From NCBI RefSeq assembly GCF_900149695.1, contig NZ_LT703003.1, forward strand, positions 1,054,001 through 1,118,000: a stretch of DNA of 64,000 nucleotides, read 5' to 3'. The position numbers were made by a program, and so were the translations under genes. The notes below the pieces were generated by a model that searched no databases, was not told where the DNA came from, and saw only the letters and a list, made by a program, of their open reading frames with translations. Below are positions 1 to 64,000 of this stretch, piece by piece; position 1 is the first letter of the stretch, and each line of letters begins with the position of its first letter. This stretch comes from Anderseniella sp. Alg231-50. Lineage in GTDB: Bacteria > Pseudomonadota > Alphaproteobacteria > Rhizobiales > Aestuariivirgaceae.

Positions 1-48
1 TTCCCTTCGCGCGGCATAGAGCATAACAATGAAATCTGAGAAAAAATC

Positions 49-930
49 ATGACGGCACTACCAAAGAAAAGATTGGGCCGCGGACTGGCCGCGTTGATCG
101 GCGACGGTGCGCCGGCAGAAGCTGCGACCGAGCAGGTGCCGGGCCGCGCCAACGGGTTGCGGGAACTGCCTATCGAGCTGGTTCAAAGCAATACCCTGAA
201 CCCGCGCAAGGTGTTCAACGAGGAAGACCTGGAAGACCTGGTCAGATCGGTTGCCGAGAAGGGTATTCTGCAACCCGTCGTGGTCAGGCCCGTCGGCGAA
301 GAGGAGAACTACCAGATCGTGGCTGGCGAGCGTCGCTGGCGCGCGGCTCAAAAGGCCGGCCTGCATCACATTCCGGCGCTGGTTCGCGAACTGACCGACA
401 AGGAAGTGCTGGAAATCGCGCTGATCGAAAACGTCCAGCGTGCCGACCTCAATCCGGTCGAAGAGGCGCACGGCTACCAGCAGCTGATCGACCAGTTCGA
501 CTACACACAGCAGCAACTGGCTGAATCGATCGGCAAGAGCCGCAGTCATATCGCCAACACGCTGCGCCTGATGGCGCTGCCGGCCTCGGTGCTTGAAGCG
601 TTGCAGACCGGCAAGCTGACCGCCGGCCATGCACGGGCCCTGATTGCAACGCAAGACCCGCAGTCTCTCGCCCAGAAGATAATTGCCCTGGGATTGTCAG
701 TTCGCCAGGCCGAGGCGCTGGCGCGCGATACCGGCACCGGAACCGCGAGCAAGCCTGCCAAAGAGGCAACAGATACCAACATTGCTGCAGTTGAAAAATT
801 GCTGGCGGAAGCACTGGGATTGAAAGTTTCTATCGCGGCAAAAAGTGCCGAAAAAGGCAAATTAACCATACATTACAATGACTTAGATCAACTTGACACG
901 GTTTGTTCCAAGCTTGGCATCAAATCGTGA
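49..930 (+). CDS. parB: Chromosome-partitioning protein ParB
   Basis: ParB/Spo0J-family CTPase and DNA clamp that loads at parS and spreads over the origin-proximal chromosome. The 293-residue product begins with the family's basic stretch RLGRGLAALIG, carries the nucleotide-binding GERRWRAA motif near residues 95-102, the ENVQRADLNPVEEA segment and a helix-turn-helix around QQLAESIGKSRSHIANTL, and ends in a dimerisation region. Full family length. A weak GAG lies 8 bases before the ATG. parA should lie just upstream: one frame is open from the window edge to a TGA at 37-39, but 12 codons are too few to call it. It converges with holA after 20 bases. No parS-like palindrome was seen in the window. 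Confidence 0.96.
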   Translation: MTALPKKRLGRGLAALIGDGAPAEAATEQVPGRANGLRELPIELVQSNTLNPRKVFNEEDLEDLVRSVAEKGILQPVVVRPVGEEENYQIVAGERRWRAAQKAGLHHIPALVRELTDKEVLEIALIENVQRADLNPVEEAHGYQQLIDQFDYTQQQLAESIGKSRSHIANTLRLMALPASVLEALQTGKLTAGHARALIATQDPQSLAQKIIALGLSVRQAEALARDTGTGTASKPAKEATDTNIAAVEKLLAEALGLKVSIAAKSAEKGKLTIHYNDLDQLDTVCSKLGIKS

Positions 931-950
931 TTTTCAGCGCTGCGGGCAAG

Positions 951-1976
951 TCAGCCGGCGCGGCGAAACGAGCTTGCCGCTGATATAACGAAGCGCTCGG
1001 CGATTGGCCAGTTGATGAGCGGTTTTCTGCGAACCTCTGAATTGGCAATGCGCAGGCGTTCTGCTGCAATCAGCAATTGCGGCAGTCCGCACAATCTGAG
1101 TTGCCCAGCGATGGCATTGTGGCGCTTGAAGAAAATCGGTGGCCGCCATTCCTTGACGATTGCATCGGGCCGACGTCCGCTTTCCATCGCAGCTGCCATT
1201 TCCACCAGCAGGGCGCAGTGATTAGTCAGGGCTATCAGTGCCGAGGCGGGCTGCTGGCCCTGTTGCTGCAGGGTTGTGATTGCCTGAACGGCGGCGTCCG
1301 GCCTGCCGGCAAAAACAGCATCAATCAGACCTTCCATGGATGCAGCTTCGTTGCCGGCAACAATTTCGCTCACATCCGAAACAGACAACGAACTGTCATC
1401 GCCTGCATAGCTGGCCAGTTTCACAAGTTCCGACTGCAGCAGCGCGGCATTGCCTCCCACAGCGTCGACCACGAGTTCAATGGCTTCACGATCAATGGTG
1501 ACGCCGAGCCCCGACATGAAGGAGGCGGCAAACTCCAGCAACTCACCGACGCTCTGGTCAAAGCAGATTGTAATTGCCAGGTCAGGCGAGGCTTCAAACT
1601 CCTTGCGCAGCGGGGAGGATTTTTTCAGATCGCCGGCGGTGACAAGCAGCAGGCAACCCGACCACCCGACACTGATTGCGCCAATGCATGCCTTGTGAAT
1701 TGTGCTGGATGCCGCATCAACCAATACCAGCTTGTCCGCGCCGAACATGGAGATTGACTGCAATTCCTCCAGTAACCGTCCGGTATCGGCTGCAAGGTCG
1801 GTATCCGACAATCGCACGACCTCGCCATCGGGATGGCCTGAGCTGAAATTCTTTACCGCCTGATTTTTCAAACGGTTCAGCAATTCCCAGTTGGGACCGC
1901 AAAGAAGCGCGCCTTTGTAATTACTCGATGGGGAGCCGAAAGCCGCATCAAAGCCCTGAGGCTTGATCACCGCCAT
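951..1976 (-). CDS. holA: DNA polymerase III subunit delta (HolA)
   Basis: Delta subunit of the clamp loader, which opens the beta sliding clamp during DNA replication. The 341-residue protein has family length and the typical alphaproteobacterial start MAVIKPQGFDAAF followed by YKGALLCGPN. It is the last gene of leuS-lptE-holA: its ATG directly follows the lptE TAG with no spacer, so translation is probably coupled. Recognition rests on overall family resemblance and on this conserved neighbourhood next to parB. Confidence 0.93.
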   Translation of the reverse strand: MAVIKPQGFDAAFGSPSSNYKGALLCGPNWELLNRLKNQAVKNFSSGHPDGEVVRLSDTDLAADTGRLLEELQSISMFGADKLVLVDAASSTIHKACIGAISVGWSGCLLLVTAGDLKKSSPLRKEFEASPDLAITICFDQSVGELLEFAASFMSGLGVTIDREAIELVVDAVGGNAALLQSELVKLASYAGDDSSLSVSDVSEIVAGNEAASMEGLIDAVFAGRPDAAVQAITTLQQQGQQPASALIALTNHCALLVEMAAAMESGRRPDAIVKEWRPPIFFKRHNAIAGQLRLCGLPQLLIAAERLRIANSEVRRKPLINWPIAERFVISAASSFRRAG

Positions 1977-2489
1977 CTAATTGGTGGCGAGAAATGCCGC
2001 CAGACGTGTCCGCATTTCCTGGCCGACCTGCTTGGCCGCCTGTTCCTCGGCATTCACACGCGCCTGAACATTTGCGAACGAGGCATCAAGCCGGTCGTAA
2101 GGAACCCTGCTGAATGCCCGCCCGGAAAACACAACATTCCGGGTTGCGGCATCAACCAGTTGGAATTTGCTTGTCAGGTTGTAGGCCAGCCTGCGGCGAA
2201 CGGTATCTTCCGTATCGATCAGCGTTTCTGCACTGCCCTTGGCGTCGAAATTGAGATAGTAGCGGTCCTGGGCCTGGGTACCTACCGGCCTGGTAGACCG
2301 GACGATCTCATTGCGCACCAGCTGACCAACGCGGGTCGACTGCTGGGAAACGTTGACCTCAGCGAGTTCCTGCGAAACCGAAGACCCGTCGTCCCGGGTT
2401 GCATATAGCGGCTGATACCCGCAGGCAGACAAAGCCAGCAAGCCAACCAAAACAAACGATTTCACTGCGTGTTTCGCGAACATCATCAT
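1977..2489 (-). CDS. lptE: LPS-assembly lipoprotein LptE
   Basis: Outer-membrane lipoprotein that plugs the LptD barrel during LPS insertion. The 170-residue protein has a signal peptide with lipobox LSAC (lipidated Cys about residue 23) followed by the hallmark CGYQPLY. Three ATG codons lie in tandem (2489, 2486, 2483). The first overlaps the leuS TGA, so it is coupled to leuS, and a GGG-rich stretch could serve any of the three. It sits between leuS and holA in the order usual for alphaproteobacteria. Confidence 0.93.
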
Positions 2490-5095
2490 CCCGCAACTAT
2501 ATTCACCAATTTGTTCGGTACAACAATAACCTTGCGAACCGATAAACCGTCCAGACTACGTACCACATTCTCGTGGCGAAGGCATGCCTCTTCTATCGCA
2601 TCGCGCTCGACATTCTTGGCAAATTCCAGTTCGGCGCGTTTCTTGCCGTTAATCTGGACCACAAAGGTGACTTTGTCACTGACAAGAAGGCTTGCGTCGT
2701 GATTCGGCCATTGGGCATCGCATGCCAGCCCGTCGCATCCCAGAGTTTGCCAGCACTCCTCGGCGAGATGCGGCATCATGGGAGCAAACAGCTGAACTAG
2801 CGAAACTGCGGCTTCACGCTGCGCCATTTTCAGCACGTCCGGCGAATCATCCGACGACAGCGACGCCGCCAGTGCATTGACCAGTTCGTAGATGCGGGCG
2901 ATGGCGCGGTTAAAGCGCAGGTTGGAAATGTCGTCACCGACAGACGCGATAGCCATGTGCGTGGCCTTGCGCAGCTCGGCTACATTTGCCGCGCTGGCCT
3001 TGTGCAACACATCCGGCACGATCGAAACATCGTCACCCGCGACCTGTCCGACGAGCCGCCAGATGCGCTGGACAAACCGCCAGGCGCCCACCACTCCGGC
3101 TTCGGTCCACTCAATGTCACGCTCCGGCGGTGTGTCCGACAACATGAACCAGCGTGCGGTATCGGCGCCGTACTGCTCGATGATGTCATCAGGATCAATG
3201 ACATTCCTTTTCGACTTGGACATCTTTTCCGCCGGGCCCAGCGTCACGCTTTCGCCGGATACCGTGTCGATCAGGTTATCACCGTCTTTCGCAACCTGGG
3301 TGGGAACGATCCACTCGCCGGATTTCGAGCGGTAGGTTTCATGGATCACCATGCCCTGCGTGAACAGCGATTTGAACGGTTCGTCAAAATCGAGGTGCCC
3401 GACCTTCCTCATGGCGCGCACGAAGAAACGCGAATACAGCAGATGCAGGATGGCGTGTTCAATACCACCGATATACTGGTCCACCGGCATCCAGTAGCTG
3501 GCCGCGTCAGTGTCCACCGGCTGGTCGGAATGCGGCGAGCAGAAGCGGGCGAAGTACCAGGACGAATCGATAAACGTGTCAAACGTGTCTGTCTCACGTT
3601 GCGCCGGCGCGTTGCATTTCGGGCACGAAACAGACTTCCACTCTTCGTGGCGCTCAAGCGGATTACCGGGCTTGTCGAAGTTGATGTCTTCCGGCAGTAC
3701 GACGGGAAGGTCTGCGAGCGGGACATCGACCACGCCGCACGCATCACAATGTATAAACGGGATCGGGCAGCCCCAGTAGCGTTGCCGGGACACACCCCAG
3801 TCGCGCAGGCGGTAATTGGTCTTGCGTTCACCAATGCCGGCATCCGCCATTCGCCTTGCAACTTCCGCCTTGGCGTCCTCGACCGACATGCCGTCAAGAA
3901 ATCCGGAATTGATCATGTGAACAGTCGAGGTGTCCTTTTCCAGCAATGCCTCGGTGCCGACTTCAACAGATGCGGCTTCGGTTCCTTTTGGTGCAACCAC
4001 CGGGATCACATCCAGGTCATACTTGCGGGCAAAATCCAGGTCGCGCTGGTCGTGAGCGGGGCAGCCGAACACCGCACCTTCGCCATAGCCGATCAGCACG
4101 AAGTTGGCCGCATAAACCGGCAAGCGCTTTGCTGCATCAAACGGATGGCGCGCATATATGCCCAGCGGCACACCTTTTTTCTCGGCCCGTTCAATTGCTT
4201 CCTCGCTGGTGCCCAGAGCCGCACATTCCTTCTGGAACGCCGTGATCATGTTGGACCCGGCGGCGGCCTTCCGGGTCAGGGCATGGTCTGCCGAGATAGC
4301 GCAGAAGCTGGCGCCGAAAATTGTGTCGTGCCGGGTGGTGTATACGGTCAGCTTGTCGTCGAGCTCGTTGCCATCTTCGTCTTCAAGCACGAACGAAAAC
4401 CGCAAGCCTTCCGACTTGCCGATCCAGTTGCGCTGCATCAGCCGGACTTTCTCCGGCCAGTCTGTCAGGGTGTCCAGGGCAGACAGCAACTCCTCGGACA
4501 TATCCGAAATCTTCAGGAACCACTGTGCAAGTTCGCGCTTTTCGACTTCAGCGCCGGAGCGCCAGCCGCGTCCATCGATGACCTGTTCATTGGCCAGTAC
4601 CGTCTGGTCAACCGGATCCCAGTTTACCACCGAGACCTTGCGCTCAACCAGTCCGGCATTGTGGAACTCAATGAACATGCGTTGCTCGTGGCCGTAATAC
4701 TCGGGATCACAGGTCGCAAACTCCCGCGTCCAGTCGATGGCAAGTCCCATCGACTTGAGCTGTCCACGCATGGTGGCAATGTTTTCATAAGTCCATGACT
4801 TGGGATGGACCTTGCGCTCAATTGCGGCATTTTCAGCCGGCATGCCAAAGGCATCCCACCCCATCGGGTGCAGGACATTATAGCCGCTTGCCTTGCGGAA
4901 GCGGGCGATCACATCGCCCATGGTGTAGTTGCGGACATGGCCCATATGGATGCGGCCGGACGGATAGGGGAACATCTCAAGCACGTAGTATTTCGGCTTG
5001 TCGGATGTGTTGCTGGCCAGAAAGCTGCCGGCGTCCGTCCAGGTTTTCTGCCACTTGGTTTCTACACCGCGGGGATTGTATCGCTCGCTCGACAT
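2486..5095 (-). CDS. leuS: Leucyl-tRNA synthetase
   Basis: Class Ia aminoacyl-tRNA synthetase charging tRNA-Leu. From the ATG at 5095 (start [10 protein letters not shown]) it has 869 residues, with HMGH at 50-53, a CP1 editing region, and KMSKS at about 624-628, then a tRNA-binding C-terminal part. An upstream in-frame start at 5170 would add 25 residues with no family resemblance and would overlap the divergent yggS leader, so 5095 is preferred. The gene heads leuS-lptE-holA. Confidence 0.97.
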
Positions 5096-5189
5096 TTCTT
5101 GTGGTATGCCTGTTCGTTGATCCTGATTTATGTCCGCAAGTGCAGTATCAGGAAGCAACCTGACGGGCAAGCAAGACGGTCATATAAAG

Positions 5190-5864
5190 ATGAATACAAT
5201 TACCCAGCGCTATAATGATGTGACGGCCCGAATCGAGGCTGCGGCCATGAAATCCAACCGGTCCGCCGCCGACGTCACACTTGTCGCAGTATCCAAGACT
5301 TTCACTGCCGGTGACATAGAGCCTGCCCTCAAGCTCGGTCATCGCGTGTTCGGTGAAAACCGGGTGCAGGAATCCCAGGGCAAGTGGCCGGCATTGAAAC
5401 AAGCCTATACGGACACCTGTCTGCACCTGATCGGCCCACTGCAAACCAACAAGGTGCGCGAGGCAGTGGCCCTGTTCGACGCCATTGAAACGCTCGACCG
5501 GGAAAAGCTGGCGCGGACACTGGCGAAGGAAATCCAGTCTGCCGGCAACAGCCCGGAACTGTTCATTCAGGTAAACACCGGAAACGAACCGCAAAAGGCT
5601 GGTATCCTGCCGGACGATGCCGACGCATTCCTGAAACTGTGCACCGGAACCTACGACCTGACGGTTACCGGCATGATGTGCATTCCGCCGTTTGATGAAG
5701 ACCCCGTCGCGCATTTTCGCCTGTTGGCGGAAATCGCCGAACGCAACGGCCTCGCCAAACTCAGCATGGGCATGAGCGGTGACTTTGAAACGGCCATTGA
5801 ATTGGGTGCCACCCATGTGCGGGTCGGCAGCGCGATTTTCGGCAGCAGGACCCAGCAGGTCTGA
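5190..5864 (+). CDS. yggS: PLP homeostasis protein YggS
   Basis: Pyridoxal-phosphate-binding protein of the YggS/PROSC family, which buffers free PLP and shows no known catalysis. The 224-residue frame from ATG 5190 (MNTITQRYNDV) has the PLP lysine in LVAVSKTF, then FGENRVQE, HLIGPLQTNK, and the C-terminal LSMGMSGDFETAIELGATHVRVG phosphate-binding stretch. A start 60 bases upstream is possible but adds no homologous sequence. It is divergent from leuS and ends 3 bases before the convergent L,D-transpeptidase-like gene. Confidence 0.94.
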   Translation: MNTITQRYNDVTARIEAAAMKSNRSAADVTLVAVSKTFTAGDIEPALKLGHRVFGENRVQESQGKWPALKQAYTDTCLHLIGPLQTNKVREAVALFDAIETLDREKLARTLAKEIQSAGNSPELFIQVNTGNEPQKAGILPDDADAFLKLCTGTYDLTVTGMMCIPPFDEDPVAHFRLLAEIAERNGLAKLSMGMSGDFETAIELGATHVRVGSAIFGSRTQQV

Positions 5865-5867
5865 CTT

Positions 5868-6395
5868 CTAGCGGATATGTAAAATCGTTTCAGGGCCGGA
5901 ACGTGACAGCACATGGCACAGGTGCTTTTGTTCAAGGGCAATGCAGCCTTGGGTTGGCGTGCCGCCGGGCGCGCGCAGGTGCATGAATATGGCACTGCCT
6001 TTTCCCGGTACCGGCGGTGTGTCGTTGTGGCCAAGCACGACAACCAGGTCGTACAGATGATCATCGCGCCACAGTTTCTCATGGTTGTCAGGGCAGGGCA
6101 GGCGAACGGGCCTGTTGTAGTCGCGCGAAGCAGGATCATCGCACCAGCCTGAACAGGGACGAATCGGTTCGACCGGCAATCCGGTAAGCGGGCGGGCAAT
6201 CCGGTCAGGCCTGTACATGACATATCGAAGCGGCCAGCGTCCGGCCGGCGTCGCGCCATCGCCTTCGGATTTGTTGTAGGTGATACCGGCCGGTCCGATA
6301 CTGCAGGAAAATGCCATTTCACCCATGGTTAAAGAGGCAATATGACCGTTTGCAGCTATATGCCTGATCGCGATATCCTGATCAAAAGTTCCCAT
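5868..6395 (-). CDS. L,D-transpeptidase (YkuD) family protein
   Basis: YkuD-fold protein; characterised members cross-link or hydrolyse peptidoglycan through a catalytic cysteine. The 175-residue product has the domain core GPAGITYNKSEGDGATPAG, HND near the middle, FMHLR (His about 139) and TPTQGCIAL with the likely catalytic Cys about 151. It resembles the COG3786 branch rather than large periplasmic LdtA-type enzymes. No N-terminal signal peptide is visible, which is odd for an enzyme expected to act on peptidoglycan. Export may be non-classical, or it may act on another substrate. It stands between convergent yggS and divergent cenR. Confidence 0.86.
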   Translation of the reverse strand: MGTFDQDIAIRHIAANGHIASLTMGEMAFSCSIGPAGITYNKSEGDGATPAGRWPLRYVMYRPDRIARPLTGLPVEPIRPCSGWCDDPASRDYNRPVRLPCPDNHEKLWRDDHLYDLVVVLGHNDTPPVPGKGSAIFMHLRAPGGTPTQGCIALEQKHLCHVLSRSGPETILHIR

Positions 6396-6481
6396 GCGTG
6401 ATCTCTGTTGCCCTTTGCAAAGCAGACGGCATCAAACTAAAGTCATTTGCAATTGATATTTCCATCAGGACTACATGACAA

Positions 6482-7168
6482 ATGAGTACCAAAAAGAAAA
6501 TTCTCGTCGTCGATGACGATGATGCCCTGCGCGAAACCATAGCCGAGCAGTTCTCCCTGCATGACGATTTCTCAGTGACGGCTGTAAATGGCGGGCTGCC
6601 TGCAGTCAATCATTTGAAATCCGAACTGGTTGACCTGGTTATTCTGGACGTGAACATGCCGGACCTTGACGGGCGCGAAGCCTGCAAGATCATGCGCAAG
6701 AACGGATATCGCGGCCCGGTTATCATGCTGACCGCGGAAAGTTCCGATGCCGATACGATTCTTGGCCTCGATGCCGGCGCCAATGACTATGTGATCAAAC
6801 CGTTCAAATTCGCGGTCCTGCTGGCCCGCATCCGTTCGCAGCTTCGCCAGCACGAGCAGAGCGAAGATGCGGTCTTCAAGATCGGACCCTATACGTTCAA
6901 GCCGAGCGCAAAACTTCTGATGCAGGATGACAACAAGAAGATCCGGTTGACCGAAAAGGAAACCTCGATCCTGAAGTTCCTGTATCGCGCCGGAGACCAG
7001 GTCATTGGCCGTGATGTGCTGCTGCATGAAGTCTGGGGATACAATGCCGGTGTGACGACACACACGCTGGAAACCCACATTTACCGGCTGCGCCAGAAGA
7101 TCGAGGCAGACCCGTCCCATGCGCAATTGCTGGTGACCGAAGCCGGTGGCTACAAGCTCGTCCCCTAG
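6482..7168 (+). CDS. cenR: OmpR-family response regulator, CenR-like
   Basis: DNA-binding response regulator. The receiver domain (about 1-125) has the acidic pocket VVDDDD and the phospho-acceptor Asp at about 56 in VILDVNMPD. The C-terminal winged helix (about 130-228) ends GGYKLVP. The stretches GLDAGANDYVIKPFKFAVLLARIRSQLRQH (read in two parts) and HEVWGYNAGVTTHTLETH closely match CenR, the envelope-integrity regulator of Caulobacter and Rhizobiales. Its kinase CenK is not in the window. AGGA lies 11 bases before the ATG. Confidence 0.86.
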   Translation: MSTKKKILVVDDDDALRETIAEQFSLHDDFSVTAVNGGLPAVNHLKSELVDLVILDVNMPDLDGREACKIMRKNGYRGPVIMLTAESSDADTILGLDAGANDYVIKPFKFAVLLARIRSQLRQHEQSEDAVFKIGPYTFKPSAKLLMQDDNKKIRLTEKETSILKFLYRAGDQVIGRDVLLHEVWGYNAGVTTHTLETHIYRLRQKIEADPSHAQLLVTEAGGYKLVP

Positions 7169-7323
7169 GGTCTGTACCTTAAGTACACGGATCGTCACAT
7201 GGGTTCATATTGAGCCATTAAGTTGCTATACCTGTCTGCGAACGGTCAGGTGTGTGGTTTTGCGTATCATAAGCCACAAAGGCATCCTGGCCCGGGCGGG
7301 ATCAATTACTGACAGGCTGATTT

Positions 7324-7806
7324 ATGGGCGTACGCTCCGCAGTTGATCTGTTGAAACAGCTGCCGTTGTTTGCAGCTGTCGATGAAGCACATCTGCAAAC
7401 GCTGGTGTTTTCGTCAGATGAACTGATCGTGCCGCCGGGTCGCACGGTGTTCGAAGCCGGCGATCCTTCAACCAATGCGCTGATTATCAAACAGGGTGAT
7501 GGTGTGGTTATTGATCCCGAGACCGGCGGTGTGCTGGCGCTGGCGGGACCCGGCGCGATGTTTGGTGAGCAGTCCCTGATTGCCGGGATACCGCGCCAGG
7601 TCACCTTGAACGCAAAGACTGAAATCGAAGCCATTGTCATCGAACAATCGGTGTTCCTGAGGCTGTGCTCGGAGTTTCCGGAGGTCGGCATGCAGGTGCT
7701 CGATGTGCTCAACCGTCAACTTGCAGTATGCTCCAACGAGTTAAGCGAAGTGCAGTCGCAGTTCGAACTTTCACCACTGGAAGACCTGCTTCGCGAAGAA
7801 GAGTGA
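7324..7806 (+). CDS. Cyclic nucleotide-binding domain protein
   Basis: Small single-domain protein of 160 residues with a cNMP-binding (CRP-like) fold: LLKQLPLFAAVDEAHLQTL at the N-terminus, the VPPGRTVFEAGDPS turn, and the phosphate-binding cassette around FGEQSLIAGIPRQVTLNA. No DNA-binding or kinase domain follows; the last 45 residues are helical and acidic. It probably senses cAMP or a related ligand and acts by protein contact. It follows cenR on the same strand after 155 bases and converges on xthA. Confidence 0.83.
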   Translation: MGVRSAVDLLKQLPLFAAVDEAHLQTLVFSSDELIVPPGRTVFEAGDPSTNALIIKQGDGVVIDPETGGVLALAGPGAMFGEQSLIAGIPRQVTLNAKTEIEAIVIEQSVFLRLCSEFPEVGMQVLDVLNRQLAVCSNELSEVQSQFELSPLEDLLREEE

Positions 7807-7825
7807 CGCTTGTGCACCTGAAGTA

Positions 7826-8620
7826 TCAGGTGATGTCCACCAGAACCGGCACGTGATCGGACGGGCGTTCCCAGCCGCGCACGTCCTTGAGAATCGCTGC
7901 GTTGCTGCATTTTCCGGCCAGGCCTTCAGACACCCAGATATGGTCAAGCCGCCGGCCGCGGTCTGACGCCTGCCAGTCGCGCGACCTGTAGCTCCACCAT
8001 GAATAGATCTTGCTTGGTTCGGGTATTTCAGCCCGGATCGGATCATGCAGGTTGCTGCTGCTCTGAATGTCCAGCAGCCGTTCGGTTTCCTGCGGGGTGT
8101 GTGACACGATCTTCAGCAATTGCTTGTGCGACCAGACATCGCTTTCAAGCGGCGCGACATTGAAATCGCCGGTAAACACATGATCGCCATTGCCGTTTGA
8201 AATGTGGGTGGAAGTCCAGCTCTTCATTTCGTCGAGGAAGGCCAGCTTGTGGCTGAATTTCGGATTGGTGTCCGGGTTCGGTTCATCACCGCCGGCGGGA
8301 ATGTAAAGACTGTGAACAGTCAGGTTGCTGTCTGCCAGGCGAATGCTGACATGCCTGCCGTCGTTTTGTCCGCAGAACGAATGAATGTCCATCTGATCGA
8401 ACGGGACACGGGAGATGATCGCTACACCGTGATGGCCAGACAAACCGTTCTCGGCAATAAATTCATAACCAAGCGGCGCAAATTCGGATGCCGGAAACTG
8501 GCCCGGCGGGCACTTGGTTTCCTGCAGGCAGACAATGTCGGGCTGGTGTTGCTCGAGCAGACGATTTATAAGCCCGGCCCGCAACCGTACCGAGTTGATA
8601 TTCCAGGTAGCAATTCTCAA
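7826..8620 (-). CDS. xthA: Exodeoxyribonuclease III (XthA)
   Basis: Exonuclease III/AP endonuclease of the EEP superfamily, acting in base-excision repair. The family N-terminus LRIATWNINSVRLR begins exactly at a TTG at 8618-8620, so TTG is taken as start (264 residues, usual length). A farther start would run through the upstream lolA gene. Metal and catalytic motifs: LQETK, YIPAGG, FTGDFNVAP, RRLDHIW and the final SDHVPVL. It lies 20 bases after the lolA stop, so the two are probably co-transcribed. Confidence 0.93.
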   Translation of the reverse strand: MRIATWNINSVRLRAGLINRLLEQHQPDIVCLQETKCPPGQFPASEFAPLGYEFIAENGLSGHHGVAIISRVPFDQMDIHSFCGQNDGRHVSIRLADSNLTVHSLYIPAGGDEPNPDTNPKFSHKLAFLDEMKSWTSTHISNGNGDHVFTGDFNVAPLESDVWSHKQLLKIVSHTPQETERLLDIQSSSNLHDPIRAEIPEPSKIYSWWSYRSRDWQASDRGRRLDHIWVSEGLAGKCSNAAILKDVRGWERPSDHVPVLVDIT

Positions 8621-8640
8621 GACTGATCCGATTCGGTGAG

Positions 8641-9303
8641 TTAACGATCGGAACCAGTTTTGCGCTCCTTGCTGCGTTTGACCACAAAAAGTTTTGGATC
8701 CGGCTGAACTTCCTTGTCCACATTGGACAACTGCACCGTGGTGCGCTGGCCCTTGCCATCCAGAATGATCCATTGCACCAGATCATTGGCTTCGCGGTCG
8801 AACACCATGGTGAGCTGGCCGGCGACAAGCTGGTCCTTTTCTTCCATGGTGACGGCAACGAGATTGTCCTGGGATTCGACCTTCAGGATGATGGCCTGTT
8901 CAAACAGGTTGACCTGGCCGGCAAGCACGAGCTTGAGCGGCGTTGCGGACAGAGGGTACTGGTCGTCCTTCTTGCGTTTGGTGTTTTTTACCGTGACCCA
9001 GCGGCCGTCGGACACAACCAGCAGGGGGCTCGGCGGCGCATATTCAAACCGCATCTTGCCGGGCTTGGAAATATAGAACACGCCGTTGGCAATCTGCCCG
9101 CGCGGGCTGGTCTGGGTAAACTCGCCCTTCATGTTCACAATTTCATTCAGGTAGGTGTTGAGAAGAGTGACCGCCGCATTGTCATCTTCGGACAGCTGCG
9201 CTGCGGCTTGTGCGACACCCGGATTGCCCGGTACAACGCTCATCGCCGGGACCAGCAGGCAAAGGCCCATGAAAAAAGCAAGGCGTGCGGATTTCTTAGT
9301 CAA
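8641..9303 (-). CDS. lolA: Outer-membrane lipoprotein carrier protein LolA
   Basis: Periplasmic chaperone that shuttles lipoproteins from LolCDE to the outer membrane. The 220-residue frame has a signal peptide of about 33 residues ending VAQA, followed by FTQTSPRGQIANGVFYISKPGKMRFEY (read in parts), the LolA core. The start is TTG at 9303, supported by GGAGG 7 bases upstream; the next in-frame ATG would cut into the signal peptide. It sits downstream of ftsK and upstream of xthA, an arrangement common in Rhizobiales. Confidence 0.92.
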   Translation of the reverse strand: MTKKSARLAFFMGLCLLVPAMSVVPGNPGVAQAAAQLSEDDNAAVTLLNTYLNEIVNMKGEFTQTSPRGQIANGVFYISKPGKMRFEYAPPSPLLVVSDGRWVTVKNTKRKKDDQYPLSATPLKLVLAGQVNLFEQAIILKVESQDNLVAVTMEEKDQLVAGQLTMVFDREANDLVQWIILDGKGQRTTVQLSNVDKEVQPDPKLFVVKRSKERKTGSDR

Positions 9304-9418
9304 CGGGTATCCTCCAGATGGTTCGGCAACAGTTTGCCGGAACGTGTGGTTTCTTCATCGGCGCGTAACACGGCGACAATTGGGCAGAATAGGTAAGAAT
9401 AACGTGTTCCGGCCCCAA

Positions 9419-12031
9419 TCAGCCCATGTCCTCACCGACCAGTATCTCGCGCTTTCCGGCATGATTCGCAGCTGAAATCAGGCCTTCTTCTTCCATGCGT
9501 TCAATCAGGCTTGCCGCCTTGTTGTACCCGATGGACAGTCTGCGTTGAATGTAACTGGTGGAAACCTTCCTGTCACGCAGCACGACTGCGACCGCCTTGT
9601 CGTATTGCTCATCACCGGAATTGCCGCCGGGAGCGCCTGAATCGAAACCGCCACCGCCGCTGTCTTCACCGGTGTCTTCGGTGACGGCGTCGACATAATC
9701 CGGTGCGGCCTGGGTTTTCAGGTAGGCGACGATCTGTTCGACCTCATCGTCGGACACAAACGGGGCATGCAGCCTGGAAATGCGGCCGCCGCCGGCCATG
9801 AACAGATTGTCACCCTGTCCGAGCAACTGCTCGGCACCCTGTTCACCCAGAATGGTGCGGCTGTCGATCTTGGAGGTTACCTGGAAACTGATGCGGGTCG
9901 GGAAATTGGCCTTGATGGTGCCGGTAATGACATCCACCGATGGGCGCTGCGTGGCCATGATCACGTGGATGCCTGCCGCACGTGCCATTTGTGCCAGTCG
10001 TTGCACGGCCCCTTCGATGTCCTTGCCCGCGACCATCATCAGGTCGGCCATCTCGTCGATGATGACGACGATGTATGGCATCGGAGACAGGTCCATCTGC
10101 TCTTCTTCATAGATCGGGGCACCGGATTCGGGATCAAACCCGGTCTGTATCTGGCGGGTAAACACCTCGCCCTTCTTCTGCGCCTGCTCGGCGCGGGCGT
10201 TATAGCCGTCGATGTTGCGCACGCCCAGCTTGGACATCTTGCGGTAGCGCTCTTCCATTTCGCGGACAGCCCATTTGAGTGACACAACGGCCTTGTGCGG
10301 GTCCGTCACAACCGGGGCGAGCAGATGCGGAATGCCTTCATAAACCGACAGTTCCAGCATTTTCGGGTCGATCATGATCAGCTTGCACTTATCCGGCGGC
10401 AGCCTGAACAGCAGCGACAGTATCATGGTGTTGATGCCAACCGACTTGCCTGAGCCGGTGGTGCCCGCGATCAGCAGATGCGGCATGCGGGCCAGGTCGG
10501 CGAATGTCGGTTCACCACCAATGTCCTTGCCCAGCGCCATTGCGAGTTTCTGCTTGGTCTTTTCGAAATCCCGCGAGGCCAGCAGTTCGCGAAGATAAAC
10601 CGTCTCGCGATTTGAATTCGGCATTTCGATACCGATCGCGTTACGTCCCGGCACCACCGCAACGCGAACCGAAATGGCGCACATTGAACGCGCAATATCA
10701 TCTGCCAGCCCGATGACGCGGGATGACTTGATCCCGGGCGCCGGCTCAAGTTCGTACAGGGTTACCACCGGACCGGGACGGACATTTATGATTTCTCCGC
10801 GAATGCCGAAGTCCTCCAGCACGCCTTCCAGCATGCGGGCGTTTTGCTCCAGCGCGTCGGCAGACAGCTGGTTGGTCTGATTGGCCGCATCAGGCTCCAT
10901 CAACAGGCTGAGCGGCGGCAACTGGAACTCGCCATTGTTGGGCAGCATGTCGGGCTGCATGTCCTTGGCAATCCGGGAGCCCTGCTTGACCGGTTTTGCC
11001 GCCGCCTGCACCCGGGTGCCGGCTTTTGCCGGCGCTGCGATGCCGGCAGGTGTCACCGGGGCGTCCAGGGCAGGTTCGCGGACAGCGGCCGGCTGATCGG
11101 TCTCGTCGGTGCGGCTGAGCCGGGGCTCGATGCGGTTGTCGCTCAACGGCGCCCGTCTCGCCAGAAAGGCTGGAATGGGCTTTGCCTCCGGATCCGGGCC
11201 GGCTGCTTCATCCTGGCCTGCCTGCTTGCGGCTTTTCAACCGGCTCAGCAGGCTGGTTTCTGTCTCGGCCTCAGGTTCACGCCGCAGGTTTTCAGACAGC
11301 CGGCGCCGAGGTCTCACCGGCTCGTCTTCGTCGTCGGCCTGGTAGCGGTCGCGCAGGCTGCCCACAGTATGAGCAAGGCGGGTAGATGCGCTGATCGCCT
11401 TTGAGCCGATCATGACGGTTGGCTTCTTGAATGATTTCAGGGCGCGCCAGGCCTGTGACGGGGAGCTGCCCAGCGCCAGCAGCGCGGTCCACATGAAAAC
11501 GGTCATTGCGACGGTGAAACCGGCGATGGTGGCAACCGAGCCAAATCCAAGCACACGGGGCAGGGACGTCAGCAACATGGCGCCGCTGTCCCCGACAACG
11601 CCGCCAAAACCCGGTCCGATCGGCCAGTTGTCCGAGATTGGCAGGAACGCCAGCACAATGGCGGATGACACTATGGCGGCAAGCCAGGAGGGTGCGCGTG
11701 TCTGCCAGTTGCCGAGCCGGTTGTGGAATATCAGGGTAATCGCCCAGAACGCCGGGATTGCGATGATCACCGAGTTGGACAGTGCAAACCAGCTGATCAG
11801 CTTGTCGGAAATGATCGCTCCGGGATAGCCGAGCGCATTGCGGACGTGGGTTTCAACGGCATTGCTCCATGACGGATCACTGGATGACCAGGTCGCCAGC
11901 GTGACGGTGAGGGCAACAAGGCAGCCCAGCAACACCAGGCCCTGCAGCTCCATCAGTCGCCTGCGGACAAACAGCTTCAATCCCTGGGGTATTGTTGCTT
12001 GTGCGGGTTTTGCGGTACGGCTTCGAGGCAT
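9419..12031 (-). CDS. ftsK: DNA translocase FtsK
   Basis: Septal DNA pump for chromosome-dimer resolution and segregation. The 870-residue protein has an N-terminal membrane part with about four TM helices (residues 25-200), a Pro/Ala/charged linker (to about 400), the RecA-like motor with Walker A GTTGSGKS at about 523-530 and Walker [13 protein letters not shown], and a C-terminal winged-helix gamma domain ([24 protein letters not shown]). It is somewhat longer than the shortest FtsK/SpoIIIE proteins and complete. A CtrA-like site lies about 95 bases upstream of the ATG. Confidence 0.96.
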
Positions 12032-12124
12032 ATTGGAACTTCCGGTCGTGCACGGGTCAACAGGCTGAAAAGCAGGTTTCAGCCGCGATAAATGGGTATC
12101 AGTGCGATTGTGGTCCGGACATGG

Positions 12125-12139
12125 TTAAGGTGTCGTTAA
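12125..12139 (-). promoter_or_regulatory. Putative CtrA-binding site upstream of ftsK
   Basis: TTAA-N7-TTAA with exact 7-base spacing. On the minus strand it reads TTAACGACACCTTAACC, close to the CtrA consensus TTAACC-type half-sites. It lies about 95 bases upstream of the ftsK ATG, in the only gap between ftsK and the amtB terminator. CtrA controls division genes in alphaproteobacteria, so the place makes sense. The match is short and could occur by chance. Confidence 0.45.
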
Positions 12140-12162
12140 GTTTTGACAGGCTGCAGGCAATG

Positions 12163-12193
12163 AAAAACCCCGGAAGCAGTGCTGCTTCCGGGG
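12163..12193 (-). terminator. Rho-independent terminator of glnK-amtB
   Basis: Near-perfect inverted repeat: CCCCGGAAGCAG at 12168-12179 pairs with CTGCTTCCGGGG at 12182-12193. On the minus strand it is followed by TTTTT (12167-12163). It lies 47 bases after the amtB stop. Confidence 0.88.
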
Positions 12194-12239
12194 CTGAATA
12201 CCGGGCGCCGGCGGCATCCACCGACGCTCTTTGCAAGGA

Positions 12240-13565
12240 CTAGATTGCAGATCCGCCGCGCGCAAATTCCGGATAGGCTTCGACACCGACTTCTCCCTTG
12301 TCGAGACCTTCCAGTTCTTCCTCGGGGCTGACCCTGATGCCGATGGTGGTTTTCAGGATCATCCAGACCGCGGCACTTGAGGCAGACACGAACAGCCCCA
12401 CCGCTATGACGCCGACCGCCTGTGCATAGAAGGTGGCATCAGAATTGGTCAGCGGTACGGCCATGGTGCCCCAGATGCCTGCCAGCAGGTGAACCGGAAT
12501 GGCGCCAACCACGTCGTCGATCTTCAGCTTGTCGAGCATCGGAACCGCAAACACCACGATGACACCACCGATACCACCAATCATGATGGCCATGATCGGC
12601 GACGGTGTCAGTGGCTCGGCGGTGATGGCCACCAGGCCTGCCAGTGCGCCATTGAGCGCCATGGTGACGTCCATCTTCTTGTAGACGATCTGGGTCAGCA
12701 CAATTGCGACAACCACACCGGCCGCTGCGGCCAGGTTGGTGTTTACAAAGATGCGCGACACCGAAGAGACGTCGGAGATCGTGCCCATGGCAAGCTGGGA
12801 TCCGCCATTAAAGCCGAACCAGCCGAACCACAGGATGAATGTGCCGAGCGTGGCAAGCGGGATGCTGGAGCCGGGAATCGGGTTGATACGGCCGTTTTCA
12901 CCGTACTTGCCGGCCCGTGCGCCGAGAATGATGGCGCCCATGAGCGCTGCCCAGCCGCCGGTTGAATGCACCAGTGTCGACCCGGCAAAGTCTGAAAAAC
13001 CTATGCCGTCGAGCCAGCCGGCACCCCACTCCCAGCTGCCCTGGATCGGATAGATAATGCCGGTCAGGATGGCCGTGAAAATGATGAACGGCCAGAACTT
13101 GATGCGCTCAGCAATGGTGCCTGACACGATGGAGGCCGTGGCGGCACAGAACACCATCTGGAAGAACCAGTCGGAACCTGCGGCATAACTGCCGGCATCG
13201 GCGTCGGTCGCCGGTATGACTTTCGGGGTCGGGGTGCCCATCCAGCCACTCCCGGCGACAACACCGTCATACATGAGGTTGTAACCCACCACCCAGAACA
13301 TCAGGCCCGCAACCGAATACAGCGCGATGTTCTTCAGGCATTGCATGGATACGTTCTTCGAGCGGACCAGGCCTGCCTCCAGCATGGCGAAACCGGCCGC
13401 CATGAACATGACCAGAAAGCCGCCAATGAGAAACAGCAGCGACGACAGGATGTATTTTACATCTGCGGTGGCCTCGGTACTTGCCTGCGCAAACGCGACG
13501 TCGCTTCCCGCGACGGCACCGATTGCCAGCGTCGCCGCCAGCGCGAATTTTTGATAAAGCTTCAT
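12240..13565 (-). CDS. amtB: Ammonium transporter Amt
   Basis: Amt/Rh-family ammonium channel of the inner membrane, 441 residues. It has a cleavable-looking N-terminal signal (MKLYQKFALAATLAIGAVAG) and eleven predicted TM helices, with family segments GFAMLEAGLVRSKN, DFAGSTLVHSTGGWAALMGA and FGWFGFNGGS. The ATG at 13565 is preferred over a GTG 15 bases upstream because GAGGG lies 8 bases before it and it restores the usual start. It begins 11 bases after the glnK stop, forming the classical glnK-amtB pair in which PII blocks the channel under ammonium excess. Confidence 0.95.
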   Translation of the reverse strand: MKLYQKFALAATLAIGAVAGSDVAFAQASTEATADVKYILSSLLFLIGGFLVMFMAAGFAMLEAGLVRSKNVSMQCLKNIALYSVAGLMFWVVGYNLMYDGVVAGSGWMGTPTPKVIPATDADAGSYAAGSDWFFQMVFCAATASIVSGTIAERIKFWPFIIFTAILTGIIYPIQGSWEWGAGWLDGIGFSDFAGSTLVHSTGGWAALMGAIILGARAGKYGENGRINPIPGSSIPLATLGTFILWFGWFGFNGGSQLAMGTISDVSSVSRIFVNTNLAAAAGVVVAIVLTQIVYKKMDVTMALNGALAGLVAITAEPLTPSPIMAIMIGGIGGVIVVFAVPMLDKLKIDDVVGAIPVHLLAGIWGTMAVPLTNSDATFYAQAVGVIAVGLFVSASSAAVWMILKTTIGIRVSPEEELEGLDKGEVGVEAYPEFARGGSAI

Positions 13566-13576
13566 ATCTGTTGCCC

Positions 13577-13915
13577 TCACAGTGCTTCTTCGCCGGACTC
13601 GCCGGTGCGGATACGCACGGCACCGTCCAGATCCAGAACGAATATCTTTCCATCACCGATCTGGCCGGTACGGCCGGCTTCGGTAATGGTTTCCACAGCC
13701 TTGGCTGCAATCTTGTCTTCAAGTGCAAGCTCGATTTTAATCTTGGGCAGGTAAGACACTTCATACTCGGCCCCACGGTAGATTTCCGTGTGACCTTTCT
13801 GGCGCCCATGCCCCTTGACCTCACTCACGGTCATGCCCTCAACACCAATGGCGGACAATGCGGTGCGCACTTCCTCCAGCCGATGAGGCTTGATGATCGA
13901 GATGATGTATTTCAT
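13577..13915 (-). CDS. glnK: Nitrogen regulatory protein PII (GlnK/GlnB)
   Basis: Trimeric PII signal protein, 112 residues from ATG 13915 (MKYIISIIKPHRLEEV). The T-loop has the uridylylation tyrosine exactly at Y51 in RGAEYEVSYLPK. The B-loop TGQIGDGKIFV and C-terminal VRIRTGESGEEAL are intact, so it should be able to bind ATP/2-oxoglutarate and be uridylylated. GGGAG sits 6 bases before this ATG; starts at 13921 or 13966 fit less well. It is first in an operon with amtB and is preceded by a sigma-54-like promoter. Confidence 0.95.
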   Translation of the reverse strand: MKYIISIIKPHRLEEVRTALSAIGVEGMTVSEVKGHGRQKGHTEIYRGAEYEVSYLPKIKIELALEDKIAAKAVETITEAGRTGQIGDGKIFVLDLDGAVRIRTGESGEEAL

Positions 13916-13977
13916 TTGCATCTCCCATGTTACCCATCGCTGCCGGCTTCGAACCGACAGCGTCAATGGAGATGCAT

Positions 13978-13994
13978 TTCAAGCACCGTGCCAA
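13978..13994 (-). promoter_or_regulatory. Candidate sigma-54 promoter of glnK-amtB
   Basis: Minus strand reads TTGGCACGGTGCTTGAA: the -24 element TTGGCACG is perfect and the spacing is right, but the -12 element is TTGA instead of TTGC. It lies about 63 bases upstream of the glnK ATG. Sigma-54/NtrC control of glnK-amtB is well known, so the location supports it. The -12 mismatch lowers confidence. Confidence 0.6.
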
Positions 13995-14106
13995 ACAGCG
14001 TGATTTTCGTAACCTTTTGAATAAGCTTATGAAAAACAAGGTGCAGGGAATTTTAATTGGGATAATTTGCCTAAAAATTACACAGTATTGATATAATGCC
14101 TAATAA

Positions 14107-14973
14107 TCAGGCGTTATTGATTTTGATGAATCCCTGCTGTGCGACGCTGGCTGTCAGGGTTCCAGTCCGGTTGAACAGGCTGAGCCTGCCCAGCCCCATA
14201 CCGGCTTCATTGCCCATCGCTTCGTGGCTCATCAGCAGCCAGTCTGAAAAGTCAGGCGGATTGTGTACCCACAGGGCATGATCAAGGCTGGCCATGGTAA
14301 TATCGGCATCAAAGAAGTTACGTCCATGCGGATGAAGACTGCCGTTCAGAACCGTCATGTCGGACAGATAGGCCAGCAGGGCCCATGACATGTCACCGGC
14401 CGGTTGCTGTGTTGTTCGAAGCCTTGCCCAGGTCAGGCTGGATTCAGGACGGTCGGGGTCCGGATGAACAAACAACTGATGGTTGACCGGGCGCAACTCG
14501 AACACCTTTTCGCGGGCCAGGTATTTTTGCGCTCCGGCAGGTAATACCGATGCGTAAAGTGCGGCAATCTCGGTCTCGTCGGGCAACTCTTCCGGTGGAT
14601 CTGCATCCGGCATTGCCGGGTGGTGCAGCAAGCCGGAGCCGGGTTTTCGAAACGAGGCCTGCAGGCAGAAGGCCGGCTTGCCGCCCTGCAGTATGGTGAC
14701 CCGGCGATTGGCGATGGAGCGCCCGTCCAGCAAGCGCTCTACCTGCAGTTCGAGCGGCTGATCAATCAATCCCGGCCGCAGGAAGTAACCGTGCACAGAA
14801 TGCGGGTTGCGCTGCGGGTCATCCATGGTCATTTGCGCGGCCCTTAAACCGTGCGACAACAAAAGTCCGCCGTAAATGCGCCGCCAGCCGAATTGCGGAC
14901 TGCGGCTACGGAACCGGTTGTCATCCAGCCGTTCAAGATTGAAACTGGCAACCACTTCATCGTATTCGGACAT
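14107..14973 (-). CDS. tesB: Acyl-CoA thioesterase II (TesB)
   Basis: Double-hotdog thioesterase hydrolysing acyl-CoA to fatty acid and CoA, 288 residues. The first hotdog contains FGWRRIYGGLLLSHGLRAAQ and VHGYFLRPG. The second has ADITMASLDHALWVH with the expected catalytic Asp, and GRNFFDADI. It diverges from the UbiH-like gene with 45 bases between starts. The last residues are encoded close to an AT-rich gap upstream of glnK. Confidence 0.92.
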   Translation of the reverse strand: MSEYDEVVASFNLERLDDNRFRSRSPQFGWRRIYGGLLLSHGLRAAQMTMDDPQRNPHSVHGYFLRPGLIDQPLELQVERLLDGRSIANRRVTILQGGKPAFCLQASFRKPGSGLLHHPAMPDADPPEELPDETEIAALYASVLPAGAQKYLAREKVFELRPVNHQLFVHPDPDRPESSLTWARLRTTQQPAGDMSWALLAYLSDMTVLNGSLHPHGRNFFDADITMASLDHALWVHNPPDFSDWLLMSHEAMGNEAGMGLGRLSLFNRTGTLTASVAQQGFIKINNA

Positions 14974-15018
14974 TCAGTATTCTTTCTGCAAGGCCGTATC
15001 CGGCCAAAAAGGAACCTT

Positions 15019-16263
15019 GTGAAATCACAGCAGCCATATGACGCTATTATAATCGGCGGTGGACTTGCCGGCCTGACCTGTGGTCTTGCCCTGTCAGGGG
15101 ATTATTTGTCCATACCCCTGAAAACCCTGATTGTGGATGCCGGTCCCGAACTCGCTTCCAGAAATACCACTGCCGATGCGCGCGGTTCTGCGATAACCAA
15201 GAGTTCGCGCACCATGCTGCAGACACTAGGTGTCTGGGACGCCGTTGCAGAGCAGGCTCAAGCGTTTGAGAAGATCATTGTTACCGACGGCAAGAACGAT
15301 GCCGACAACAGGCCGGCCCTGCTGAGTTTTCTTGAAGCCGGGGAAGCTGGATCGGCATCGGCCTGGATGGTTGAAAACGCCACCTTGCTGTCCGCCCTGA
15401 TCGGAAAGGTTCAACAGACCGAGCAAATCAGCTTCATGGGCAATACCGCGATTGACACATTTGATTTCTCCGCATCGCCGGCGCGTGTCACGACAACAGA
15501 CGGACGCACATTTTCAGCGCCGCTGATCATCGCCGCGGACGGGAGGAATTCAAGAGCCCGCCAGGCCGCCGGTATCGATACGGTCAGGTGGGACTATGAC
15601 CAGTCCGGTATCGCCATGACGGTGGAACACGAACTGCCCCATCACGGCCGGGCAGAAGAGCATTTCCGTGAAGCCGGGCCGTTTGCGATCCTGCCATTGA
15701 GTGGCAACAGGTCCTCGATTGTGTGGACCGAACAGAGCAAAGATGCCGAGCGCCTCATGCAGTTGCCGGAGCCTGAATTCCTGGATGAGTTCAAGCAAAG
15801 GTTCGGCAGTCATCTGGGTGAGGTGAAACTGGCGTCAGACCATGCCGCCTGGCCCCTGTCGGTTCAGATCGCCAGGACGTTCATCGGACAGAGGCTGGCG
15901 CTGATCGGAGATGCCGCGCATGTTATTCATCCCATAGCGGGCCTCGGTTTCAACCTGGGTCTGCGTGACATCGCCGCCCTGAGCGATTGTCTTGGAGATC
16001 ATGTCAGGCGTGGCCTGGATCCGGGAGGGCAGAGCTGCCTGAAGGCCTACGAAGAATGGCGCCGGGCAGATACGATTATGGTGGCGGCGGCCTGTGACGG
16101 GTTGAACCGGTTGTTCTCCAACGCCGCATTGCCGGTTGCAACCTTGAGGCAGGCCGGGCTGAAACTTGTCGACCGGCTGCCGCCATTGAAGGCATTTTTC
16201 ATGGATCAGGCCGCCGGGATTGCCGGAAAACAGCCGCGCCTGCTGCGCGGCGAGCCGGACTAG
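15019..16263 (+). CDS. UbiH/COQ6-family FAD-dependent monooxygenase
   Basis: Flavoprotein hydroxylase of the ubiquinone-biosynthesis type. From GTG 15019 (AGGA 5-6 bases upstream) it has 414 residues, usual for the family. The Rossmann motif GGGLAG is at about 13-18, the ADGRNSRAR stretch in the middle, and RLALIGDAAHVIHPIAGLGFNLGLRD (two parts) gives the GD/FAD ribityl motif. Longer starts would run into tesB on the other strand. Which ring position it hydroxylates (UbiH, UbiF or UbiL type) cannot be read from sequence alone. Confidence 0.9.
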   Translation: MKSQQPYDAIIIGGGLAGLTCGLALSGDYLSIPLKTLIVDAGPELASRNTTADARGSAITKSSRTMLQTLGVWDAVAEQAQAFEKIIVTDGKNDADNRPALLSFLEAGEAGSASAWMVENATLLSALIGKVQQTEQISFMGNTAIDTFDFSASPARVTTTDGRTFSAPLIIAADGRNSRARQAAGIDTVRWDYDQSGIAMTVEHELPHHGRAEEHFREAGPFAILPLSGNRSSIVWTEQSKDAERLMQLPEPEFLDEFKQRFGSHLGEVKLASDHAAWPLSVQIARTFIGQRLALIGDAAHVIHPIAGLGFNLGLRDIAALSDCLGDHVRRGLDPGGQSCLKAYEEWRRADTIMVAAACDGLNRLFSNAALPVATLRQAGLKLVDRLPPLKAFFMDQAAGIAGKQPRLLRGEPD

Positions 16264-16272
16264 CTGCGGTTA

Positions 16273-16647
16273 TTATGTTCTGGACTTGCCTTCAGCTTCC
16301 AGCCGCTCCAGGTATGCAGACCAGATAACATCGCGGTCACGTCCCAGTTTCAAAAGGTAGTCCCAGCTGAATATGCCGGTTGAATGCATGTCGTCGAATG
16401 TCAGCCGGACCGCATAGTTTCCCACCGGATCAATCTTGATGATGGCCACACCGGCCTTGCCGCCGACGCAGGTTTTCTGGTCCGCGCTGTGGCCCTGTAC
16501 TTCGGCGCTGGGGCTTTCAACGCGCAGATACTCGGCCGACAGTGAGTGTTTTTCACCATCATCAAATGTGACATTCAGCGAACGGCCAGCATCGCTCAGG
16601 CGGATTTCCTCAACCCAGACCGTGGTATTATTGCTTGTCTCAGTCAT
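16273..16647 (-). CDS. DUF971 domain protein
   Basis: Small protein of 124 residues from ATG 16647 matching DUF971 (the N-terminal domain also found in gamma-butyrobetaine hydroxylases): [33 protein letters not shown] (read in parts) and a C-terminal [15 protein letters not shown]. The family is often linked to Fe-S or cofactor handling, but function is unproven. Its start overlaps the end of the Trm112-like gene by 8 bases, so the two are translated together. Confidence 0.84.
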
Positions 16648-16873
16648 CCAGAATTCGCGCCTCTTCAACGAGCATGATCGGAATGCCGTCGCGGATCGGA
16701 TAGGCGAGCCGGGCGCGCTCCGAGATCAGTTCCTGGGTCTCGATGTCATATTTCAAAGTTGCGTGCGTGAGGGGGCACACCAGCATTTCCAGCAACTGCG
16801 CGCTGGCGCGCCGATAAGTCTGGCGGCTGTTGTCTGTGTCGGCCGGGCCTTGCGGGCTTGTATTGTCTGTCAT
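16640..16873 (-). CDS. Trm112/YcaR-family protein
   Basis: A 77-residue protein of the Trm112 (UPF0434) family, small partners that often carry a zinc-ribbon-like fold. Core: [17 protein letters not shown] and [16 protein letters not shown], which are the family signatures. Only one Cys remains, so metal binding as in eukaryotic Trm112 is unlikely. The start overlaps the LON-like gene by 4 bases (ATGA) and the stop overlaps the DUF971 gene. Confidence 0.88.
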
Positions 16874-17565
16874 TGCACGACCCGTTCGCCACTGTCGGAC
16901 CCGGTCGACATGTCGGCCAGGGCCATCAGTGTCCTGGTGCGCTGCTTGAGGTTCGGCGCTTCCAGCAATGCCTGCTTTTCACCGGCAGTGAAGGACCCGA
17001 TCATGGACAGCGTGTTGATCAGCGTGGATGTGGAAACTTCGCGAATTTCGTCCCAGTCGGCCTGCATGGAGCGGGCATCGAGAAACCGCCGGAGGCTGTC
17101 CAGCAGCTTTTCGCGATCCTCGCCGATGGTTTCATTCTCGTCGGTGAGATCAACCAGGAACTCGTCATAGTCTGCACGTACCATGCGGAACGGGCTTTGC
17201 GACGGCACTTCCTCAGAAATCTTGAAGCGGCAAATGCCTGTCAGAATGATTTGCACCTGGTTGTTTTCAACTTCCATGAACGAGGTGATCCTGCCGGCAC
17301 ACCCGACCTCGTACAGTTCGGACTGCGGCACGGCGCCTTCCGGGTCCAGGTCGCGCTCTGTTTCCATGTTGCGCGGCTGGATCATGCCGATGAGGCGGTT
17401 TCCGGCCAGTGCCGTTGCAACCATCTCCAGGTATCTTGGTTCAAAAATGTTCAGGGGCAGATCGCCGCCAGGCAACAGCAACGCGCCGGGCAAGGGGAAT
17501 ATCGGCAGTGTTTCCGGCAGGTCTGCGGCTGACTGGTAGCGCTCGTCATTGGCTTTCAAAACCAT
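16870..17565 (-). CDS. LON peptidase substrate-binding domain protein
   Basis: Stand-alone Lon N-terminal (LON-SB) domain protein of about 231 residues: [30 protein letters not shown] (read in parts) is the family opening, followed by [23 protein letters not shown]. There is no ATPase or protease domain, as usual for this family. ATG 17565 follows an in-frame GTG directly, with AAAGG just upstream. It lies 9 bases after the thioredoxin-TPR stop, within a compact four-gene unit ending at DUF971. Confidence 0.9.
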
Positions 17566-17574
17566 CACCTTTAC

Positions 17575-18531
17575 TCAGGCAAACAATATCGAGGACAACC
17601 GCCTACGGCCCGAAAGTGTCAATTCGTGGGTCGGACCCCAGGCTTCGAAAAATACCAGCAGCTGTTTTCGCGCCGCATCGTCGTTCCAGGCCCTGTCTTT
17701 TTCGATCAGCCACATCAGATGATCAAGTGCTGCTTCCTCCTGGCCTGCGGCGTTCAATGCAACCGACAGGTCGAGACGAGACTGGAAGTCGGTTTCATCA
17801 GCTGCCACGGCTTCATTCAACCGGGTGATTTCGCCGTCATCAACTGGTGTTTCAGCCACGGTCAGCGCGGCAAGCGCACCTGAAACATGGGCGTCGTTCA
17901 CCAGGGCCGGCGGGATCACGGCAAGCAGTTCGCGCGCGCCTTCGAGATTGTCGACCGCGATGAATGCCTTGGCCATGCCGGCAATGGCACGGCCGTTTTC
18001 CGGCTCAAGCTGCAAAACCTGTTCAAACATCGCCATGGCTTCATCGGCTGCCTCAGCCTCCAGGGCGGCTTCGGCGGCTTCCAGTGCCTTCTCGACCTGT
18101 TCGGCCTGGCCGCCATGACTGGAGACAATCTTGTCGATGAAGGTCCGGAGTTCAGACTCAGGCAGCGCGCCCATGAAACCGTCAACCGGCTGTCCGTCGG
18201 CAAAGGCAAACACGGCCGGGATCGACTGGATGCGCATTTGTTGCGCCAGTTGCTGATTGGCGTCGATGTCGACCTTGACCAGGCGTACCTTGCCGCCGGC
18301 TTCCGTTACAATCTTTTCCAACAGGGGGCCGAGCTGCTTGCACGGCCCGCACCAGGGTGCCCAGAAATCCACCAGAACGGGAACCGACTTTGACGCCTCG
18401 ATGACGTCGGTCATGAAGTTCGCGGTATCAGACTCCTTGATGAGCTGTGCCGCCGACGGGCCGGTTTCCGGCGCCGGGGTGGTGCCGCCGGCATTGAATG
18501 ATGTTCCCATCGAGAATGTTTGGTTTGTCAT
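17575..18531 (-). CDS. ybbN: Thioredoxin-TPR co-chaperone (YbbN/CnoX-like)
   Basis: A 318-residue protein with an N-terminal thioredoxin domain (active site WCGPC, Cys about 61 and 64) and a C-terminal TPR-like array from about residue 150. This is the CnoX/YbbN architecture, a chaperedoxin that holds and protects unfolding proteins. E. coli CnoX has lost the CxxC, whereas this protein keeps a full redox pair, so it may also reduce disulfides. First gene of the cluster through the LON-like, Trm112-like and DUF971 genes. Confidence 0.9.
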   Translation of the reverse strand: MTNQTFSMGTSFNAGGTTPAPETGPSAAQLIKESDTANFMTDVIEASKSVPVLVDFWAPWCGPCKQLGPLLEKIVTEAGGKVRLVKVDIDANQQLAQQMRIQSIPAVFAFADGQPVDGFMGALPESELRTFIDKIVSSHGGQAEQVEKALEAAEAALEAEAADEAMAMFEQVLQLEPENGRAIAGMAKAFIAVDNLEGARELLAVIPPALVNDAHVSGALAALTVAETPVDDGEITRLNEAVAADETDFQSRLDLSVALNAAGQEEAALDHLMWLIEKDRAWNDDAARKQLLVFFEAWGPTHELTLSGRRRLSSILFA

Positions 18532-18612
18532 CTTGGCCTTCCTGGATACAGCCTTAAATATGATGTCGATAACATGGTCTCGCAGCCGGCATTTTGCAAA
18601 TCAGCCGCAAGC

Positions 18613-19107
18613 TCAGTCATAAAGTGTGATTATCTGCGGTTCATGACCACAAGAAGAAATGAACTTCAGAAGATCATCCGGTGTCAACGTAACCGTAGCG
18701 GTATTGACCAGCGGATGATAGCTGACGACGTCGTGCTGCATCATTTTCTCGTCAAGCACGACATTGACCCTGCGGTCTGTATCATTGATCAGGGCGAACG
18801 GCGTTACCGAACCCGGCTCGACGCCGAGGGCCTCACCTAACAGCTCAGCCTTGCCGAAGGAAATTCTCGCCGCACCGATAAGGGACGGCAGGCCTTTGAG
18901 ATCGATCGCCGCGTCTTCAAGGCAGACGACGAGCCAGAGCGCGCCCTTCTTGTCTTTCAGAAACAGGTTCTTGCAATGCCCGCCCGGAATCTCGCCGCGC
19001 AGTGCGCGGGCCTGTTCAACGGTAAATACCGCTTCGTGCTCGGTTGTCTCGGTCTTGATGCCGAGGTCGGTCAGATGTTGCAGCAATTGCTCGGGCGTGG
19101 TGGACAT
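18613..19107 (-). CDS. ProX/YbaK-type aminoacyl-tRNA deacylase
   Basis: Single-domain editing enzyme of 164 residues, resembling ProXp-ala/PrdX, which removes mischarged alanine from tRNA-Pro. Family marks: GGHCKNLFLKDKKGALWLVV near residue 42, LPSLIGAARISFG and VTPFALINDTDRRVNVVLDE. Recognition is by whole-domain similarity; the exact tRNA specificity is inferred. It is transcribed away from the tRNA-Gly gene. Confidence 0.87.
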   Translation of the reverse strand: MSTTPEQLLQHLTDLGIKTETTEHEAVFTVEQARALRGEIPGGHCKNLFLKDKKGALWLVVCLEDAAIDLKGLPSLIGAARISFGKAELLGEALGVEPGSVTPFALINDTDRRVNVVLDEKMMQHDVVSYHPLVNTATVTLTPDDLLKFISSCGHEPQIITLYD

Positions 19108-19161
19108 GGGGGCTCCGGTAACTGGCAGAGAAGAAGAATTTATTTTGTCACCGGTGTGCTA

Positions 19162-19190
19162 TTGCATTTAGTTCCCGCTTGCGCAATATA
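19162..19190 (+). promoter_or_regulatory. Sigma-70-type promoter of tRNA-Gly
   Basis: TTGCAT, 17-base spacer, AATATA, positioned about 45 bases upstream of the tRNA 5' end. Plausible, but no other support. Confidence 0.45.
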
Positions 19191-19233
19191 GCGGCGCTTG
19201 CGGCGACCTTGTTTGCCGCCAAGCCCCATGGAT

Positions 19234-19308
19234 GCGGGCGTAGCTCAGGGGTAGAGCACAACCTTGCCAAGGTTGGGGTCGTGAGTTCGAATCTCATCGC
19301 CCGCTCCA
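19234..19308 (+). tRNA. tRNA-Gly(GCC)
   Basis: Full cloverleaf: acceptor GCGGGCG pairs with CGCCCGC (19298-19304), D arm GCTC/GAGC, anticodon stem CAACC/GGTTG with loop TTGCCAA giving anticodon GCC at 19266-19268, T arm with TTCGAAT, and an encoded CCA at 19306-19308. Confidence 0.97.
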
Positions 19309-19336
19309 ATTACTGCAAAACAGTGATATACTGAAC

Positions 19337-19358
19337 AAGCGTCCTCCGGGCGCTTTTT
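19337..19358 (+). terminator. Rho-independent terminator after tRNA-Gly
   Basis: Stem AAGCGTCC / GGGCGCTT (8 pairs, one T-G wobble), 3-base loop, followed by a run of T. It begins 29 bases after the tRNA end. Confidence 0.82.
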
Positions 19359-19382
19359 GCGTACCGATTGGAATGAGGCCGG

Positions 19383-20345
19383 ATGCGAGACGACGACGGA
19401 GACCTGATCGCCCGTCATGTTGACGATGTCATGCGTCACCTGAAAGCGCTCTATGACGCCTTGCCGGGCAACCCTGATCACCGCTCCAAGGCCAGCCGTT
19501 TTGTTGCCGACACGGCCGACAGACCCGCGCCAGAACCGCCTTTTGCAATGCATGACGCGGACTACCGGGTGTTCAGACATTTTACCGATGACAGCGACCT
19601 GATCGTCGATATCGGGGCCAATTGCGGCTATTCGGCTGAATCAATCTGGGCAAGTGGCAGCGGCGCCCGCGTATTAAGCTTTGAAGCACTCAACCTGCAC
19701 GATCCAAACCTGGCGACCCTCAAGAAGGTTTACGGCGACAGGTTTGACTACCGGATTATGGGGCTGGGCAATTCATCGGCCATTCTGGAATTCGTTACCC
19801 CCGTGGTCAATGGCATCGCCATCACGGCATTGGCAACGGCGTGGAACGACATTCACTGGCAATCACTTGCCGAAAACACAATCCGCTTCGGCGACATTGA
19901 GGCTTACCGGAGCCATCGCCCGGTAGATATCGACCTGGCGCTCATCCAGGCGCCGGTAATGAAGCTGGATGATGCTCTCAAGTCACAGGGCCTGAACCTG
20001 CAAGGCAACAACATATGCGCGATCAAGATTGATGTTGAAGGCCTTGAACCGGAAGTTGTGGCCGGCGCCCGTGAAACGCTGCTCCATCACAAACCGCTTC
20101 TCCTGATAGAAGCAGCTCAGTTCCGCACGGAGATGCTGAAGGTGCTGCAGGACATGGGGTACCGGTTTGCGACGCGTAATGGCGATGTACTGGAGCCGGT
20201 ACTGAAGTTACCAACCGGGGTAAACTCTTTTTTCTGGCATGCCGACCAGCAAACGCACTATGAAACCCTCGGACTGCTTGCGAGAAAACGTTCAACCGCC
20301 GCATCGCTCCTGCGCAACTGGCTGAAGCTCGCATCGGGCCGGTAG
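19383..20345 (+). CDS. FkbM-family methyltransferase
   Basis: SAM-dependent O-methyltransferase of 320 residues. The SAM-binding motif VDIGANCGYSA starts at about residue 75, and the FkbM signature AIKIDVEGLEPEVVAGARETL (in two parts) is in the C-terminal half. FkbM proteins often methylate sugars of surface glycans or natural products. GAGG lies 5 bases before the ATG. First gene of an accessory stretch starting just after the tRNA terminator; the neighbours (glycosyltransferases, a second methyltransferase) suggest a glycan substrate, which is inference. Confidence 0.87.
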   Translation: MRDDDGDLIARHVDDVMRHLKALYDALPGNPDHRSKASRFVADTADRPAPEPPFAMHDADYRVFRHFTDDSDLIVDIGANCGYSAESIWASGSGARVLSFEALNLHDPNLATLKKVYGDRFDYRIMGLGNSSAILEFVTPVVNGIAITALATAWNDIHWQSLAENTIRFGDIEAYRSHRPVDIDLALIQAPVMKLDDALKSQGLNLQGNNICAIKIDVEGLEPEVVAGARETLLHHKPLLLIEAAQFRTEMLKVLQDMGYRFATRNGDVLEPVLKLPTGVNSFFWHADQQTHYETLGLLARKRSTAASLLRNWLKLASGR

Positions 20346-20540
20346 TTGATTGAATTGAAAGGCGTGACGGGCCAGCATGCGCAAGGCTGACAAGCTGCGC
20401 TTTTGCACCGGTTTCATGTCTGAAATGAGAACCACACAACCTGCCTTTCGGTCATGCGCGGGGAACTGAAGTGCTGCAGGCCCGGGCGCGCAGCGACAAT
20501 TCTGAAGCCTGAACTTGACCCGGCCCAAACCTGAACGGCT

Positions 20541-21194
20541 TTAGTCGGACAATTTCTTCACCCAGACCTGACTGCCAATTGTGAGTATCTCCAGTTTCTC
20601 GCGATACAGGTTCAAAAATGCATCAATGGCGGGTTTGGGAACTCCGTGTTCATTGAATTCGGGATCGTCCCACTCGTAATCGTCAAATGCGATGATGCCT
20701 CCCGGCTTCACCAGCCTGAAAACCAGTACAGCGTCTTCCAGAACATCGATTGTCCAATGACTGCCATCAATATAGGCAAAATCAAATGCCCAGAGTGGCA
20801 ATTTCCGCAGTACTCTGGCAGAAATATCCAGATGCAGCGTGACCTTGTCCCTGGCTCCGGTTGACTGAATGTTGCTCCAAAAGCTGGGCTGCAGTTCCAC
20901 ATCTATCGAATCCAGCCTGGCGCCAGGGTGCGTGGCAATGTTTTCAAGCAGCCAGACGGCACATCGGCCTTCGTGGGTGCCGATTTCCAGAAGCTGACAA
21001 GGCTGGCCGGCCAAATCACCCAGGAGTTGTTCAAACGATTCCTCATTCTCTGAGAACCAGTCTTCCTGAAAGACAGGTGAACTCGGGCTATCAGCCTGCT
21101 TGCCTGCAAACAGGCTACGGATTTTTCCTGCCAACACGCTGATTTGACGCCTCAATCGATAATAGGTCGGGGTTGTTGCTGACCGGTTCGACAC
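20541..21194 (-). CDS. Class I SAM methyltransferase (Methyltransf_24-like)
   Basis: A 217-residue product starting at GTG 21194 with AGG 6 bases upstream. LLEIGTHEGRCAVWLLENI gives the glycine-rich SAM motif I, DSIDVELQ follows as motif II, and FAYIDGSHWTIDVLEDA is the Methyltransf_24 signature. The N-terminal 40 residues are basic and amphipathic. Substrate unknown. It is divergent from the radical SAM gene and probably belongs to the same glycan or peptide locus. Confidence 0.8.
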   Translation of the reverse strand: MSNRSATTPTYYRLRRQISVLAGKIRSLFAGKQADSPSSPVFQEDWFSENEESFEQLLGDLAGQPCQLLEIGTHEGRCAVWLLENIATHPGARLDSIDVELQPSFWSNIQSTGARDKVTLHLDISARVLRKLPLWAFDFAYIDGSHWTIDVLEDAVLVFRLVKPGGIIAFDDYEWDDPEFNEHGVPKPAIDAFLNLYREKLEILTIGSQVWVKKLSD

Positions 21195-21410
21195 AAGCCT
21201 GCCTGCGGACGTACGCCGCCGCCGATCTGGTACGTGCGAATATTATGTTGGTGATGCTGAAATGTATAGAGATGATCAATTTCTACCCGCTGTGGGCCGG
21301 CACTTTTGACAGTACAGATGCCAGTTGAACTGTAGTTCGTGTTGTTAATCGGGAAGCGGAAGAGCTAACCTGTGATAACGCTGGTAGCCTGTTAACTGGA
21401 GAGGCGGTTG

Positions 21411-22697
21411 ATGTCCGACAATGAAAAAACCCTGCCCGAAGGGTTCTGTCTGTATCCCTGGATTAACAGTTATGTCGCCACAGATGGAAAAATTGCGCCG
21501 TGCTGCGAGTTTGATGGTGAGGTTGGCAACCTCAGGGATACCACGCTGAACGCAGCATGGAACAGCGAGAAACTGGCCAAGGTTCGCGCAGCTTTCATCG
21601 CTGGAAAACCCTTGAAAGCTTGCTGGAAGTGCATTGACCGTGAAAAGCGGGAAGGATCCAGCATGCGACTGGATGCGCGAGACGGGCTTTCTGAATGGAA
21701 TGATAAACTGACAAGGGCTGCCGACAATCTTGCATCGGTCACGCCCGAATTTCCAGTCATGCTGGACCTGCGATTCTCCAATCTGTGTAATTTCAGCTGC
21801 CGCAGTTGCTGGCACGGGTCCAGCTCGAGCTGGTTCAAGGACGGTAAGGCAATCGGTGTGACCTTGGGCGGCAAGGCGGAAATCAGGAGCTTCGGGAAAA
21901 TTGATGATGTCGTCGAGCAAATTGGCGATGGTATCGATAAACTGGAGGAGTTGTATTTTGCAGGCGGTGAACCCCTGATGATGGAGGAACACTACGCATT
22001 GCTGAATTTGCTCATCGAGCGCGGAAGAACAGATGTTCGCCTGCGCTACAACACAAACATGTCACGAACCGGCCTTGCCGGCAAATCGGTTTTCGACCTG
22101 TGGTCGAAATTTGACACAGTGGTTGTTTTTGCAAGCGTTGACGCGAGCCATGGCGAAGGCGCGCTGGTGCGCAACGGGTTCAACTGGGATGAGTTTGTGA
22201 GTAATGTCGCAGAGTTGAGGCAACAGTGCCCCCATGCGGATATCTGCTTTGGTGTGACGGTGTCGGTATTTAATATTCTGTCTCTTCCGCAGCTATTTGG
22301 GGCGCTGACGGAAGAATGCGATGCGGTGCCCAGCAAGATTCAACTGCATTCCCTGCAGGAACCGGATTTTTACCGGACCCAGGTATTGCCGGGAAAACTC
22401 AAGCGGAAGGCGGCAAAGCAGATCGAGGACTACATCCAAAATGTGCTTTGCGAACATGAACCGGATCCCGACAAGGCAAGCGAGTTTTCGCGACACCTGA
22501 CGGGCATGGTCAGGTACATGAATTCTGAAGACCTGACACGCAAACTGCCGCTGTTTCGTGAAATGATGAAAAAACTCGATGAGTTGCGTTCTCAGGACAG
22601 TGGGGCGACCTTACCCAGCCTGCAACCGGTGCTGGATGATGTGCCGCAGTTCAATCCATTCACCAGGTTACGGTCCCTTCTAGGCTGGAGCACGTGA
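21411..22697 (+). CDS. Twitch/SPASM-type radical SAM protein
   Basis: A 428-residue radical SAM protein. The [4Fe-4S]-SAM motif is C126-X3-C130-X2-C133 (NLCNFSCRSC), followed by LYFAGGEPLM. Unusually, extra cysteines precede it: C13, C31-C32 (GKIAPCCEF) and C71-X2-C74 (ACWKC), which look like a SPASM/twitch auxiliary-cluster region placed N-terminally. ATG 21411 is preceded by an in-frame TTG and by GGAGAGG. Family members modify RiPP precursors or proteins; no substrate is evident here. The end has a TGATG junction with an 18-codon ORF. Confidence 0.88.
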   Translation: MSDNEKTLPEGFCLYPWINSYVATDGKIAPCCEFDGEVGNLRDTTLNAAWNSEKLAKVRAAFIAGKPLKACWKCIDREKREGSSMRLDARDGLSEWNDKLTRAADNLASVTPEFPVMLDLRFSNLCNFSCRSCWHGSSSSWFKDGKAIGVTLGGKAEIRSFGKIDDVVEQIGDGIDKLEELYFAGGEPLMMEEHYALLNLLIERGRTDVRLRYNTNMSRTGLAGKSVFDLWSKFDTVVVFASVDASHGEGALVRNGFNWDEFVSNVAELRQQCPHADICFGVTVSVFNILSLPQLFGALTEECDAVPSKIQLHSLQEPDFYRTQVLPGKLKRKAAKQIEDYIQNVLCEHEPDPDKASEFSRHLTGMVRYMNSEDLTRKLPLFREMMKKLDELRSQDSGATLPSLQPVLDDVPQFNPFTRLRSLLGWST

Positions 22698-22753
22698 TGT
22701 TCAAACGTCAGTTTCGCCGCATCTCCAATCGCAACAAATCTACTGTCAGGTGA
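22697..22753 (+). CDS. Possible 18-residue basic peptide
   Basis: ATG overlaps the radical SAM stop codon as TGATG and has a clean GGAG 6 bases upstream. The peptide would be MFKRQFRRISNRNKSTVR, very basic with no Cys. The coupling signal is good, but at 18 codons chance is a real explanation. I do not recognise it. It could be a leader or microprotein, or noise. Confidence 0.25.
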   Translation: MFKRQFRRISNRNKSTVR

Positions 22754-22838
22754 TTGAGTTTCTGCGAACTTCCAACGTGACAGCCGTGGGTTCGGTAATT
22801 ATTGACTGCAAGTGCGGCATGCCTGTATCGATTATCAC

Positions 22839-22856
22839 AACCGGAGGTGTCCGGTT
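22839..22856 (+). other. Hairpin upstream of the PqqD-like gene
   Basis: Perfect 7-bp inverted repeat AACCGGA/TCCGGTT with loop GGTG, 36 bases before the start codon at 22892, without a strong T run. It could partly terminate radical SAM transcripts or act on the downstream leader. Structure is seen; role is guessed. Confidence 0.35.
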
Positions 22857-22891
22857 TCATTGATCCGCAAGAAGTTGATTGAATCACCACA

Positions 22892-23317
22892 ATGAAGTTG
22901 TTTTATCTGAATCCGGTCGGTCTGTCTTATGAGGATTTTGGCGGGGAAATGGTCGCAGTCAATTTTGAAACCGGCAAGTATTACGGCCTGAGCGGCAGTG
23001 CTCTTGCAATATGGCAGCTTTTGATCCGGCCGCATTCGATAGACGAACTGGTGCTGGAACTTCAGAAACGCTATTTGCCCGGTGAACACGATATCCGGCA
23101 GATGGTCGAAGGCTTTGTCAAGATTCTCGATGACGAAAAACTGTTGCTCGAAATTGAAGCCAATGAGCAGATTGCTGTCGCGAATGATGCTGAGATGACC
23201 CCCTTCGAAGCACCCAACCTGGAAGTGCACAGCGATTTGCAGGAACTTATCATGCTTGACCCGGTACACGATGCAGATCCCGACCATGGCTGGCCGGTCC
23301 GACGTCCGGAATCCTGA
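22892..23317 (+). CDS. PqqD-like protein with acidic C-terminal tail
   Basis: Residues 1-90 match the PqqD/RRE fold that binds RiPP leader peptides: VAVNFETGKYYGLSGSALAIW followed by a helical half. Residues 104-141 are an extra tail with FEAPNLEVHSDLQELIMLDP, then VHDADPDHGWP and a final Ser141. From memory, similar DMQDLLLLDPIHDVD-type tails occur in other PqqD-like proteins beside HPr-kinase-like genes. The tail could be a substrate or docking peptide. It begins the run to the HprK-like, GT2, GT2 and nucleotidyltransferase genes. Confidence 0.83.
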   Translation: MKLFYLNPVGLSYEDFGGEMVAVNFETGKYYGLSGSALAIWQLLIRPHSIDELVLELQKRYLPGEHDIRQMVEGFVKILDDEKLLLEIEANEQIAVANDAEMTPFEAPNLEVHSDLQELIMLDPVHDADPDHGWPVRRPES

Positions 23318-23349
23318 CAACAGACCTGTTCGTGACCGCGGGGAGCCAG

Positions 23350-24417
23350 ATGATGAATGTTGAGGCATCCTCAATCGAAGAGTTCTTGCGAGCCAACATT
23401 TCATGTGCCCAGACGTTGTGGTCTGAACTTGGTGGCAGGCAGCGTGTATTCCGGTTTGGCCATGTCACCATGGCGGTTCGGTTCATAGCAGGCCATGCGC
23501 AAGCGGTGGTGTGCCCCGTTCTGGAACATGCTGAACAAACCGAAGGCAATGCCGCACCGGATGCGGTGGTGTATGTCCTGGTATCCGATCAGACCGGGGT
23601 TGCGCCGCCGCCCGGCCACTGGCCGTTTCCGGTAGAAAACACGCAGGATCATCAGCGCATATGCTGGCGGCCGAACGATGGCCTGGCGCTTTCGTCTGAT
23701 GATGAACGTGGCATCTGGCACTTGTTTGATCTGAAGTCCATGACCGGGCTCTACTGGCTGCGCGGCGATGACAAATTGCCGTACTGGGAATTCGGCTCTC
23801 CGCTTCGGCACTTCATCCACTGGACATGCCTGCAGTCAGATATCGCAATGATCCATGGTGCTGTTATTGGTCTGGATCAGCGTGGCATTATGCTGACCGG
23901 GGTCGGGGGCAGCGGCAAGTCGACGATGACAGCAGCTGCCATTTCTAGCGGCTGGCAAACAACAGGCGATGATTTTGTCCTTGTCGGCACGCAACCGGAC
24001 GCTGTGAGCTTTCCGATCTTCGATGTTTTGAAACTAACAGGCATGGCCGAGGAGATGTTTACCGATCAGGTTGCCATGGCGACAAATCAAAGTCGGACAG
24101 AAGGGGAAAAGGCATTGATCCCGATATCAAAGACAGCAGGAAAGAATTTTGTGCGTCAGCTCCCGGTGGAAGCTATTTTTTCCCTGCAGTTAACAGGTGT
24201 CGAGACCAGTAAGATTGAAGATCTTTCCAAAGTTGATGCAGTAGCTGCGCTGGCGCCATCGACAATGAACATATTGCGCACGGCCATGCCGGAGACCTTG
24301 AAACATTGCAGCTTGATTGCCAGGGCTCTACCCACTTACAAGTTGCTCGTCGGAACCAACCCCAGGGAAGGCCTGAGCGTGCTTCAGGAATTTCTACAGC
24401 AGCAGAGCAGGTCATGA
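23350..24417 (+). CDS. HPr kinase-like P-loop protein
   Basis: A 355-residue protein with a C-terminal HprK-type kinase core: MIHGAVIGL, Walker A GVGGSGKST at about 184-192 and the acidic DDFVLV near 207. The N-terminal half has no clear domain. GGGGAG lies 4-7 bases before two tandem ATGs (23350, 23353). True HPr kinases act on PtsH; HprK-like proteins next to RRE/PqqD genes include the lasso-peptide kinases that phosphorylate a C-terminal Ser. The stop overlaps the next ATG (ATGA). Target here unknown. Confidence 0.83.
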   Translation: MMNVEASSIEEFLRANISCAQTLWSELGGRQRVFRFGHVTMAVRFIAGHAQAVVCPVLEHAEQTEGNAAPDAVVYVLVSDQTGVAPPPGHWPFPVENTQDHQRICWRPNDGLALSSDDERGIWHLFDLKSMTGLYWLRGDDKLPYWEFGSPLRHFIHWTCLQSDIAMIHGAVIGLDQRGIMLTGVGGSGKSTMTAAAISSGWQTTGDDFVLVGTQPDAVSFPIFDVLKLTGMAEEMFTDQVAMATNQSRTEGEKALIPISKTAGKNFVRQLPVEAIFSLQLTGVETSKIEDLSKVDAVAALAPSTMNILRTAMPETLKHCSLIARALPTYKLLVGTNPREGLSVLQEFLQQQSRS

Positions 24418-25154
24418 ACGCCAATCCGAACATCAGTGTCATCATGCCGGTGCGCAATGGCGAACTGTTTGTGGCGGATGCGATAAAATCAATCCAGACA
24501 CAGTCCGTCGCGGTGACGGAAATTCATGTGATAAATGACGGGTCTACAGATGCCACCGCTGAAATCGTCTCGGCGCTGGCCAGAACTGACAGTTCAATCA
24601 TTGTTCATGACGGTCCGCAGAAAGGACCGGGTCCGGCACGCAATGTGGGGCTGAGGCGGGCAACCGGAGAGGTGATCGCGTTTCTGGATAGCGATGACCT
24701 GTGGCCGGCCGGTAAGCTGCAGACACAGGTCGCACGCCTGGTTGCCAAACCGGATGTCAGTATGGTTTCCGGCTTCGTGCTGTATTTTGACAAGCAGATT
24801 GAAAATGGCCTCGAACCGGCAAGCGATGCGCGCACCAGCGAGATATTCCACGTCCACCTGGGAGCCACGATCTACAGGCGGAATGTGTTTGACGAAGTCG
24901 GACTGTTTGATGAAACGTTCACGTATTCCGAGGATGTTGACCTAATGTTACGTATTCGTGAAGCGTCCTTGCCGTTCACCATCATGAATGAGATCACCCT
25001 GTATTACAGACGTCATGACAACTCCATGACCACGACTTTGACAACGACGGAGAAGCGGGATTTTCACCGCTCCCTGATCAACTCCCTCAAGCGTCGCAAA
25101 GCTGCCGGAATTACCGAGCCGTTGACGCCGTTTGCGGATGTGGTGGGATTTTAG
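24414..25154 (+). CDS. GT2-family glycosyltransferase
   Basis: Inverting GT-A glycosyltransferase of 246 residues: ISVIMPVRNGE start, NDGSTDAT at about 41, the DXD-type LDSDDLW at about 91-97, and GLFDETFTYSEDVDLMLRI near the acceptor site. ATG overlaps the HprK-like stop by four bases. Soluble, without TM helices. Sugar and acceptor unknown. Confidence 0.9.
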   Translation: MNANPNISVIMPVRNGELFVADAIKSIQTQSVAVTEIHVINDGSTDATAEIVSALARTDSSIIVHDGPQKGPGPARNVGLRRATGEVIAFLDSDDLWPAGKLQTQVARLVAKPDVSMVSGFVLYFDKQIENGLEPASDARTSEIFHVHLGATIYRRNVFDEVGLFDETFTYSEDVDLMLRIREASLPFTIMNEITLYYRRHDNSMTTTLTTTEKRDFHRSLINSLKRRKAAGITEPLTPFADVVGF

Positions 25155-25157
25155 AGA

Positions 25158-25865
25158 ATGAAAGTCAGTGCCATTGTTGCTGCGTGGAACGCCGCAGACA
25201 CGCTGCATGAGACACTTGACAGCATTGCTGCGCAGACAGTTAAGCCGGATGAGGTGATTGTTGTTGACGATGGTTCGACGGATGACACCGCGAAGGTCGT
25301 GGCGGAACACCCGCACAAGATACAGCTCATCCAGACCGAAAATCGTGGTGTTCCCAGCGCTCTCAATACCGGTATTGCGGCATCGACCGGTGATGCGATT
25401 GCCATCCTGGATGCCGACGATTTGTGGGAGGTTGATAAAACCCGACTGCAGATTGCTGCCCTGAACAGTGATCCGGCCATAGGCGTTGTTGTCGGCCATT
25501 ACGACACTTTTGAATGCCCTTCCATTCCGCCTGAGCGGTTTGCGACACTGAGTTATGTCAAAGGAGGTCGGCCCGGCTACCTGAACGGCTGTCTGCTCAT
25601 TCGCCGGCGCTGGGTGGCATCGGAAGAGTTCAAGTTTGATGAGACGTTGAGGAACGCTCATCTGGTCGAGTGGTTTCGCAACGCCCGTGTTGGCGGCATC
25701 GTGGAAAAAATCATCCCGGAAACCGTAATGAAGCGCCGTATCAGGCCGGGTACCCTCGGTGCACGCAAGGTTTCGGGTGCCGAGGATTCCATGAGTCCGT
25801 ATGTTCTCGAGGTGGCTCGCCGTGCCATTGCACAGAAACACAAGAAGAGGGGCAACCCTGTGTGA
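25158..25865 (+). CDS. GT2-family glycosyltransferase
   Basis: Second GT2 enzyme, 235 residues: VSAIVAAWNAADTLHETLDSI, VVDDGSTDDT at about 36-45 and ILDADDLW at about 83-90. It follows the first GT2 gene after 3 bases and its TGA shares a base with the next ATG (TGATG). The C-terminal part is shorter than in typical GT2 enzymes and basic at the end. The two GT2 proteins are only distantly similar, so this is not a recent duplication. Confidence 0.89.
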   Translation: MKVSAIVAAWNAADTLHETLDSIAAQTVKPDEVIVVDDGSTDDTAKVVAEHPHKIQLIQTENRGVPSALNTGIAASTGDAIAILDADDLWEVDKTRLQIAALNSDPAIGVVVGHYDTFECPSIPPERFATLSYVKGGRPGYLNGCLLIRRRWVASEEFKFDETLRNAHLVEWFRNARVGGIVEKIIPETVMKRRIRPGTLGARKVSGAEDSMSPYVLEVARRAIAQKHKKRGNPV

Positions 25866-26950
25866 TGTCGTTGAACTACCGGTTGAAAAACTGGTTTGCG
25901 CTGCAAGCCTGGCCTGACCCGAACACAGATCAGCTTATCAAGGCAACACTGCTTCCTATTGATGAGGCGCGGACTTACTGGCGCAACTGGAAAGCCGCCA
26001 ATGACATTGATGACTGTACCTGGCCGCAGTTCAAAATACTGGCCCGGTTTTCCGGGAGGTTGCCGAAAGTAGATCCGGAGTGTCCGGAGATACCCCGATT
26101 GCATGGCATGGCGAAGGCGCTTTGGACGAAGTCTCAAATGCAGCTAAACCGGTCAGCTGCCGCACTCGACATTCTGACCAAAAGGGATGTCCCCGTTTAC
26201 CTGATGAAGTCGGCTGCTCTTGAAGCCCTCGAAATGACCAAGCTGACCCGTCGCGTGACCTCGGATATAGACCTGATGGTGAAGCGCAAAGACCTTCGTC
26301 TCGTCGTATCCTCGTTATGTGAGCATGGCTGGGGCGGTGCTGAAGATGTGGAGACGGCTCTGCAAAGGTGCAGGTATCATGCCGGCATCAACCTGCAGCG
26401 CGGCAGTGAGCAGAACCGGGATAACTCGGATGTGGACGTGCATCATCAGCCTGTGCATATGCCGTTTCTTGATGATGAGGTGATTGCCGGAATCTGGGAA
26501 CGAGGGATCGCAGCCAACTTTCGCGGGCGTGATGTGCTGGTATCGGCGCCGGCGGAGTTGCTTGTGTTCACCGCAATGCAGGGTATACGCCGGTTTGTTC
26601 CCAGCCATATGTCCAGCGGCATGTGGGCCTTCGATCTGGCTGAGATAGTTGACAGCGACGATCTCGACTGGGCACGTGTCCTGGAAGTCGCCGCAATGTG
26701 CAAGGGCTCGTGGGCATTGCTCAGTTGCCTGAGTTACCTGAAACACGAACTGCGTATCGATGTTCCCGACCAGGTGCTCAGCCTGCTCGCAGGACAGGCG
26801 ACCGGCCTCGATGAAGCAGTGATGTTTTACGCGCAGGCGCCGACATATGGTGTCACAAAGATTTTCAACCTGCCATTACGCGAACTGGTGCTACTCAACC
26901 GTCAGAAGGTGTTCGCAGAAACCGGGTACCACGCGTCAAAGGATTGGTAG
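25865..26950 (+). CDS. NTP_transf_5-type nucleotidyltransferase
   Basis: A 361-residue protein of the uncharacterised nucleotidyltransferase family (NTP_transf_5). Metal-binding Asp pair in TSDIDLMVKR (about D134, D136), a third acidic patch in NSDVDVHHQP, and AELLVFTAMQGIRR. ATG overlaps the upstream stop as TGATG. Relatives sit in lasso-peptide loci with HprK-like kinases and modify the phosphoserine (e.g. PsmN), and also occur in glycan loci. It is last in the coupled run. Confidence 0.84.
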   Translation: MSLNYRLKNWFALQAWPDPNTDQLIKATLLPIDEARTYWRNWKAANDIDDCTWPQFKILARFSGRLPKVDPECPEIPRLHGMAKALWTKSQMQLNRSAAALDILTKRDVPVYLMKSAALEALEMTKLTRRVTSDIDLMVKRKDLRLVVSSLCEHGWGGAEDVETALQRCRYHAGINLQRGSEQNRDNSDVDVHHQPVHMPFLDDEVIAGIWERGIAANFRGRDVLVSAPAELLVFTAMQGIRRFVPSHMSSGMWAFDLAEIVDSDDLDWARVLEVAAMCKGSWALLSCLSYLKHELRIDVPDQVLSLLAGQATGLDEAVMFYAQAPTYGVTKIFNLPLRELVLLNRQKVFAETGYHASKDW

Positions 26951-27119
26951 CCGTGGTCGGCGAGTGCAGCTCCCCGGTGTCTATGGAGAGAAGCATGTAA
27001 TTGCCGTCATGCTGTTTCGCGATGACCTGCCCGTCACGTTTCCCGGTCGCGTGCGCCTGCCTGGCAATTTCGCGGTCCCGTAACATCTCGATTGCTTCGG
27101 ATGAAGTCACATTCTGCAT
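26895..27119 (-). CDS. Possible small antisense ORF
   Basis: A 74-codon frame whose central part (codons about 13-55: LRDREIARQAHATGKR ... NYMLLSIDTGEL) has the strong G/C preference at third positions seen in real genes here. No clear ribosome-binding site precedes the ATG at 27119, and the 3' end overlaps the nucleotidyltransferase gene by 56 bases on the other strand. Not recognised. It may be a real small protein or a decayed gene end. Confidence 0.3.
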   Translation of the reverse strand: MQNVTSSEAIEMLRDREIARQAHATGKRDGQVIAKQHDGNYMLLSIDTGELHSPTTATNPLTRGTRFLRTPSDG

Positions 27120-27338
27120 AGGACGCAACTATGCAGCAGAAACACAGAATGCTGAACTGATCCGTCTGCTTAAGAAACCGTATCAAAAAACGCCTGAATT
27201 GTGCCGTTTCCGGTTATCAAAAGTATACCAAACGCCGTAAGCGTTCCTTATTGAAAACCGGTTATTTCAACCTATGCAGGCATATGTCCGAATTGCCTCA
27301 ACCGATACAAAATAACGGACTTAAGCAGGGATTGGCGG
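26951..27338. other. 388-bp gap before the adenylation gene
   Basis: Contains most of the possible small antisense ORF (to 27119) and an AT-richer 5' leader of the adenylation gene from about 27180, with an AACCGGTT palindrome near 27256. No terminator or convincing promoter was found. It is long enough to hold an independent promoter, so the adenylation gene is probably not in the upstream operon. Confidence 0.5.
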
Positions 27339-29543
27339 ATGAATAACTTAGCTCAAAAGCACTTTAACGGCGTTGCGGACACCAGTGATGTCGAATTCAC
27401 AAAACTGTCGGATATCGATCTGTACCGGCGTGTTTCAAAGGGTGCCGGGACAGCTCAGATTGCCAGCGACAGTGACTGGCAGTCGCAAATCGACGCTCTG
27501 GCGCAGTCATTCCCTGATATGGCCCGTACCACATTGGTGCTCTCGGTGCTGGGGGTATACCTGTGCAGAACCTCCGAAGACCAGGAAGCGACATTCAAGC
27601 TGGTTAACGGAGTCCTGCCCGCGCAGGCAGGTATCGAATCCATCGTCCAGCTGGGCATTGAAGCCCGCGAAGCATTTGCAGGCTTTGCGAGCCGGGTGGG
27701 CGTTCAGCAAAGCATTTCTCTGGTCAGTGCCGCCGCCCACAACTATTACCACCGGGACAGTGTTTCTGACCTCATCGTGAGCATGGGATCGCTGCCGGCG
27801 GTTGATGTCGACGCAGATATTCATTTTCATGTCCACGAGGACGGACAGGTTGATATCCGTACAGCCGGCTATGTTGAACCGGAATATGCAGACCGCGTTT
27901 ACAGCCGACTGCTGACGCTTGCCGGCGATATTGCGAGAAATCCTTCCGGGCCCCTCGGACTTCATGAGGTGATGTCACCGGCCGAACGCAAAACCGTAAT
28001 CAACCAGTGGAACGAGACCAGCATCAACTACGGCTATGATGGCGGTCTTGTTGCAATGATGGAAAAGGCAGCCGAGCGTAATCCAGATCATCCGGCAATC
28101 ATCTTCAAGGACCAGGCGGTTTCCTTTGGCGAGTTCAACGGCAGGGTAAACCGCCTGGCACGCCAACTTGTCGAGGCTGGTGTCGGCAAGGATGATTTTG
28201 TCTGCATCTGCATGGAACGGAGCATCGAGATGGTGGTCGCCATCTGGGCCACGGTAAAAGCCGGCGGCGCCTATGTTCCTTTAAACACCGAGGATCCGCG
28301 ATCGCGGATTACGGAGATCATCGAAGATTGCCAGCCGAAAGCGGTGCTGACACAGCCGCACCTGGCCGATTGCCTGCCGCTGGACGCGGATGCGACCGTA
28401 ATCGGTGACGGGGCAGTCGATATAGCAGAGCGAAATGAGGACAATCTGGGCTTTGCGCCTGAACCCGATGCTCTGGCCTACATGATTTACACCTCTGGTT
28501 CGACCGGGAAACCGAAAGGCGTCACGGTGGAGCATGAAGCAATACACAACCGTGTTGTGTGGATGCACGAGGAGTACGGACTGCTCCCTGAAGACCGGGT
28601 CATGCAAAAGACCCCGTACACGTTCGATGTATCGGTCTGGGAGTTCTTCTGGTCCTTTGCCGTTGGCTCTACGCTGGTGGTTGCCGAACCAGGCGGCCAC
28701 GTGGCGATGCGCTATCTGTACACGCTGATGGACGTGCACCAGGTGACATACCTTCACTTTGTGCCCTCGATTCTGCGGCTTTTCCTGATGCTGCCGGACC
28801 TCGACAAGCTGCCGATCAAGAAGCTCTTCTGCTCAGGAGAGGCGCTCGGCTTTGACAGCGTGGAGACATTCTACCAAAAAGCCAACGCGCATGCTGAAGT
28901 CCATAATCTGTATGGACCTACGGAAGCTGCAGTGGATGTGAGCTATTATCACTGCCAGCGCAAGTCGTCAGATGGCATGATCCCGATCGGCAAGCCGGTG
29001 TCCAATACCGGCCTGTATGTTCTGGATGAGAATGGCCAGCCCTCGCCAATCGGGGTGCCCGGCGAGCTTCATATCGGCGGCATTCAACTCGCACGTGGCT
29101 ACTGGGCGCGCGAGGAACTGACCGCAGAGCGCTTTGTGACCACCGAGCTGCCAGACATCCGGTACAAGCGCCTGTACAAGACCGGTGACCTGGCCTATTT
29201 CCGCCGTGATGGTGAAATCGTCTACATGGGCCGGAATGACTTCCAGGTGAAAATCAACGGCGTGCGCATGGAACTCGGCGAGATCGAGACAGTGATCCGC
29301 AGCGACGAGAAAACCAAGGATGTTGTTGTTGTTGCTGAGGACATCAACGGAAATAAGAACCTGATTGCCTATGTTGTTTCCTCTGAACCCACTGCGGATG
29401 TCGCAGAAGCACTGAAAGCGCTGGTCGCTGAGAGCCGGCCTTCGTACTATGTGCCGCGGGAAATCCGGTTCCTTGGCGAGATGCCCCTCACGGTTTCGGG
29501 GAAGATCAACAGAAAGCTTCTTTCCGAGGTGCCTCGCCTGTAA
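27339..29543 (+). CDS. Stand-alone adenylation enzyme, predicted Ser-activating
   Basis: A 734-residue NRPS-like protein. Residues about 1-225 look like the C-terminal part of a condensation domain (DIHFHVHEDGQVDIR ... MSPAERKTVINQWNET) but lack HHxxxDG, so it should not condense. The adenylation domain follows: A3 YTSGSTGKPKG at 384, A4 FDVSVWEFF at 429, A5 NLYGPTEAAVD at 523, A10 SGKINRK with K722. No carrier domain is attached. Specificity residues D430 V431 W434 H473 F497 S499 L524 V532 D533 K722 give DVWHFSLVDK, the EntF serine code. AGGGA precedes the ATG. The free carrier at 38929 is the likely partner. Confidence 0.9.
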   Translation: MNNLAQKHFNGVADTSDVEFTKLSDIDLYRRVSKGAGTAQIASDSDWQSQIDALAQSFPDMARTTLVLSVLGVYLCRTSEDQEATFKLVNGVLPAQAGIESIVQLGIEAREAFAGFASRVGVQQSISLVSAAAHNYYHRDSVSDLIVSMGSLPAVDVDADIHFHVHEDGQVDIRTAGYVEPEYADRVYSRLLTLAGDIARNPSGPLGLHEVMSPAERKTVINQWNETSINYGYDGGLVAMMEKAAERNPDHPAIIFKDQAVSFGEFNGRVNRLARQLVEAGVGKDDFVCICMERSIEMVVAIWATVKAGGAYVPLNTEDPRSRITEIIEDCQPKAVLTQPHLADCLPLDADATVIGDGAVDIAERNEDNLGFAPEPDALAYMIYTSGSTGKPKGVTVEHEAIHNRVVWMHEEYGLLPEDRVMQKTPYTFDVSVWEFFWSFAVGSTLVVAEPGGHVAMRYLYTLMDVHQVTYLHFVPSILRLFLMLPDLDKLPIKKLFCSGEALGFDSVETFYQKANAHAEVHNLYGPTEAAVDVSYYHCQRKSSDGMIPIGKPVSNTGLYVLDENGQPSPIGVPGELHIGGIQLARGYWAREELTAERFVTTELPDIRYKRLYKTGDLAYFRRDGEIVYMGRNDFQVKINGVRMELGEIETVIRSDEKTKDVVVVAEDINGNKNLIAYVVSSEPTADVAEALKALVAESRPSYYVPREIRFLGEMPLTVSGKINRKLLSEVPRL

Positions 29544-29572
29544 CGAACGAAGTGAAAACCGACCCAGCGACG

Positions 29573-29605
29573 AAACCCGGGCCTGCCATGCAGCCCCGGG
29601 TTTTT
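29573..29605 (+). terminator. Rho-independent terminator after the adenylation gene
   Basis: AAACCCGGG at 29573-29581 pairs with CCCGGGTTT at 29595-29603, followed by T residues. It ends transcription 30 bases after the stop, so the gene is monocistronic at its 3' side. Confidence 0.87.
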
Positions 29606-29783
29606 CTTGTGAACAAATCTGCATGAACAGGATTCGGGATATGGTGCATGATTGCTGTAGCGCCCGGTGTGTCCGGACACGTTGTTGGCTACCCTGAGCG
29701 ATGTGCTGACTGTGCTGCCCGGCAGGGCGCAATGTGTTTGCAAGACAACCAGTTAAATAGAATACTGGCTTGAAAACAAAAAC

Positions 29784-31805
29784 TTATGCGGTCAAACGTC
29801 GTGCCAGAGCCGCACGCTTGCCGCTGATGTCCCGTAACATCCTGATGAGAAGATCTTCGTTACTGCAAGGCTTGCCGATCAGGTAACCCTGCATGGACTG
29901 GCATCCTTCCTGACGAAGAAATGTGATGTGCTCTTCGGTCTGCACGCCTTCAGCAATGATTTTGCAGCCCATCTGCAAACCCATGTTGATGATCGTGCGG
30001 GTGACAAGAGCTGCCTGCTCATTGCGGTTGCAATCCTCGATGAACGACCTGTCGATCTTGATCTTGTCAAACGGGAAGGCAATCAGCGTTGAAAGAGACG
30101 AGAAGCCGGTACCGAAATCATCAAGGGCAATTGAAACACCAAGATTTTTCAGGCCGCGCAAAACATGCAGCGCGCGGACCTTGTCATCAATCAGGACGCT
30201 TTCGGTCACTTCCAGCTCCAGCCGCTCTGGCTGCAGACCTGAATCGACCAGTGCCCGATGCACAACCTCAATGATATTGCTATCGCGAATTTGGACAGGA
30301 GAAACGTTTACAGCGACGGTCAGGGGTTTCGGCCAATGGGATGCGATCTTGCAGGCATTTTCCAGGACAACCTGACCCAGCTTGGTGATCAAGCCGCGTT
30401 CCTCGGCTATCGGAATGAATGTGGAAGGCGATATGATGCCAAGTTTGGGATGGGTCCATCGCGCCAGGGCTTCATGTCCTGTGATCTTGCCGGTTTCCAC
30501 ATCAGCCTGGGTCTGGAAATGGACATCTATATCTCCGGAATCAACAGCGACCCTCAGTTCCTGTCCCAGCATCCGTGCCTCACGGATTTTCCGGTCCATC
30601 TCCTCATTGAAAGCCTGGATCTGGCCGCTTGTCTGGCGTTTCGCCCGGTACATTGCCGTGTCTGCATTGGACAACAGTTCCTCGGCATTGCGGCCGTGTT
30701 GCGGATATTGGGCGACACCGATGCTGAGCCCGACCTGGAGCTCAATTCCGTCGATATGCATAACCCGTCCAACACACTCGATAAGCCGGTGTGCCAGCTC
30801 CGGTATCCGATCCTTGGCACCAGGGCCGCAGCGTTGAATTGCAACAAATTCATCTCCGCCAAGCCGGGCAAGGAAATCACCCTTGCGGCATGCCTTTTTG
30901 AACCTGCTCGTGACCTCTTTCAGAAGCACGTCGCCCGTGTGATGACCGTAGACATCATTGACTTCCTTGAACTTGTTCAGGTCAAGGATCAGCATGAAGA
31001 ATTCATAACCGTGCCGCTCTGCATTCTCGATTTCCGCTTCGATCCGTTCAACGAACGAGTTGCGGTTCGGCAAGCCGGTCAGTGAACAGTTCATCGCCAG
31101 GTGTGCTGCCTTGTTCTTGGCGGCTTCGCGTTCGCGAAGCGCTTCAATGTGCTGGGTTACATCGTGAAGCAGCAAGACCATTGCCTTGTCGGCCGTGTAA
31201 GAGACCTTTTTTTCATATACCCGGTTCCCGACGGTCAGCTTTTGCTTCTCGGCCAGCATCATTTTAAGGAAAGCCCTGGTCGATTCATCACTTCGCTTGC
31301 CGGTAGCATATTCGACGATCAGTTCGAATTCCGGATTCCAGACGCTTGGAACAAGGTTCTCGTCTACCATCACAACCCCGGCATTCACGTTTTCCAGCAC
31401 TGACTGGAATACGCGCTGGCGTTGGGTGTTGGCCAATGCATAGCGGATTGAACGGTCCAGTGTGTCAGACCGAAGGTTGATCTTGGAGATGAAGTCGGAA
31501 GCGCCCGCATTCAGCGCAGCTTCATCTGTAGACCGGTCATTCAGTCCGGTCAGCAGAATGATGGGGGTATCATCGCCGCGTTCCCGCTGCTCCTTGATGA
31601 AATCGATCCCGGTAACGCCTCCCATGCGGTAGTCGCACAGGACAATATCAGTCTTCGCCCCGCTCAGAATTTTTGCTGCTTCAGCGGGCAGGTTCGTCGA
31701 TTCGACCACGTAGCTCGACGCATCGATATCATTTATCAATTCCTGGATGAGGAAAATATCATCATCGTCGTCATCAAGGATCAAGACACGGGTCTTGTTC
31801 TTCAT
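29784..31805 (-). CDS. REC-GGDEF-EAL response regulator
   Basis: A 673-residue cytoplasmic c-di-GMP enzyme. Receiver domain 1-125 with acidic pocket and Asp58 (LCDYRMGG), a short PAS-like segment (about 140-230), GGDEF domain with intact GGDEF at 316-320, and EAL domain with EAL at 445-447, DDFGTGFSSL, KIDRSFI and AEGVQT. Both activities look possible; net direction cannot be told. ATG 31805 has AGGGG 8 bases upstream; an upstream start is poorer. It is the third gene of a signalling block on this strand, separated by a terminator from the kinase/regulator pair. Confidence 0.92.
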   Translation of the reverse strand: MKNKTRVLILDDDDDDIFLIQELINDIDASSYVVESTNLPAEAAKILSGAKTDIVLCDYRMGGVTGIDFIKEQRERGDDTPIILLTGLNDRSTDEAALNAGASDFISKINLRSDTLDRSIRYALANTQRQRVFQSVLENVNAGVVMVDENLVPSVWNPEFELIVEYATGKRSDESTRAFLKMMLAEKQKLTVGNRVYEKKVSYTADKAMVLLLHDVTQHIEALREREAAKNKAAHLAMNCSLTGLPNRNSFVERIEAEIENAERHGYEFFMLILDLNKFKEVNDVYGHHTGDVLLKEVTSRFKKACRKGDFLARLGGDEFVAIQRCGPGAKDRIPELAHRLIECVGRVMHIDGIELQVGLSIGVAQYPQHGRNAEELLSNADTAMYRAKRQTSGQIQAFNEEMDRKIREARMLGQELRVAVDSGDIDVHFQTQADVETGKITGHEALARWTHPKLGIISPSTFIPIAEERGLITKLGQVVLENACKIASHWPKPLTVAVNVSPVQIRDSNIIEVVHRALVDSGLQPERLELEVTESVLIDDKVRALHVLRGLKNLGVSIALDDFGTGFSSLSTLIAFPFDKIKIDRSFIEDCNRNEQAALVTRTIINMGLQMGCKIIAEGVQTEEHITFLRQEGCQSMQGYLIGKPCSNEDLLIRMLRDISGKRAALARRLTA

Positions 31806-32150
31806 TTCACGCCCCTTAGTTGCAAGCAGTAGGAATAGTGCGAAGACCGCATGCAATCATCGGGTGTAGCGTGAAGGCAGCTTTATTCCCTTAACGTCAG
31901 TCTGAAACCGGCTGTTTCAAGGTAACTTTCAACTGCCTTGATGAACAATGTGTTGCACCGGATGCTAAACTATTTCGTTGCCGGGAAACCAATGCACAGG
32001 AAACGCGCCCGGGCGGCACTTCGCTCAACCGGGCCGATGTTTCAGACCAAATCCATTGCAATCAAAAAGCCCCGCCATGGATTTCATGACGGGGCTTCTT
32101 GTTTCGCAGGTTTTGTCGACCTGCAGCATCTGGTTCAGGTGCATCACGCG
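31806..32150. other. 345-bp gap between signalling genes
   Basis: Holds the terminator at 32064-32098 for the upstream kinase-regulator pair and then about 250 bases that should carry the promoter and leader of the REC-GGDEF-EAL gene. No reading frame with a start site and family likeness was found. Confidence 0.5.
32064..32098 (-). terminator. Rho-independent terminator after the Rcp1-like regulator
   Basis: AAGCCCCG/CGGGGCTT 8-bp stem extended by CATG/CATG across one mismatch. On the minus strand it runs into TTTTT. It lies 52 bases after the response-regulator stop. Confidence 0.85.
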
Positions 32151-32600
32151 CTAGGCGTTTGCCGGAATTGCAACAATCTCGATCCAGTATTGTCTAAGCA
32201 CCTTCACCACATCGACAAGACGGTCAAAGGTGACCGGCTTGGTAATGAAGGAGTTTACACCCAGGTCGTATGTTTTGAGGATATCCTCTTCGGATTTTGA
32301 TGTGGTCAGCACAACAATTGGAATGTTGCGAAGCTTTGGATCTTCCCTGATTTCCTTAAGCGCCGTGCGGCCATCCTTCTTTGGCATGTTCAAGTCCAGC
32401 AAGATGATGCCGGGCAGGGGGATGTCGCCAGTATCTGCATATTGGCCCTCTTTGCGAAGGTAGTGCATCAGCTCCTCACCGTCCTTGACAAAGTCAATGG
32501 GATTCATGAGCCGGGACTCCTTGAAGGCGTCGGCAATCAGCATAAGATCGTCTTCGTCGTCATCAGCAATCAAGATTCTCACAGTGTCGTTCCTACTCAT
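32151..32600 (-). CDS. Rcp1-like single-domain response regulator
   Basis: A 149-residue receiver-only protein: ILIADDDEDD acidic pocket, phospho-Asp at about 69 in LLDLNMPKKDG, LTTSKSEED and the final SFITKPVTFD with Lys. The inserted LRKEGQYADTGDIPLPG loop is typical of cyanobacterial-phytochrome-type (Rcp1) regulators. No output domain, so it signals by contact or phosphotransfer. Its ATG overlaps the kinase stop by 4 bases (ATGA), so kinase and regulator are a pair. Confidence 0.92.
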   Translation of the reverse strand: MSRNDTVRILIADDDEDDLMLIADAFKESRLMNPIDFVKDGEELMHYLRKEGQYADTGDIPLPGIILLDLNMPKKDGRTALKEIREDPKLRNIPIVVLTTSKSEEDILKTYDLGVNSFITKPVTFDRLVDVVKVLRQYWIEIVAIPANA

Positions 32601-34582
32601 TGCAAATCCTCACTTTTTTCCTGTTCAACAGGAAGATCGATAATGAAAGTTGCTCCAACATCGGGAGTGCCGTCCGCGTCAATCACACCATTGTGGCGTT
32701 CGACGATCTTTCGGCATGTCGCCAGGCCAATACCGGTTCCCCCATACTCAAGACGGCCATGCAAACGCTGGAAGATTGTAAAGATCTGATCCTTGTATTG
32801 ATTGTCAAAGCCGATACCGTTGTCGGCCAGTTTGATGCGCCAGTATCTGACCTTGCCTTTGGCGTTGCTTTTGACCGAATGCTCTTCTGCCGAAACCCTG
32901 ATTACCGGATCCAGGTCCGGCTTCCGGAACTTCAATGCATTTGAGATGAGATTCTGGAAGAGTTGGCGCATCTGAATCGGATCGGCATCCAGTGCCGGCA
33001 ACTCACCGAACTCAATCGTGCCACCGGATTCCTGTAGCTGAATCTGCAGGTCCGATCTTACACCCTCGATAACCTCACACAGAGACACTTTCTCAAAAGG
33101 CTTCGCGTTGGTGGTCACGCGCGAATAGCCGAGCAGGTCATTGATAAGCTCACGCATCCTGAACGAGGCATTCTGCATGCGCTCAACAAACACCTTGCCT
33201 TCGTCCGGCAGGCTTTCGCCGTGCTTTTTGACCAGGCGGTCACCGAATGCCTCAATCTTGCGAAGGGGTTCCTGCAGATCGTGGGAAGCGACGTAGGCGA
33301 ATTCCTGCAGTTCCTTGTTTGAGCGGGCCAGCTTGTCATTGTAGGCGCGCAGGCGTTCTTCGTGGCGCTCAAGTTGAGTAATGTCCTGGTAAGTCGCGAT
33401 GGAGCCGCCGCCTGTCATCGGCTGGTTCATCACGGCCATCACGCGGCCATCGCGCAGGTACTGTTTGATCGTTGAGCGATGCGCCAGACGGCTTGGATTA
33501 TCGCGCGCTTTCAATGCCATTTCAGCATCTTCATCGCGGTAATTGCCCAGCGAGATACTGTATTTCATGATATCTGAGAGAAGCATGCCCGGCTTAACCT
33601 TTTCTGGCGAAAAGCCATACATTTCAAGGTATTGACGGTTGCATAAAATCAGACGCTGTTCGGAATCGAACATGCACAGGCCCTGAACCATGTTGTTAAG
33701 CGCAGTATCCAGGTGGGAACTTGTCGCGGTTAACTCGCTGGAGATATTCGCCACTTCCAGCTCGCGATTTTTCAATTCCGTGATGTCTGTGCGAATGCCG
33801 GCCGTGCCACCGTCCTCGGTGGCTTTCTCCATGATCCTGATCCAGCGGCCGTCTTCAAGCTGGCGTTCGTAGGGAACGCCGGGATTGCGATGGCGTTCCA
33901 TTTCCTGTTCGAAGATCTCTTCTTCCGACTGTCCGTCGCCCTGCAATCCTCCCCGCGAAATCCCTGTACGCAACATGGTTGCATAGTGCGCACCTGGTTT
34001 GATCAGGTCACTGATATGCGGGTTCAGCTCAACAAATTGCTGGTTGTAGACCGTCAGGCAGTCATTGGCGTCGTAGACCACGAACCCATCACCAATCGCA
34101 TCCAATGCCAACATCATCCGCGCATGGGCGAGCCGGGCGATCTGCTCCAGCGCGCTTACATCGGTGTTGCCGAGCTCGAGGTGCAAATTGTGGACGGTTT
34201 CGACAACCGAACCGTCCGGCCTCGGATTGCGGCTGATGGTAATCGTGTTGCCGTTGCGGGTCCTGAAATTGAATTTCTGCTTGCCCTGGAGCAGGCGGGA
34301 CGTTGAAGTTTTGATGGCCTGCTCGATTTCATCATGTTCAAGCGACTGACCGGACATCGATATCCTGATCAGTTCACGCAGGTTCCGGCCTTCGTGCAGT
34401 TCACGATCGTGATAGCCACACAAGTCCTTGTATTTCTGGTTGAAACTGACGAGGTTCAGATCTGGATCGAATATCGCCACACCGGCGTCGACCGCATCCA
34501 GCATCTCCCGGTCCTGCATTTTCTGCCCATCAGAATTTGCCGGCTCTGGTGCTGCCCCGGAGTTCGAAGTCTTAGATTTCAT
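32597..34582 (-). CDS. Soluble multi-PAS sensor histidine kinase
   Basis: A 661-residue kinase without TM helices. Three PAS-like regions (about 27-140, 150-270, 280-400; for instance AGVAIFDPDLNLVSFNQKYK and NNMVQGLCMFDSEQRLILCN), a HisKA domain with H-box ASHDLQEPLRKI (His about 434), and an HATPase domain with N-box ISNALKF, DNGIGFD and GTGIGLA. ATG 34582 follows GGGGA by 8 bases; a farther start at 34618 is weaker. It is transcribed divergently from the SBF/SGNH fusion gene, sharing a 242-bp control region. Confidence 0.92.
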   Translation of the reverse strand: MKSKTSNSGAAPEPANSDGQKMQDREMLDAVDAGVAIFDPDLNLVSFNQKYKDLCGYHDRELHEGRNLRELIRISMSGQSLEHDEIEQAIKTSTSRLLQGKQKFNFRTRNGNTITISRNPRPDGSVVETVHNLHLELGNTDVSALEQIARLAHARMMLALDAIGDGFVVYDANDCLTVYNQQFVELNPHISDLIKPGAHYATMLRTGISRGGLQGDGQSEEEIFEQEMERHRNPGVPYERQLEDGRWIRIMEKATEDGGTAGIRTDITELKNRELEVANISSELTATSSHLDTALNNMVQGLCMFDSEQRLILCNRQYLEMYGFSPEKVKPGMLLSDIMKYSISLGNYRDEDAEMALKARDNPSRLAHRSTIKQYLRDGRVMAVMNQPMTGGGSIATYQDITQLERHEERLRAYNDKLARSNKELQEFAYVASHDLQEPLRKIEAFGDRLVKKHGESLPDEGKVFVERMQNASFRMRELINDLLGYSRVTTNAKPFEKVSLCEVIEGVRSDLQIQLQESGGTIEFGELPALDADPIQMRQLFQNLISNALKFRKPDLDPVIRVSAEEHSVKSNAKGKVRYWRIKLADNGIGFDNQYKDQIFTIFQRLHGRLEYGGTGIGLATCRKIVERHNGVIDADGTPDVGATFIIDLPVEQEKSEDLQ

Positions 34583-34824
34583 TTTGCCAATCCCCAATTC
34601 CCGACGCTCAACTAGCACAAGGACGTTAACGCTTGGTTTGTTTCATTGCGGCGCGCTGTCCCCGAATCCACTGGCAACGTGCAGTGCATCTGTACAATGC
34701 ACTTAAGAGTTGATTCAGAAAATTACGGTACCGAAGTGCGTACCGCGGGACGGCGGAATAGAACCCAGGCGCAAAACCGGCATGGCACATGCCTGCTTGC
34801 AGCCATTTGATATTGAGTGGGCGG

Positions 34825-37266
34825 ATGCAGGCAGACGACGAAAAAACCCTTGCCGGATTATTACTTGCGCTAGGCGTGGTCCTGGCTCTCTACTTTCCGG
34901 AGCTATCGCCTTTCTTCGCACCTTATCTGCTGCCGTCGCTGTTTTTCGTCATGGTGTTTTCACTCCTGCCGTTTGCCCGGATTCGTGCGGACAAGCTCCT
35001 GCACCTTCATCCCATCGTAGTTCCACTGATTTTATGGCAGCAGTTGCTGTTGCCGATCGGGACAATCGTTGTTGGGCGGCAGATTGGTCTGGACACCCAG
35101 ATCATCTTCTTCATCGTCCTGACGCTTACCAGCGGATCGCTGTTCGCATCTCCAACCCTGGTGCAACTCATGGGCCTTGATCAGCGCATTGCGGTGCAAA
35201 CAGTGGTGCTGTCCACACTTGCAGCGCCCGGGTTTATCTACCTCTTCTTCAGTATTCTTCACACAGGTCCGGTTGATCTGGATTTGTGGAAATTCGGCGA
35301 GCGGCTGTTCTGGTTTCTGCTGGTTCCTGTTTGCATCTTTGTTGTTGCCCGCATGGTTGTCGGGAATTGGTCCGAAGCCAAGAAAGACCAGGTGGATCGC
35401 GTCGGCAGATGGGGCTCCGTCTTGTCGTTGGTTGTCTTCTGTTTTGCGCTGGAAGACGAGGTCAACATGCACATCGCCGCAAATGTGCAGGAAGTGATCA
35501 ACTACCTGTTTATCGGCACTGTAACTGCGGCGGGCGTGGCTGTTTTAACCCGCGCAGTCATGAGCCGCTTTGGGCCCCGTGCCGCGGCTACGGCAACGGT
35601 GCTGGCGAGTTTCCGCAATGTCGGTTTGACCTTTGGGCTGGTGGGATCAATTGCCGGTCCCGAAGTTGCTGTTTACGTGGGCGTTTGCCAGATCCCCATG
35701 TTCTGCGCACCGCTGTTCTTCGATCTGTTCATCGGCAGATCGCAGAAATCTGATCAGCCGGGCGATCAACACGCATCCTCAAAACCGTTACCGGATCCCA
35801 TACCAGACAGTCCGGATCCGACCGAAAAAGTCAGACAATCACTGCAGCAACTCAATTCATTGGTCGCGAGCCTGCAGCAGACAATATCAGAAAGAGAGAG
35901 ACCAGCTATGATCCAGAACACCGCACACTCGCCCGAGTCTGCCGGGTTGGCATATGATGGCAATGCAGCTCTCGCAGTCAGTGCAGAAGCGCAAAGCCAG
36001 GCGGTTAGCAGTCCAGCGAATCCAGACCAGGCGCCTCTTTCTGAACTACAGATCAGGATGGAAATCAGAAAACGCATGGTGGATGCGCGTGCACTGCTTG
36101 TCAGGCTCGAAACCGAGATGCACGAAACGACCGCCAAAATCATCGGGCACCCCGGTCGTTATCTTGCAGTCTTCGCGGTGCTTGCCACAGTGGGGCTCGC
36201 TGCGATCTGGCAAGGCAACAGATACTTCTATCCGATGCTGTTCAATGACGAGATGTTAGTCGAGGTTGCCGAAGCGCACACTCAAGGGCGCAACTATGGT
36301 GTGTTTGATCTCAACATCAATATTCGCGATCTGCGCGATGAAACCATAGAGCGTATGACGGGCACACCTGATCTCGTGGTGCTTGGTGCAAGTCATTGGC
36401 AGGAGGCGCATGTAGACCTGCTTCCGCAGTATAATTTCTACAACTCCCACGTTCATCGCGACTATTACGAGGACATGATGGCGGTAACCGAGATGTGGGT
36501 TCGCCATGACAAATTGCCCAAAGAGATGATCATTACCATTCGGGACAACCTGTTCACCCCGGTTTCCGAGCGTACCGACTTCCTCTGGTATCCGGGCATC
36601 AAATACTACCGGGATTTCGCTGACCGGATCGGGTTCAAGCCGCATGCCTGGTGGGAGACGCTGCCTTACCAGACCTGGCGTGAACTGGTTTCATTGCCGC
36701 TGCTTTGGTCGCAAGGGAAACATCAGCTGCAATCCGATGTCATGCCGCATGCCACGGATGCGCGGAACTTTGACGGCCTGGACACACTGCTCCCGGGAGG
36801 GTCCATCCTCTGGTCGGGTGAGCATCAACGCATCTTCACTGCGCAACGTGCCCGCGATGAAGCGTTGAATTTTGCCAAGGCCCGGCGCAATGACCCACCG
36901 AAGATTGACCCCAAGGGTCTGGTGCACATGGAAGCGCTGTTTGATTTTCTCAAAAAGCAGGGCGTCAAGGTGACGCTGGCCCACCCGCAGTTCAATCCGG
37001 TCTTTTGGGAGGCTGTTCAAGGCAGCCCGTATGTGGACGGATTGGGCAGAATCGAACAGATCACCCAGGACTGGGCCAAAAAATATGGCTTTGCAGTGAT
37101 CGGTGGATTTTCACCGGATGCAGTCGGTTGCCGGGCAGACCAGTACATTGATGCTGAACACGGCGATCCGGCATGCCTGGGCGCGCTGCTCGCTCAGTAT
37201 GATGTTGTGAATGGCCGGACATCTGCTGAAAAAACTTCCCGCACGAGCCAACTGAAGAAGCACTGA
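34825..37266 (+). CDS. SBF-like membrane protein fused to SGNH/DltD-like domain
   Basis: An 813-residue fusion. Residues about 8-305 form about ten TM helices resembling bile-acid:sodium-symporter (SBF/BASS) proteins, with ATVLASFRNVGLTFG near 258-270. A Ser/Gln-rich linker with coiled-coil (about 306-440) leads to one TM helix (about 446-464) and a periplasmic SGNH-like domain: nucleophile motif LGASHWQEA (Ser523) and C-terminal DAEHGD (Asp776, His779). This recalls DltD/AlgX-type partners of MBOAT proteins. ATG 34825 has GAGTGG upstream. MBOAT and carrier genes follow, which supports O-acyl transfer. Confidence 0.78.
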   Translation: MQADDEKTLAGLLLALGVVLALYFPELSPFFAPYLLPSLFFVMVFSLLPFARIRADKLLHLHPIVVPLILWQQLLLPIGTIVVGRQIGLDTQIIFFIVLTLTSGSLFASPTLVQLMGLDQRIAVQTVVLSTLAAPGFIYLFFSILHTGPVDLDLWKFGERLFWFLLVPVCIFVVARMVVGNWSEAKKDQVDRVGRWGSVLSLVVFCFALEDEVNMHIAANVQEVINYLFIGTVTAAGVAVLTRAVMSRFGPRAAATATVLASFRNVGLTFGLVGSIAGPEVAVYVGVCQIPMFCAPLFFDLFIGRSQKSDQPGDQHASSKPLPDPIPDSPDPTEKVRQSLQQLNSLVASLQQTISERERPAMIQNTAHSPESAGLAYDGNAALAVSAEAQSQAVSSPANPDQAPLSELQIRMEIRKRMVDARALLVRLETEMHETTAKIIGHPGRYLAVFAVLATVGLAAIWQGNRYFYPMLFNDEMLVEVAEAHTQGRNYGVFDLNINIRDLRDETIERMTGTPDLVVLGASHWQEAHVDLLPQYNFYNSHVHRDYYEDMMAVTEMWVRHDKLPKEMIITIRDNLFTPVSERTDFLWYPGIKYYRDFADRIGFKPHAWWETLPYQTWRELVSLPLLWSQGKHQLQSDVMPHATDARNFDGLDTLLPGGSILWSGEHQRIFTAQRARDEALNFAKARRNDPPKIDPKGLVHMEALFDFLKKQGVKVTLAHPQFNPVFWEAVQGSPYVDGLGRIEQITQDWAKKYGFAVIGGFSPDAVGCRADQYIDAEHGDPACLGALLAQYDVVNGRTSAEKTSRTSQLKKH

Positions 37267-37344
37267 ACCGGCCCGCAGACGAGCATTGAAAAGATCAGAG
37301 TCGCGGATTCCCGGCGCGGCAAAATTAAGTTGTAGGACGAAGCC

Positions 37345-38862
37345 ATGATTTTTAACTCATACGAATTCATTGTCATCTTCTTGCCAATTGCATTCGCAGC
37401 CGTAGCGCTTGCTCATGGTATCGGTGGATGGAACATGGCGTTTGCCGTGTTGGGACTGGCGTCCCTGGCATTCTATGCAAACTGGGGCCCTGAATTCCTC
37501 GGCATTCTGCTGGTTTCGATCATCTCCAACTATGTAATCGGAAGTATCATTATACGCTCCAGGGAGAACAGGCTTCACTCCCGATCCCTGCTGGCGATCG
37601 GAGTGCTCGGCAACCTGGGAGCGCTGGGCTATTTCAAGTACACAAACTTCTTCATTGATGTCGTAAACCAGACAACCGGGACCGGCTTCAGCCATCTCAG
37701 CATCATTCTGCCGATCGGCATTTCATTTTATAGCTTTATCCAGATCGGATACCTGATTGACGCCTATAATGGCATGGTCAAGGAAAAATCCTTCGTCAAG
37801 TACTTCACTTTCGCTTCCCTGTTTCCCTGTGTGACAGCCGGTCCGCTGGTTCTCCAGCGTGAGATTTTCCAGCAGATGGAAGATCGCAAGGATGCGTTCC
37901 TGGACATGACGCGAATAGCGGCCGGGCTTACCCTGTTCACGATCGGCCTGTTCAAAAAAGTGGTCTTCGCAGACGGTATTGCCAGCTATTCCGATACGGT
38001 CTTCAATGGTGTTGCCGCCGGGCAGGGGCTTGAGGTCATGACCGCCTGGCTTGGCGCCCTTGCCTATTCATTCCAGCTGTACTTCGATTTTTCCGGTTAT
38101 ACCGACATGGCGCTTGGCCTCGGTGCAATCTTCGGAATCATGTTGCCGCTTAATTTCAATTCGCCGTTCAAGGCAACCAGCATTTCAGACTTCTGGCAGC
38201 GCTGGCATATGACGATGACCCGGTTTTTCACAAACTACGTCTTTTCGCCAATGGCCATGAAAGGCATGCGCAAAGCAGTCGCCGGCAAGTACGGGCCTGC
38301 GCGCAAGTTTGTCGCTTCCGGCGCCTGGCCGATTGTCTTTACCATGCTGGTGGCAGGCATCTGGCACGGTTCAGGCTGGGTGTTCGTGATCTACGGTCTG
38401 ATCCACGGTTTTGCAATTGCCATCAACAATGCATGGAGGCATTTCAACATGCCAAAGCCGGCACCGGTCACAGGCTGGTTCCTGACAATGCTGGTGGTTG
38501 TCTGTGGCCTGGTTGTATTCCGCGCGCCTGACGTACCCACCGCCGTGACGATCCTGGCAACCATGTTCGGGGCAAGTCAGTTCATTGTGCCGCAGGGAAT
38601 TGAGGTTGTGCAACTTGCCGTGGCCGATGTTGTGCCGATGATTGTGCTGTTCGGCGCAATCGTGCTGCTGATGCCGAATTCGCAGGAAATCGTTTCGAAC
38701 ACCTGGATCTCAACGAATGACAAGCCAAAGTCGATCGGCAGGTTTGCCGAGAAGATACTCTGGATGCCGCAGGCCCGGTGGGGCCTGGCCATTGCCGGCG
38801 TATTCGTCGTTTCGTTTTCCATGATCGGATCGGATTCATCATTTCTTTATTATCAATTCTAA
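37345..38862 (+). CDS. MBOAT-family O-acyltransferase (AlgI/DltB/PatA-like)
   Basis: A 505-residue polytopic membrane protein with the MBOAT signature: FYSFIQIGYLIDAYNG, FDFSGYTDMALGLGAIFGI, FWQRWHMTM (His about 288) and AGIWHGSGW with the conserved catalytic His at about 341. AlgI and DltB move acyl groups across the inner membrane onto alginate or teichoic acid. AGGAC lies 9 bases before the ATG. It sits 78 bases after the SBF/SGNH fusion and 66 before the carrier protein, a Dlt-like set. The donor is inferred to be the seryl-carrier thioester. Confidence 0.93.
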   Translation: MIFNSYEFIVIFLPIAFAAVALAHGIGGWNMAFAVLGLASLAFYANWGPEFLGILLVSIISNYVIGSIIIRSRENRLHSRSLLAIGVLGNLGALGYFKYTNFFIDVVNQTTGTGFSHLSIILPIGISFYSFIQIGYLIDAYNGMVKEKSFVKYFTFASLFPCVTAGPLVLQREIFQQMEDRKDAFLDMTRIAAGLTLFTIGLFKKVVFADGIASYSDTVFNGVAAGQGLEVMTAWLGALAYSFQLYFDFSGYTDMALGLGAIFGIMLPLNFNSPFKATSISDFWQRWHMTMTRFFTNYVFSPMAMKGMRKAVAGKYGPARKFVASGAWPIVFTMLVAGIWHGSGWVFVIYGLIHGFAIAINNAWRHFNMPKPAPVTGWFLTMLVVVCGLVVFRAPDVPTAVTILATMFGASQFIVPQGIEVVQLAVADVVPMIVLFGAIVLLMPNSQEIVSNTWISTNDKPKSIGRFAEKILWMPQARWGLAIAGVFVVSFSMIGSDSSFLYYQF

Positions 38863-38928
38863 AACACCCGCCTTGTTAGTCGTTCAGTAACAGGCGGCTC
38901 GTAATTTGATGAAAAAGAGGGACCGACA

Positions 38929-39168
38929 ATGAGACTTTTCGAAACTGTAGCAAGCGTTCTTAACATCGACGCAAATTCACTGACCAACGAGTCCAACGGA
39001 CGTAACACCGAGAACTGGGACTCGCTGCGTCACATCGAGCTGATACTTGCTGTGGAAACAGCCTTTGGCGTGACATTCTCCATGTCCGAAATGGTCTCCA
39101 TGCAGGACCTTGGTGACATGCGTACGCTGCTTGTTGAAAAAGGCGTCACGCTGGAACAGGCTGCCTGA
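38929..39168 (+). CDS. Stand-alone acyl/aminoacyl carrier protein
   Basis: A 79-residue carrier protein with the phosphopantetheine serine at about 32 in ENWDSLRHIELI. It is acidic and helical, with the DSL motif. The best partner is the adenylation enzyme at 27339, which has no carrier domain of its own. GAGGG lies 8 bases before the ATG. No phosphopantetheinyl transferase gene is in the window, so a host enzyme must activate it. A DltC-like role is inferred from the neighbours. Confidence 0.9.
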   Translation: MRLFETVASVLNIDANSLTNESNGRNTENWDSLRHIELILAVETAFGVTFSMSEMVSMQDLGDMRTLLVEKGVTLEQAA

Positions 39169-39202
39169 AACAAGACGGCGGCAGCGTCCGCAGCTTGTTC
39201 TT

Positions 39203-40777
39203 CTATTGCAGTTCCTTGGTGCGCAGAAAGCGGATGTCTTCATACGTTTTGGCTGCGTAGTCCAGTTCCCACGACCCTTTGGCGAGAAACACGTAACTGC
39301 CGTCGCGATCTGTCGCCATGGCCAGCCGGTTGCGCTCACGGAAGGTTGCCAGGGCGGCAGCATCCTCCGACGTGACCCAGCGCGCCATCTCATAAGGCGA
39401 GGCTTCAAACTCCAGCGTCACGCCGTATTCCTGCTTGGCGCGTGAGGCCAGCACATCGAGCTGCAGCACGCCGACAACACCGACAATCCACTGCGATCCG
39501 ACTTCGGGCTGGAACACCTGGATCAGGCCTTCCTCCGCCAGGTCTTCCAGGGCGGCGCGCATCTGCTTGACCCTGGTCATATCCCCCAGACGTACACGAC
39601 GCAGTGCTTCCGGCGCAAAGGCGGGCAGGCCGGTGAACCGCAAGGCCTCACCTTCGGTGAAGGTGTCGCCGACCCGCACGGTGCCGTGGTTGGGTATGCC
39701 GATGACATCGCCGGCCTGGGCGTCCTCGGCGATCTCGCGATCCTGGGCCAGAAAGAAGATCGGGCTGTGCACCAGGATATCCTTGCTGGTGCGCACCTGC
39801 TTCAGCTTCATACCGCGTTTGAAGTGGCCTGAGCACACCCGCATGAACGCCACGCGGTCGCGATGGTTCTTGTCCATATTGGCCTGCACCTTGAAAATGA
39901 AGCCGGTGACCTTGTCTTCGTCGGGCTTGACTTCTCTGGGTTCTGCCGGGCTGGGCCTTGGAGACGGCGCATGCCCGATGATCAGGTCAAGCAGGGGCTG
40001 CACCGAGAACTCGTTCAGTGCGCTGCCGAAAATCACCGGGGTCAGGTGGCCTTCCAGAAATGAAGCCTGGTCGAACGGCGCATATCCTGCCTGTGCCAGT
40101 TCGATCGCCTCGGATGACGCCGTCACGATGTGATCGGGTACATCTGCCATTTCGCCGAGCTTTTCGGGAGACGGCACCTTGAGGGTCTCGTCGAAGTGCC
40201 CGCCACGCCGTGATGCACGCGAGAACGAGCCGTCGCGCAGGTCATAGCAGCCGTAAAAATCCGATCCCATGCCGATGGGCCAGATCATCGGTGACACGTC
40301 CAGCGCCAGCATTTCCTGGATCTCGTCAAGCAGCTCAAAGCCGTCACGGCCTTCGCGGTCGACCTTGTTGACGAAGGTGATGATGGGGATGTCGCGCAGG
40401 CGGCAGACCTCGAACAGTTTGCGGGTCTGGCTTTCAATGCCCTTGGCTGCGTCGATGACCATGATGGCGGAATCGACCGCGGTCAGCGTGCGGTAGGTGT
40501 CTTCGGAAAAGTCTTCATGGCCCGGCGTGTCGAGCAGGTTGCAGGTATGGCCGTCATAGTCGAAGGTCATGACGGAACTGGTCACCGAGATGCCGCGGTC
40601 CTGCTCGATCTTCATCCAGTCGGAGCGGGCGCGACGCTGGTCGCCACGGGTCCGTACGGCACCGGCCAGGCGAATGGCGCCGCCGGCCAGCAGCAGTTTT
40701 TCCGTCAGCGTGGTCTTGCCGGCATCGGGATGCGAAATGATCGCGAACGTGCGCCGTGAAGCGTGGTCTAAAGCCAT
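39203..40777 (-). CDS. prfC: Peptide chain release factor 3
   Basis: GTPase that recycles RF1/RF2 from the ribosome, 524 residues. G1 SHPDAGKTT at about 15-23, LLDTPGHEDFSEDTYR (G3) and NKVD (G4), plus the RF3-specific SDWMKIEQDRGISVTSSVM. It converges on the carrier gene with 34 bases between stops; an imperfect inverted repeat there (AACAAG/CTTGTT) lacks a good T run. Confidence 0.95.
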   Translation of the reverse strand: MALDHASRRTFAIISHPDAGKTTLTEKLLLAGGAIRLAGAVRTRGDQRRARSDWMKIEQDRGISVTSSVMTFDYDGHTCNLLDTPGHEDFSEDTYRTLTAVDSAIMVIDAAKGIESQTRKLFEVCRLRDIPIITFVNKVDREGRDGFELLDEIQEMLALDVSPMIWPIGMGSDFYGCYDLRDGSFSRASRRGGHFDETLKVPSPEKLGEMADVPDHIVTASSEAIELAQAGYAPFDQASFLEGHLTPVIFGSALNEFSVQPLLDLIIGHAPSPRPSPAEPREVKPDEDKVTGFIFKVQANMDKNHRDRVAFMRVCSGHFKRGMKLKQVRTSKDILVHSPIFFLAQDREIAEDAQAGDVIGIPNHGTVRVGDTFTEGEALRFTGLPAFAPEALRRVRLGDMTRVKQMRAALEDLAEEGLIQVFQPEVGSQWIVGVVGVLQLDVLASRAKQEYGVTLEFEASPYEMARWVTSEDAAALATFRERNRLAMATDRDGSYVFLAKGSWELDYAAKTYEDIRFLRTKELQ

Positions 40778-40879
40778 GGGAGTTTAAGGCCTTGTGAGAT
40801 ACTTGTCTTTGAGCAGACTGGTTACGGAACCAGGTGCGTTGATGAATGCATGGTTTGCCGAATTGCCATTCCGGACCCG

Positions 40880-41455
40880 TCAGCGGGCTTGCGCGTGATA
40901 CTCATCATTGGGCCGCATGTCCACTGCAGATGCCATCCGGTTCGACATGTTGAAGAAACTGGCGACGCTTGAAATGTCCCAGATGTCGCGGTCGGAAAAG
41001 CCGACTGCCCGCAAGGCCTGGCGATCGTCTTCGACCATTGCATTGGGTGTGCGGGTGAGCTTGTCGGCAAATTCCAGCATGGCGGTCTGCCGGGCATCGA
41101 GGTCTGCGGCGCGGAAATTCATCACCATCTGCTCGCCGAGCGCTGCGTCGCCGGACAACTGCCGGACGGCCGCGCCGTGCGCGGTCAGGCAGTAATAGCA
41201 CTGGTTCACGGCAGACACGGCGACAGCGATCATTTCGCGTTCCAGCTTGGACAGGTTTGAATCGCCCAGCATGAGATCATTGTACAGATCAGCAAACGCC
41301 TGCAGCTTGACGGATGAAAACGCGTACGCCTTCAGCACGTTCGGAATGAAGCCAAGCTTCTCGGTGCATTTGTCGAAATAGGCCTGCTGGCGCTCTGTCA
41401 GTTCATCAACCTTGTCGATGGTCAAGGCTGTGGCGGGCTTGCCGGAAGTCGTCAT
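40880..41455 (-). CDS. AhpD/carboxymuconolactone-decarboxylase-like protein
   Basis: A 191-residue peroxidase-related protein of the AhpD superfamily. The redox motif is C86-X2-C89 followed by TAH (NQCYYCLTAH), and LEREMIAVAVSAV precedes it as usual. C-terminal helices (FNMSNRMASAVDMRPNDEYH) match uncharacterised peroxidase-related enzymes. It probably reduces peroxides or acts as a disulfide partner; substrate unknown. Divergent from the NAD-GDH gene. Confidence 0.87.
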   Translation of the reverse strand: MTTSGKPATALTIDKVDELTERQQAYFDKCTEKLGFIPNVLKAYAFSSVKLQAFADLYNDLMLGDSNLSKLEREMIAVAVSAVNQCYYCLTAHGAAVRQLSGDAALGEQMVMNFRAADLDARQTAMLEFADKLTRTPNAMVEDDRQALRAVGFSDRDIWDISSVASFFNMSNRMASAVDMRPNDEYHAQAR

Positions 41456-41572
41456 CTATTTGTCTCCGCTGGAAATTGAAGGGGGATAATATAGATGTTT
41501 TGAATGCATGGCCATTATCGGAAAGCTGTCCTATGCTGAAATATTGGGCAGTTGCAAAAAGGGTGGAACGTC

Positions 41573-44500
41573 GTGTCAGAAAAATCCAAAACAGGCTCCG
41601 TGCAGAAACGTTCAGCAAAAAAGACAGGCAGGAGCACGCTGGACAAGACGCTGCGTAAACAGCTGTTTCGGGAGGCCGTGGAGGAAGACGTTGCCGGACT
41701 GACAAACGCCGACGTCGACCTGCTGGTTGAAAGAGCCCGTGAGTTTCTGGATGCCAAAGCTCCGGGCCGCGTGAAGATCCGGATTACGGATTCAGGTGTG
41801 AGTGAAGGCGCTCTGGCACAGCGCAGTATTCTGGAAATCCTGAATGACGACATGCCGTTTCTGGTCGACTCGGTGATCAATGCCCTGTCGGTAAAAGGGC
41901 ACACTGTCCGCACGGTGCTGCATCCCGTGTTTGCCAGCGAGCGCGACAGCAAGGGCAAGTTGAAATCCCTGGACAATTCGAAGAAACAGTCGGGTGATTT
42001 CCTGCGCGAAAGCTACCTGCATATCCATCTCGAAGCGATGAATTCCAAGCGCGAACAGGATGAGCTGGTCGCCGAACTGCGCGACATACTGGATGAAATT
42101 CGAGCCGCCGTGGTCGACTGGCAGCCGATGCAACATGTGATACAGGGCAGAATTGAACAACTCAGGACCAAGGCCTCACCGCTGCCGACTGCCATTGTCA
42201 GCGAAACCATCGATTTCCTGAGCTGGCTGCTAAACAACAAGTTCACCTTCCTGGGCATGTGCCAGTACAGGCTGGGGAAAAAGGGCGGCAAGAAACAGAT
42301 GATTGCCGACGAGAAATCCTCGCTGGGCGTGTTGCGGCTGCAACGCCACCAGGTGATCCAGAACGCGGCGAAACGGAACCTGTCCAGCTACAAATCCGGT
42401 TACGCGATTGTCGTGGAAAAATCCGACCTGGTATCCCGGGTACACAGGTCTGCCGTCATGGACTATGTAGGGCTTTACGATTTTGACCAGGCAGGAAATG
42501 TTGTCGGCGAACTGCGCGTGGTCGGCCTCTTTGCCTCGACCGCCTATACCGAAGCCGCCAGCGGCATTCCGCTGTTGCGCCGCCGCATAGACGCGGTGAT
42601 GGCGCTGAGCGGATTTACACCGAGCGGCCATTCGGGCAAGGGCCTGCTGAACATTCTTGAAACCATGTCGCGCGATGATCTGTTCCAGATCGAGTCGGAA
42701 CAACTGGCGCCGCTGGCAATGGGCATGTGGCGCCTGCATGAGCGGCCGCGCACGCGCGTGTTCCTGCGGCTGGACCGGTTCGAGAGATACGCAATTGCGT
42801 TCGTGTTCTTTCCACGCGACAGGTTTTCGTCCGACCTCAGGGAGAAAGCCGGCGCCATCCTGGAGAAGCACTACCAGGGCAAGACCCTGGAGTTCATGCC
42901 CAATTTCGGCGAAGGCACGCTGGTTCGCGTCCGGTTCATCGTGTCGCTGGGCGTGTCGGCGAAGAACCTGCCGGACCCGGATCTGGTTGAAAGAGAAATC
43001 GTCGAGGCGACGCGCAGCTGGGGTGATGAGCTTGCAGATGCGGTGACGGCCAGTACGGACGGGTCGGCGGGCCGGTCGCTGGCGAGGCGTTATGCCAACG
43101 CGTTCCCGGCGGCGTATCGCGAGGCCAACCGGATCACCGAAGCACAGCACGACATAGCGATCATGGAGGCGCTGAACACCGAAACGCGCACGGCAGCCGA
43201 GTTTGCGCCGCCGGTTGGAAATCACGGTGCGGTGTGGCTGAAGCTGTTCAACCTGGCATCCCCGGTACCGTTGTCGGCCCGACTTCCCCTGCTGGAAGAC
43301 ATGGGGCTCAGGGCGCTGGATGAAAACACCTATATCGTCCAGCCGTCCGGCAAACCGGGATCGGGACAGGAAGTCGACGCTGTCTACATCCATGAGGTTG
43401 CGCTCAGTCGCGACAATGATGCCGCGATCGATGAGCAAAGTTACCAGCAGCTGCAGGACTGTTTCCTGGCTGTCTGGACAGGCAAGGCCGACAGCGACCC
43501 GTTGAACGGGCTGGTATTGTCTGCTTCGCTTACCTGGCAGGAAGTGACCGTGTTGCGGGCGCTTGCGCGCTATCTGCGCCAGACCGGCTTTTCATTTGCG
43601 CTGTCAGTGATAGCCGGAACGCTGGTGCGTTACGGAGATGTGACACGACTGCTGGTGGACCTGTTCAAGGCGAGGTTCCAGCCCGGCCACGCCAAGGCGG
43701 ACACACTGGCGGATCGTGAGAAGCTTCAGAACAAGCTGCTGCAGAGAATCGAAGATCTTCTGGCCGATGTTCCCAGCCTCGATGACGACCGGATCATTCG
43801 CCACATGGTAGGTGTCATTACAGCCACGCAGCGGACCAATTTCTTCAACCTGGAAAACCTGCAGGGCGGCCTTCCGATTGCCCTGGCAATGAAGATACAC
43901 AGCAAGGACGTGCCCGGCATTCCGGCGCCGGTCCCGTTCGCGGAAATCTTCGTCCATTCCACACTTGTCGAGGGCGTGCATCTGCGCGGCGGCATGATTG
44001 CGCGCGGTGGATTGCGCTGGTCCGACAGGGCGGAAGACTTCCGCACCGAAGTGCTGGGCCTGGCAAAGGCCCAGAACGTCAAGAATGCGGTTATCGTGCC
44101 GGTCGGGGCCAAGGGCGGATTTATCCCCAGACAGCTTCCTGCGGGCGGCAGCCGCGATGAGGTGTACCAGGCTGGAACGCTGGCCTATCAGTCGTTCATT
44201 TCAAGCTTGTTGTCCCTGACCGACAATACCAAGGGCGGCAAGATCATCCCGCCGCCGAAAATGGTACGCCAGGATGGTGACGATCCGTACCTGGTGGTTG
44301 CCGCCGACAAGGGAACGGCGGCGTTTTCAGATGTCGCCAATGCAATTTCCTCGGACGCCGGATTCTGGCTTGATGACGCGTTCGCGTCCGGCGGGTCGGC
44401 AGGTTATGACCACAAGAAGATGGGCATTACCGCGCGCGGTGGCTGGGAGGCCGTCAAGCGCCATTTCCGGGAACTGGACCGTGACATCCAGACCACGCCG

Positions 44501-46363
44501 TTCACGGCTGTTGGCGTCGGCGACATGTCAGGCGACGTGTTCGGCAATGGAATGTTGCTGTCCGAGCAGACCAAACTGCTCGCCGCGTTCGATCATCGCG
44601 ACATATTTATCGATCCGGACCCGGATGTGGCGACGAGTTTTGCCGAGCGCAAACGGTTGTTCGACCTGCCGCGGTCGAGCTGGCAGGACTATGAGCGCAA
44701 GCTGATCAGCAAGGGCGGCGGCATCTTCTCGCGGTCCGAAAAGCAGATCAGCCTGTCGCCCGAAATCATGGCTGTGACCGGATTGACCGCGTCCAAGGTA
44801 ACGCCCAATGAACTGATGCGGGCGATTATCAAGTGTGATGCCGACCTTCTGTGGTTCGGCGGTATCGGCACCTATGTTCGCGGGCAAAATGAAACTGATG
44901 CAGATGCCGGCGACAAGGCCAATGACAGTATCCGTGTCACGGCCCGGGAACTTAAGGTCAAGGCGGTGGGTGAGGGCGCCAATCTCGGCATGACCCAGCT
45001 TGCACGGGTCGAGTTTGCGCTCAATGGCGGGCGCATCAATACCGATGCCATCGACAATTCGGCGGGCGTGAACTCCTCAGACGTCGAGGTCAATCTCAAG
45101 ATTGCACTTGGCGAAGCTGAATCCGCCGGCAAGCTGAAACGGGCTGCCCGCAACAAGCTGCTGGCCGCCATGACCGACGATGTCGCCGACCTTGTGTTGC
45201 GCAACAATTATCTGCAGACCCTGTGTGTGTCGCTGATGGAAGGGACCCTGTCTCGGGACAGGGCCGGGTTGTCACGCTTGTTCAGGGAACTGGAAAACCG
45301 CGGTGGCCTGGATCGCGCAATCGAGTTTCTGCCGTTCGGCGAGGAGCTTGATGATCGCCTGAAGTCGGGCGGTGATCTGTCCAGGCCCGAAATGGCCGTG
45401 TTGGTTTCTTATGCCAAAATTGTTGTCTTCAATGACCTGATGGCGCAGGGATTTGCGTCCGACCCGTATCTTGAAAACGAGCTGATGCGGTATTTCCCCA
45501 ACCGGATGTCAAAAACCTACAACTCCGAAATCTCCGGCCACCGATTGCGCCCCGAGATCATCAGTACCTTGATCGCCAACTCCATCGTCAACCGCTGCGG
45601 CCCGTTGTTCCTGTTCGACCTGTCGAATGACACAGGCATACAGGCCGGAAACCTTGCAAGGTTCTACGTAGCGAGCCGCGACAGCTTCGGCTTTGTAGAT
45701 ATGAACGAAGCGGTCGACAGGCTTGATAACCGGATATCCAGCGAACAGCAGATGTCCCTGTATGCACGCCTGCAGGACGGCATGGCAGATGCGGTTGCCT
45801 GGTTTGCGGCCAATGAAACGACCACTTCGGACCTGTCGCAACTTGTGCCGGTTTACAAGGACGGTATCGCATCGCTTGCCGGTGCCTTGTCCGACATTCT
45901 GCCGGAAAACCAGAAGACCCAGCTTGCAAGCGATGTCGAGGAGATTTCAGCACTAGGGCTGGATGCGAAAACCGCATTGAAAATTGCCGGTCTGAGATAC
46001 CTGGTGCGGGGACTGGACGTTGTGCAGATCGCGCGCCCGGCAAACCGGCCGGTCAAGGAAATCGCCAAGACCTACTTCGGCCTGAGCGGAACACTTGGCA
46101 TCGATCATATTCTGGCCAGCGCACAGAACCTGCCCAGTGAGAGCGACTATGACCGCCAGGCAATTGCGGGTATCCGGCAGACGGTGCAGCGGTCGGTGCG
46201 CAGCATTGCTGCCGACGGTGTCAAGGCGACCCTGTCACCGGCACGGCAGGAACTGGTCACCCATACCGGGGACGAACTGTCCCGCATCTCCAGGGAAGCC
46301 GACTTCTCACTGGCCAAGTTCGCCGTGATTGCGAGCCAGCTGGGCGTGCTGGCCAAAGCGTAG
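41573..46363 (+). CDS. gdhZ: Large NAD-dependent glutamate dehydrogenase
   Basis: Converts glutamate to 2-oxoglutarate and ammonium, feeding carbon to the TCA cycle. From GTG 41573 (GGTGG 6 bases upstream) it has 1596 residues, right for the 180-kDa class (Caulobacter GdhZ type). N-terminal regulatory ACT/PAS-like half, then the catalytic core: [22 protein letters not shown] (in parts), [27 protein letters not shown] (in parts), [16 protein letters not shown] and [12 protein letters not shown]. It is intact. A TTG at 41552 is the next possible start. Divergent from the AhpD-like gene. Confidence 0.95.
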   Translation: [1596 protein letters not shown]

Positions 46364-46364
46364 A

Positions 46365-46685
46365 CTACTCTACGACCACTGCGGTGCCGGCGGCAGTGAC
46401 CATCAGCATGGAACCGTTCTGACCAACGGTTTCGTAGTCGATATCAACGCCGATGACCGCATTTGCACCCAGTGCGGATGCCTTGTCGGTCATTTCGGCA
46501 ATTGCGGTTTCGCGGGCATCGTTGAGGACCTTCTCGTAGGCACCCGAGCGCCCGCCGACAATATCGCGGATAGAGGCAAACAAGTCGCGAAACAGGTTTG
46601 CGCCCAGAATGGCTTCACCGGCCACGAGACCCTTGTAGGCAGAAATCCGGCGGCCATCGATTGTGTTGGTGGTGGTAACGAGCAT
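46365..46685 (-). CDS. UPF0145/YbjQ-family protein
   Basis: A 106-residue protein matching the YbjQ family: [43 protein letters not shown] (in parts) and [15 protein letters not shown]. Members form rings and have been called heavy-metal-binding, but the role is unproven. Converges with the GDH gene, with 1 base between stops. Confidence 0.91.
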
Positions 46686-46725
46686 GAACTGCCTCCGATT
46701 GGTTAAGAGTGTTGATCTGTTTGAA

Positions 46726-48306
46726 CTAATGCCTGAAGTGTCGCATTCCGGTGAAGATCATTGCCAGCCCCTTCTCGTCAGCTGCGGCGATGACATCGTC
46801 ATCACGCATCGAGCCGCCGGGCTGAATGATGGCGGTGGCACCGGCGGATGCGGCCTGCAGCAGGCCGTCGGCAAACGGGAAAAACGCATCAGACGCGACC
46901 ACGCTTCCGGTGGTCAGGGTTTCTGCAATACCGGCGGCGTCTGCGGCGTCACGTGCCTTGTGGGCCGCAACGCGGCTTGAGTCGATACGTGACATCTGGC
47001 CGGCGCCGACCCCTACGGTGGCACCGTCCTTGGCATAGATGATGGCATTTGACTTGACGTGCTTGGCGACACGGAAGGCAAACAGCATGTCGGCCATTTC
47101 CTGTACGCTGGGGTGGCGCTTGGTGACCACCTTCAGGTCGTCGGCATGAACCCGGCCATTGTCCCGCGACTGGGCAAGAAAGCCGCCGGCAACCGTCTTG
47201 AAGGCGATGCCGGGCTGATCCGGATCGGCCAGGCCTTCAGTTGTGAGCAGGCGCAGGTTTTTCTTGGCGGCGAAAACGGCTTGGGCAGCCTCGCTGACAC
47301 CCGGCGCAATGATGACTTCGGTGAACACGTCACAAACCACTTCCGCGGTTGCCTCGTCGATCGGCCGGTTGAACGCAACGATACCGCCGAAGGCGCTGAC
47401 CGGATCGCAGCGCAAGGCGAGCCGATAGGCCTCCAGCGCGGTTTCAGCGGTGGCAACGCCGCACGGATTAGCGTGTTTCACGATAACGCAGGCTGCATAG
47501 TCGGCCGGATCAAATTCACTGACGCATTCGAACGCCGCGTCGGTATCGTTGATGTTGTTGTAGGATAACTCCTTGCCCTGCAACTGACGCGCGGTTGCCA
47601 CCCCTTCGCGGATCTCGCCGGTGCGGTAAAAACCTGCCGACTGGTGCGGGTTTTCGCCATAGCGCAGGGTCTGTATCAGGGTTCCGCCAAGTGACCGGCT
47701 GGTGCCCAGGCCCTCGCCTGCCTCTCCAAGCAGCCAGGTGCTGACAATTGAATCATAAGCCGCAGTGCGGGCAAACGCCTTTGCCGCCAGTCTGGTGCGG
47801 GTCGGCTGCAGGGTGGAGCCGGCGTGCGTGCGCATTTCCCCGATCACTGCGGAGTAATCGGCCGGATCGACAATGGTGGTGACGTCGTTGTGGTTCTTGG
47901 CAGCGGCCCGGGTCATTGCCGGTCCGCCGATATCTATGTTCTCGACCAGGTCTTCGTAAGTGCCGCCACCAGCCAGTGTCTGTTCGAACGGGTACAGGTT
48001 TACCGCCAGCAGATCGATCGCGCCGATGTCGTTTTCCTGCATCGCGGCCTGGTGATCCGGGTTTGCGCGTACGGCCAGCAATCCGCCATGAACTTTCGGG
48101 TGCAGGGTTTTCACCCGCCCGTCCATGATTTCCGGAAACCCTGTCCAGCTGGAAATGTCAGTAACCTTCAGCCCGGCTTCGCTCAGCGTGCGTGCCGTGC
48201 CGCCGGTCGAAATCAGGTCAACTCCAAGGTCAGCCAGATCAGTGGCAAACTCAACAAGTCCCGTTTTGTCGGATACCGACAGCAGGGCGCGACGAATAGG
48301 GCTCAT
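46726..48306 (-). CDS. purH: Bifunctional AICAR transformylase/IMP cyclohydrolase
   Basis: Last two steps of purine synthesis. From ATG 48306 ([17 protein letters not shown]) it has 526 residues: the N-terminal IMP cyclohydrolase (about 1-195; [31 protein letters not shown] in parts) and the C-terminal AICAR transformylase ([31 protein letters not shown] in parts). An in-frame start 39 bases upstream adds no family sequence. GGAG is 10 bases before the chosen ATG. Confidence 0.95.
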
Positions 48307-48407
48307 CGGCCAATTTCTCCATTGCCAATTGCAAAATGAGGCCAAGCGTTAACACGAAGGCGTCAGATGCTGAACAGGCAAGAGAACAATTATACCAAAT
48401 GAATTGA

Positions 48408-50162
48408 TTATCCCGCATTCAATGGCAGTTCAGGCTCGCACAGAGCTTCCTGGGGGCGGGGTTTTGCGGCGGTTTTCATCCGCTTGAACGCCCACAGAAC
48501 GCGATCGGGCCGTCCGGCCACGCCGGAAATGACGATCTGCTGGGTGGGCCGGGCGGACTTGCTGTCGGGCAGGTAGATGCTTGTCTCCAGGGACAGTCTG
48601 CCGCCGCGCGCCGAGAAGCGCCAGCCAACCTTGTTGGGCAACAGCAACATGACACAGGCCCCGTCACGGGACAGGGTCGCCTTGACCGATGGGTGCAGAT
48701 GGAAGCGGATAGCGAAGGCCGGATCGAGTTCCGCATCCGCAACCGGAGCATCGGGCAGCAGCCGGTCCTCGCCGCGCAGGTCCGCGCCATTGCTATCCAG
48801 AAACAGTTGTCTTTCGTGAACCAGCCCGAAGGTTCTGGCATACGCGGTGTGCCGGGCGGAAATGATGCTGCCGTGGTCCTCACTGCGCACTTCGGCGTCG
48901 GCATGGCCGTCGGTTATCAGCGCGGGAGTGTCGAACAGGCGGCTGGTGAAGAAATTATCTATGACGGTGCTGGTATCAATTTCACCCAATGTCAGGGTCG
49001 AGTGCGCCGATGTGCGCCGTGATGCCGCCTGCCATTGCGCATCGGCGCCTTGCCGGCTGCCGCAGTTTACGACAATGCGGTGCGGGCCGTCGCACAACTC
49101 GAATGCCAGCGGCGAGCAGGTCGCGTTCGCATTGCGGCCCGGCGCAGGCGGCATGCCGGTGTCCATGATGATCGATGCCCTGCCATGTGCAATGCGGCAA
49201 TAACCGGTCAGCGGTGCAATGGTCAGCGGGCGGCCGTGGATCTGGTCTCTTTCCAGCACAGCCTTGATCCTGCCTGCGCTGGTCCTGGAAACGCCATTGA
49301 AAACGGCAAGCCCACCATCATTGTGCGACAGAAACCGCAGCATTGGCAGCATCCGTTCTATAGCAGCGTTGAACGGACCCGGTATTTCTATCAGGGCCTT
49401 GTTGAGCGCCTCGCGTAACGGAACCAGCAGGACCAGGAGATCCAGCAGGGTCTGTCCGTTGCGGGACACGTGGCCGCCGTCGGCCAGGATCTGCTGGTCC
49501 AGTTCGTGCGACAGACGGCACAGGGCGGTTTTCTGCAGGCTTTCCAGGCCGGTTGTGCCGAAGGTCGCGTAGACCATGGCTATCGCGGACATGAGCCTGT
49601 TTGTCGGAATGAAGTGATTGACACCGCGCCGCGCCAGCAGGCGGGTTTGCCGGGTCAGGCTGTTCATGAACGACGCCTCAAAGCTGCGGCTGGCACCCTG
49701 CAGCAGGAACGGTGCGCACTGTATCCAGTTGATCAGGCGGGTTGCCAGCGTTTGAGGGCGCCGGGCGCTGGTACTTTTGTAGACTTTCAGTTCCAGCCAT
49801 TCCGCGACAATGCCGCGGGCGAAAATCCGGTAGAGCTGGGTGTTTCCGGCATGCAGGTCATGCAGCCAGCCAAAGCCGTTCAGCGCATCGTCAAATGCCG
49901 CCGGACGGGCGTCCGGCAATTCGAATATGGAGGTTCCCGCCAGAACGGCCCGGCAACCGGCAAGCTCGAATATGCCGCGATACAGGCCCGGTGCACGTGA
50001 CGCATCGCCCTTGATGATGGCGGCAAGCGGCAGGCCGAGGCCGGTGCACCTGGCCATGGTCAGGCTGGGGATTTGCGGGGACGTCGCGCGCACGAGCCTG
50101 TTGACCAGCTGCTTGCTGCTCAGGCTGGCCAGGCCGGTCAGAACTGTCGATGCGGAATTCAT
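48408..50162 (-). CDS. Heparinase II/III-family protein
   Basis: A 584-residue protein with an alpha-helical toroid N-terminal half (about 100-330, e.g. WIQCAPFLLQGASRSFEASF, LSHELDQQILADGGHVSRNGQTLLD in parts) and a beta-rich C-terminal half (RIVVNCGSRQGADAQWQAASR, SEDHGSIISARHTAYAR). No signal peptide is visible. In alphaproteobacteria this gene is regularly found between purH and rsmB. Whether it is an active polysaccharide lyase is not known; the catalytic His/Tyr cannot be assigned with certainty. Confidence 0.86.
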   Translation of the reverse strand: MNSASTVLTGLASLSSKQLVNRLVRATSPQIPSLTMARCTGLGLPLAAIIKGDASRAPGLYRGIFELAGCRAVLAGTSIFELPDARPAAFDDALNGFGWLHDLHAGNTQLYRIFARGIVAEWLELKVYKSTSARRPQTLATRLINWIQCAPFLLQGASRSFEASFMNSLTRQTRLLARRGVNHFIPTNRLMSAIAMVYATFGTTGLESLQKTALCRLSHELDQQILADGGHVSRNGQTLLDLLVLLVPLREALNKALIEIPGPFNAAIERMLPMLRFLSHNDGGLAVFNGVSRTSAGRIKAVLERDQIHGRPLTIAPLTGYCRIAHGRASIIMDTGMPPAPGRNANATCSPLAFELCDGPHRIVVNCGSRQGADAQWQAASRRTSAHSTLTLGEIDTSTVIDNFFTSRLFDTPALITDGHADAEVRSEDHGSIISARHTAYARTFGLVHERQLFLDSNGADLRGEDRLLPDAPVADAELDPAFAIRFHLHPSVKATLSRDGACVMLLLPNKVGWRFSARGGRLSLETSIYLPDSKSARPTQQIVISGVAGRPDRVLWAFKRMKTAAKPRPQEALCEPELPLNAG

Positions 50163-50288
50163 GGGGCTCGGGCGCGGTTTCCGGACTGTGCATGTTGCCG
50201 GCAGGTTGCCTCAAGGGCAGCGTTATCCTGCAGGATCTCGGTGCACATTGAAGCCTGAAGTTCGTTAACGAATTGATAACAAGCTGTA

Positions 50289-51641
50289 TCAGATTGCGGC
50301 TTTAACGAGCCGGGCGGCAAAAAAACCGTCCATGCCACGGACATCGCCGATCATGTGGTGCGGAAGTGTTCTGAAATCACCGGCCTTGCTTATGAGATCG
50401 GCGGGGATGTGTTTCTCGCCTGCTGCAATCGGATGCCGCTTGAAATCGCCGTGCTCGTTGAGGAACTGGGATATCTGCTTGGGGCCTTCATCGGCAAGCA
50501 ATGAACACACCGCATAGACAAGTGTACCGTCCGGCTTCAGCAAGGTGGCGGCCTTGCGCAGCAGTTTGCGCTGCAGTGCGAGCAGCAGTTTGACATCGTC
50601 ATTGCCCCTGACATAGGGCATGTCGGGATGACGGCGTATGGTACCGGTGGCCGAACACGGCGCATCGAGCAGGATTACGTCAAACAGCTGTTCGGCTTCG
50701 AACTCCAGCGCATCAATGGCGACGCAGCTGGCCTCAAGCTTTGTCCGGGCAAGGTTTTCGGTCACTTTTTCAAGACGGAAAGCGGATGTATCCAGCGCGG
50801 TGACGGTCGCGCCTGCGGCGCACAATTGCAGTGTCTTGCCGCCCGGCGCGCTGCACATGTCCAGTGCGGTTTTGCCCTGTAAATCGTCGAACAGCATGGC
50901 CGGCAGCGAGGCGGCAACATCCTGCACCCACCAGTTGCCGTCCGCAAAACCCGGCAAGTCCGGAACGGCCGGATGCGGACTGTTCAAGCGCACGCTGCCG
51001 GTGGGCAGTTTAACACCCAGAGCCAGCAAGGCTTCGTCGGGCGCGCCGGTCCGGAAGGTCAGGTCGACGTCGGCCTGCTGTGTGTGTGCGTCGGCGATGT
51101 GCTCGGTTGTCTCAGGACCGTAGTCTGCCCGCAGCCTGGTGTTCAGCCATTTCGGCAAGTTGGTGTCGGCGGTTGGCAGTGCGGCCATTATGGCGTCCCG
51201 GTCGCGGCTGATATTGCGCAGCACCGCGTTGATCAGGCCCTTGAGCCGCTGGGCCTTTTCGTCCCTGGCCGCAAGTGCGACGCTTGTCGAGATCGCCGCG
51301 TGCGGCTCGGTTTCCATGAACAGCAACTGGGCAACGCCACACAGCAGGATCGCCGGCGCCCTGCCGGTGCGGGCGCGCAGTTTCTGCTCGATGTAGTTTT
51401 CCAGAACAGCCTCGATCTGACCTTTTCGGCGCAGCGCAGTGGCTGCCAGCGCGTGCGCAAAAGCGCGATCGCGCGGATCGTCAATACCGTCAAGGCTGTC
51501 GCTGAGCGCCTCTTCAAGGAACCGTCTCTCGTACAGTACAAGCGAGACGGCGTTGAGCGCGGCGGCGCGAAGGCCGAGGCCCTCGACTTCTATCGGGGGA
51601 GGTACGAACTTGCGGGCCCGCTTTTTCTTTTTTACCCCCAC
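50289..51641 (-). CDS. rsmB: 16S rRNA m5C967 methyltransferase RsmB
   Basis: A 450-residue RNA methyltransferase: an N-terminal NusB-like domain (about 20-150), then the Rossmann core with [29 protein letters not shown] (motif IV Cys) and VYAVCSLL (motif VI Cys). It starts with GTG at 51641, overlapping the htpX end by 10 bases; a lysine-rich N-terminus is normal for this group. Confidence 0.93.
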
Positions 51642-52588
51642 GGACCGTTGGTCCTCTTGCGGGATGCAGAACCTCTACCGGCCTTTGACCAGGGCCCGGC
51701 GGCAAACGCATCGGTGCGTCCGGGGGTATCATCAGAAAACACCTGAGGACCGGAATCCGACATTTGCTCCAGCGCCTCTATGCGGTTGTCGGTGTTGGGG
51801 TGGGTTGAAAACAGATTGTCCATACGTGCGCCTGACAGTGGATTGATAATGAACATGTGAGCCGTAGCCGGATTTGCTTCTGCAGTATCATTTTCAATCC
51901 GCTGTGCGCCAGAGGCGATTTTGCGCAACGCGTCAGCCAGTGCCTGTGGCTTGCCGCAGATTTCAGCGCCGCGCCGGTCGGCGGCGTACTCGCGGGTCCT
52001 GCTGATGGCCATCTGCACAAGCATGGCGGCTATGGGAGCGAGCAACATCATGGCGATGGTCCCGATCAGGCCGAGCGGATTGTTGCGGTCACGGCCACCG
52101 AAGAACATGGCGAAGTTTGCCAGCATTGAAATAGCACCGGCGATGGTCGCGGTGACCGTCATGATCAGGGTATCGCGGTTCTGGATATGGGCCAGCTCAT
52201 GCGCCATCACGCCTTCAATTTCATCATAATTGAGCTGCTGCATCAGCCCTGTAGTGGCGGCAACCGCGGCGTTTTCCGGATCACGGCCGGTGGCAAACGC
52301 GTTCGGCTGCGGGTTGTTCATCACATAGACCTTCGGCATCGGCAGGCCGGCATTGTCGGCAAGCCGGGCAACCATCTTGTAAAGCTCTGGGTTCTGGGTT
52401 TCGCTCGCCAGTTCGGCGCCGTGCATCGACAGCACCGCCTTGTCGGAGTTCCAGTAGGCATACACATTGGTGCCCGCTGCAAAAACCAGCGCGATCACCA
52501 TGCCCGTCTGGCCGCCCAGCATGAAGCCGATGACCAGGAACAGGGCCGTCATGCCCGCCAGCAACATTGCTGTTTTCATATAATTCAT
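51632..52588 (-). CDS. htpX: Membrane zinc metalloprotease HtpX
   Basis: Quality-control protease of the inner membrane, 318 residues from ATG 52588 ([17 protein letters not shown]), with AGGTG 6 bases upstream. M48 motif HELAH in [16 protein letters not shown] and the downstream Glu in [15 protein letters not shown]. Four TM helices. The C-terminal 30 residues are charged ([18 protein letters not shown]). Longer in-frame starts lack homologous sequence. Its end overlaps the rsmB start. Confidence 0.94.
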
Positions 52589-52704
52589 TGCTACACCTGA
52601 AAGCGTGCCCGCCATTTTGGGGCGGACACGTCGACACATTGCCAATAACCTGTAATGAACAGTATATGTTTGCTGACGCGCCATAATTCAATGAAAAGCC
52701 AGTC

Positions 52705-52890
52705 ATGCCGGAGCAACCACCAGAAAAACCGCCTCTCAGCGATGCTGCCAAACGGGCGCTTGCGGAAGCCCGCAAGAGACGTGCAGAAGCAGGTTCCGAG
52801 GAGCTTCCTGTCGAGATTGACGGACGCGACGGGCCGGAGCCGACCAGGTTCGGAGACTGGGAAAAAAAGGGTATCACCAGCGATTTCTGA
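52705..52890 (+). CDS. SDHAF4-like protein (DUF1674)
   Basis: A 61-residue protein with the full DUF1674/SDHAF4 end: DGPEPTRFGDWEKKGITSDF. SDHAF4 helps flavinylated SdhA join the succinate dehydrogenase complex. The N-terminal half is Pro/Lys/Arg-rich and probably flexible. It is divergent from htpX and 94 bases upstream of argG, too short to be noticed in many scans. Confidence 0.89.
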   Translation: MPEQPPEKPPLSDAAKRALAEARKRRAEAGSEELPVEIDGRDGPEPTRFGDWEKKGITSDF

Positions 52891-52984
52891 CACCCTGATA
52901 CAACCTGCCCCCTTGCGGGGCCGTTGCAACGTACTGTAGGACCCGCGCGAGCTTTCAAGCTTTCATCGACAGGAGAGAATTACA

Positions 52985-54208
52985 ATGGGCATCAAGGGCT
53001 CAGTGAAAAAGGTCGTGCTGGCATATTCCGGCGGCCTTGATACGTCCATCATCCTGAAGTGGCTGGAAACCGAACTCGATGCAGAGGTCGTGACATTCAC
53101 TGCCGACCTCGGACAGGGCGAGGAACTGGAACCGGCACGTGCCAAGGCCGAGATGATGGGCATCAAGGAAATCTACATCGAGGATGTGCGAGAAGAGTTT
53201 GTGCGTGACTTCGTGTTTCCGATGTTCCGGGCCAATACCGTTTATGAAGGAACCTACCTGCTCGGCACGTCCATTGCCCGGCCGCTGATCACCAAGCGGC
53301 TGGTGGAGATTGCAGCCGAGACCGGGGCGGACGCCATTGCCCATGGCGCCACCGGCAAGGGCAATGACCAGGTCAGGTTCGAACTTGCCGCTTATGCGCT
53401 CAACCCGGATATCAAGGTGATCGCGCCGTGGCGCGACTGGTCGTTCAAGTCCCGCACCGATCTGATCAACTTTGCCGAATTGAACCAGATTCCGGTGCCG
53501 AAGGACAAGCAGGGCGAAGCGCCGTTTTCAGTGGATGCCAACCTGCTGCACTCGTCATCAGAAGGCAAAGTGCTGGAAGATCCGAACGTGGAACCGCCGG
53601 AGTATGTGTTCCAGCGCTCCGTCAGTCCCGAGGACGCACCTGACAGCGCTACGATCATCGAGATCGGCTTCGAGAAAGGGGACGCGGTTTCCATCGACGG
53701 CAAGGCATTGTCTCCGGCAACCGTGCTGGCGACGCTCAATGACCTGGGCCGCGACAACGGCATCGGCCGGCTTGACCTTGTCGAAAACCGGTTTGTCGGC
53801 ATGAAGTCGCGCGGGGTCTATGAAACACCGGGCGGCACAATCCTGCTGGCGGCTCACCGGGCCATGGAATCCATCACGCTGGATCGTGAGGCGGCTCACC
53901 TGAAAGACAGCCTGATGCCGCAGTATGCCAAGATGATCTATAACGGCTTCTGGTTCGCGCCGGAACGCGAAATGCTGCAGGCGCTGATCGACAAGAGCCA
54001 GGAGCATGTCGAAGGCACGGTCAGGCTGAAGCTTTACAAGGGCAATGTCACGGTCATCGGGCGCGCTTCGCCGAAGTCACTTTACTCGGACGAACTGGTG
54101 ACGTTCGAGGATGATCGCGGCGCCTATGACCAGAAGGATGCCGAAGGCTTCATCCGGCTCAACGCCCTGCGCCTGCGGACACTGGCTGCGAGGAAACGCA
54201 ACAGCTAG
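52985..54208 (+). CDS. argG: Argininosuccinate synthase
   Basis: Condenses citrulline and aspartate in arginine synthesis, 407 residues. The PP-loop AYSGGLDTS is at 13-21, with [15 protein letters not shown] and [14 protein letters not shown] as further family marks. GGAGAG lies before the ATG. Intact. Confidence 0.97.
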
Positions 54209-54288
54209 GGCCACAGGACGCCGGCGAAACAGGATCACAGCACGATCTCGCAAGGTTGTGAAAACGGGTGTTGCTCATTCCGTGCAAT

Positions 54289-55584
54289 ATGACGGGCATG
54301 ATCAGGTTCATTTTCATTCTGGCTTGCTTCACCGTACTGGCGGCGCCCGCTTCGGCGCAGCAGTCAGATCGTGGCCACAAGCTAAAGGATCGCATTATCA
54401 GGGCGCTGGCCGCCGAACCGGGGGACACCGGGCATGTGCTGGTCGGCCAGAAGGCCAAGGGAGCCGGGTCAGCGCTTGTGTTCAAAAGCCTGGACGGAAC
54501 TGAAAGCTGGCGCACCCAGAACGGCAACGCGCCGCTCTCGCCAGAAGCAACAGACGTGCAGGCTGTTGCCGCGGTTTCGGCGGACCTGCTTCTGGCCGGG
54601 ACGTGGAAACACGGGCTTTATGTGTCGCGCGATGGCGGCGGCAGCTTTATCCGCGTGACCGGTTTTCCCGGCGCCGATATTCGCGATCTGCAGGTTGCGG
54701 GCGACAGCATATACGCGGCCACGCCACGCCATGGCATCCTTGTCAGCACGGATGAAGCGAAAACCTGGACCCCGATTGGGCCAAACAAGGAGTTCTTCTG
54801 GTCGCTCAGCACTTACGGTGATGCGCTTTACGCCAGTTCGCTGGAAAGCGGAGTGTTCCGCAGACGCGACGGCGAATGGAAGAAGATATTTGCTGACGAC
54901 AAGGCCTCGGCTTTTGCAGCTGCCTCTCATCGCCGTGCTGTTGCCGGAAATAGCGGGCTCTACATCGCCGAGCACGGGCCGTGGCGGCAGACCCTGAAGG
55001 GCGAGAAACTTGCCGACGTCCTGATGCCCGACAATGACACCATTCTGGCCGCGTCGTGGAGCAATGGTATTGCCGTGGTAGCCCCCGGGGGCCGGGTACG
55101 GCAACGGCTTTTAAAAGGCAAGGCGGTTGTGCGCCTGCAGATTGCAGGCGACAGGCTACTGGCGGGAACCTGGGGCGACGGGCTGCACATCATCCCGCTC
55201 TCCCAGATCATCCGCAAACGCACGCCACTGATCGATGCGGTGGTGAAAAACGATATCGCCGCGGTGGCGCAGCTTCTGCGAGACGGCGCCGATCCGGACG
55301 GGTTCGATGCAAGCCGCAACACAGCCCTGATATTCGCGGCGCGGGACGGACAGGCAGAGATGGCAAATCTGCTCATCGATGCCGGCGCCACTCCGGGCTG
55401 GGTCGATGGCGAGCAGGTCACCCCGTTGATACTGGCGGCTTTCAGGAACCATATCGATATCGTCCGGCTGCTGCTGGCGCGCAAGGTCGACCGCGACCAC
55501 CGCGACAGGTCGGGACGAACAGCGAAGGATTATGCCGCCGAGCGTAGCGAGACGGATCCGGTCTACCGGTTGCTTGGGGAGTGA
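54289..55584 (+). CDS. Secreted BNR-propeller/ankyrin-repeat protein
   Basis: A 431-residue exported protein: signal peptide MIRFIFILACFTVLAAPASA (Ala-rich cleavage site), then 5-6 BNR/sortilin-like propeller blades (GLYVSRDGGGSFIRVTG, GILVSTDEAKTWTPIG) to about 310, and about three ankyrin repeats (TPLIDAVVKNDIAAVAQLLRDG, TALIFAARDGQAEMANLLIDAG, TPLILAAFRNHIDIVRLLLAR; each about 33 residues). The pairing of these folds is unusual and suggests a periplasmic binding scaffold. Start is uncertain: ATG 54289 or 54298. Function not recognised. Confidence 0.75.
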   Translation: MTGMIRFIFILACFTVLAAPASAQQSDRGHKLKDRIIRALAAEPGDTGHVLVGQKAKGAGSALVFKSLDGTESWRTQNGNAPLSPEATDVQAVAAVSADLLLAGTWKHGLYVSRDGGGSFIRVTGFPGADIRDLQVAGDSIYAATPRHGILVSTDEAKTWTPIGPNKEFFWSLSTYGDALYASSLESGVFRRRDGEWKKIFADDKASAFAAASHRRAVAGNSGLYIAEHGPWRQTLKGEKLADVLMPDNDTILAASWSNGIAVVAPGGRVRQRLLKGKAVVRLQIAGDRLLAGTWGDGLHIIPLSQIIRKRTPLIDAVVKNDIAAVAQLLRDGADPDGFDASRNTALIFAARDGQAEMANLLIDAGATPGWVDGEQVTPLILAAFRNHIDIVRLLLARKVDRDHRDRSGRTAKDYAAERSETDPVYRLLGE

Positions 55585-55618
55585 GCGGAGGGTTGCCTGC
55601 GACGCAAAGCGGAGCTTT

Positions 55619-55948
55619 CTATTTCAGCCGGTATGTCCGCCAGTCGGCCTCGAACGTATCGCTGTCTGAAGTGAGGAGATTGATGCTGCCGTCCTTGTCA
55701 ACAACAGGACCGCAATCAAGCAAACCGTCGAGATCGTCATAAAACGAACCTTCGACAAGGCTTTCAAAACCCGGTAATTCGTTCTCCCTTCCGCAGAAAT
55801 CCTTAGTGGAGACACATGCTCGTCTGCCATCAGCAAACACATCAATCCGTCTTGGTACGCGTCCTTCTGCATCTACCTGATAGAAAATTGTTACCGGCTC
55901 ATCATCAAGCTGATGCACCCAATCACATCGATAGTAGTTAAACGTCAT
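55619..55948 (-). CDS. DUF6881-like hypothetical protein
   Basis: A 109-residue protein from ATG 55948 (MTFNYYRCDWVHQLDDEPVT). It resembles DUF6881 in W-V-H-x3-DEPV near the start, VFADGRRAC in the middle and an acidic C-terminal half (SFYDDLDGLLD). These small proteins are often linked to immunity or toxin-related loci, but the function is unknown and no toxin partner is visible. Longer starts up to 56098 are open. It lies isolated between a secreted protein and typA. Confidence 0.6.
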   Translation of the reverse strand: MTFNYYRCDWVHQLDDEPVTIFYQVDAEGRVPRRIDVFADGRRACVSTKDFCGRENELPGFESLVEGSFYDDLDGLLDCGPVVDKDGSINLLTSDSDTFEADWRTYRLK

Positions 55949-56258
55949 TCGCATTGATAACGCGGCCTGAACACGACCGCAATTCGCATTCAACCGGTAC
56001 GAAGGTCTGTGTGGTTGAATTCCAACTCCGACTTGAAGTCCACGGCCGCTGCCCGGTGCTATGGTTCGCAACGTCCTGGGTCTGATCTCCCAATACATCC
56101 GGCGCCAGAACAGCCTTATTGTCTGGCTGATATCCGAAGTTCGGTCCTGATGTCGTGCGCCTGTTGATTACACCCGCTTCAATATGCCCATACCTTGTTA
56201 GCGATTGCTGTGTTACACGCGCGGTCAATTCAACAGCTTTTTTAAGTTCGGAAACGCT
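55949..56258. other. 310-bp gap upstream of typA
   Basis: No gene is supported. A long frame on the minus strand runs through here into typA but has no family likeness. The stretch should contain the typA promoter and the leader of the DUF6881 gene. Confidence 0.5.
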
Positions 56259-58085
56259 ATGTCTCTTAGAAACATCGCCATCATCGCGCACGTCGATCAT
56301 GGCAAGACCACCCTGATCGACCGTCTGCTGGCGCAGTCGGGCACCATGCGTGACAACCAGCGCATGGCCGAGCGCGCCATGGATTCCAATGATCTGGAGC
56401 GCGAGCGCGGCATCACGATCCTGGCGAAAGTCACGTCCGTCGACTGGCAGGGTGATCGCATCAACATTGTCGATACCCCGGGCCATGCCGACTTCGGCGG
56501 CGAAGTGGAGCGCATCCTGAACATGGTCGACGGCGCCATCCTGCTGGTCGATGCCGCCGAGGGTCCGATGCCGCAGACCAAATTCGTGCTGCAGAAAGCC
56601 CTGAAGATCGGCCTGCGTCCGATCGTGGCGATCAACAAGATCGACAAGGATGAAGAACGCCACCAGGAAGTCATCAACGAGGTGTTCGACCTGTTTGCCG
56701 CACTTGATGCCGACAATGACCAGCTCGACTTCCCGATCCTGTACGGCTCCGCCAAGCAGGGCTGGATGGCGACAGAGCCGGAAGGCCCAAAGGACGACAT
56801 GACCCAGCTGTTTGACCTGGTGGTGAAACATGTGCCGGAACCCGTCGTGGAAGACGGCCCGTTCCGCATGCTGTCCACGACCATCGAGGCCAACCCCTAT
56901 CTGGGCCGCATCCTCACCGGTCGCATCCGCTCGGGCACAGTAAAACCCAACCAGTCGATCAAGGCGCTGAACCGCGACGGCAAGCTGATCGAGCAGGGCC
57001 GGGTGTCCAAGGTGCTGGCGTTCCGGGGCCTTGAACGGACCCCGGTCGAGGAAGCCAAGGCCGGCGACATCGTTGCACTGGCCGGCCTGTCCAAGGCGAC
57101 CGTGGCAGATACCCTGTGTGCGACGGATGTGAGCGAAGCGATTGAAGCCCAGCCGATCGACCCGCCGACACTGTCGATGACGTTTCGCGTCAATGACGGG
57201 CCGCTGGCCGGCAAGGAAGGCGACAAGGTGCAAAGCCGTGTCATCCGCGACCGCCTGCTGAAGGAAGCCGAAGGCAATGTGGCGCTTCAGATCAAGGACC
57301 TCGACGGCGAGGCCTACGAGGTGTCGGGCCGTGGTGAACTGCAGCTGGCCATCCTGATCGAGACCATGCGGCGTGAAGGCTTTGAACTCACTGTCGGGCG
57401 CCCGCGCGTGGTGATGCAGGTGGACGAGGCGACCGGCCAGCGCCAGGAGCCGGTGGAAGAGGTCATCATCGACGTTGATGAGGAGTTCTCCGGTGCGGTG
57501 GTGCAGAAGCTGTCGGAACGCCGGGCTGAACTGAAGGATATGCGCCCGTCAGGCGCAGGACGCCAGCGGCTGGTGTTCCATGCACCGACCCGTGGCCTGA
57601 TCGGCTACCAGAGCGAACTTCTGACCGACACCCGCGGCACCGCCATCATGAACCGGCTGTTCCACGGTTATGCCTCGCACATGGGCATTATCCCGTCGCG
57701 CCATACCGGTGTCCTTCTGTCCAATGGCGAAGGTGAAGCGGTGGCGTACGCCCTGTGGAAACTGGAAGATCGCGGCCCGATGTTCGTGGAGCCGGGCATG
57801 AAGGTCTATAACGGCATGATTGTCGGTGAGCACACGCGCGGCAATGACCTTGAGATCAACGTGCTGAAAGCCAAGCAACTGACCAATATGCGCGCGTCCG
57901 GCAAGGATGACGCGGTGTTGCTGACCCCGCCAATCCGCATGACGCTTGAACGGGCCCTGAGCTACATCACCGATGATGAACTGGTGGAGGTTACGCCCAA
58001 GTCGATCCGCCTGCGCAAGGCCATTCTCGACGTCCATGAACGCAAGCGTGCGTCACGGCGCGATGATGAAGCGCTGAGTGCCTAA
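56259..58085 (+). CDS. typA: Ribosome-binding GTPase TypA/BipA
   Basis: Translational GTPase for stress and ribosome assembly, 608 residues. From ATG 56259 ([18 protein letters not shown]) it has G1 AHVDHGKT at about 10-17, [19 protein letters not shown] (G3) and NKID (G4), and the C-terminal BipA domain ([20 protein letters not shown] in parts). A start 54 bases upstream adds non-homologous sequence. Confidence 0.96.
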
Positions 58086-58118
58086 GGACCGGATTCAGAT
58101 CACCTGATTACACGATTT

Positions 58119-58167
58119 TGCCCTGATCTTCCCTCACATATGTGACGTGATGATCAGGGCATTTTTT
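58119..58167 (+). terminator. Rho-independent terminator after typA
   Basis: TGCCCTGATC pairs with GATCAGGGCA (10 bp), then six T. The 22-base loop holds a second small palindrome, CACATATGTG. It lies 34 bases after the stop. Confidence 0.86.
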
Positions 58168-58222
58168 GTTAGGCTGATCAGCATCATCCTGACCCAATCA
58201 ACAACAGCAAGGTTTTTCGATC

Positions 58223-60283
58223 ATGGCGAACGAACAGGACATCAAGCCGGCACTGGTGAGCTGGGCCGGCAGTCACGGACTGCCTGATTTCAAAGCGATC
58301 GAGGACGCTGATTTCAAGACTGCCTTTGCGCCGGCCATGGCGCTTCACCTGGCCGAGATAGAGGCGATCGCCGACAATCCGCAACCGGCCGATTTTGACA
58401 ATACGATTGCTGCGCTGGAACTGTCAGGCAAGGCATTGCGTAAAGTGCAGGCATTGTTCTGGCATCGTGCCGGTACCGACAGCACACCGGCCATTCAGGC
58501 GCTGGAGCGCGAGATCGGCCCGGAACTGGCAAAGCACCAGTCGGCCATATTCATGAATGACCACTTGTTTGCCCGCATTGACGCACTGCATGACAGCCGC
58601 ACCGAAAGCGATCTTTCGTCCGAACAGATCCGGGTGCTGGAGCAGCACTACAAGAGTTTCGTGAAGCAGGGCGCAAAACTGGCGGCGGCCGAGAAAAAAC
58701 GGCTGGCGGACATCGATCAGCGGCTCGCGGCGCTGGCTGCGCAGTTCGGCCAGAACGTACTGGCGGACGAGAAAGACTGGGTGCTGGTGCTGGAAAACGA
58801 GGATGACCTGGCCGGATTGCCGGACAGCCTGATAGCCTCCATGGCGGAAGCCGCCGCCCAGCGCGGCCATGACGGCAAGCATGCGGTTACCCTGTCACGG
58901 TCGATCATTGAACCGTTTCTGATTTCGTCATCACGACCAGATTTGCGACAGGCTGCGTTCGAGGCCTGGGCGGCGCGCGGTGAAAACGGCGGTGACAGCG
59001 ACAACACGGAAACTATTGCCGAAACGCTGAAACTGCGTGACGAGAAAGCGCGGCTTCTGGGCTATGAGAACTTTGCTGCGCTGAAGCTGGACGGCACCAT
59101 GGCCAAGCGCCCGACGGCCGTGGAAGACCTGCTCGGCAAGGTCTGGCCGGCGGCGAAGGCCAGTGCCGCGGACCATGCGGCGATGCTTGCGGAAATAGCG
59201 GTCGAGGAAGGCCATAACGAACCTCTCAAGGCTTCCGACTGGCGCTACTACACGGCAAAGCTGCGGGAACGGGAGTTCGATCTGGACGAAGCGGTGGTCA
59301 AACCGTACTTCCAGCTGGAAAACATGATCCAGGCAGCGTTTGACGTGGCCGGCCGGCTGTTCGGCCTGTCGTTCAGCGAACTGGCCAATGTGGCAGGTCC
59401 GCACGCGGATGCCCGGGTGTTTGAGGTGCGCAACAGGTCCGGTGACGTCAGCGGCGTGTTCATCGGCGACTATTTTGCCCGCTCGTCCAAGCGCTCCGGC
59501 GCGTGGATGAGCCTGTTGCAGAAGCAGCACGGCCTGGACGGTGGCCAGATCCCCATTGTGTTCAACGTGATGAATTTCGCCAAGCCGGCACAGGGGTCAC
59601 CGGCCCTGCTGTCGCTGGATGATGCGCGGACGCTGTTCCACGAGTTCGGCCACGCCATGCACGGAATGTTGTCCAATGTGACCTATCCGTCGGTCTCCGG
59701 CACATCTGTTTCGCGGGATTTTGTCGAGCTGCCGTCGCAATTGTACGAGCACTGGCTGACGGTGCCCGAGATTCTCGAAAAACATGCGGTTCACGTGGAG
59801 ACCGGCAAACCCATGCCACAGGAATTGCTGGACAAGGTGCTGGCCGCTCGAACCTTCAATGCAGGGTTTGATGCGATCGAGTACACGTCATCCGCCATTG
59901 TCGACATGCGTTTCCACCAGGCCTCGTCCGATGACAAGGCAAGTGCAAATCCTCTTGGCTTTGAAGCGGATGTGCTGGCGGAACTCGGCATGCCGGAGGC
60001 CATCATCATGCGGCACCGCACACCGCATTTCCTGCACGTGTTCTATGGCGACGGGTATGCGGCAGGCTATTACAGCTATATGTGGTCGGAGGTGCTGGAT
60101 GCAGATGCGTTCAACGCTTTTGAAGAGGCAAGCGATCCGTTTGACCCGGCTCTGGCAAAACGGCTTGAGCAACACATCTACTCATCCGGAGATTCGGTTG
60201 ACCCGGAAGCGGCTTACACGGCGTTTCGCGGGAAAATGCCGACGGCAGACGCGATGTTGCGCAAGCGCGGGCTGGCCGCCTGA
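58223..60283 (+). CDS. M3-family oligopeptidase (Dcp/PrlC type)
   Basis: A 686-residue zinc peptidase of the thimet/Dcp family, degrading oligopeptides in the cytoplasm or periplasm. Zinc motif HEFGH at 473-477 in LFHEFGHAMHGML and a downstream FVELPSQLYEHW with the third ligand. No signal peptide, so it is likely cytoplasmic. Whether it is a dipeptidyl carboxypeptidase or oligopeptidase A cannot be decided here. Confidence 0.92.
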   Translation: MANEQDIKPALVSWAGSHGLPDFKAIEDADFKTAFAPAMALHLAEIEAIADNPQPADFDNTIAALELSGKALRKVQALFWHRAGTDSTPAIQALEREIGPELAKHQSAIFMNDHLFARIDALHDSRTESDLSSEQIRVLEQHYKSFVKQGAKLAAAEKKRLADIDQRLAALAAQFGQNVLADEKDWVLVLENEDDLAGLPDSLIASMAEAAAQRGHDGKHAVTLSRSIIEPFLISSSRPDLRQAAFEAWAARGENGGDSDNTETIAETLKLRDEKARLLGYENFAALKLDGTMAKRPTAVEDLLGKVWPAAKASAADHAAMLAEIAVEEGHNEPLKASDWRYYTAKLREREFDLDEAVVKPYFQLENMIQAAFDVAGRLFGLSFSELANVAGPHADARVFEVRNRSGDVSGVFIGDYFARSSKRSGAWMSLLQKQHGLDGGQIPIVFNVMNFAKPAQGSPALLSLDDARTLFHEFGHAMHGMLSNVTYPSVSGTSVSRDFVELPSQLYEHWLTVPEILEKHAVHVETGKPMPQELLDKVLAARTFNAGFDAIEYTSSAIVDMRFHQASSDDKASANPLGFEADVLAELGMPEAIIMRHRTPHFLHVFYGDGYAAGYYSYMWSEVLDADAFNAFEEASDPFDPALAKRLEQHIYSSGDSVDPEAAYTAFRGKMPTADAMLRKRGLAA

Positions 60284-60293
60284 CGGGGCGGGG

Positions 60294-60884
60294 CTAGCTG
60301 GGATCGCCTGACAGGCGGCCGCGCTTTCCGTGGAATTCGGCCCTGTCGGTGCCGCACACAAAGTCCTGCGTCAGGCTGTCGGCTACCTGGCGGGCCAGCA
60401 CGTTGGCATTCCTGTTGGCCAGCGCGTCGACATAGCCGACCACGCAGGCGCCTTTGTCGGCTTGCCGGCCGACGCGCGACACCACAAGCACCTGTCCGAC
60501 CCGGGCTGGATCAGCCGAACCGGCGTCATCGGTGTTCTCGATGAACCAGCGCAGGATCGCAGCGACAGGCGTGCCGTCCTGCAGCCGCCACTCAACGGTT
60601 TCCGCCACCCGGTTCCACTGGGTAAAGCTCTGCCAGATACCGTTTCCGTCTGTTTCGACATATCCGAACTGTACGGAATGGCGCAGGTCACCTTCGGCGA
60701 AGTGGACCGCATAACCCTCATAACCGTCGCATAGCATGGACACCGATCCGCCTTCTTCGACTTCCTTGAGCACTTTGCAGGTCTTCTTGAAGTCCAGCTT
60801 GCTGTAGACGCTGCTTATCTGGCCAGCCTGAACAGGTAATACGAGTGCGACGAGAGTACAGGCAGTCAAAAGCAGTGTTCTCAT
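60294..60884 (-). CDS. Secreted hypothetical protein
   Basis: A 196-residue protein with signal peptide MRTLLLTACTLVALVLPVQA. The mature part contains SVYSKLDFKKTCKVL, a small domain with Cys-Gly-Tyr (LCDGYEGYAVHFAEGD) and several more Cys, suggesting disulfides in the periplasm. Similar proteins occur in Rhizobiales, but I know no function. GGAG lies 11 bases before ATG 60884. Convergent with the peptidase gene and divergent from ppa. Confidence 0.74.
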   Translation of the reverse strand: MRTLLLTACTLVALVLPVQAGQISSVYSKLDFKKTCKVLKEVEEGGSVSMLCDGYEGYAVHFAEGDLRHSVQFGYVETDGNGIWQSFTQWNRVAETVEWRLQDGTPVAAILRWFIENTDDAGSADPARVGQVLVVSRVGRQADKGACVVGYVDALANRNANVLARQVADSLTQDFVCGTDRAEFHGKRGRLSGDPS

Positions 60885-60958
60885 GCTATTAGGGTCTCCA
60901 TACAAAAGCTGCAGCTTTCCGGTTTCAGCCTGCTACACCCGAATATGAAGGAAATCAG

Positions 60959-61489
60959 ATGCGCATAGACGCCATATCCATCGGGGCAAATCCGCCAGAA
61001 GAAGTCAATGTCATCATTGAAGTGCCGATTGGCGGCGAGCCCATCAAGTATGAAATGGACAAATCCGCCGGCACCATGGTGGTGGACCGGTTCCTGTATA
61101 CGTCGATGCGTTATCCCGGCAATTACGGCTTCATTCCACATACCTTGTCGGAAGACGGCGATCCGGTGGACCTGCTGGTGATTTCACAGCGCATGCTGGT
61201 GCCGGGAGCCGTCATTGCGGTACGTCCCGTCGGGGTCATGAAAATGGTCGACGAGGCAGGCGGGGATGAGAAAATTATTGGTGTTCCGGTCAGCCGCATT
61301 ACCAAGCGCTATGAAAAGGTGAATGACTACACCGACCTTCCCGAAATACAGGTCAGCCAGATCGAGCATTTCTTCCAGCACTACAAGGATCTCGAAGCAG
61401 GCAAGTGGGCCCGCACCGACGGCTGGGGAAATGCCGAGGAGGCGCGCGCCCTGATTGTCGAGGCCATCGAGCGGGCCAGGGCCGGGTAA
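60959..61489 (+). CDS. ppa: Inorganic pyrophosphatase
   Basis: Family I pyrophosphatase, 176 residues, drives biosynthesis by hydrolysing PPi. Core: [20 protein letters not shown] (substrate Tyr/Arg), [11 protein letters not shown] (metal Asp triad) and KIIGVPV. AAGGA precedes the ATG. Intact. Confidence 0.96.
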
Positions 61490-61509
61490 CCCGGTGGTTA
61501 CACGCCCCT

Positions 61510-62394
61510 CTACATCTCGGGAACAGGAACACCCTTGATAGCACATGCGGCATGGACAGTGTTGTGCAGCAGGCAGGCAATGGTCATCGGACCGACGCCG
61601 CCGGGTACCGGGGTGATCGATCCGGCAGTTTTCGCACAGTCTTCATAGTCGCAATCGCCGACAATGCGGTTCTTGCCATCGCGCTCGATGCGGTTGATGC
61701 CGACATCGATGACACAGGCGCCGGGTTTCAGCCAGTCGCCCTTGACCATTTCAGCACGGCCAACGGCGGCAATGACCAGGTCCGCCCGTCCGACCACGCC
61801 GGGCAGGTCCTTTGTGCGGCTGTGAGCAATTGTCACCGTGCAGTTTTCCTGCAGCAGCAACTGGGCCACCGGCTTGCCGACAATGTTCGACCTGCCGATC
61901 ACCACCGCTTCGAGGCCGGACAGGGAACCGAGTGCGTCCTTTGCCAGCATGACGCTGCCGACCGGCGTGCACGGCACCAGTGAGTCCTGGCCGGTCGCCA
62001 GGCGCCCGGTGTTGATCACATGGAACCCGTCCACATCCTTGTCCGGATTGATCGAGTTGATGACCTTGTTTTCGTCGATATGGTCCGGCAGGGGCAACTG
62101 CACCAGAATGCCGTGAATGGTCGGGTCGTTGTTGAGTTGCTCGACCACCGCCAGCAGGTCTGCCTCGGATGTCGAGGCGTCCAGCTTGTGTTCGACGGAT
62201 TTCATGCCGACTTCAACGGTCTGTTTCGCCTTGTTGCGTACATAAACCTGGCTGGCGGGATCTTCGCCCACCAGCACAACAGCCAGCCCCGGCTCCAGGT
62301 CATGGTCGGATTTCAGGCCGGCAATTGCAGTTGCGATGCGTCCGCGAAGACCTTCAGCAAACTTTTTTCCGTCGATGACTTTGGCTGCGCACAT
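61510..62394 (-). CDS. folD: Bifunctional methylene-THF dehydrogenase/cyclohydrolase
   Basis: Interconverts 5,10-methylene- and 10-formyl-tetrahydrofolate, 294 residues. Signatures: [41 protein letters not shown] and the NADP fold motif GRSNIVGKP, with [11 protein letters not shown] at the C-terminus. Convergent with ppa. Confidence 0.96.
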
Positions 62395-62512
62395 GGGATT
62401 TTGATGCCTTCTCGTATGTTCAAAACTATTGCGGTATTTTGCGTGAGCTTCCGGCGAAGACCTGTTCCGCCCGCGTCAAAGTTGGTTCCAATGACGACAA
62501 ATGGGCAGGAAA

Positions 62513-62791
62513 TCAGACCAGATACTCGTGCAACAGTCTTTGCAGGAACATCAGTCCCAGCAGCAGGACCAGTGGTGACAGATCGATACCGCCAAGATCA
62601 GGCATGAACCGCCTGATGGGTCCGAGCATCGGTTCGGTCAGGCGATGCAGGGTGTAGTTGATCTGGCGCACGATGTTGTTTGAATTGTTCAACACGTTGA
62701 ACGCGATCAGCCAGCTCATCACCACCATAATGATGATGATCCAGAAAATTATGTAGACGAGCTGGTCAAACAGCCAGAGGAGAGAAAGCAT
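62513..62791 (-). CDS. yggT: YggT-family membrane protein
   Basis: A 92-residue integral membrane protein with two TM segments: residues about 5-30 (FDQLVYIIFWIIIIMVVMSWLIAF in parts) and about 65-88, plus the family stretch LHRLTEPMLGPIRRFMPDLGGIDLSPLV (in parts). Function little known; linked to osmotic and division processes. GGAGAG is 5-8 bases upstream of the ATG. Transcribed toward folD, 118 bases apart. Confidence 0.9.
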   Translation of the reverse strand: MLSLLWLFDQLVYIIFWIIIIMVVMSWLIAFNVLNNSNNIVRQINYTLHRLTEPMLGPIRRFMPDLGGIDLSPLVLLLGLMFLQRLLHEYLV

Positions 62792-62947
62792 GATGCGGGC
62801 CTTGTTGGTGCAAACTGGAGTGCATGGTTTAGCCGGGGTGTTCTAAATGCGCAAGCAAAGGCGCTTGCGGTGATATTTAAAGGCGTTAGAGGAATTTATT
62901 AACACAAGGTTGATAAAATGGGCTGGTGTGGCCGAATTGCAACACTT

Positions 62948-62976
62948 TTGCAGAATCGTCCTACACTGACTTTAAA
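62948..62976 (+). promoter_or_regulatory. Candidate sigma-70 promoter of the barrel gene
   Basis: TTGCAG, 17-base spacer, TTTAAA, about 50-70 bases before the likely start of the gene at 63045. Plausible by spacing only. Confidence 0.35.
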
Positions 62977-63044
62977 CTAACGTGACGACATGGTAAGGAT
63001 TCGTCGCTCACGAAACGACATTCAACATGCCGGGCCCAATTGCA

Positions 63045-64000
63045 ATGTTCAACAGATCGAAATCAATTGCCGTGATCATGCTTGGGTTTGCCAGCATTGG
63101 TTTTCCTGCAGCAGTGTCGGCTAGCGACTATGATGATGTTTTCCGGGAAAGGTATGATTCTCCTGAAGATGTTGGCGTGCTGGGACGGTTTGTGTCGAAA
63201 GCGGTCGAGGTCGGACAGTACGACCAGGCAATCTCCACACTTGAACAGCACCTGGTGAAATATCCGCGTGATGCCAGGGCGCGGCTGAACCTTGCCAGCA
63301 TATACACCAATGTCGGATCATGGGAGCTCGCCGCGCGGAACCTGGAAGTTGCGCTTTCGGTTGGTGACCTGACACCTGAAGAGACCAAACAGGCCGAGGA
63401 ACTTGCCGGTAAGGTAAAGGGCGCGCTGAGTGGATTTGAGTGGGTGCTCGATCTGACCGTCGGCATCCGGTCGAAATGGATCGATGTCGAAGACCGGAAC
63501 AACGAATGGCGAGACCGGCAGGACTGGAACCCGTTTGCTGCCGTCAACACGGCGCTGAAAATCGACCTGGATACGCCGTTGGATGATGTGCTGGTGATTT
63601 CAGCGTCCGGGCTGGTGGAACGCCGCTACGAAGACATCAACCAGGGTGCAGGCGATCCGTTTGACGGGTTCAGCTTGACCGACGGCATCTATGCGCATCA
63701 TCGCGGCCGGATCGCCGCAACGCTGGACAAGGGCATACCGGTGGTGGAACTGGATGCGATGCGTATCCAGATCTCCGCGTTCGGGCAGTTCCGCACATAC
63801 AACCCGAGCGTGACCGAGGTTGCATTGGGCACATCAGTGCGTGCAATCGTGCAACCGTCCGTTGACACATCGTTTTATGGCGAGGTTTCCTATGCCAATC
63901 TGAGCCAGTCGAACAATCTGAGCGCCGAACACCGGTTCGGAGCCGAGGTCGGCGCCAGCAGACGACTGACGGCAGAACACACAGTTGGCATGGCGGCGCG
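63045..64000 (+). CDS. TPR plus outer-membrane beta-barrel-like protein (partial)
   Basis: Open to the right edge, so the 3' end is missing (about 318 codons seen). ATG 63045 begins a signal peptide (MFNRSKSIAVIMLGFASIGF ... SA); ATG 63027 is also possible. The mature part has about two TPR units (QYDQAISTLEQHLVKYPRDA, ARLNLASIYTNVGSWELAARN in parts), then from about residue 125 alternating polar/aromatic strands (WVLDLTVGIRSKW, VVELDAMRIQISAFGQF, TSFYGEVSYANLSQ) as in outer-membrane barrels. The layout recalls Slam-type or porin-like exporters; function not certain. Confidence 0.62.
   Translation, partial: MFNRSKSIAVIMLGFASIGFPAAVSASDYDDVFRERYDSPEDVGVLGRFVSKAVEVGQYDQAISTLEQHLVKYPRDARARLNLASIYTNVGSWELAARNLEVALSVGDLTPEETKQAEELAGKVKGALSGFEWVLDLTVGIRSKWIDVEDRNNEWRDRQDWNPFAAVNTALKIDLDTPLDDVLVISASGLVERRYEDINQGAGDPFDGFSLTDGIYAHHRGRIAATLDKGIPVVELDAMRIQISAFGQFRTYNPSVTEVALGTSVRAIVQPSVDTSFYGEVSYANLSQSNNLSAEHRFGAEVGASRRLTAEHTVGMAA

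Follow-up and report, generated by a model that had tools for sequence, protein, structure and literature searches.

The locus described here raises a question of partnership. In the window (the whole 64,000-nucleotide stretch of Anderseniella sp. Alg231-50 DNA that was analysed), the gene for a free-standing adenylation (A) enzyme lies 9.4 kb from that of a lone carrier protein; do these two work together, and with the MBOAT and SGNH-like proteins encoded between them, as a Dlt-like system handling serine? The preliminary description of this DNA had proposed as much, and Pfam matches and motifs locate all four parts where it had put them (Table 1). Comparative genomics supports its picture of a Dlt-like system with a free-standing serine-type A enzyme and a lone carrier, with three corrections to the four-part make-up: the commoner loader among relatives is a SerRS-like amino acid:carrier-protein ligase (aaCPL), the SGNH-like part is fused to a BASS domain, and the neighbouring signalling genes have to be included. 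As three minus-strand signalling genes split the A gene from the rest, the parts in the window form one neighbourhood and not one operon.

Table 1 Features of the locus, in positions of the window.
Feature	Coordinates	Strand	Support
A enzyme P0001	27339..29543	+	PF00501 and PF13193 matches; code read
Receiver-GGDEF-EAL protein	29784..31856 (ORF extent; start codon not settled)	-	Pfam
Single-domain response regulator (receiver)	32151..32600	-	Translation; homologue P0022 matches PF00072
PAS histidine kinase	32597..34618 (ORF extent; start codon not settled)	-	Pfam
BASS-like/SGNH-like fusion P0004	34825..37266	+	TIGR00841, 4n7x, GAS/DxEH motifs, weak DltD likeness
DltB-like MBOAT	37345..38862	+	PF03062; PDB profile matches; motifs
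Lone carrier P0006	38929..39168	+	PF00550; alignment A2; Ser32

P0001 matches both the AMP-binding (PF00501) and AMP-binding_C (PF13193) families and, since it stops 12 residues past the A10 lysine (K722 of 734), has no carrier domain of its own. Residues ~10–211 correspond to the C-terminal lobe of a condensation domain (VIA-align against 8f7f: Z 18.0, rmsd 3.4, 197 aligned), and this combination of half a C domain with an A domain indicates an NRPS module that has been cut down. Only this N-terminal lobe was usable in the AlphaFold model, which was built from a four-row alignment and has a pLDDT mostly below 50 in the A core. The specificity code read from the protein is DVWHFSLVDK, which we take to be the serine code of EntF and not a code for D-Ala, in line with the serine-type assignment made beforehand. 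The same code is common to all five A-type enzymes considered below, and is carried by two of eight NRPS domains compared with them, these two being the nearest in the tree. A search of the PDB with the code region ranked the peptide synthetase 8xjz, a fuscachelin domain, teixobactin modules and EntF at the top, with the teixobactin entries giving serine in their titles. Against the DltA equivalog model TIGR01734, P0001 scored 276.6 bits, below the cut-off of 559.85. No MbtH gene was found in any of the nine genomes searched.

Directly upstream of the A gene (window 21408–26950) lie genes for a radical SAM/SPASM protein, an HprK-like kinase, two GT2 glycosyltransferases and an NTP_transf_5 protein. 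Membership of the A gene in this set was considered and rejected, as no homologues of the set stand beside the A gene in L101, L104 or L183; the contig of L100 stops inside the A gene.

The carrier P0006 was correctly recognised from the outset. It matches PF00550, and its phosphopantetheine site, Ser32, lies in an invariant column of the 12 sequences in alignment A2, which leaves out two of 13 extended loci (L032 and L040) whose contigs hold no carrier.

The earlier identification of the MBOAT acyltransferase is likewise sound. The protein scored 77.4 bits against PF03062 (cut-off 27) and 178.6 bits against the DltB equivalog model TIGR04091, covering nearly the whole model but remaining below its cut-off of 375, and a profile search of the PDB returned DltB chains as the only matches (E 7e-37). 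His288 and His341 are invariant in the alignment. The C-terminus reads FLYYQF, an instance of the acyl-shuttle motif FXYXXF, and F[LVI]YYxF closes the MBOAT wherever the gene is present (27 of 27 loci, counting the window). In the Dlt pathway, the carrier DltC gives D-Ala via DltB to the tyrosine of the FXYXXF motif in DltX, from where it passes to DltD, while in PatA the motif stands at the end of the MBOAT itself and acetyl is taken from acetyl-CoA (PMC12148441).

For the membrane protein P0004, a start at 34825, as originally given, fits better than the longer open reading frame from 34789, because Met13 of that longer frame is invariant in eight aligned fused proteins. A periplasmic SGNH-like domain had been proposed for this protein; its motifs fit a domain that is SGNH-like and putatively of the SGNH fold. 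The BASS domain had been missed. The chain adopts a bile-acid-symporter (BASS) fold up to about residue 320, with the SGNH-like domain at ~455–805. The match of P0004 to TIGR00841 (E 0.003) is far under the model cut-off, and the structure model, of moderate confidence overall (pLDDT 62.8), aligns with 4n7x (Foldseek E 9e-6; VIA Z 27.2, rmsd 3.3, 299 aligned). GAS and DxEH motifs are invariant in 11 of 11 aligned SGNH-like parts, and the GAS motif is kept in the window and all 27 related loci. Of the 13 extended loci, L034, L040 and L041 are absent from alignments A1 and A3. A Pfam search of the window yielded no model matching the SGNH-like part, the DltD family PF04914 included, and its profile gave only chance matches to PDB sequences; among the relatives, three of 11 SGNH-like parts match DltD weakly (best E 0.02) and five of 11 match DUF1574 weakly. 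DltD chains do appear in the Foldseek list for P0004, at E 0.06 to 0.5 and high rmsd. The VIA-align list contains no DltD chain, which does not count against the assignment because transporter folds fill that list. BASS and SGNH are fused in eight of the 27 related loci, and in the remaining loci either BASS has a gene of its own or none was seen in the stretch; L106, L109 and L115 carry them as separate adjoining genes, in contrast to the fusion in the window.

Relatives of P0004 led to the second kind of loader. Matches were found in 33 of 120 relatives, 14 of them over the SGNH part (its own genome included), and in all 13 extended loci the gene 3′ of the MBOAT resembles aaCPL, the copy in L033 being a remnant. 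One of these proteins, P0016 (403 aa), matches both the amino acid:carrier-protein ligase Bll0957 (3mey, E 9e-33) and type-2 SerRS (3w3s, E 4e-30); its alignment with type-2 SerRS has gaps near the pocket, which leaves the amino acid ambiguous. The zinc ligands are conserved in every row that covers them (C219 and E264 in 21/21, C370 in 20/20). Both loader kinds, aaCPL and A enzyme, are amino-acid-activating enzymes.

A scan of contigs with the SGNH alignment, taking one genome for each of 84,980 species, identified 27 related loci. The order in the extended loci is kinase | BASS - SGNH - MBOAT - aaCPL - carrier with a GGDEF-EAL gene mostly adjoining; some loci lack one part or end early. The aaCPL gene sits between MBOAT and carrier in 19 of 21 loci, and the remaining two end before the carrier. 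Shorter aaCPLs account for 87 further matches in a sample of 397 genomes of the order (L058 and L148, for example), with at most 38% identity to P0016. A link of these short forms to MBOAT genes was rejected for the 30 loci inspected, where ~1.5 kb on each side gave no match to MBOAT, SGNH or a P0006-like carrier.

The genes of the cluster occur together in related genomes, a check that the preliminary description had called for, with the loader exchanged. An aaCPL is present in 21 of the 27 genomes, reduced to its two ends in L103 and not found in five, and four of those five (L100, L101, L104 and L108) encode a P0001-type A enzyme (54–69% identity). The genome of the window, in turn, has no aaCPL at E 0.001. 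Among all 28 genomes the two loaders do not coincide: the five A-type genomes are without aaCPL and the 21 aaCPL genomes without a P0001-type enzyme, the other A domains in the latter reaching at most 36% identity to P0001. The exchange fits 26 of 28 genomes; the misfits are L103, with an aaCPL remnant and no P0001-type enzyme, and L125, where the contig ends and neither loader is seen. A one-sided Fisher test of the exclusion gives 2e-4, a value that ignores kinship and comes from cluster-based sampling: four of the five A-type genomes were themselves found via the cluster. In the 397 genomes, which were drawn evenly from the order, the SGNH gene is present in eight: six have a long aaCPL, G096 has a remnant, and the genome of the window is the one without any aaCPL.

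MBOAT and carrier are separated by 66 bases in the window and by 57, 95 and 115 bases in L100, L101 and L104, respectively, so no ligase gene is left there. In L108 no cluster gene was seen next to the A gene, which lies on a separate contig, and aaCPL is absent from the genome. The aaCPL of L103 (12654–13151, the same locus as L033 reversed) has lost its catalytic core in frame and retains 165 aa, while MBOAT, carrier and SGNH are intact. With a gutted aaCPL and no P0001-type enzyme, L103 indicates that the rest of the cluster can be kept when no loader is seen.

A tree built from SGNH, MBOAT and carrier, with 27 rows and without L125 because of its contig end, rejects a single clade of A-type loci (AU p 2e-64), and the distribution of loaders on it calls for at least three changes on well-supported branches. 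The A enzymes themselves (alignment A5, without the truncated L100 enzyme) form one clade against the eight NRPS domains, with the L108 enzyme sister to that of L104, though the clusters of these two lie far apart. These patterns suggest that the A gene has spread horizontally into genomes without aaCPL. A test on independent pairs, of which three were well supported, was not significant.

On this evidence we consider it likely that the locus encodes a Dlt-like system with exchangeable loaders, which takes an activated amino acid, here serine, across the inner membrane. Sequence shows which parts are present, that their catalytic residues are conserved, that they occur together and that loaders are exchanged; every chemical step, the amino acid and the acceptor are inferred. 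The A enzyme would use ATP to activate serine, as its code predicts, and load it as a thioester on the holo-form of P0006. The MBOAT would then transfer the seryl group off the carrier and onto the tyrosine in its own FLYYQF C-terminus, and the SGNH-like domain would take this group on its serine and hand it to an acceptor in the envelope. In most relatives a SerRS-type aaCPL would load the carrier, and an NRPS-derived A enzyme of serine type would have taken its place in five genomes, that of the window among them.

Could P0001 instead be an unrelated NRPS leftover, or serve another carrier, with P0006 loaded otherwise or not at all? The A gene and the carrier gene do not share an operon in the window, L103 retains its cluster although its aaCPL is gutted and it has no A enzyme, and the window's genome contains seven PP-binding places, so that P0001 could serve any of the six besides P0006, one of them in a 1463-aa protein that also contains an A domain. 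We nevertheless regard this as unlikely, given that A enzyme and aaCPL replace one another in 26 of 28 genomes, including one where the A gene is on another contig, and that three overlapping samples (120, 397 and 347 genomes, at different cut-offs) showed no further genome with a P0001-type enzyme. Nor was a condensation domain (PF00668), as an NRPS partner for P0001 would need, found in the window's genome at E 0.001; the half C domain of P0001 itself escaped this search, and remnants of such domains may therefore have been overlooked.

A Dlt-like machine passing serine to the envelope, which we prefer, must also be weighed against one acting on a small product. TRAP solute-binding genes of the DctP type occur near the cluster, at varying places, in 12 of 27 loci (L101, L103, L104, L106–L110, L115, L118, L122 and L123), and the solute-binding protein P0020 matches DctP. 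It is conceivable, but in our judgement improbable, that the product is a small aminoacylated molecule, acylated by MBOAT and SGNH and moved by BASS and the nearby TRAP transporters. The TRAP genes, and a BASS fold that in many loci is joined to the SGNH gene or adjacent to it, would suit such a product; on the other hand, the place of the TRAP gene varies, no TRAP homologue was found in the window, and polymers are the substrates of the known MBOAT-SGNH pairs that PMC12148441 names. That MBOAT and SGNH form an acetyl-CoA O-acetylase like PatAB, AlgIJ or Wss, with carrier and loader belonging to a separate pathway, is very unlikely, for although acyl-CoA users have such a fused shuttle motif (PMC12148441), the nearest solved MBOAT is DltB, a carrier user (PMC12148441), and throughout the family, as well as in an actinobacterium, the MBOAT has a carrier and an amino-acid loader as neighbours.

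For the family as a whole we incline to the view that these Gram-negative MBOAT-SGNH systems take carrier-bound amino acids across the membrane instead of acetyl groups, with either a SerRS-derived ligase or a horizontally spread serine A enzyme as loader. A distant cluster bears on the pairing of loader and carrier. In the actinobacterium Nonomuraea gerenzanensis (L184, 11914–17865) the order is SGNH - MBOAT - carrier - C-A enzyme, the gene for the 1011-aa C-A enzyme overlapping the carrier gene by 4 bases, and the MBOAT ends in FLYYRY. This arrangement supports a direct pairing of A enzymes with the P0006 carrier family. The A code of the Nonomuraea enzyme is DLYNLSLIWK, presumably of cysteine type. 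This different code speaks against serine as the single substrate throughout and, together with the ambiguous amino acid of the long aaCPL, means that serine may not be general.

The system combines features of several that are known. Like DltABCDX, it has an A enzyme, a lone carrier, a DltB-like MBOAT, an SGNH-like partner, a shuttle tyrosine and, as predicted here, a carrier-bound amino acid as donor. It departs from Dlt in its serine-type code in place of one for D-Ala, in an A enzyme and MBOAT that fall below the Dlt model cut-offs, in a shuttle motif fused to the MBOAT where Dlt uses the microprotein DltX, in the BASS fusion and, for most relatives of the window cluster, in the SerRS-like ligase that serves as loader. 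EntF-type serine NRPS modules share with P0001 the A-domain code and the C-terminal lobe of the C domain; in contrast to them, P0001 has no N-terminal half of the C domain, no carrier and no thioesterase, and no MbtH gene was found in the 9/9 genomes searched. Bll0957-type ligases are about 326 aa long. The loader of 21 of the 27 relatives resembles Bll0957 and keeps the zinc ligands Cys, Glu and Cys, but at 403 aa it has an extra N-terminal part and is tied to MBOAT-SGNH genes. An MBOAT with a C-terminal FXYXXF and an SGNH-like partner is shared with the O-acetylation systems PatAB, AlgIJFX and WssHIFG, which, unlike the present cluster with its carrier and amino-acid loader, work without a carrier (PMC12148441). 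AlmEFG, which places glycine on Vibrio lipid A, similarly feeds an envelope transferase in a Gram-negative from an A enzyme and a carrier; AlmG has an LPLAT domain (PMC3783018), whereas the transferase of this cluster is an MBOAT with an SGNH-like partner.

If correct, this view of the family would be the first to assign amino acid:carrier-protein ligases a function in the cell, and a Dlt-type carrier would here be paired with the built-in shuttle of the Pat type. Linkage of the long aaCPL to a transmembrane acyl-transfer machine makes the question of what these ligases do a testable one, and the exchange of a tRNA-synthetase-like for an NRPS-derived loader amounts to a natural experiment on carrier recognition. 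The clusters are also at odds with the Discussion of PMC12148441, according to which no carrier protein takes part in MBOAT-SGNH pathways apart from Dlt. We found no description of a cluster of this make-up in titles and abstract openings of the open-access literature, subscription papers being mostly outside the reach of that search.

The signalling genes that separate the A gene from the transfer genes recur in other genomes. The PAS histidine kinase gene is divergent from the transfer genes, a position common to many relatives; the place of the receiver gene (homologue P0022) in relatives matches that in the window; and the GGDEF-EAL gene adjoins many related clusters. This two-component and c-di-GMP gene set is part of the cluster and probably regulates it. 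As a guess, these neighbours suggest joint control with surface or biofilm traits.
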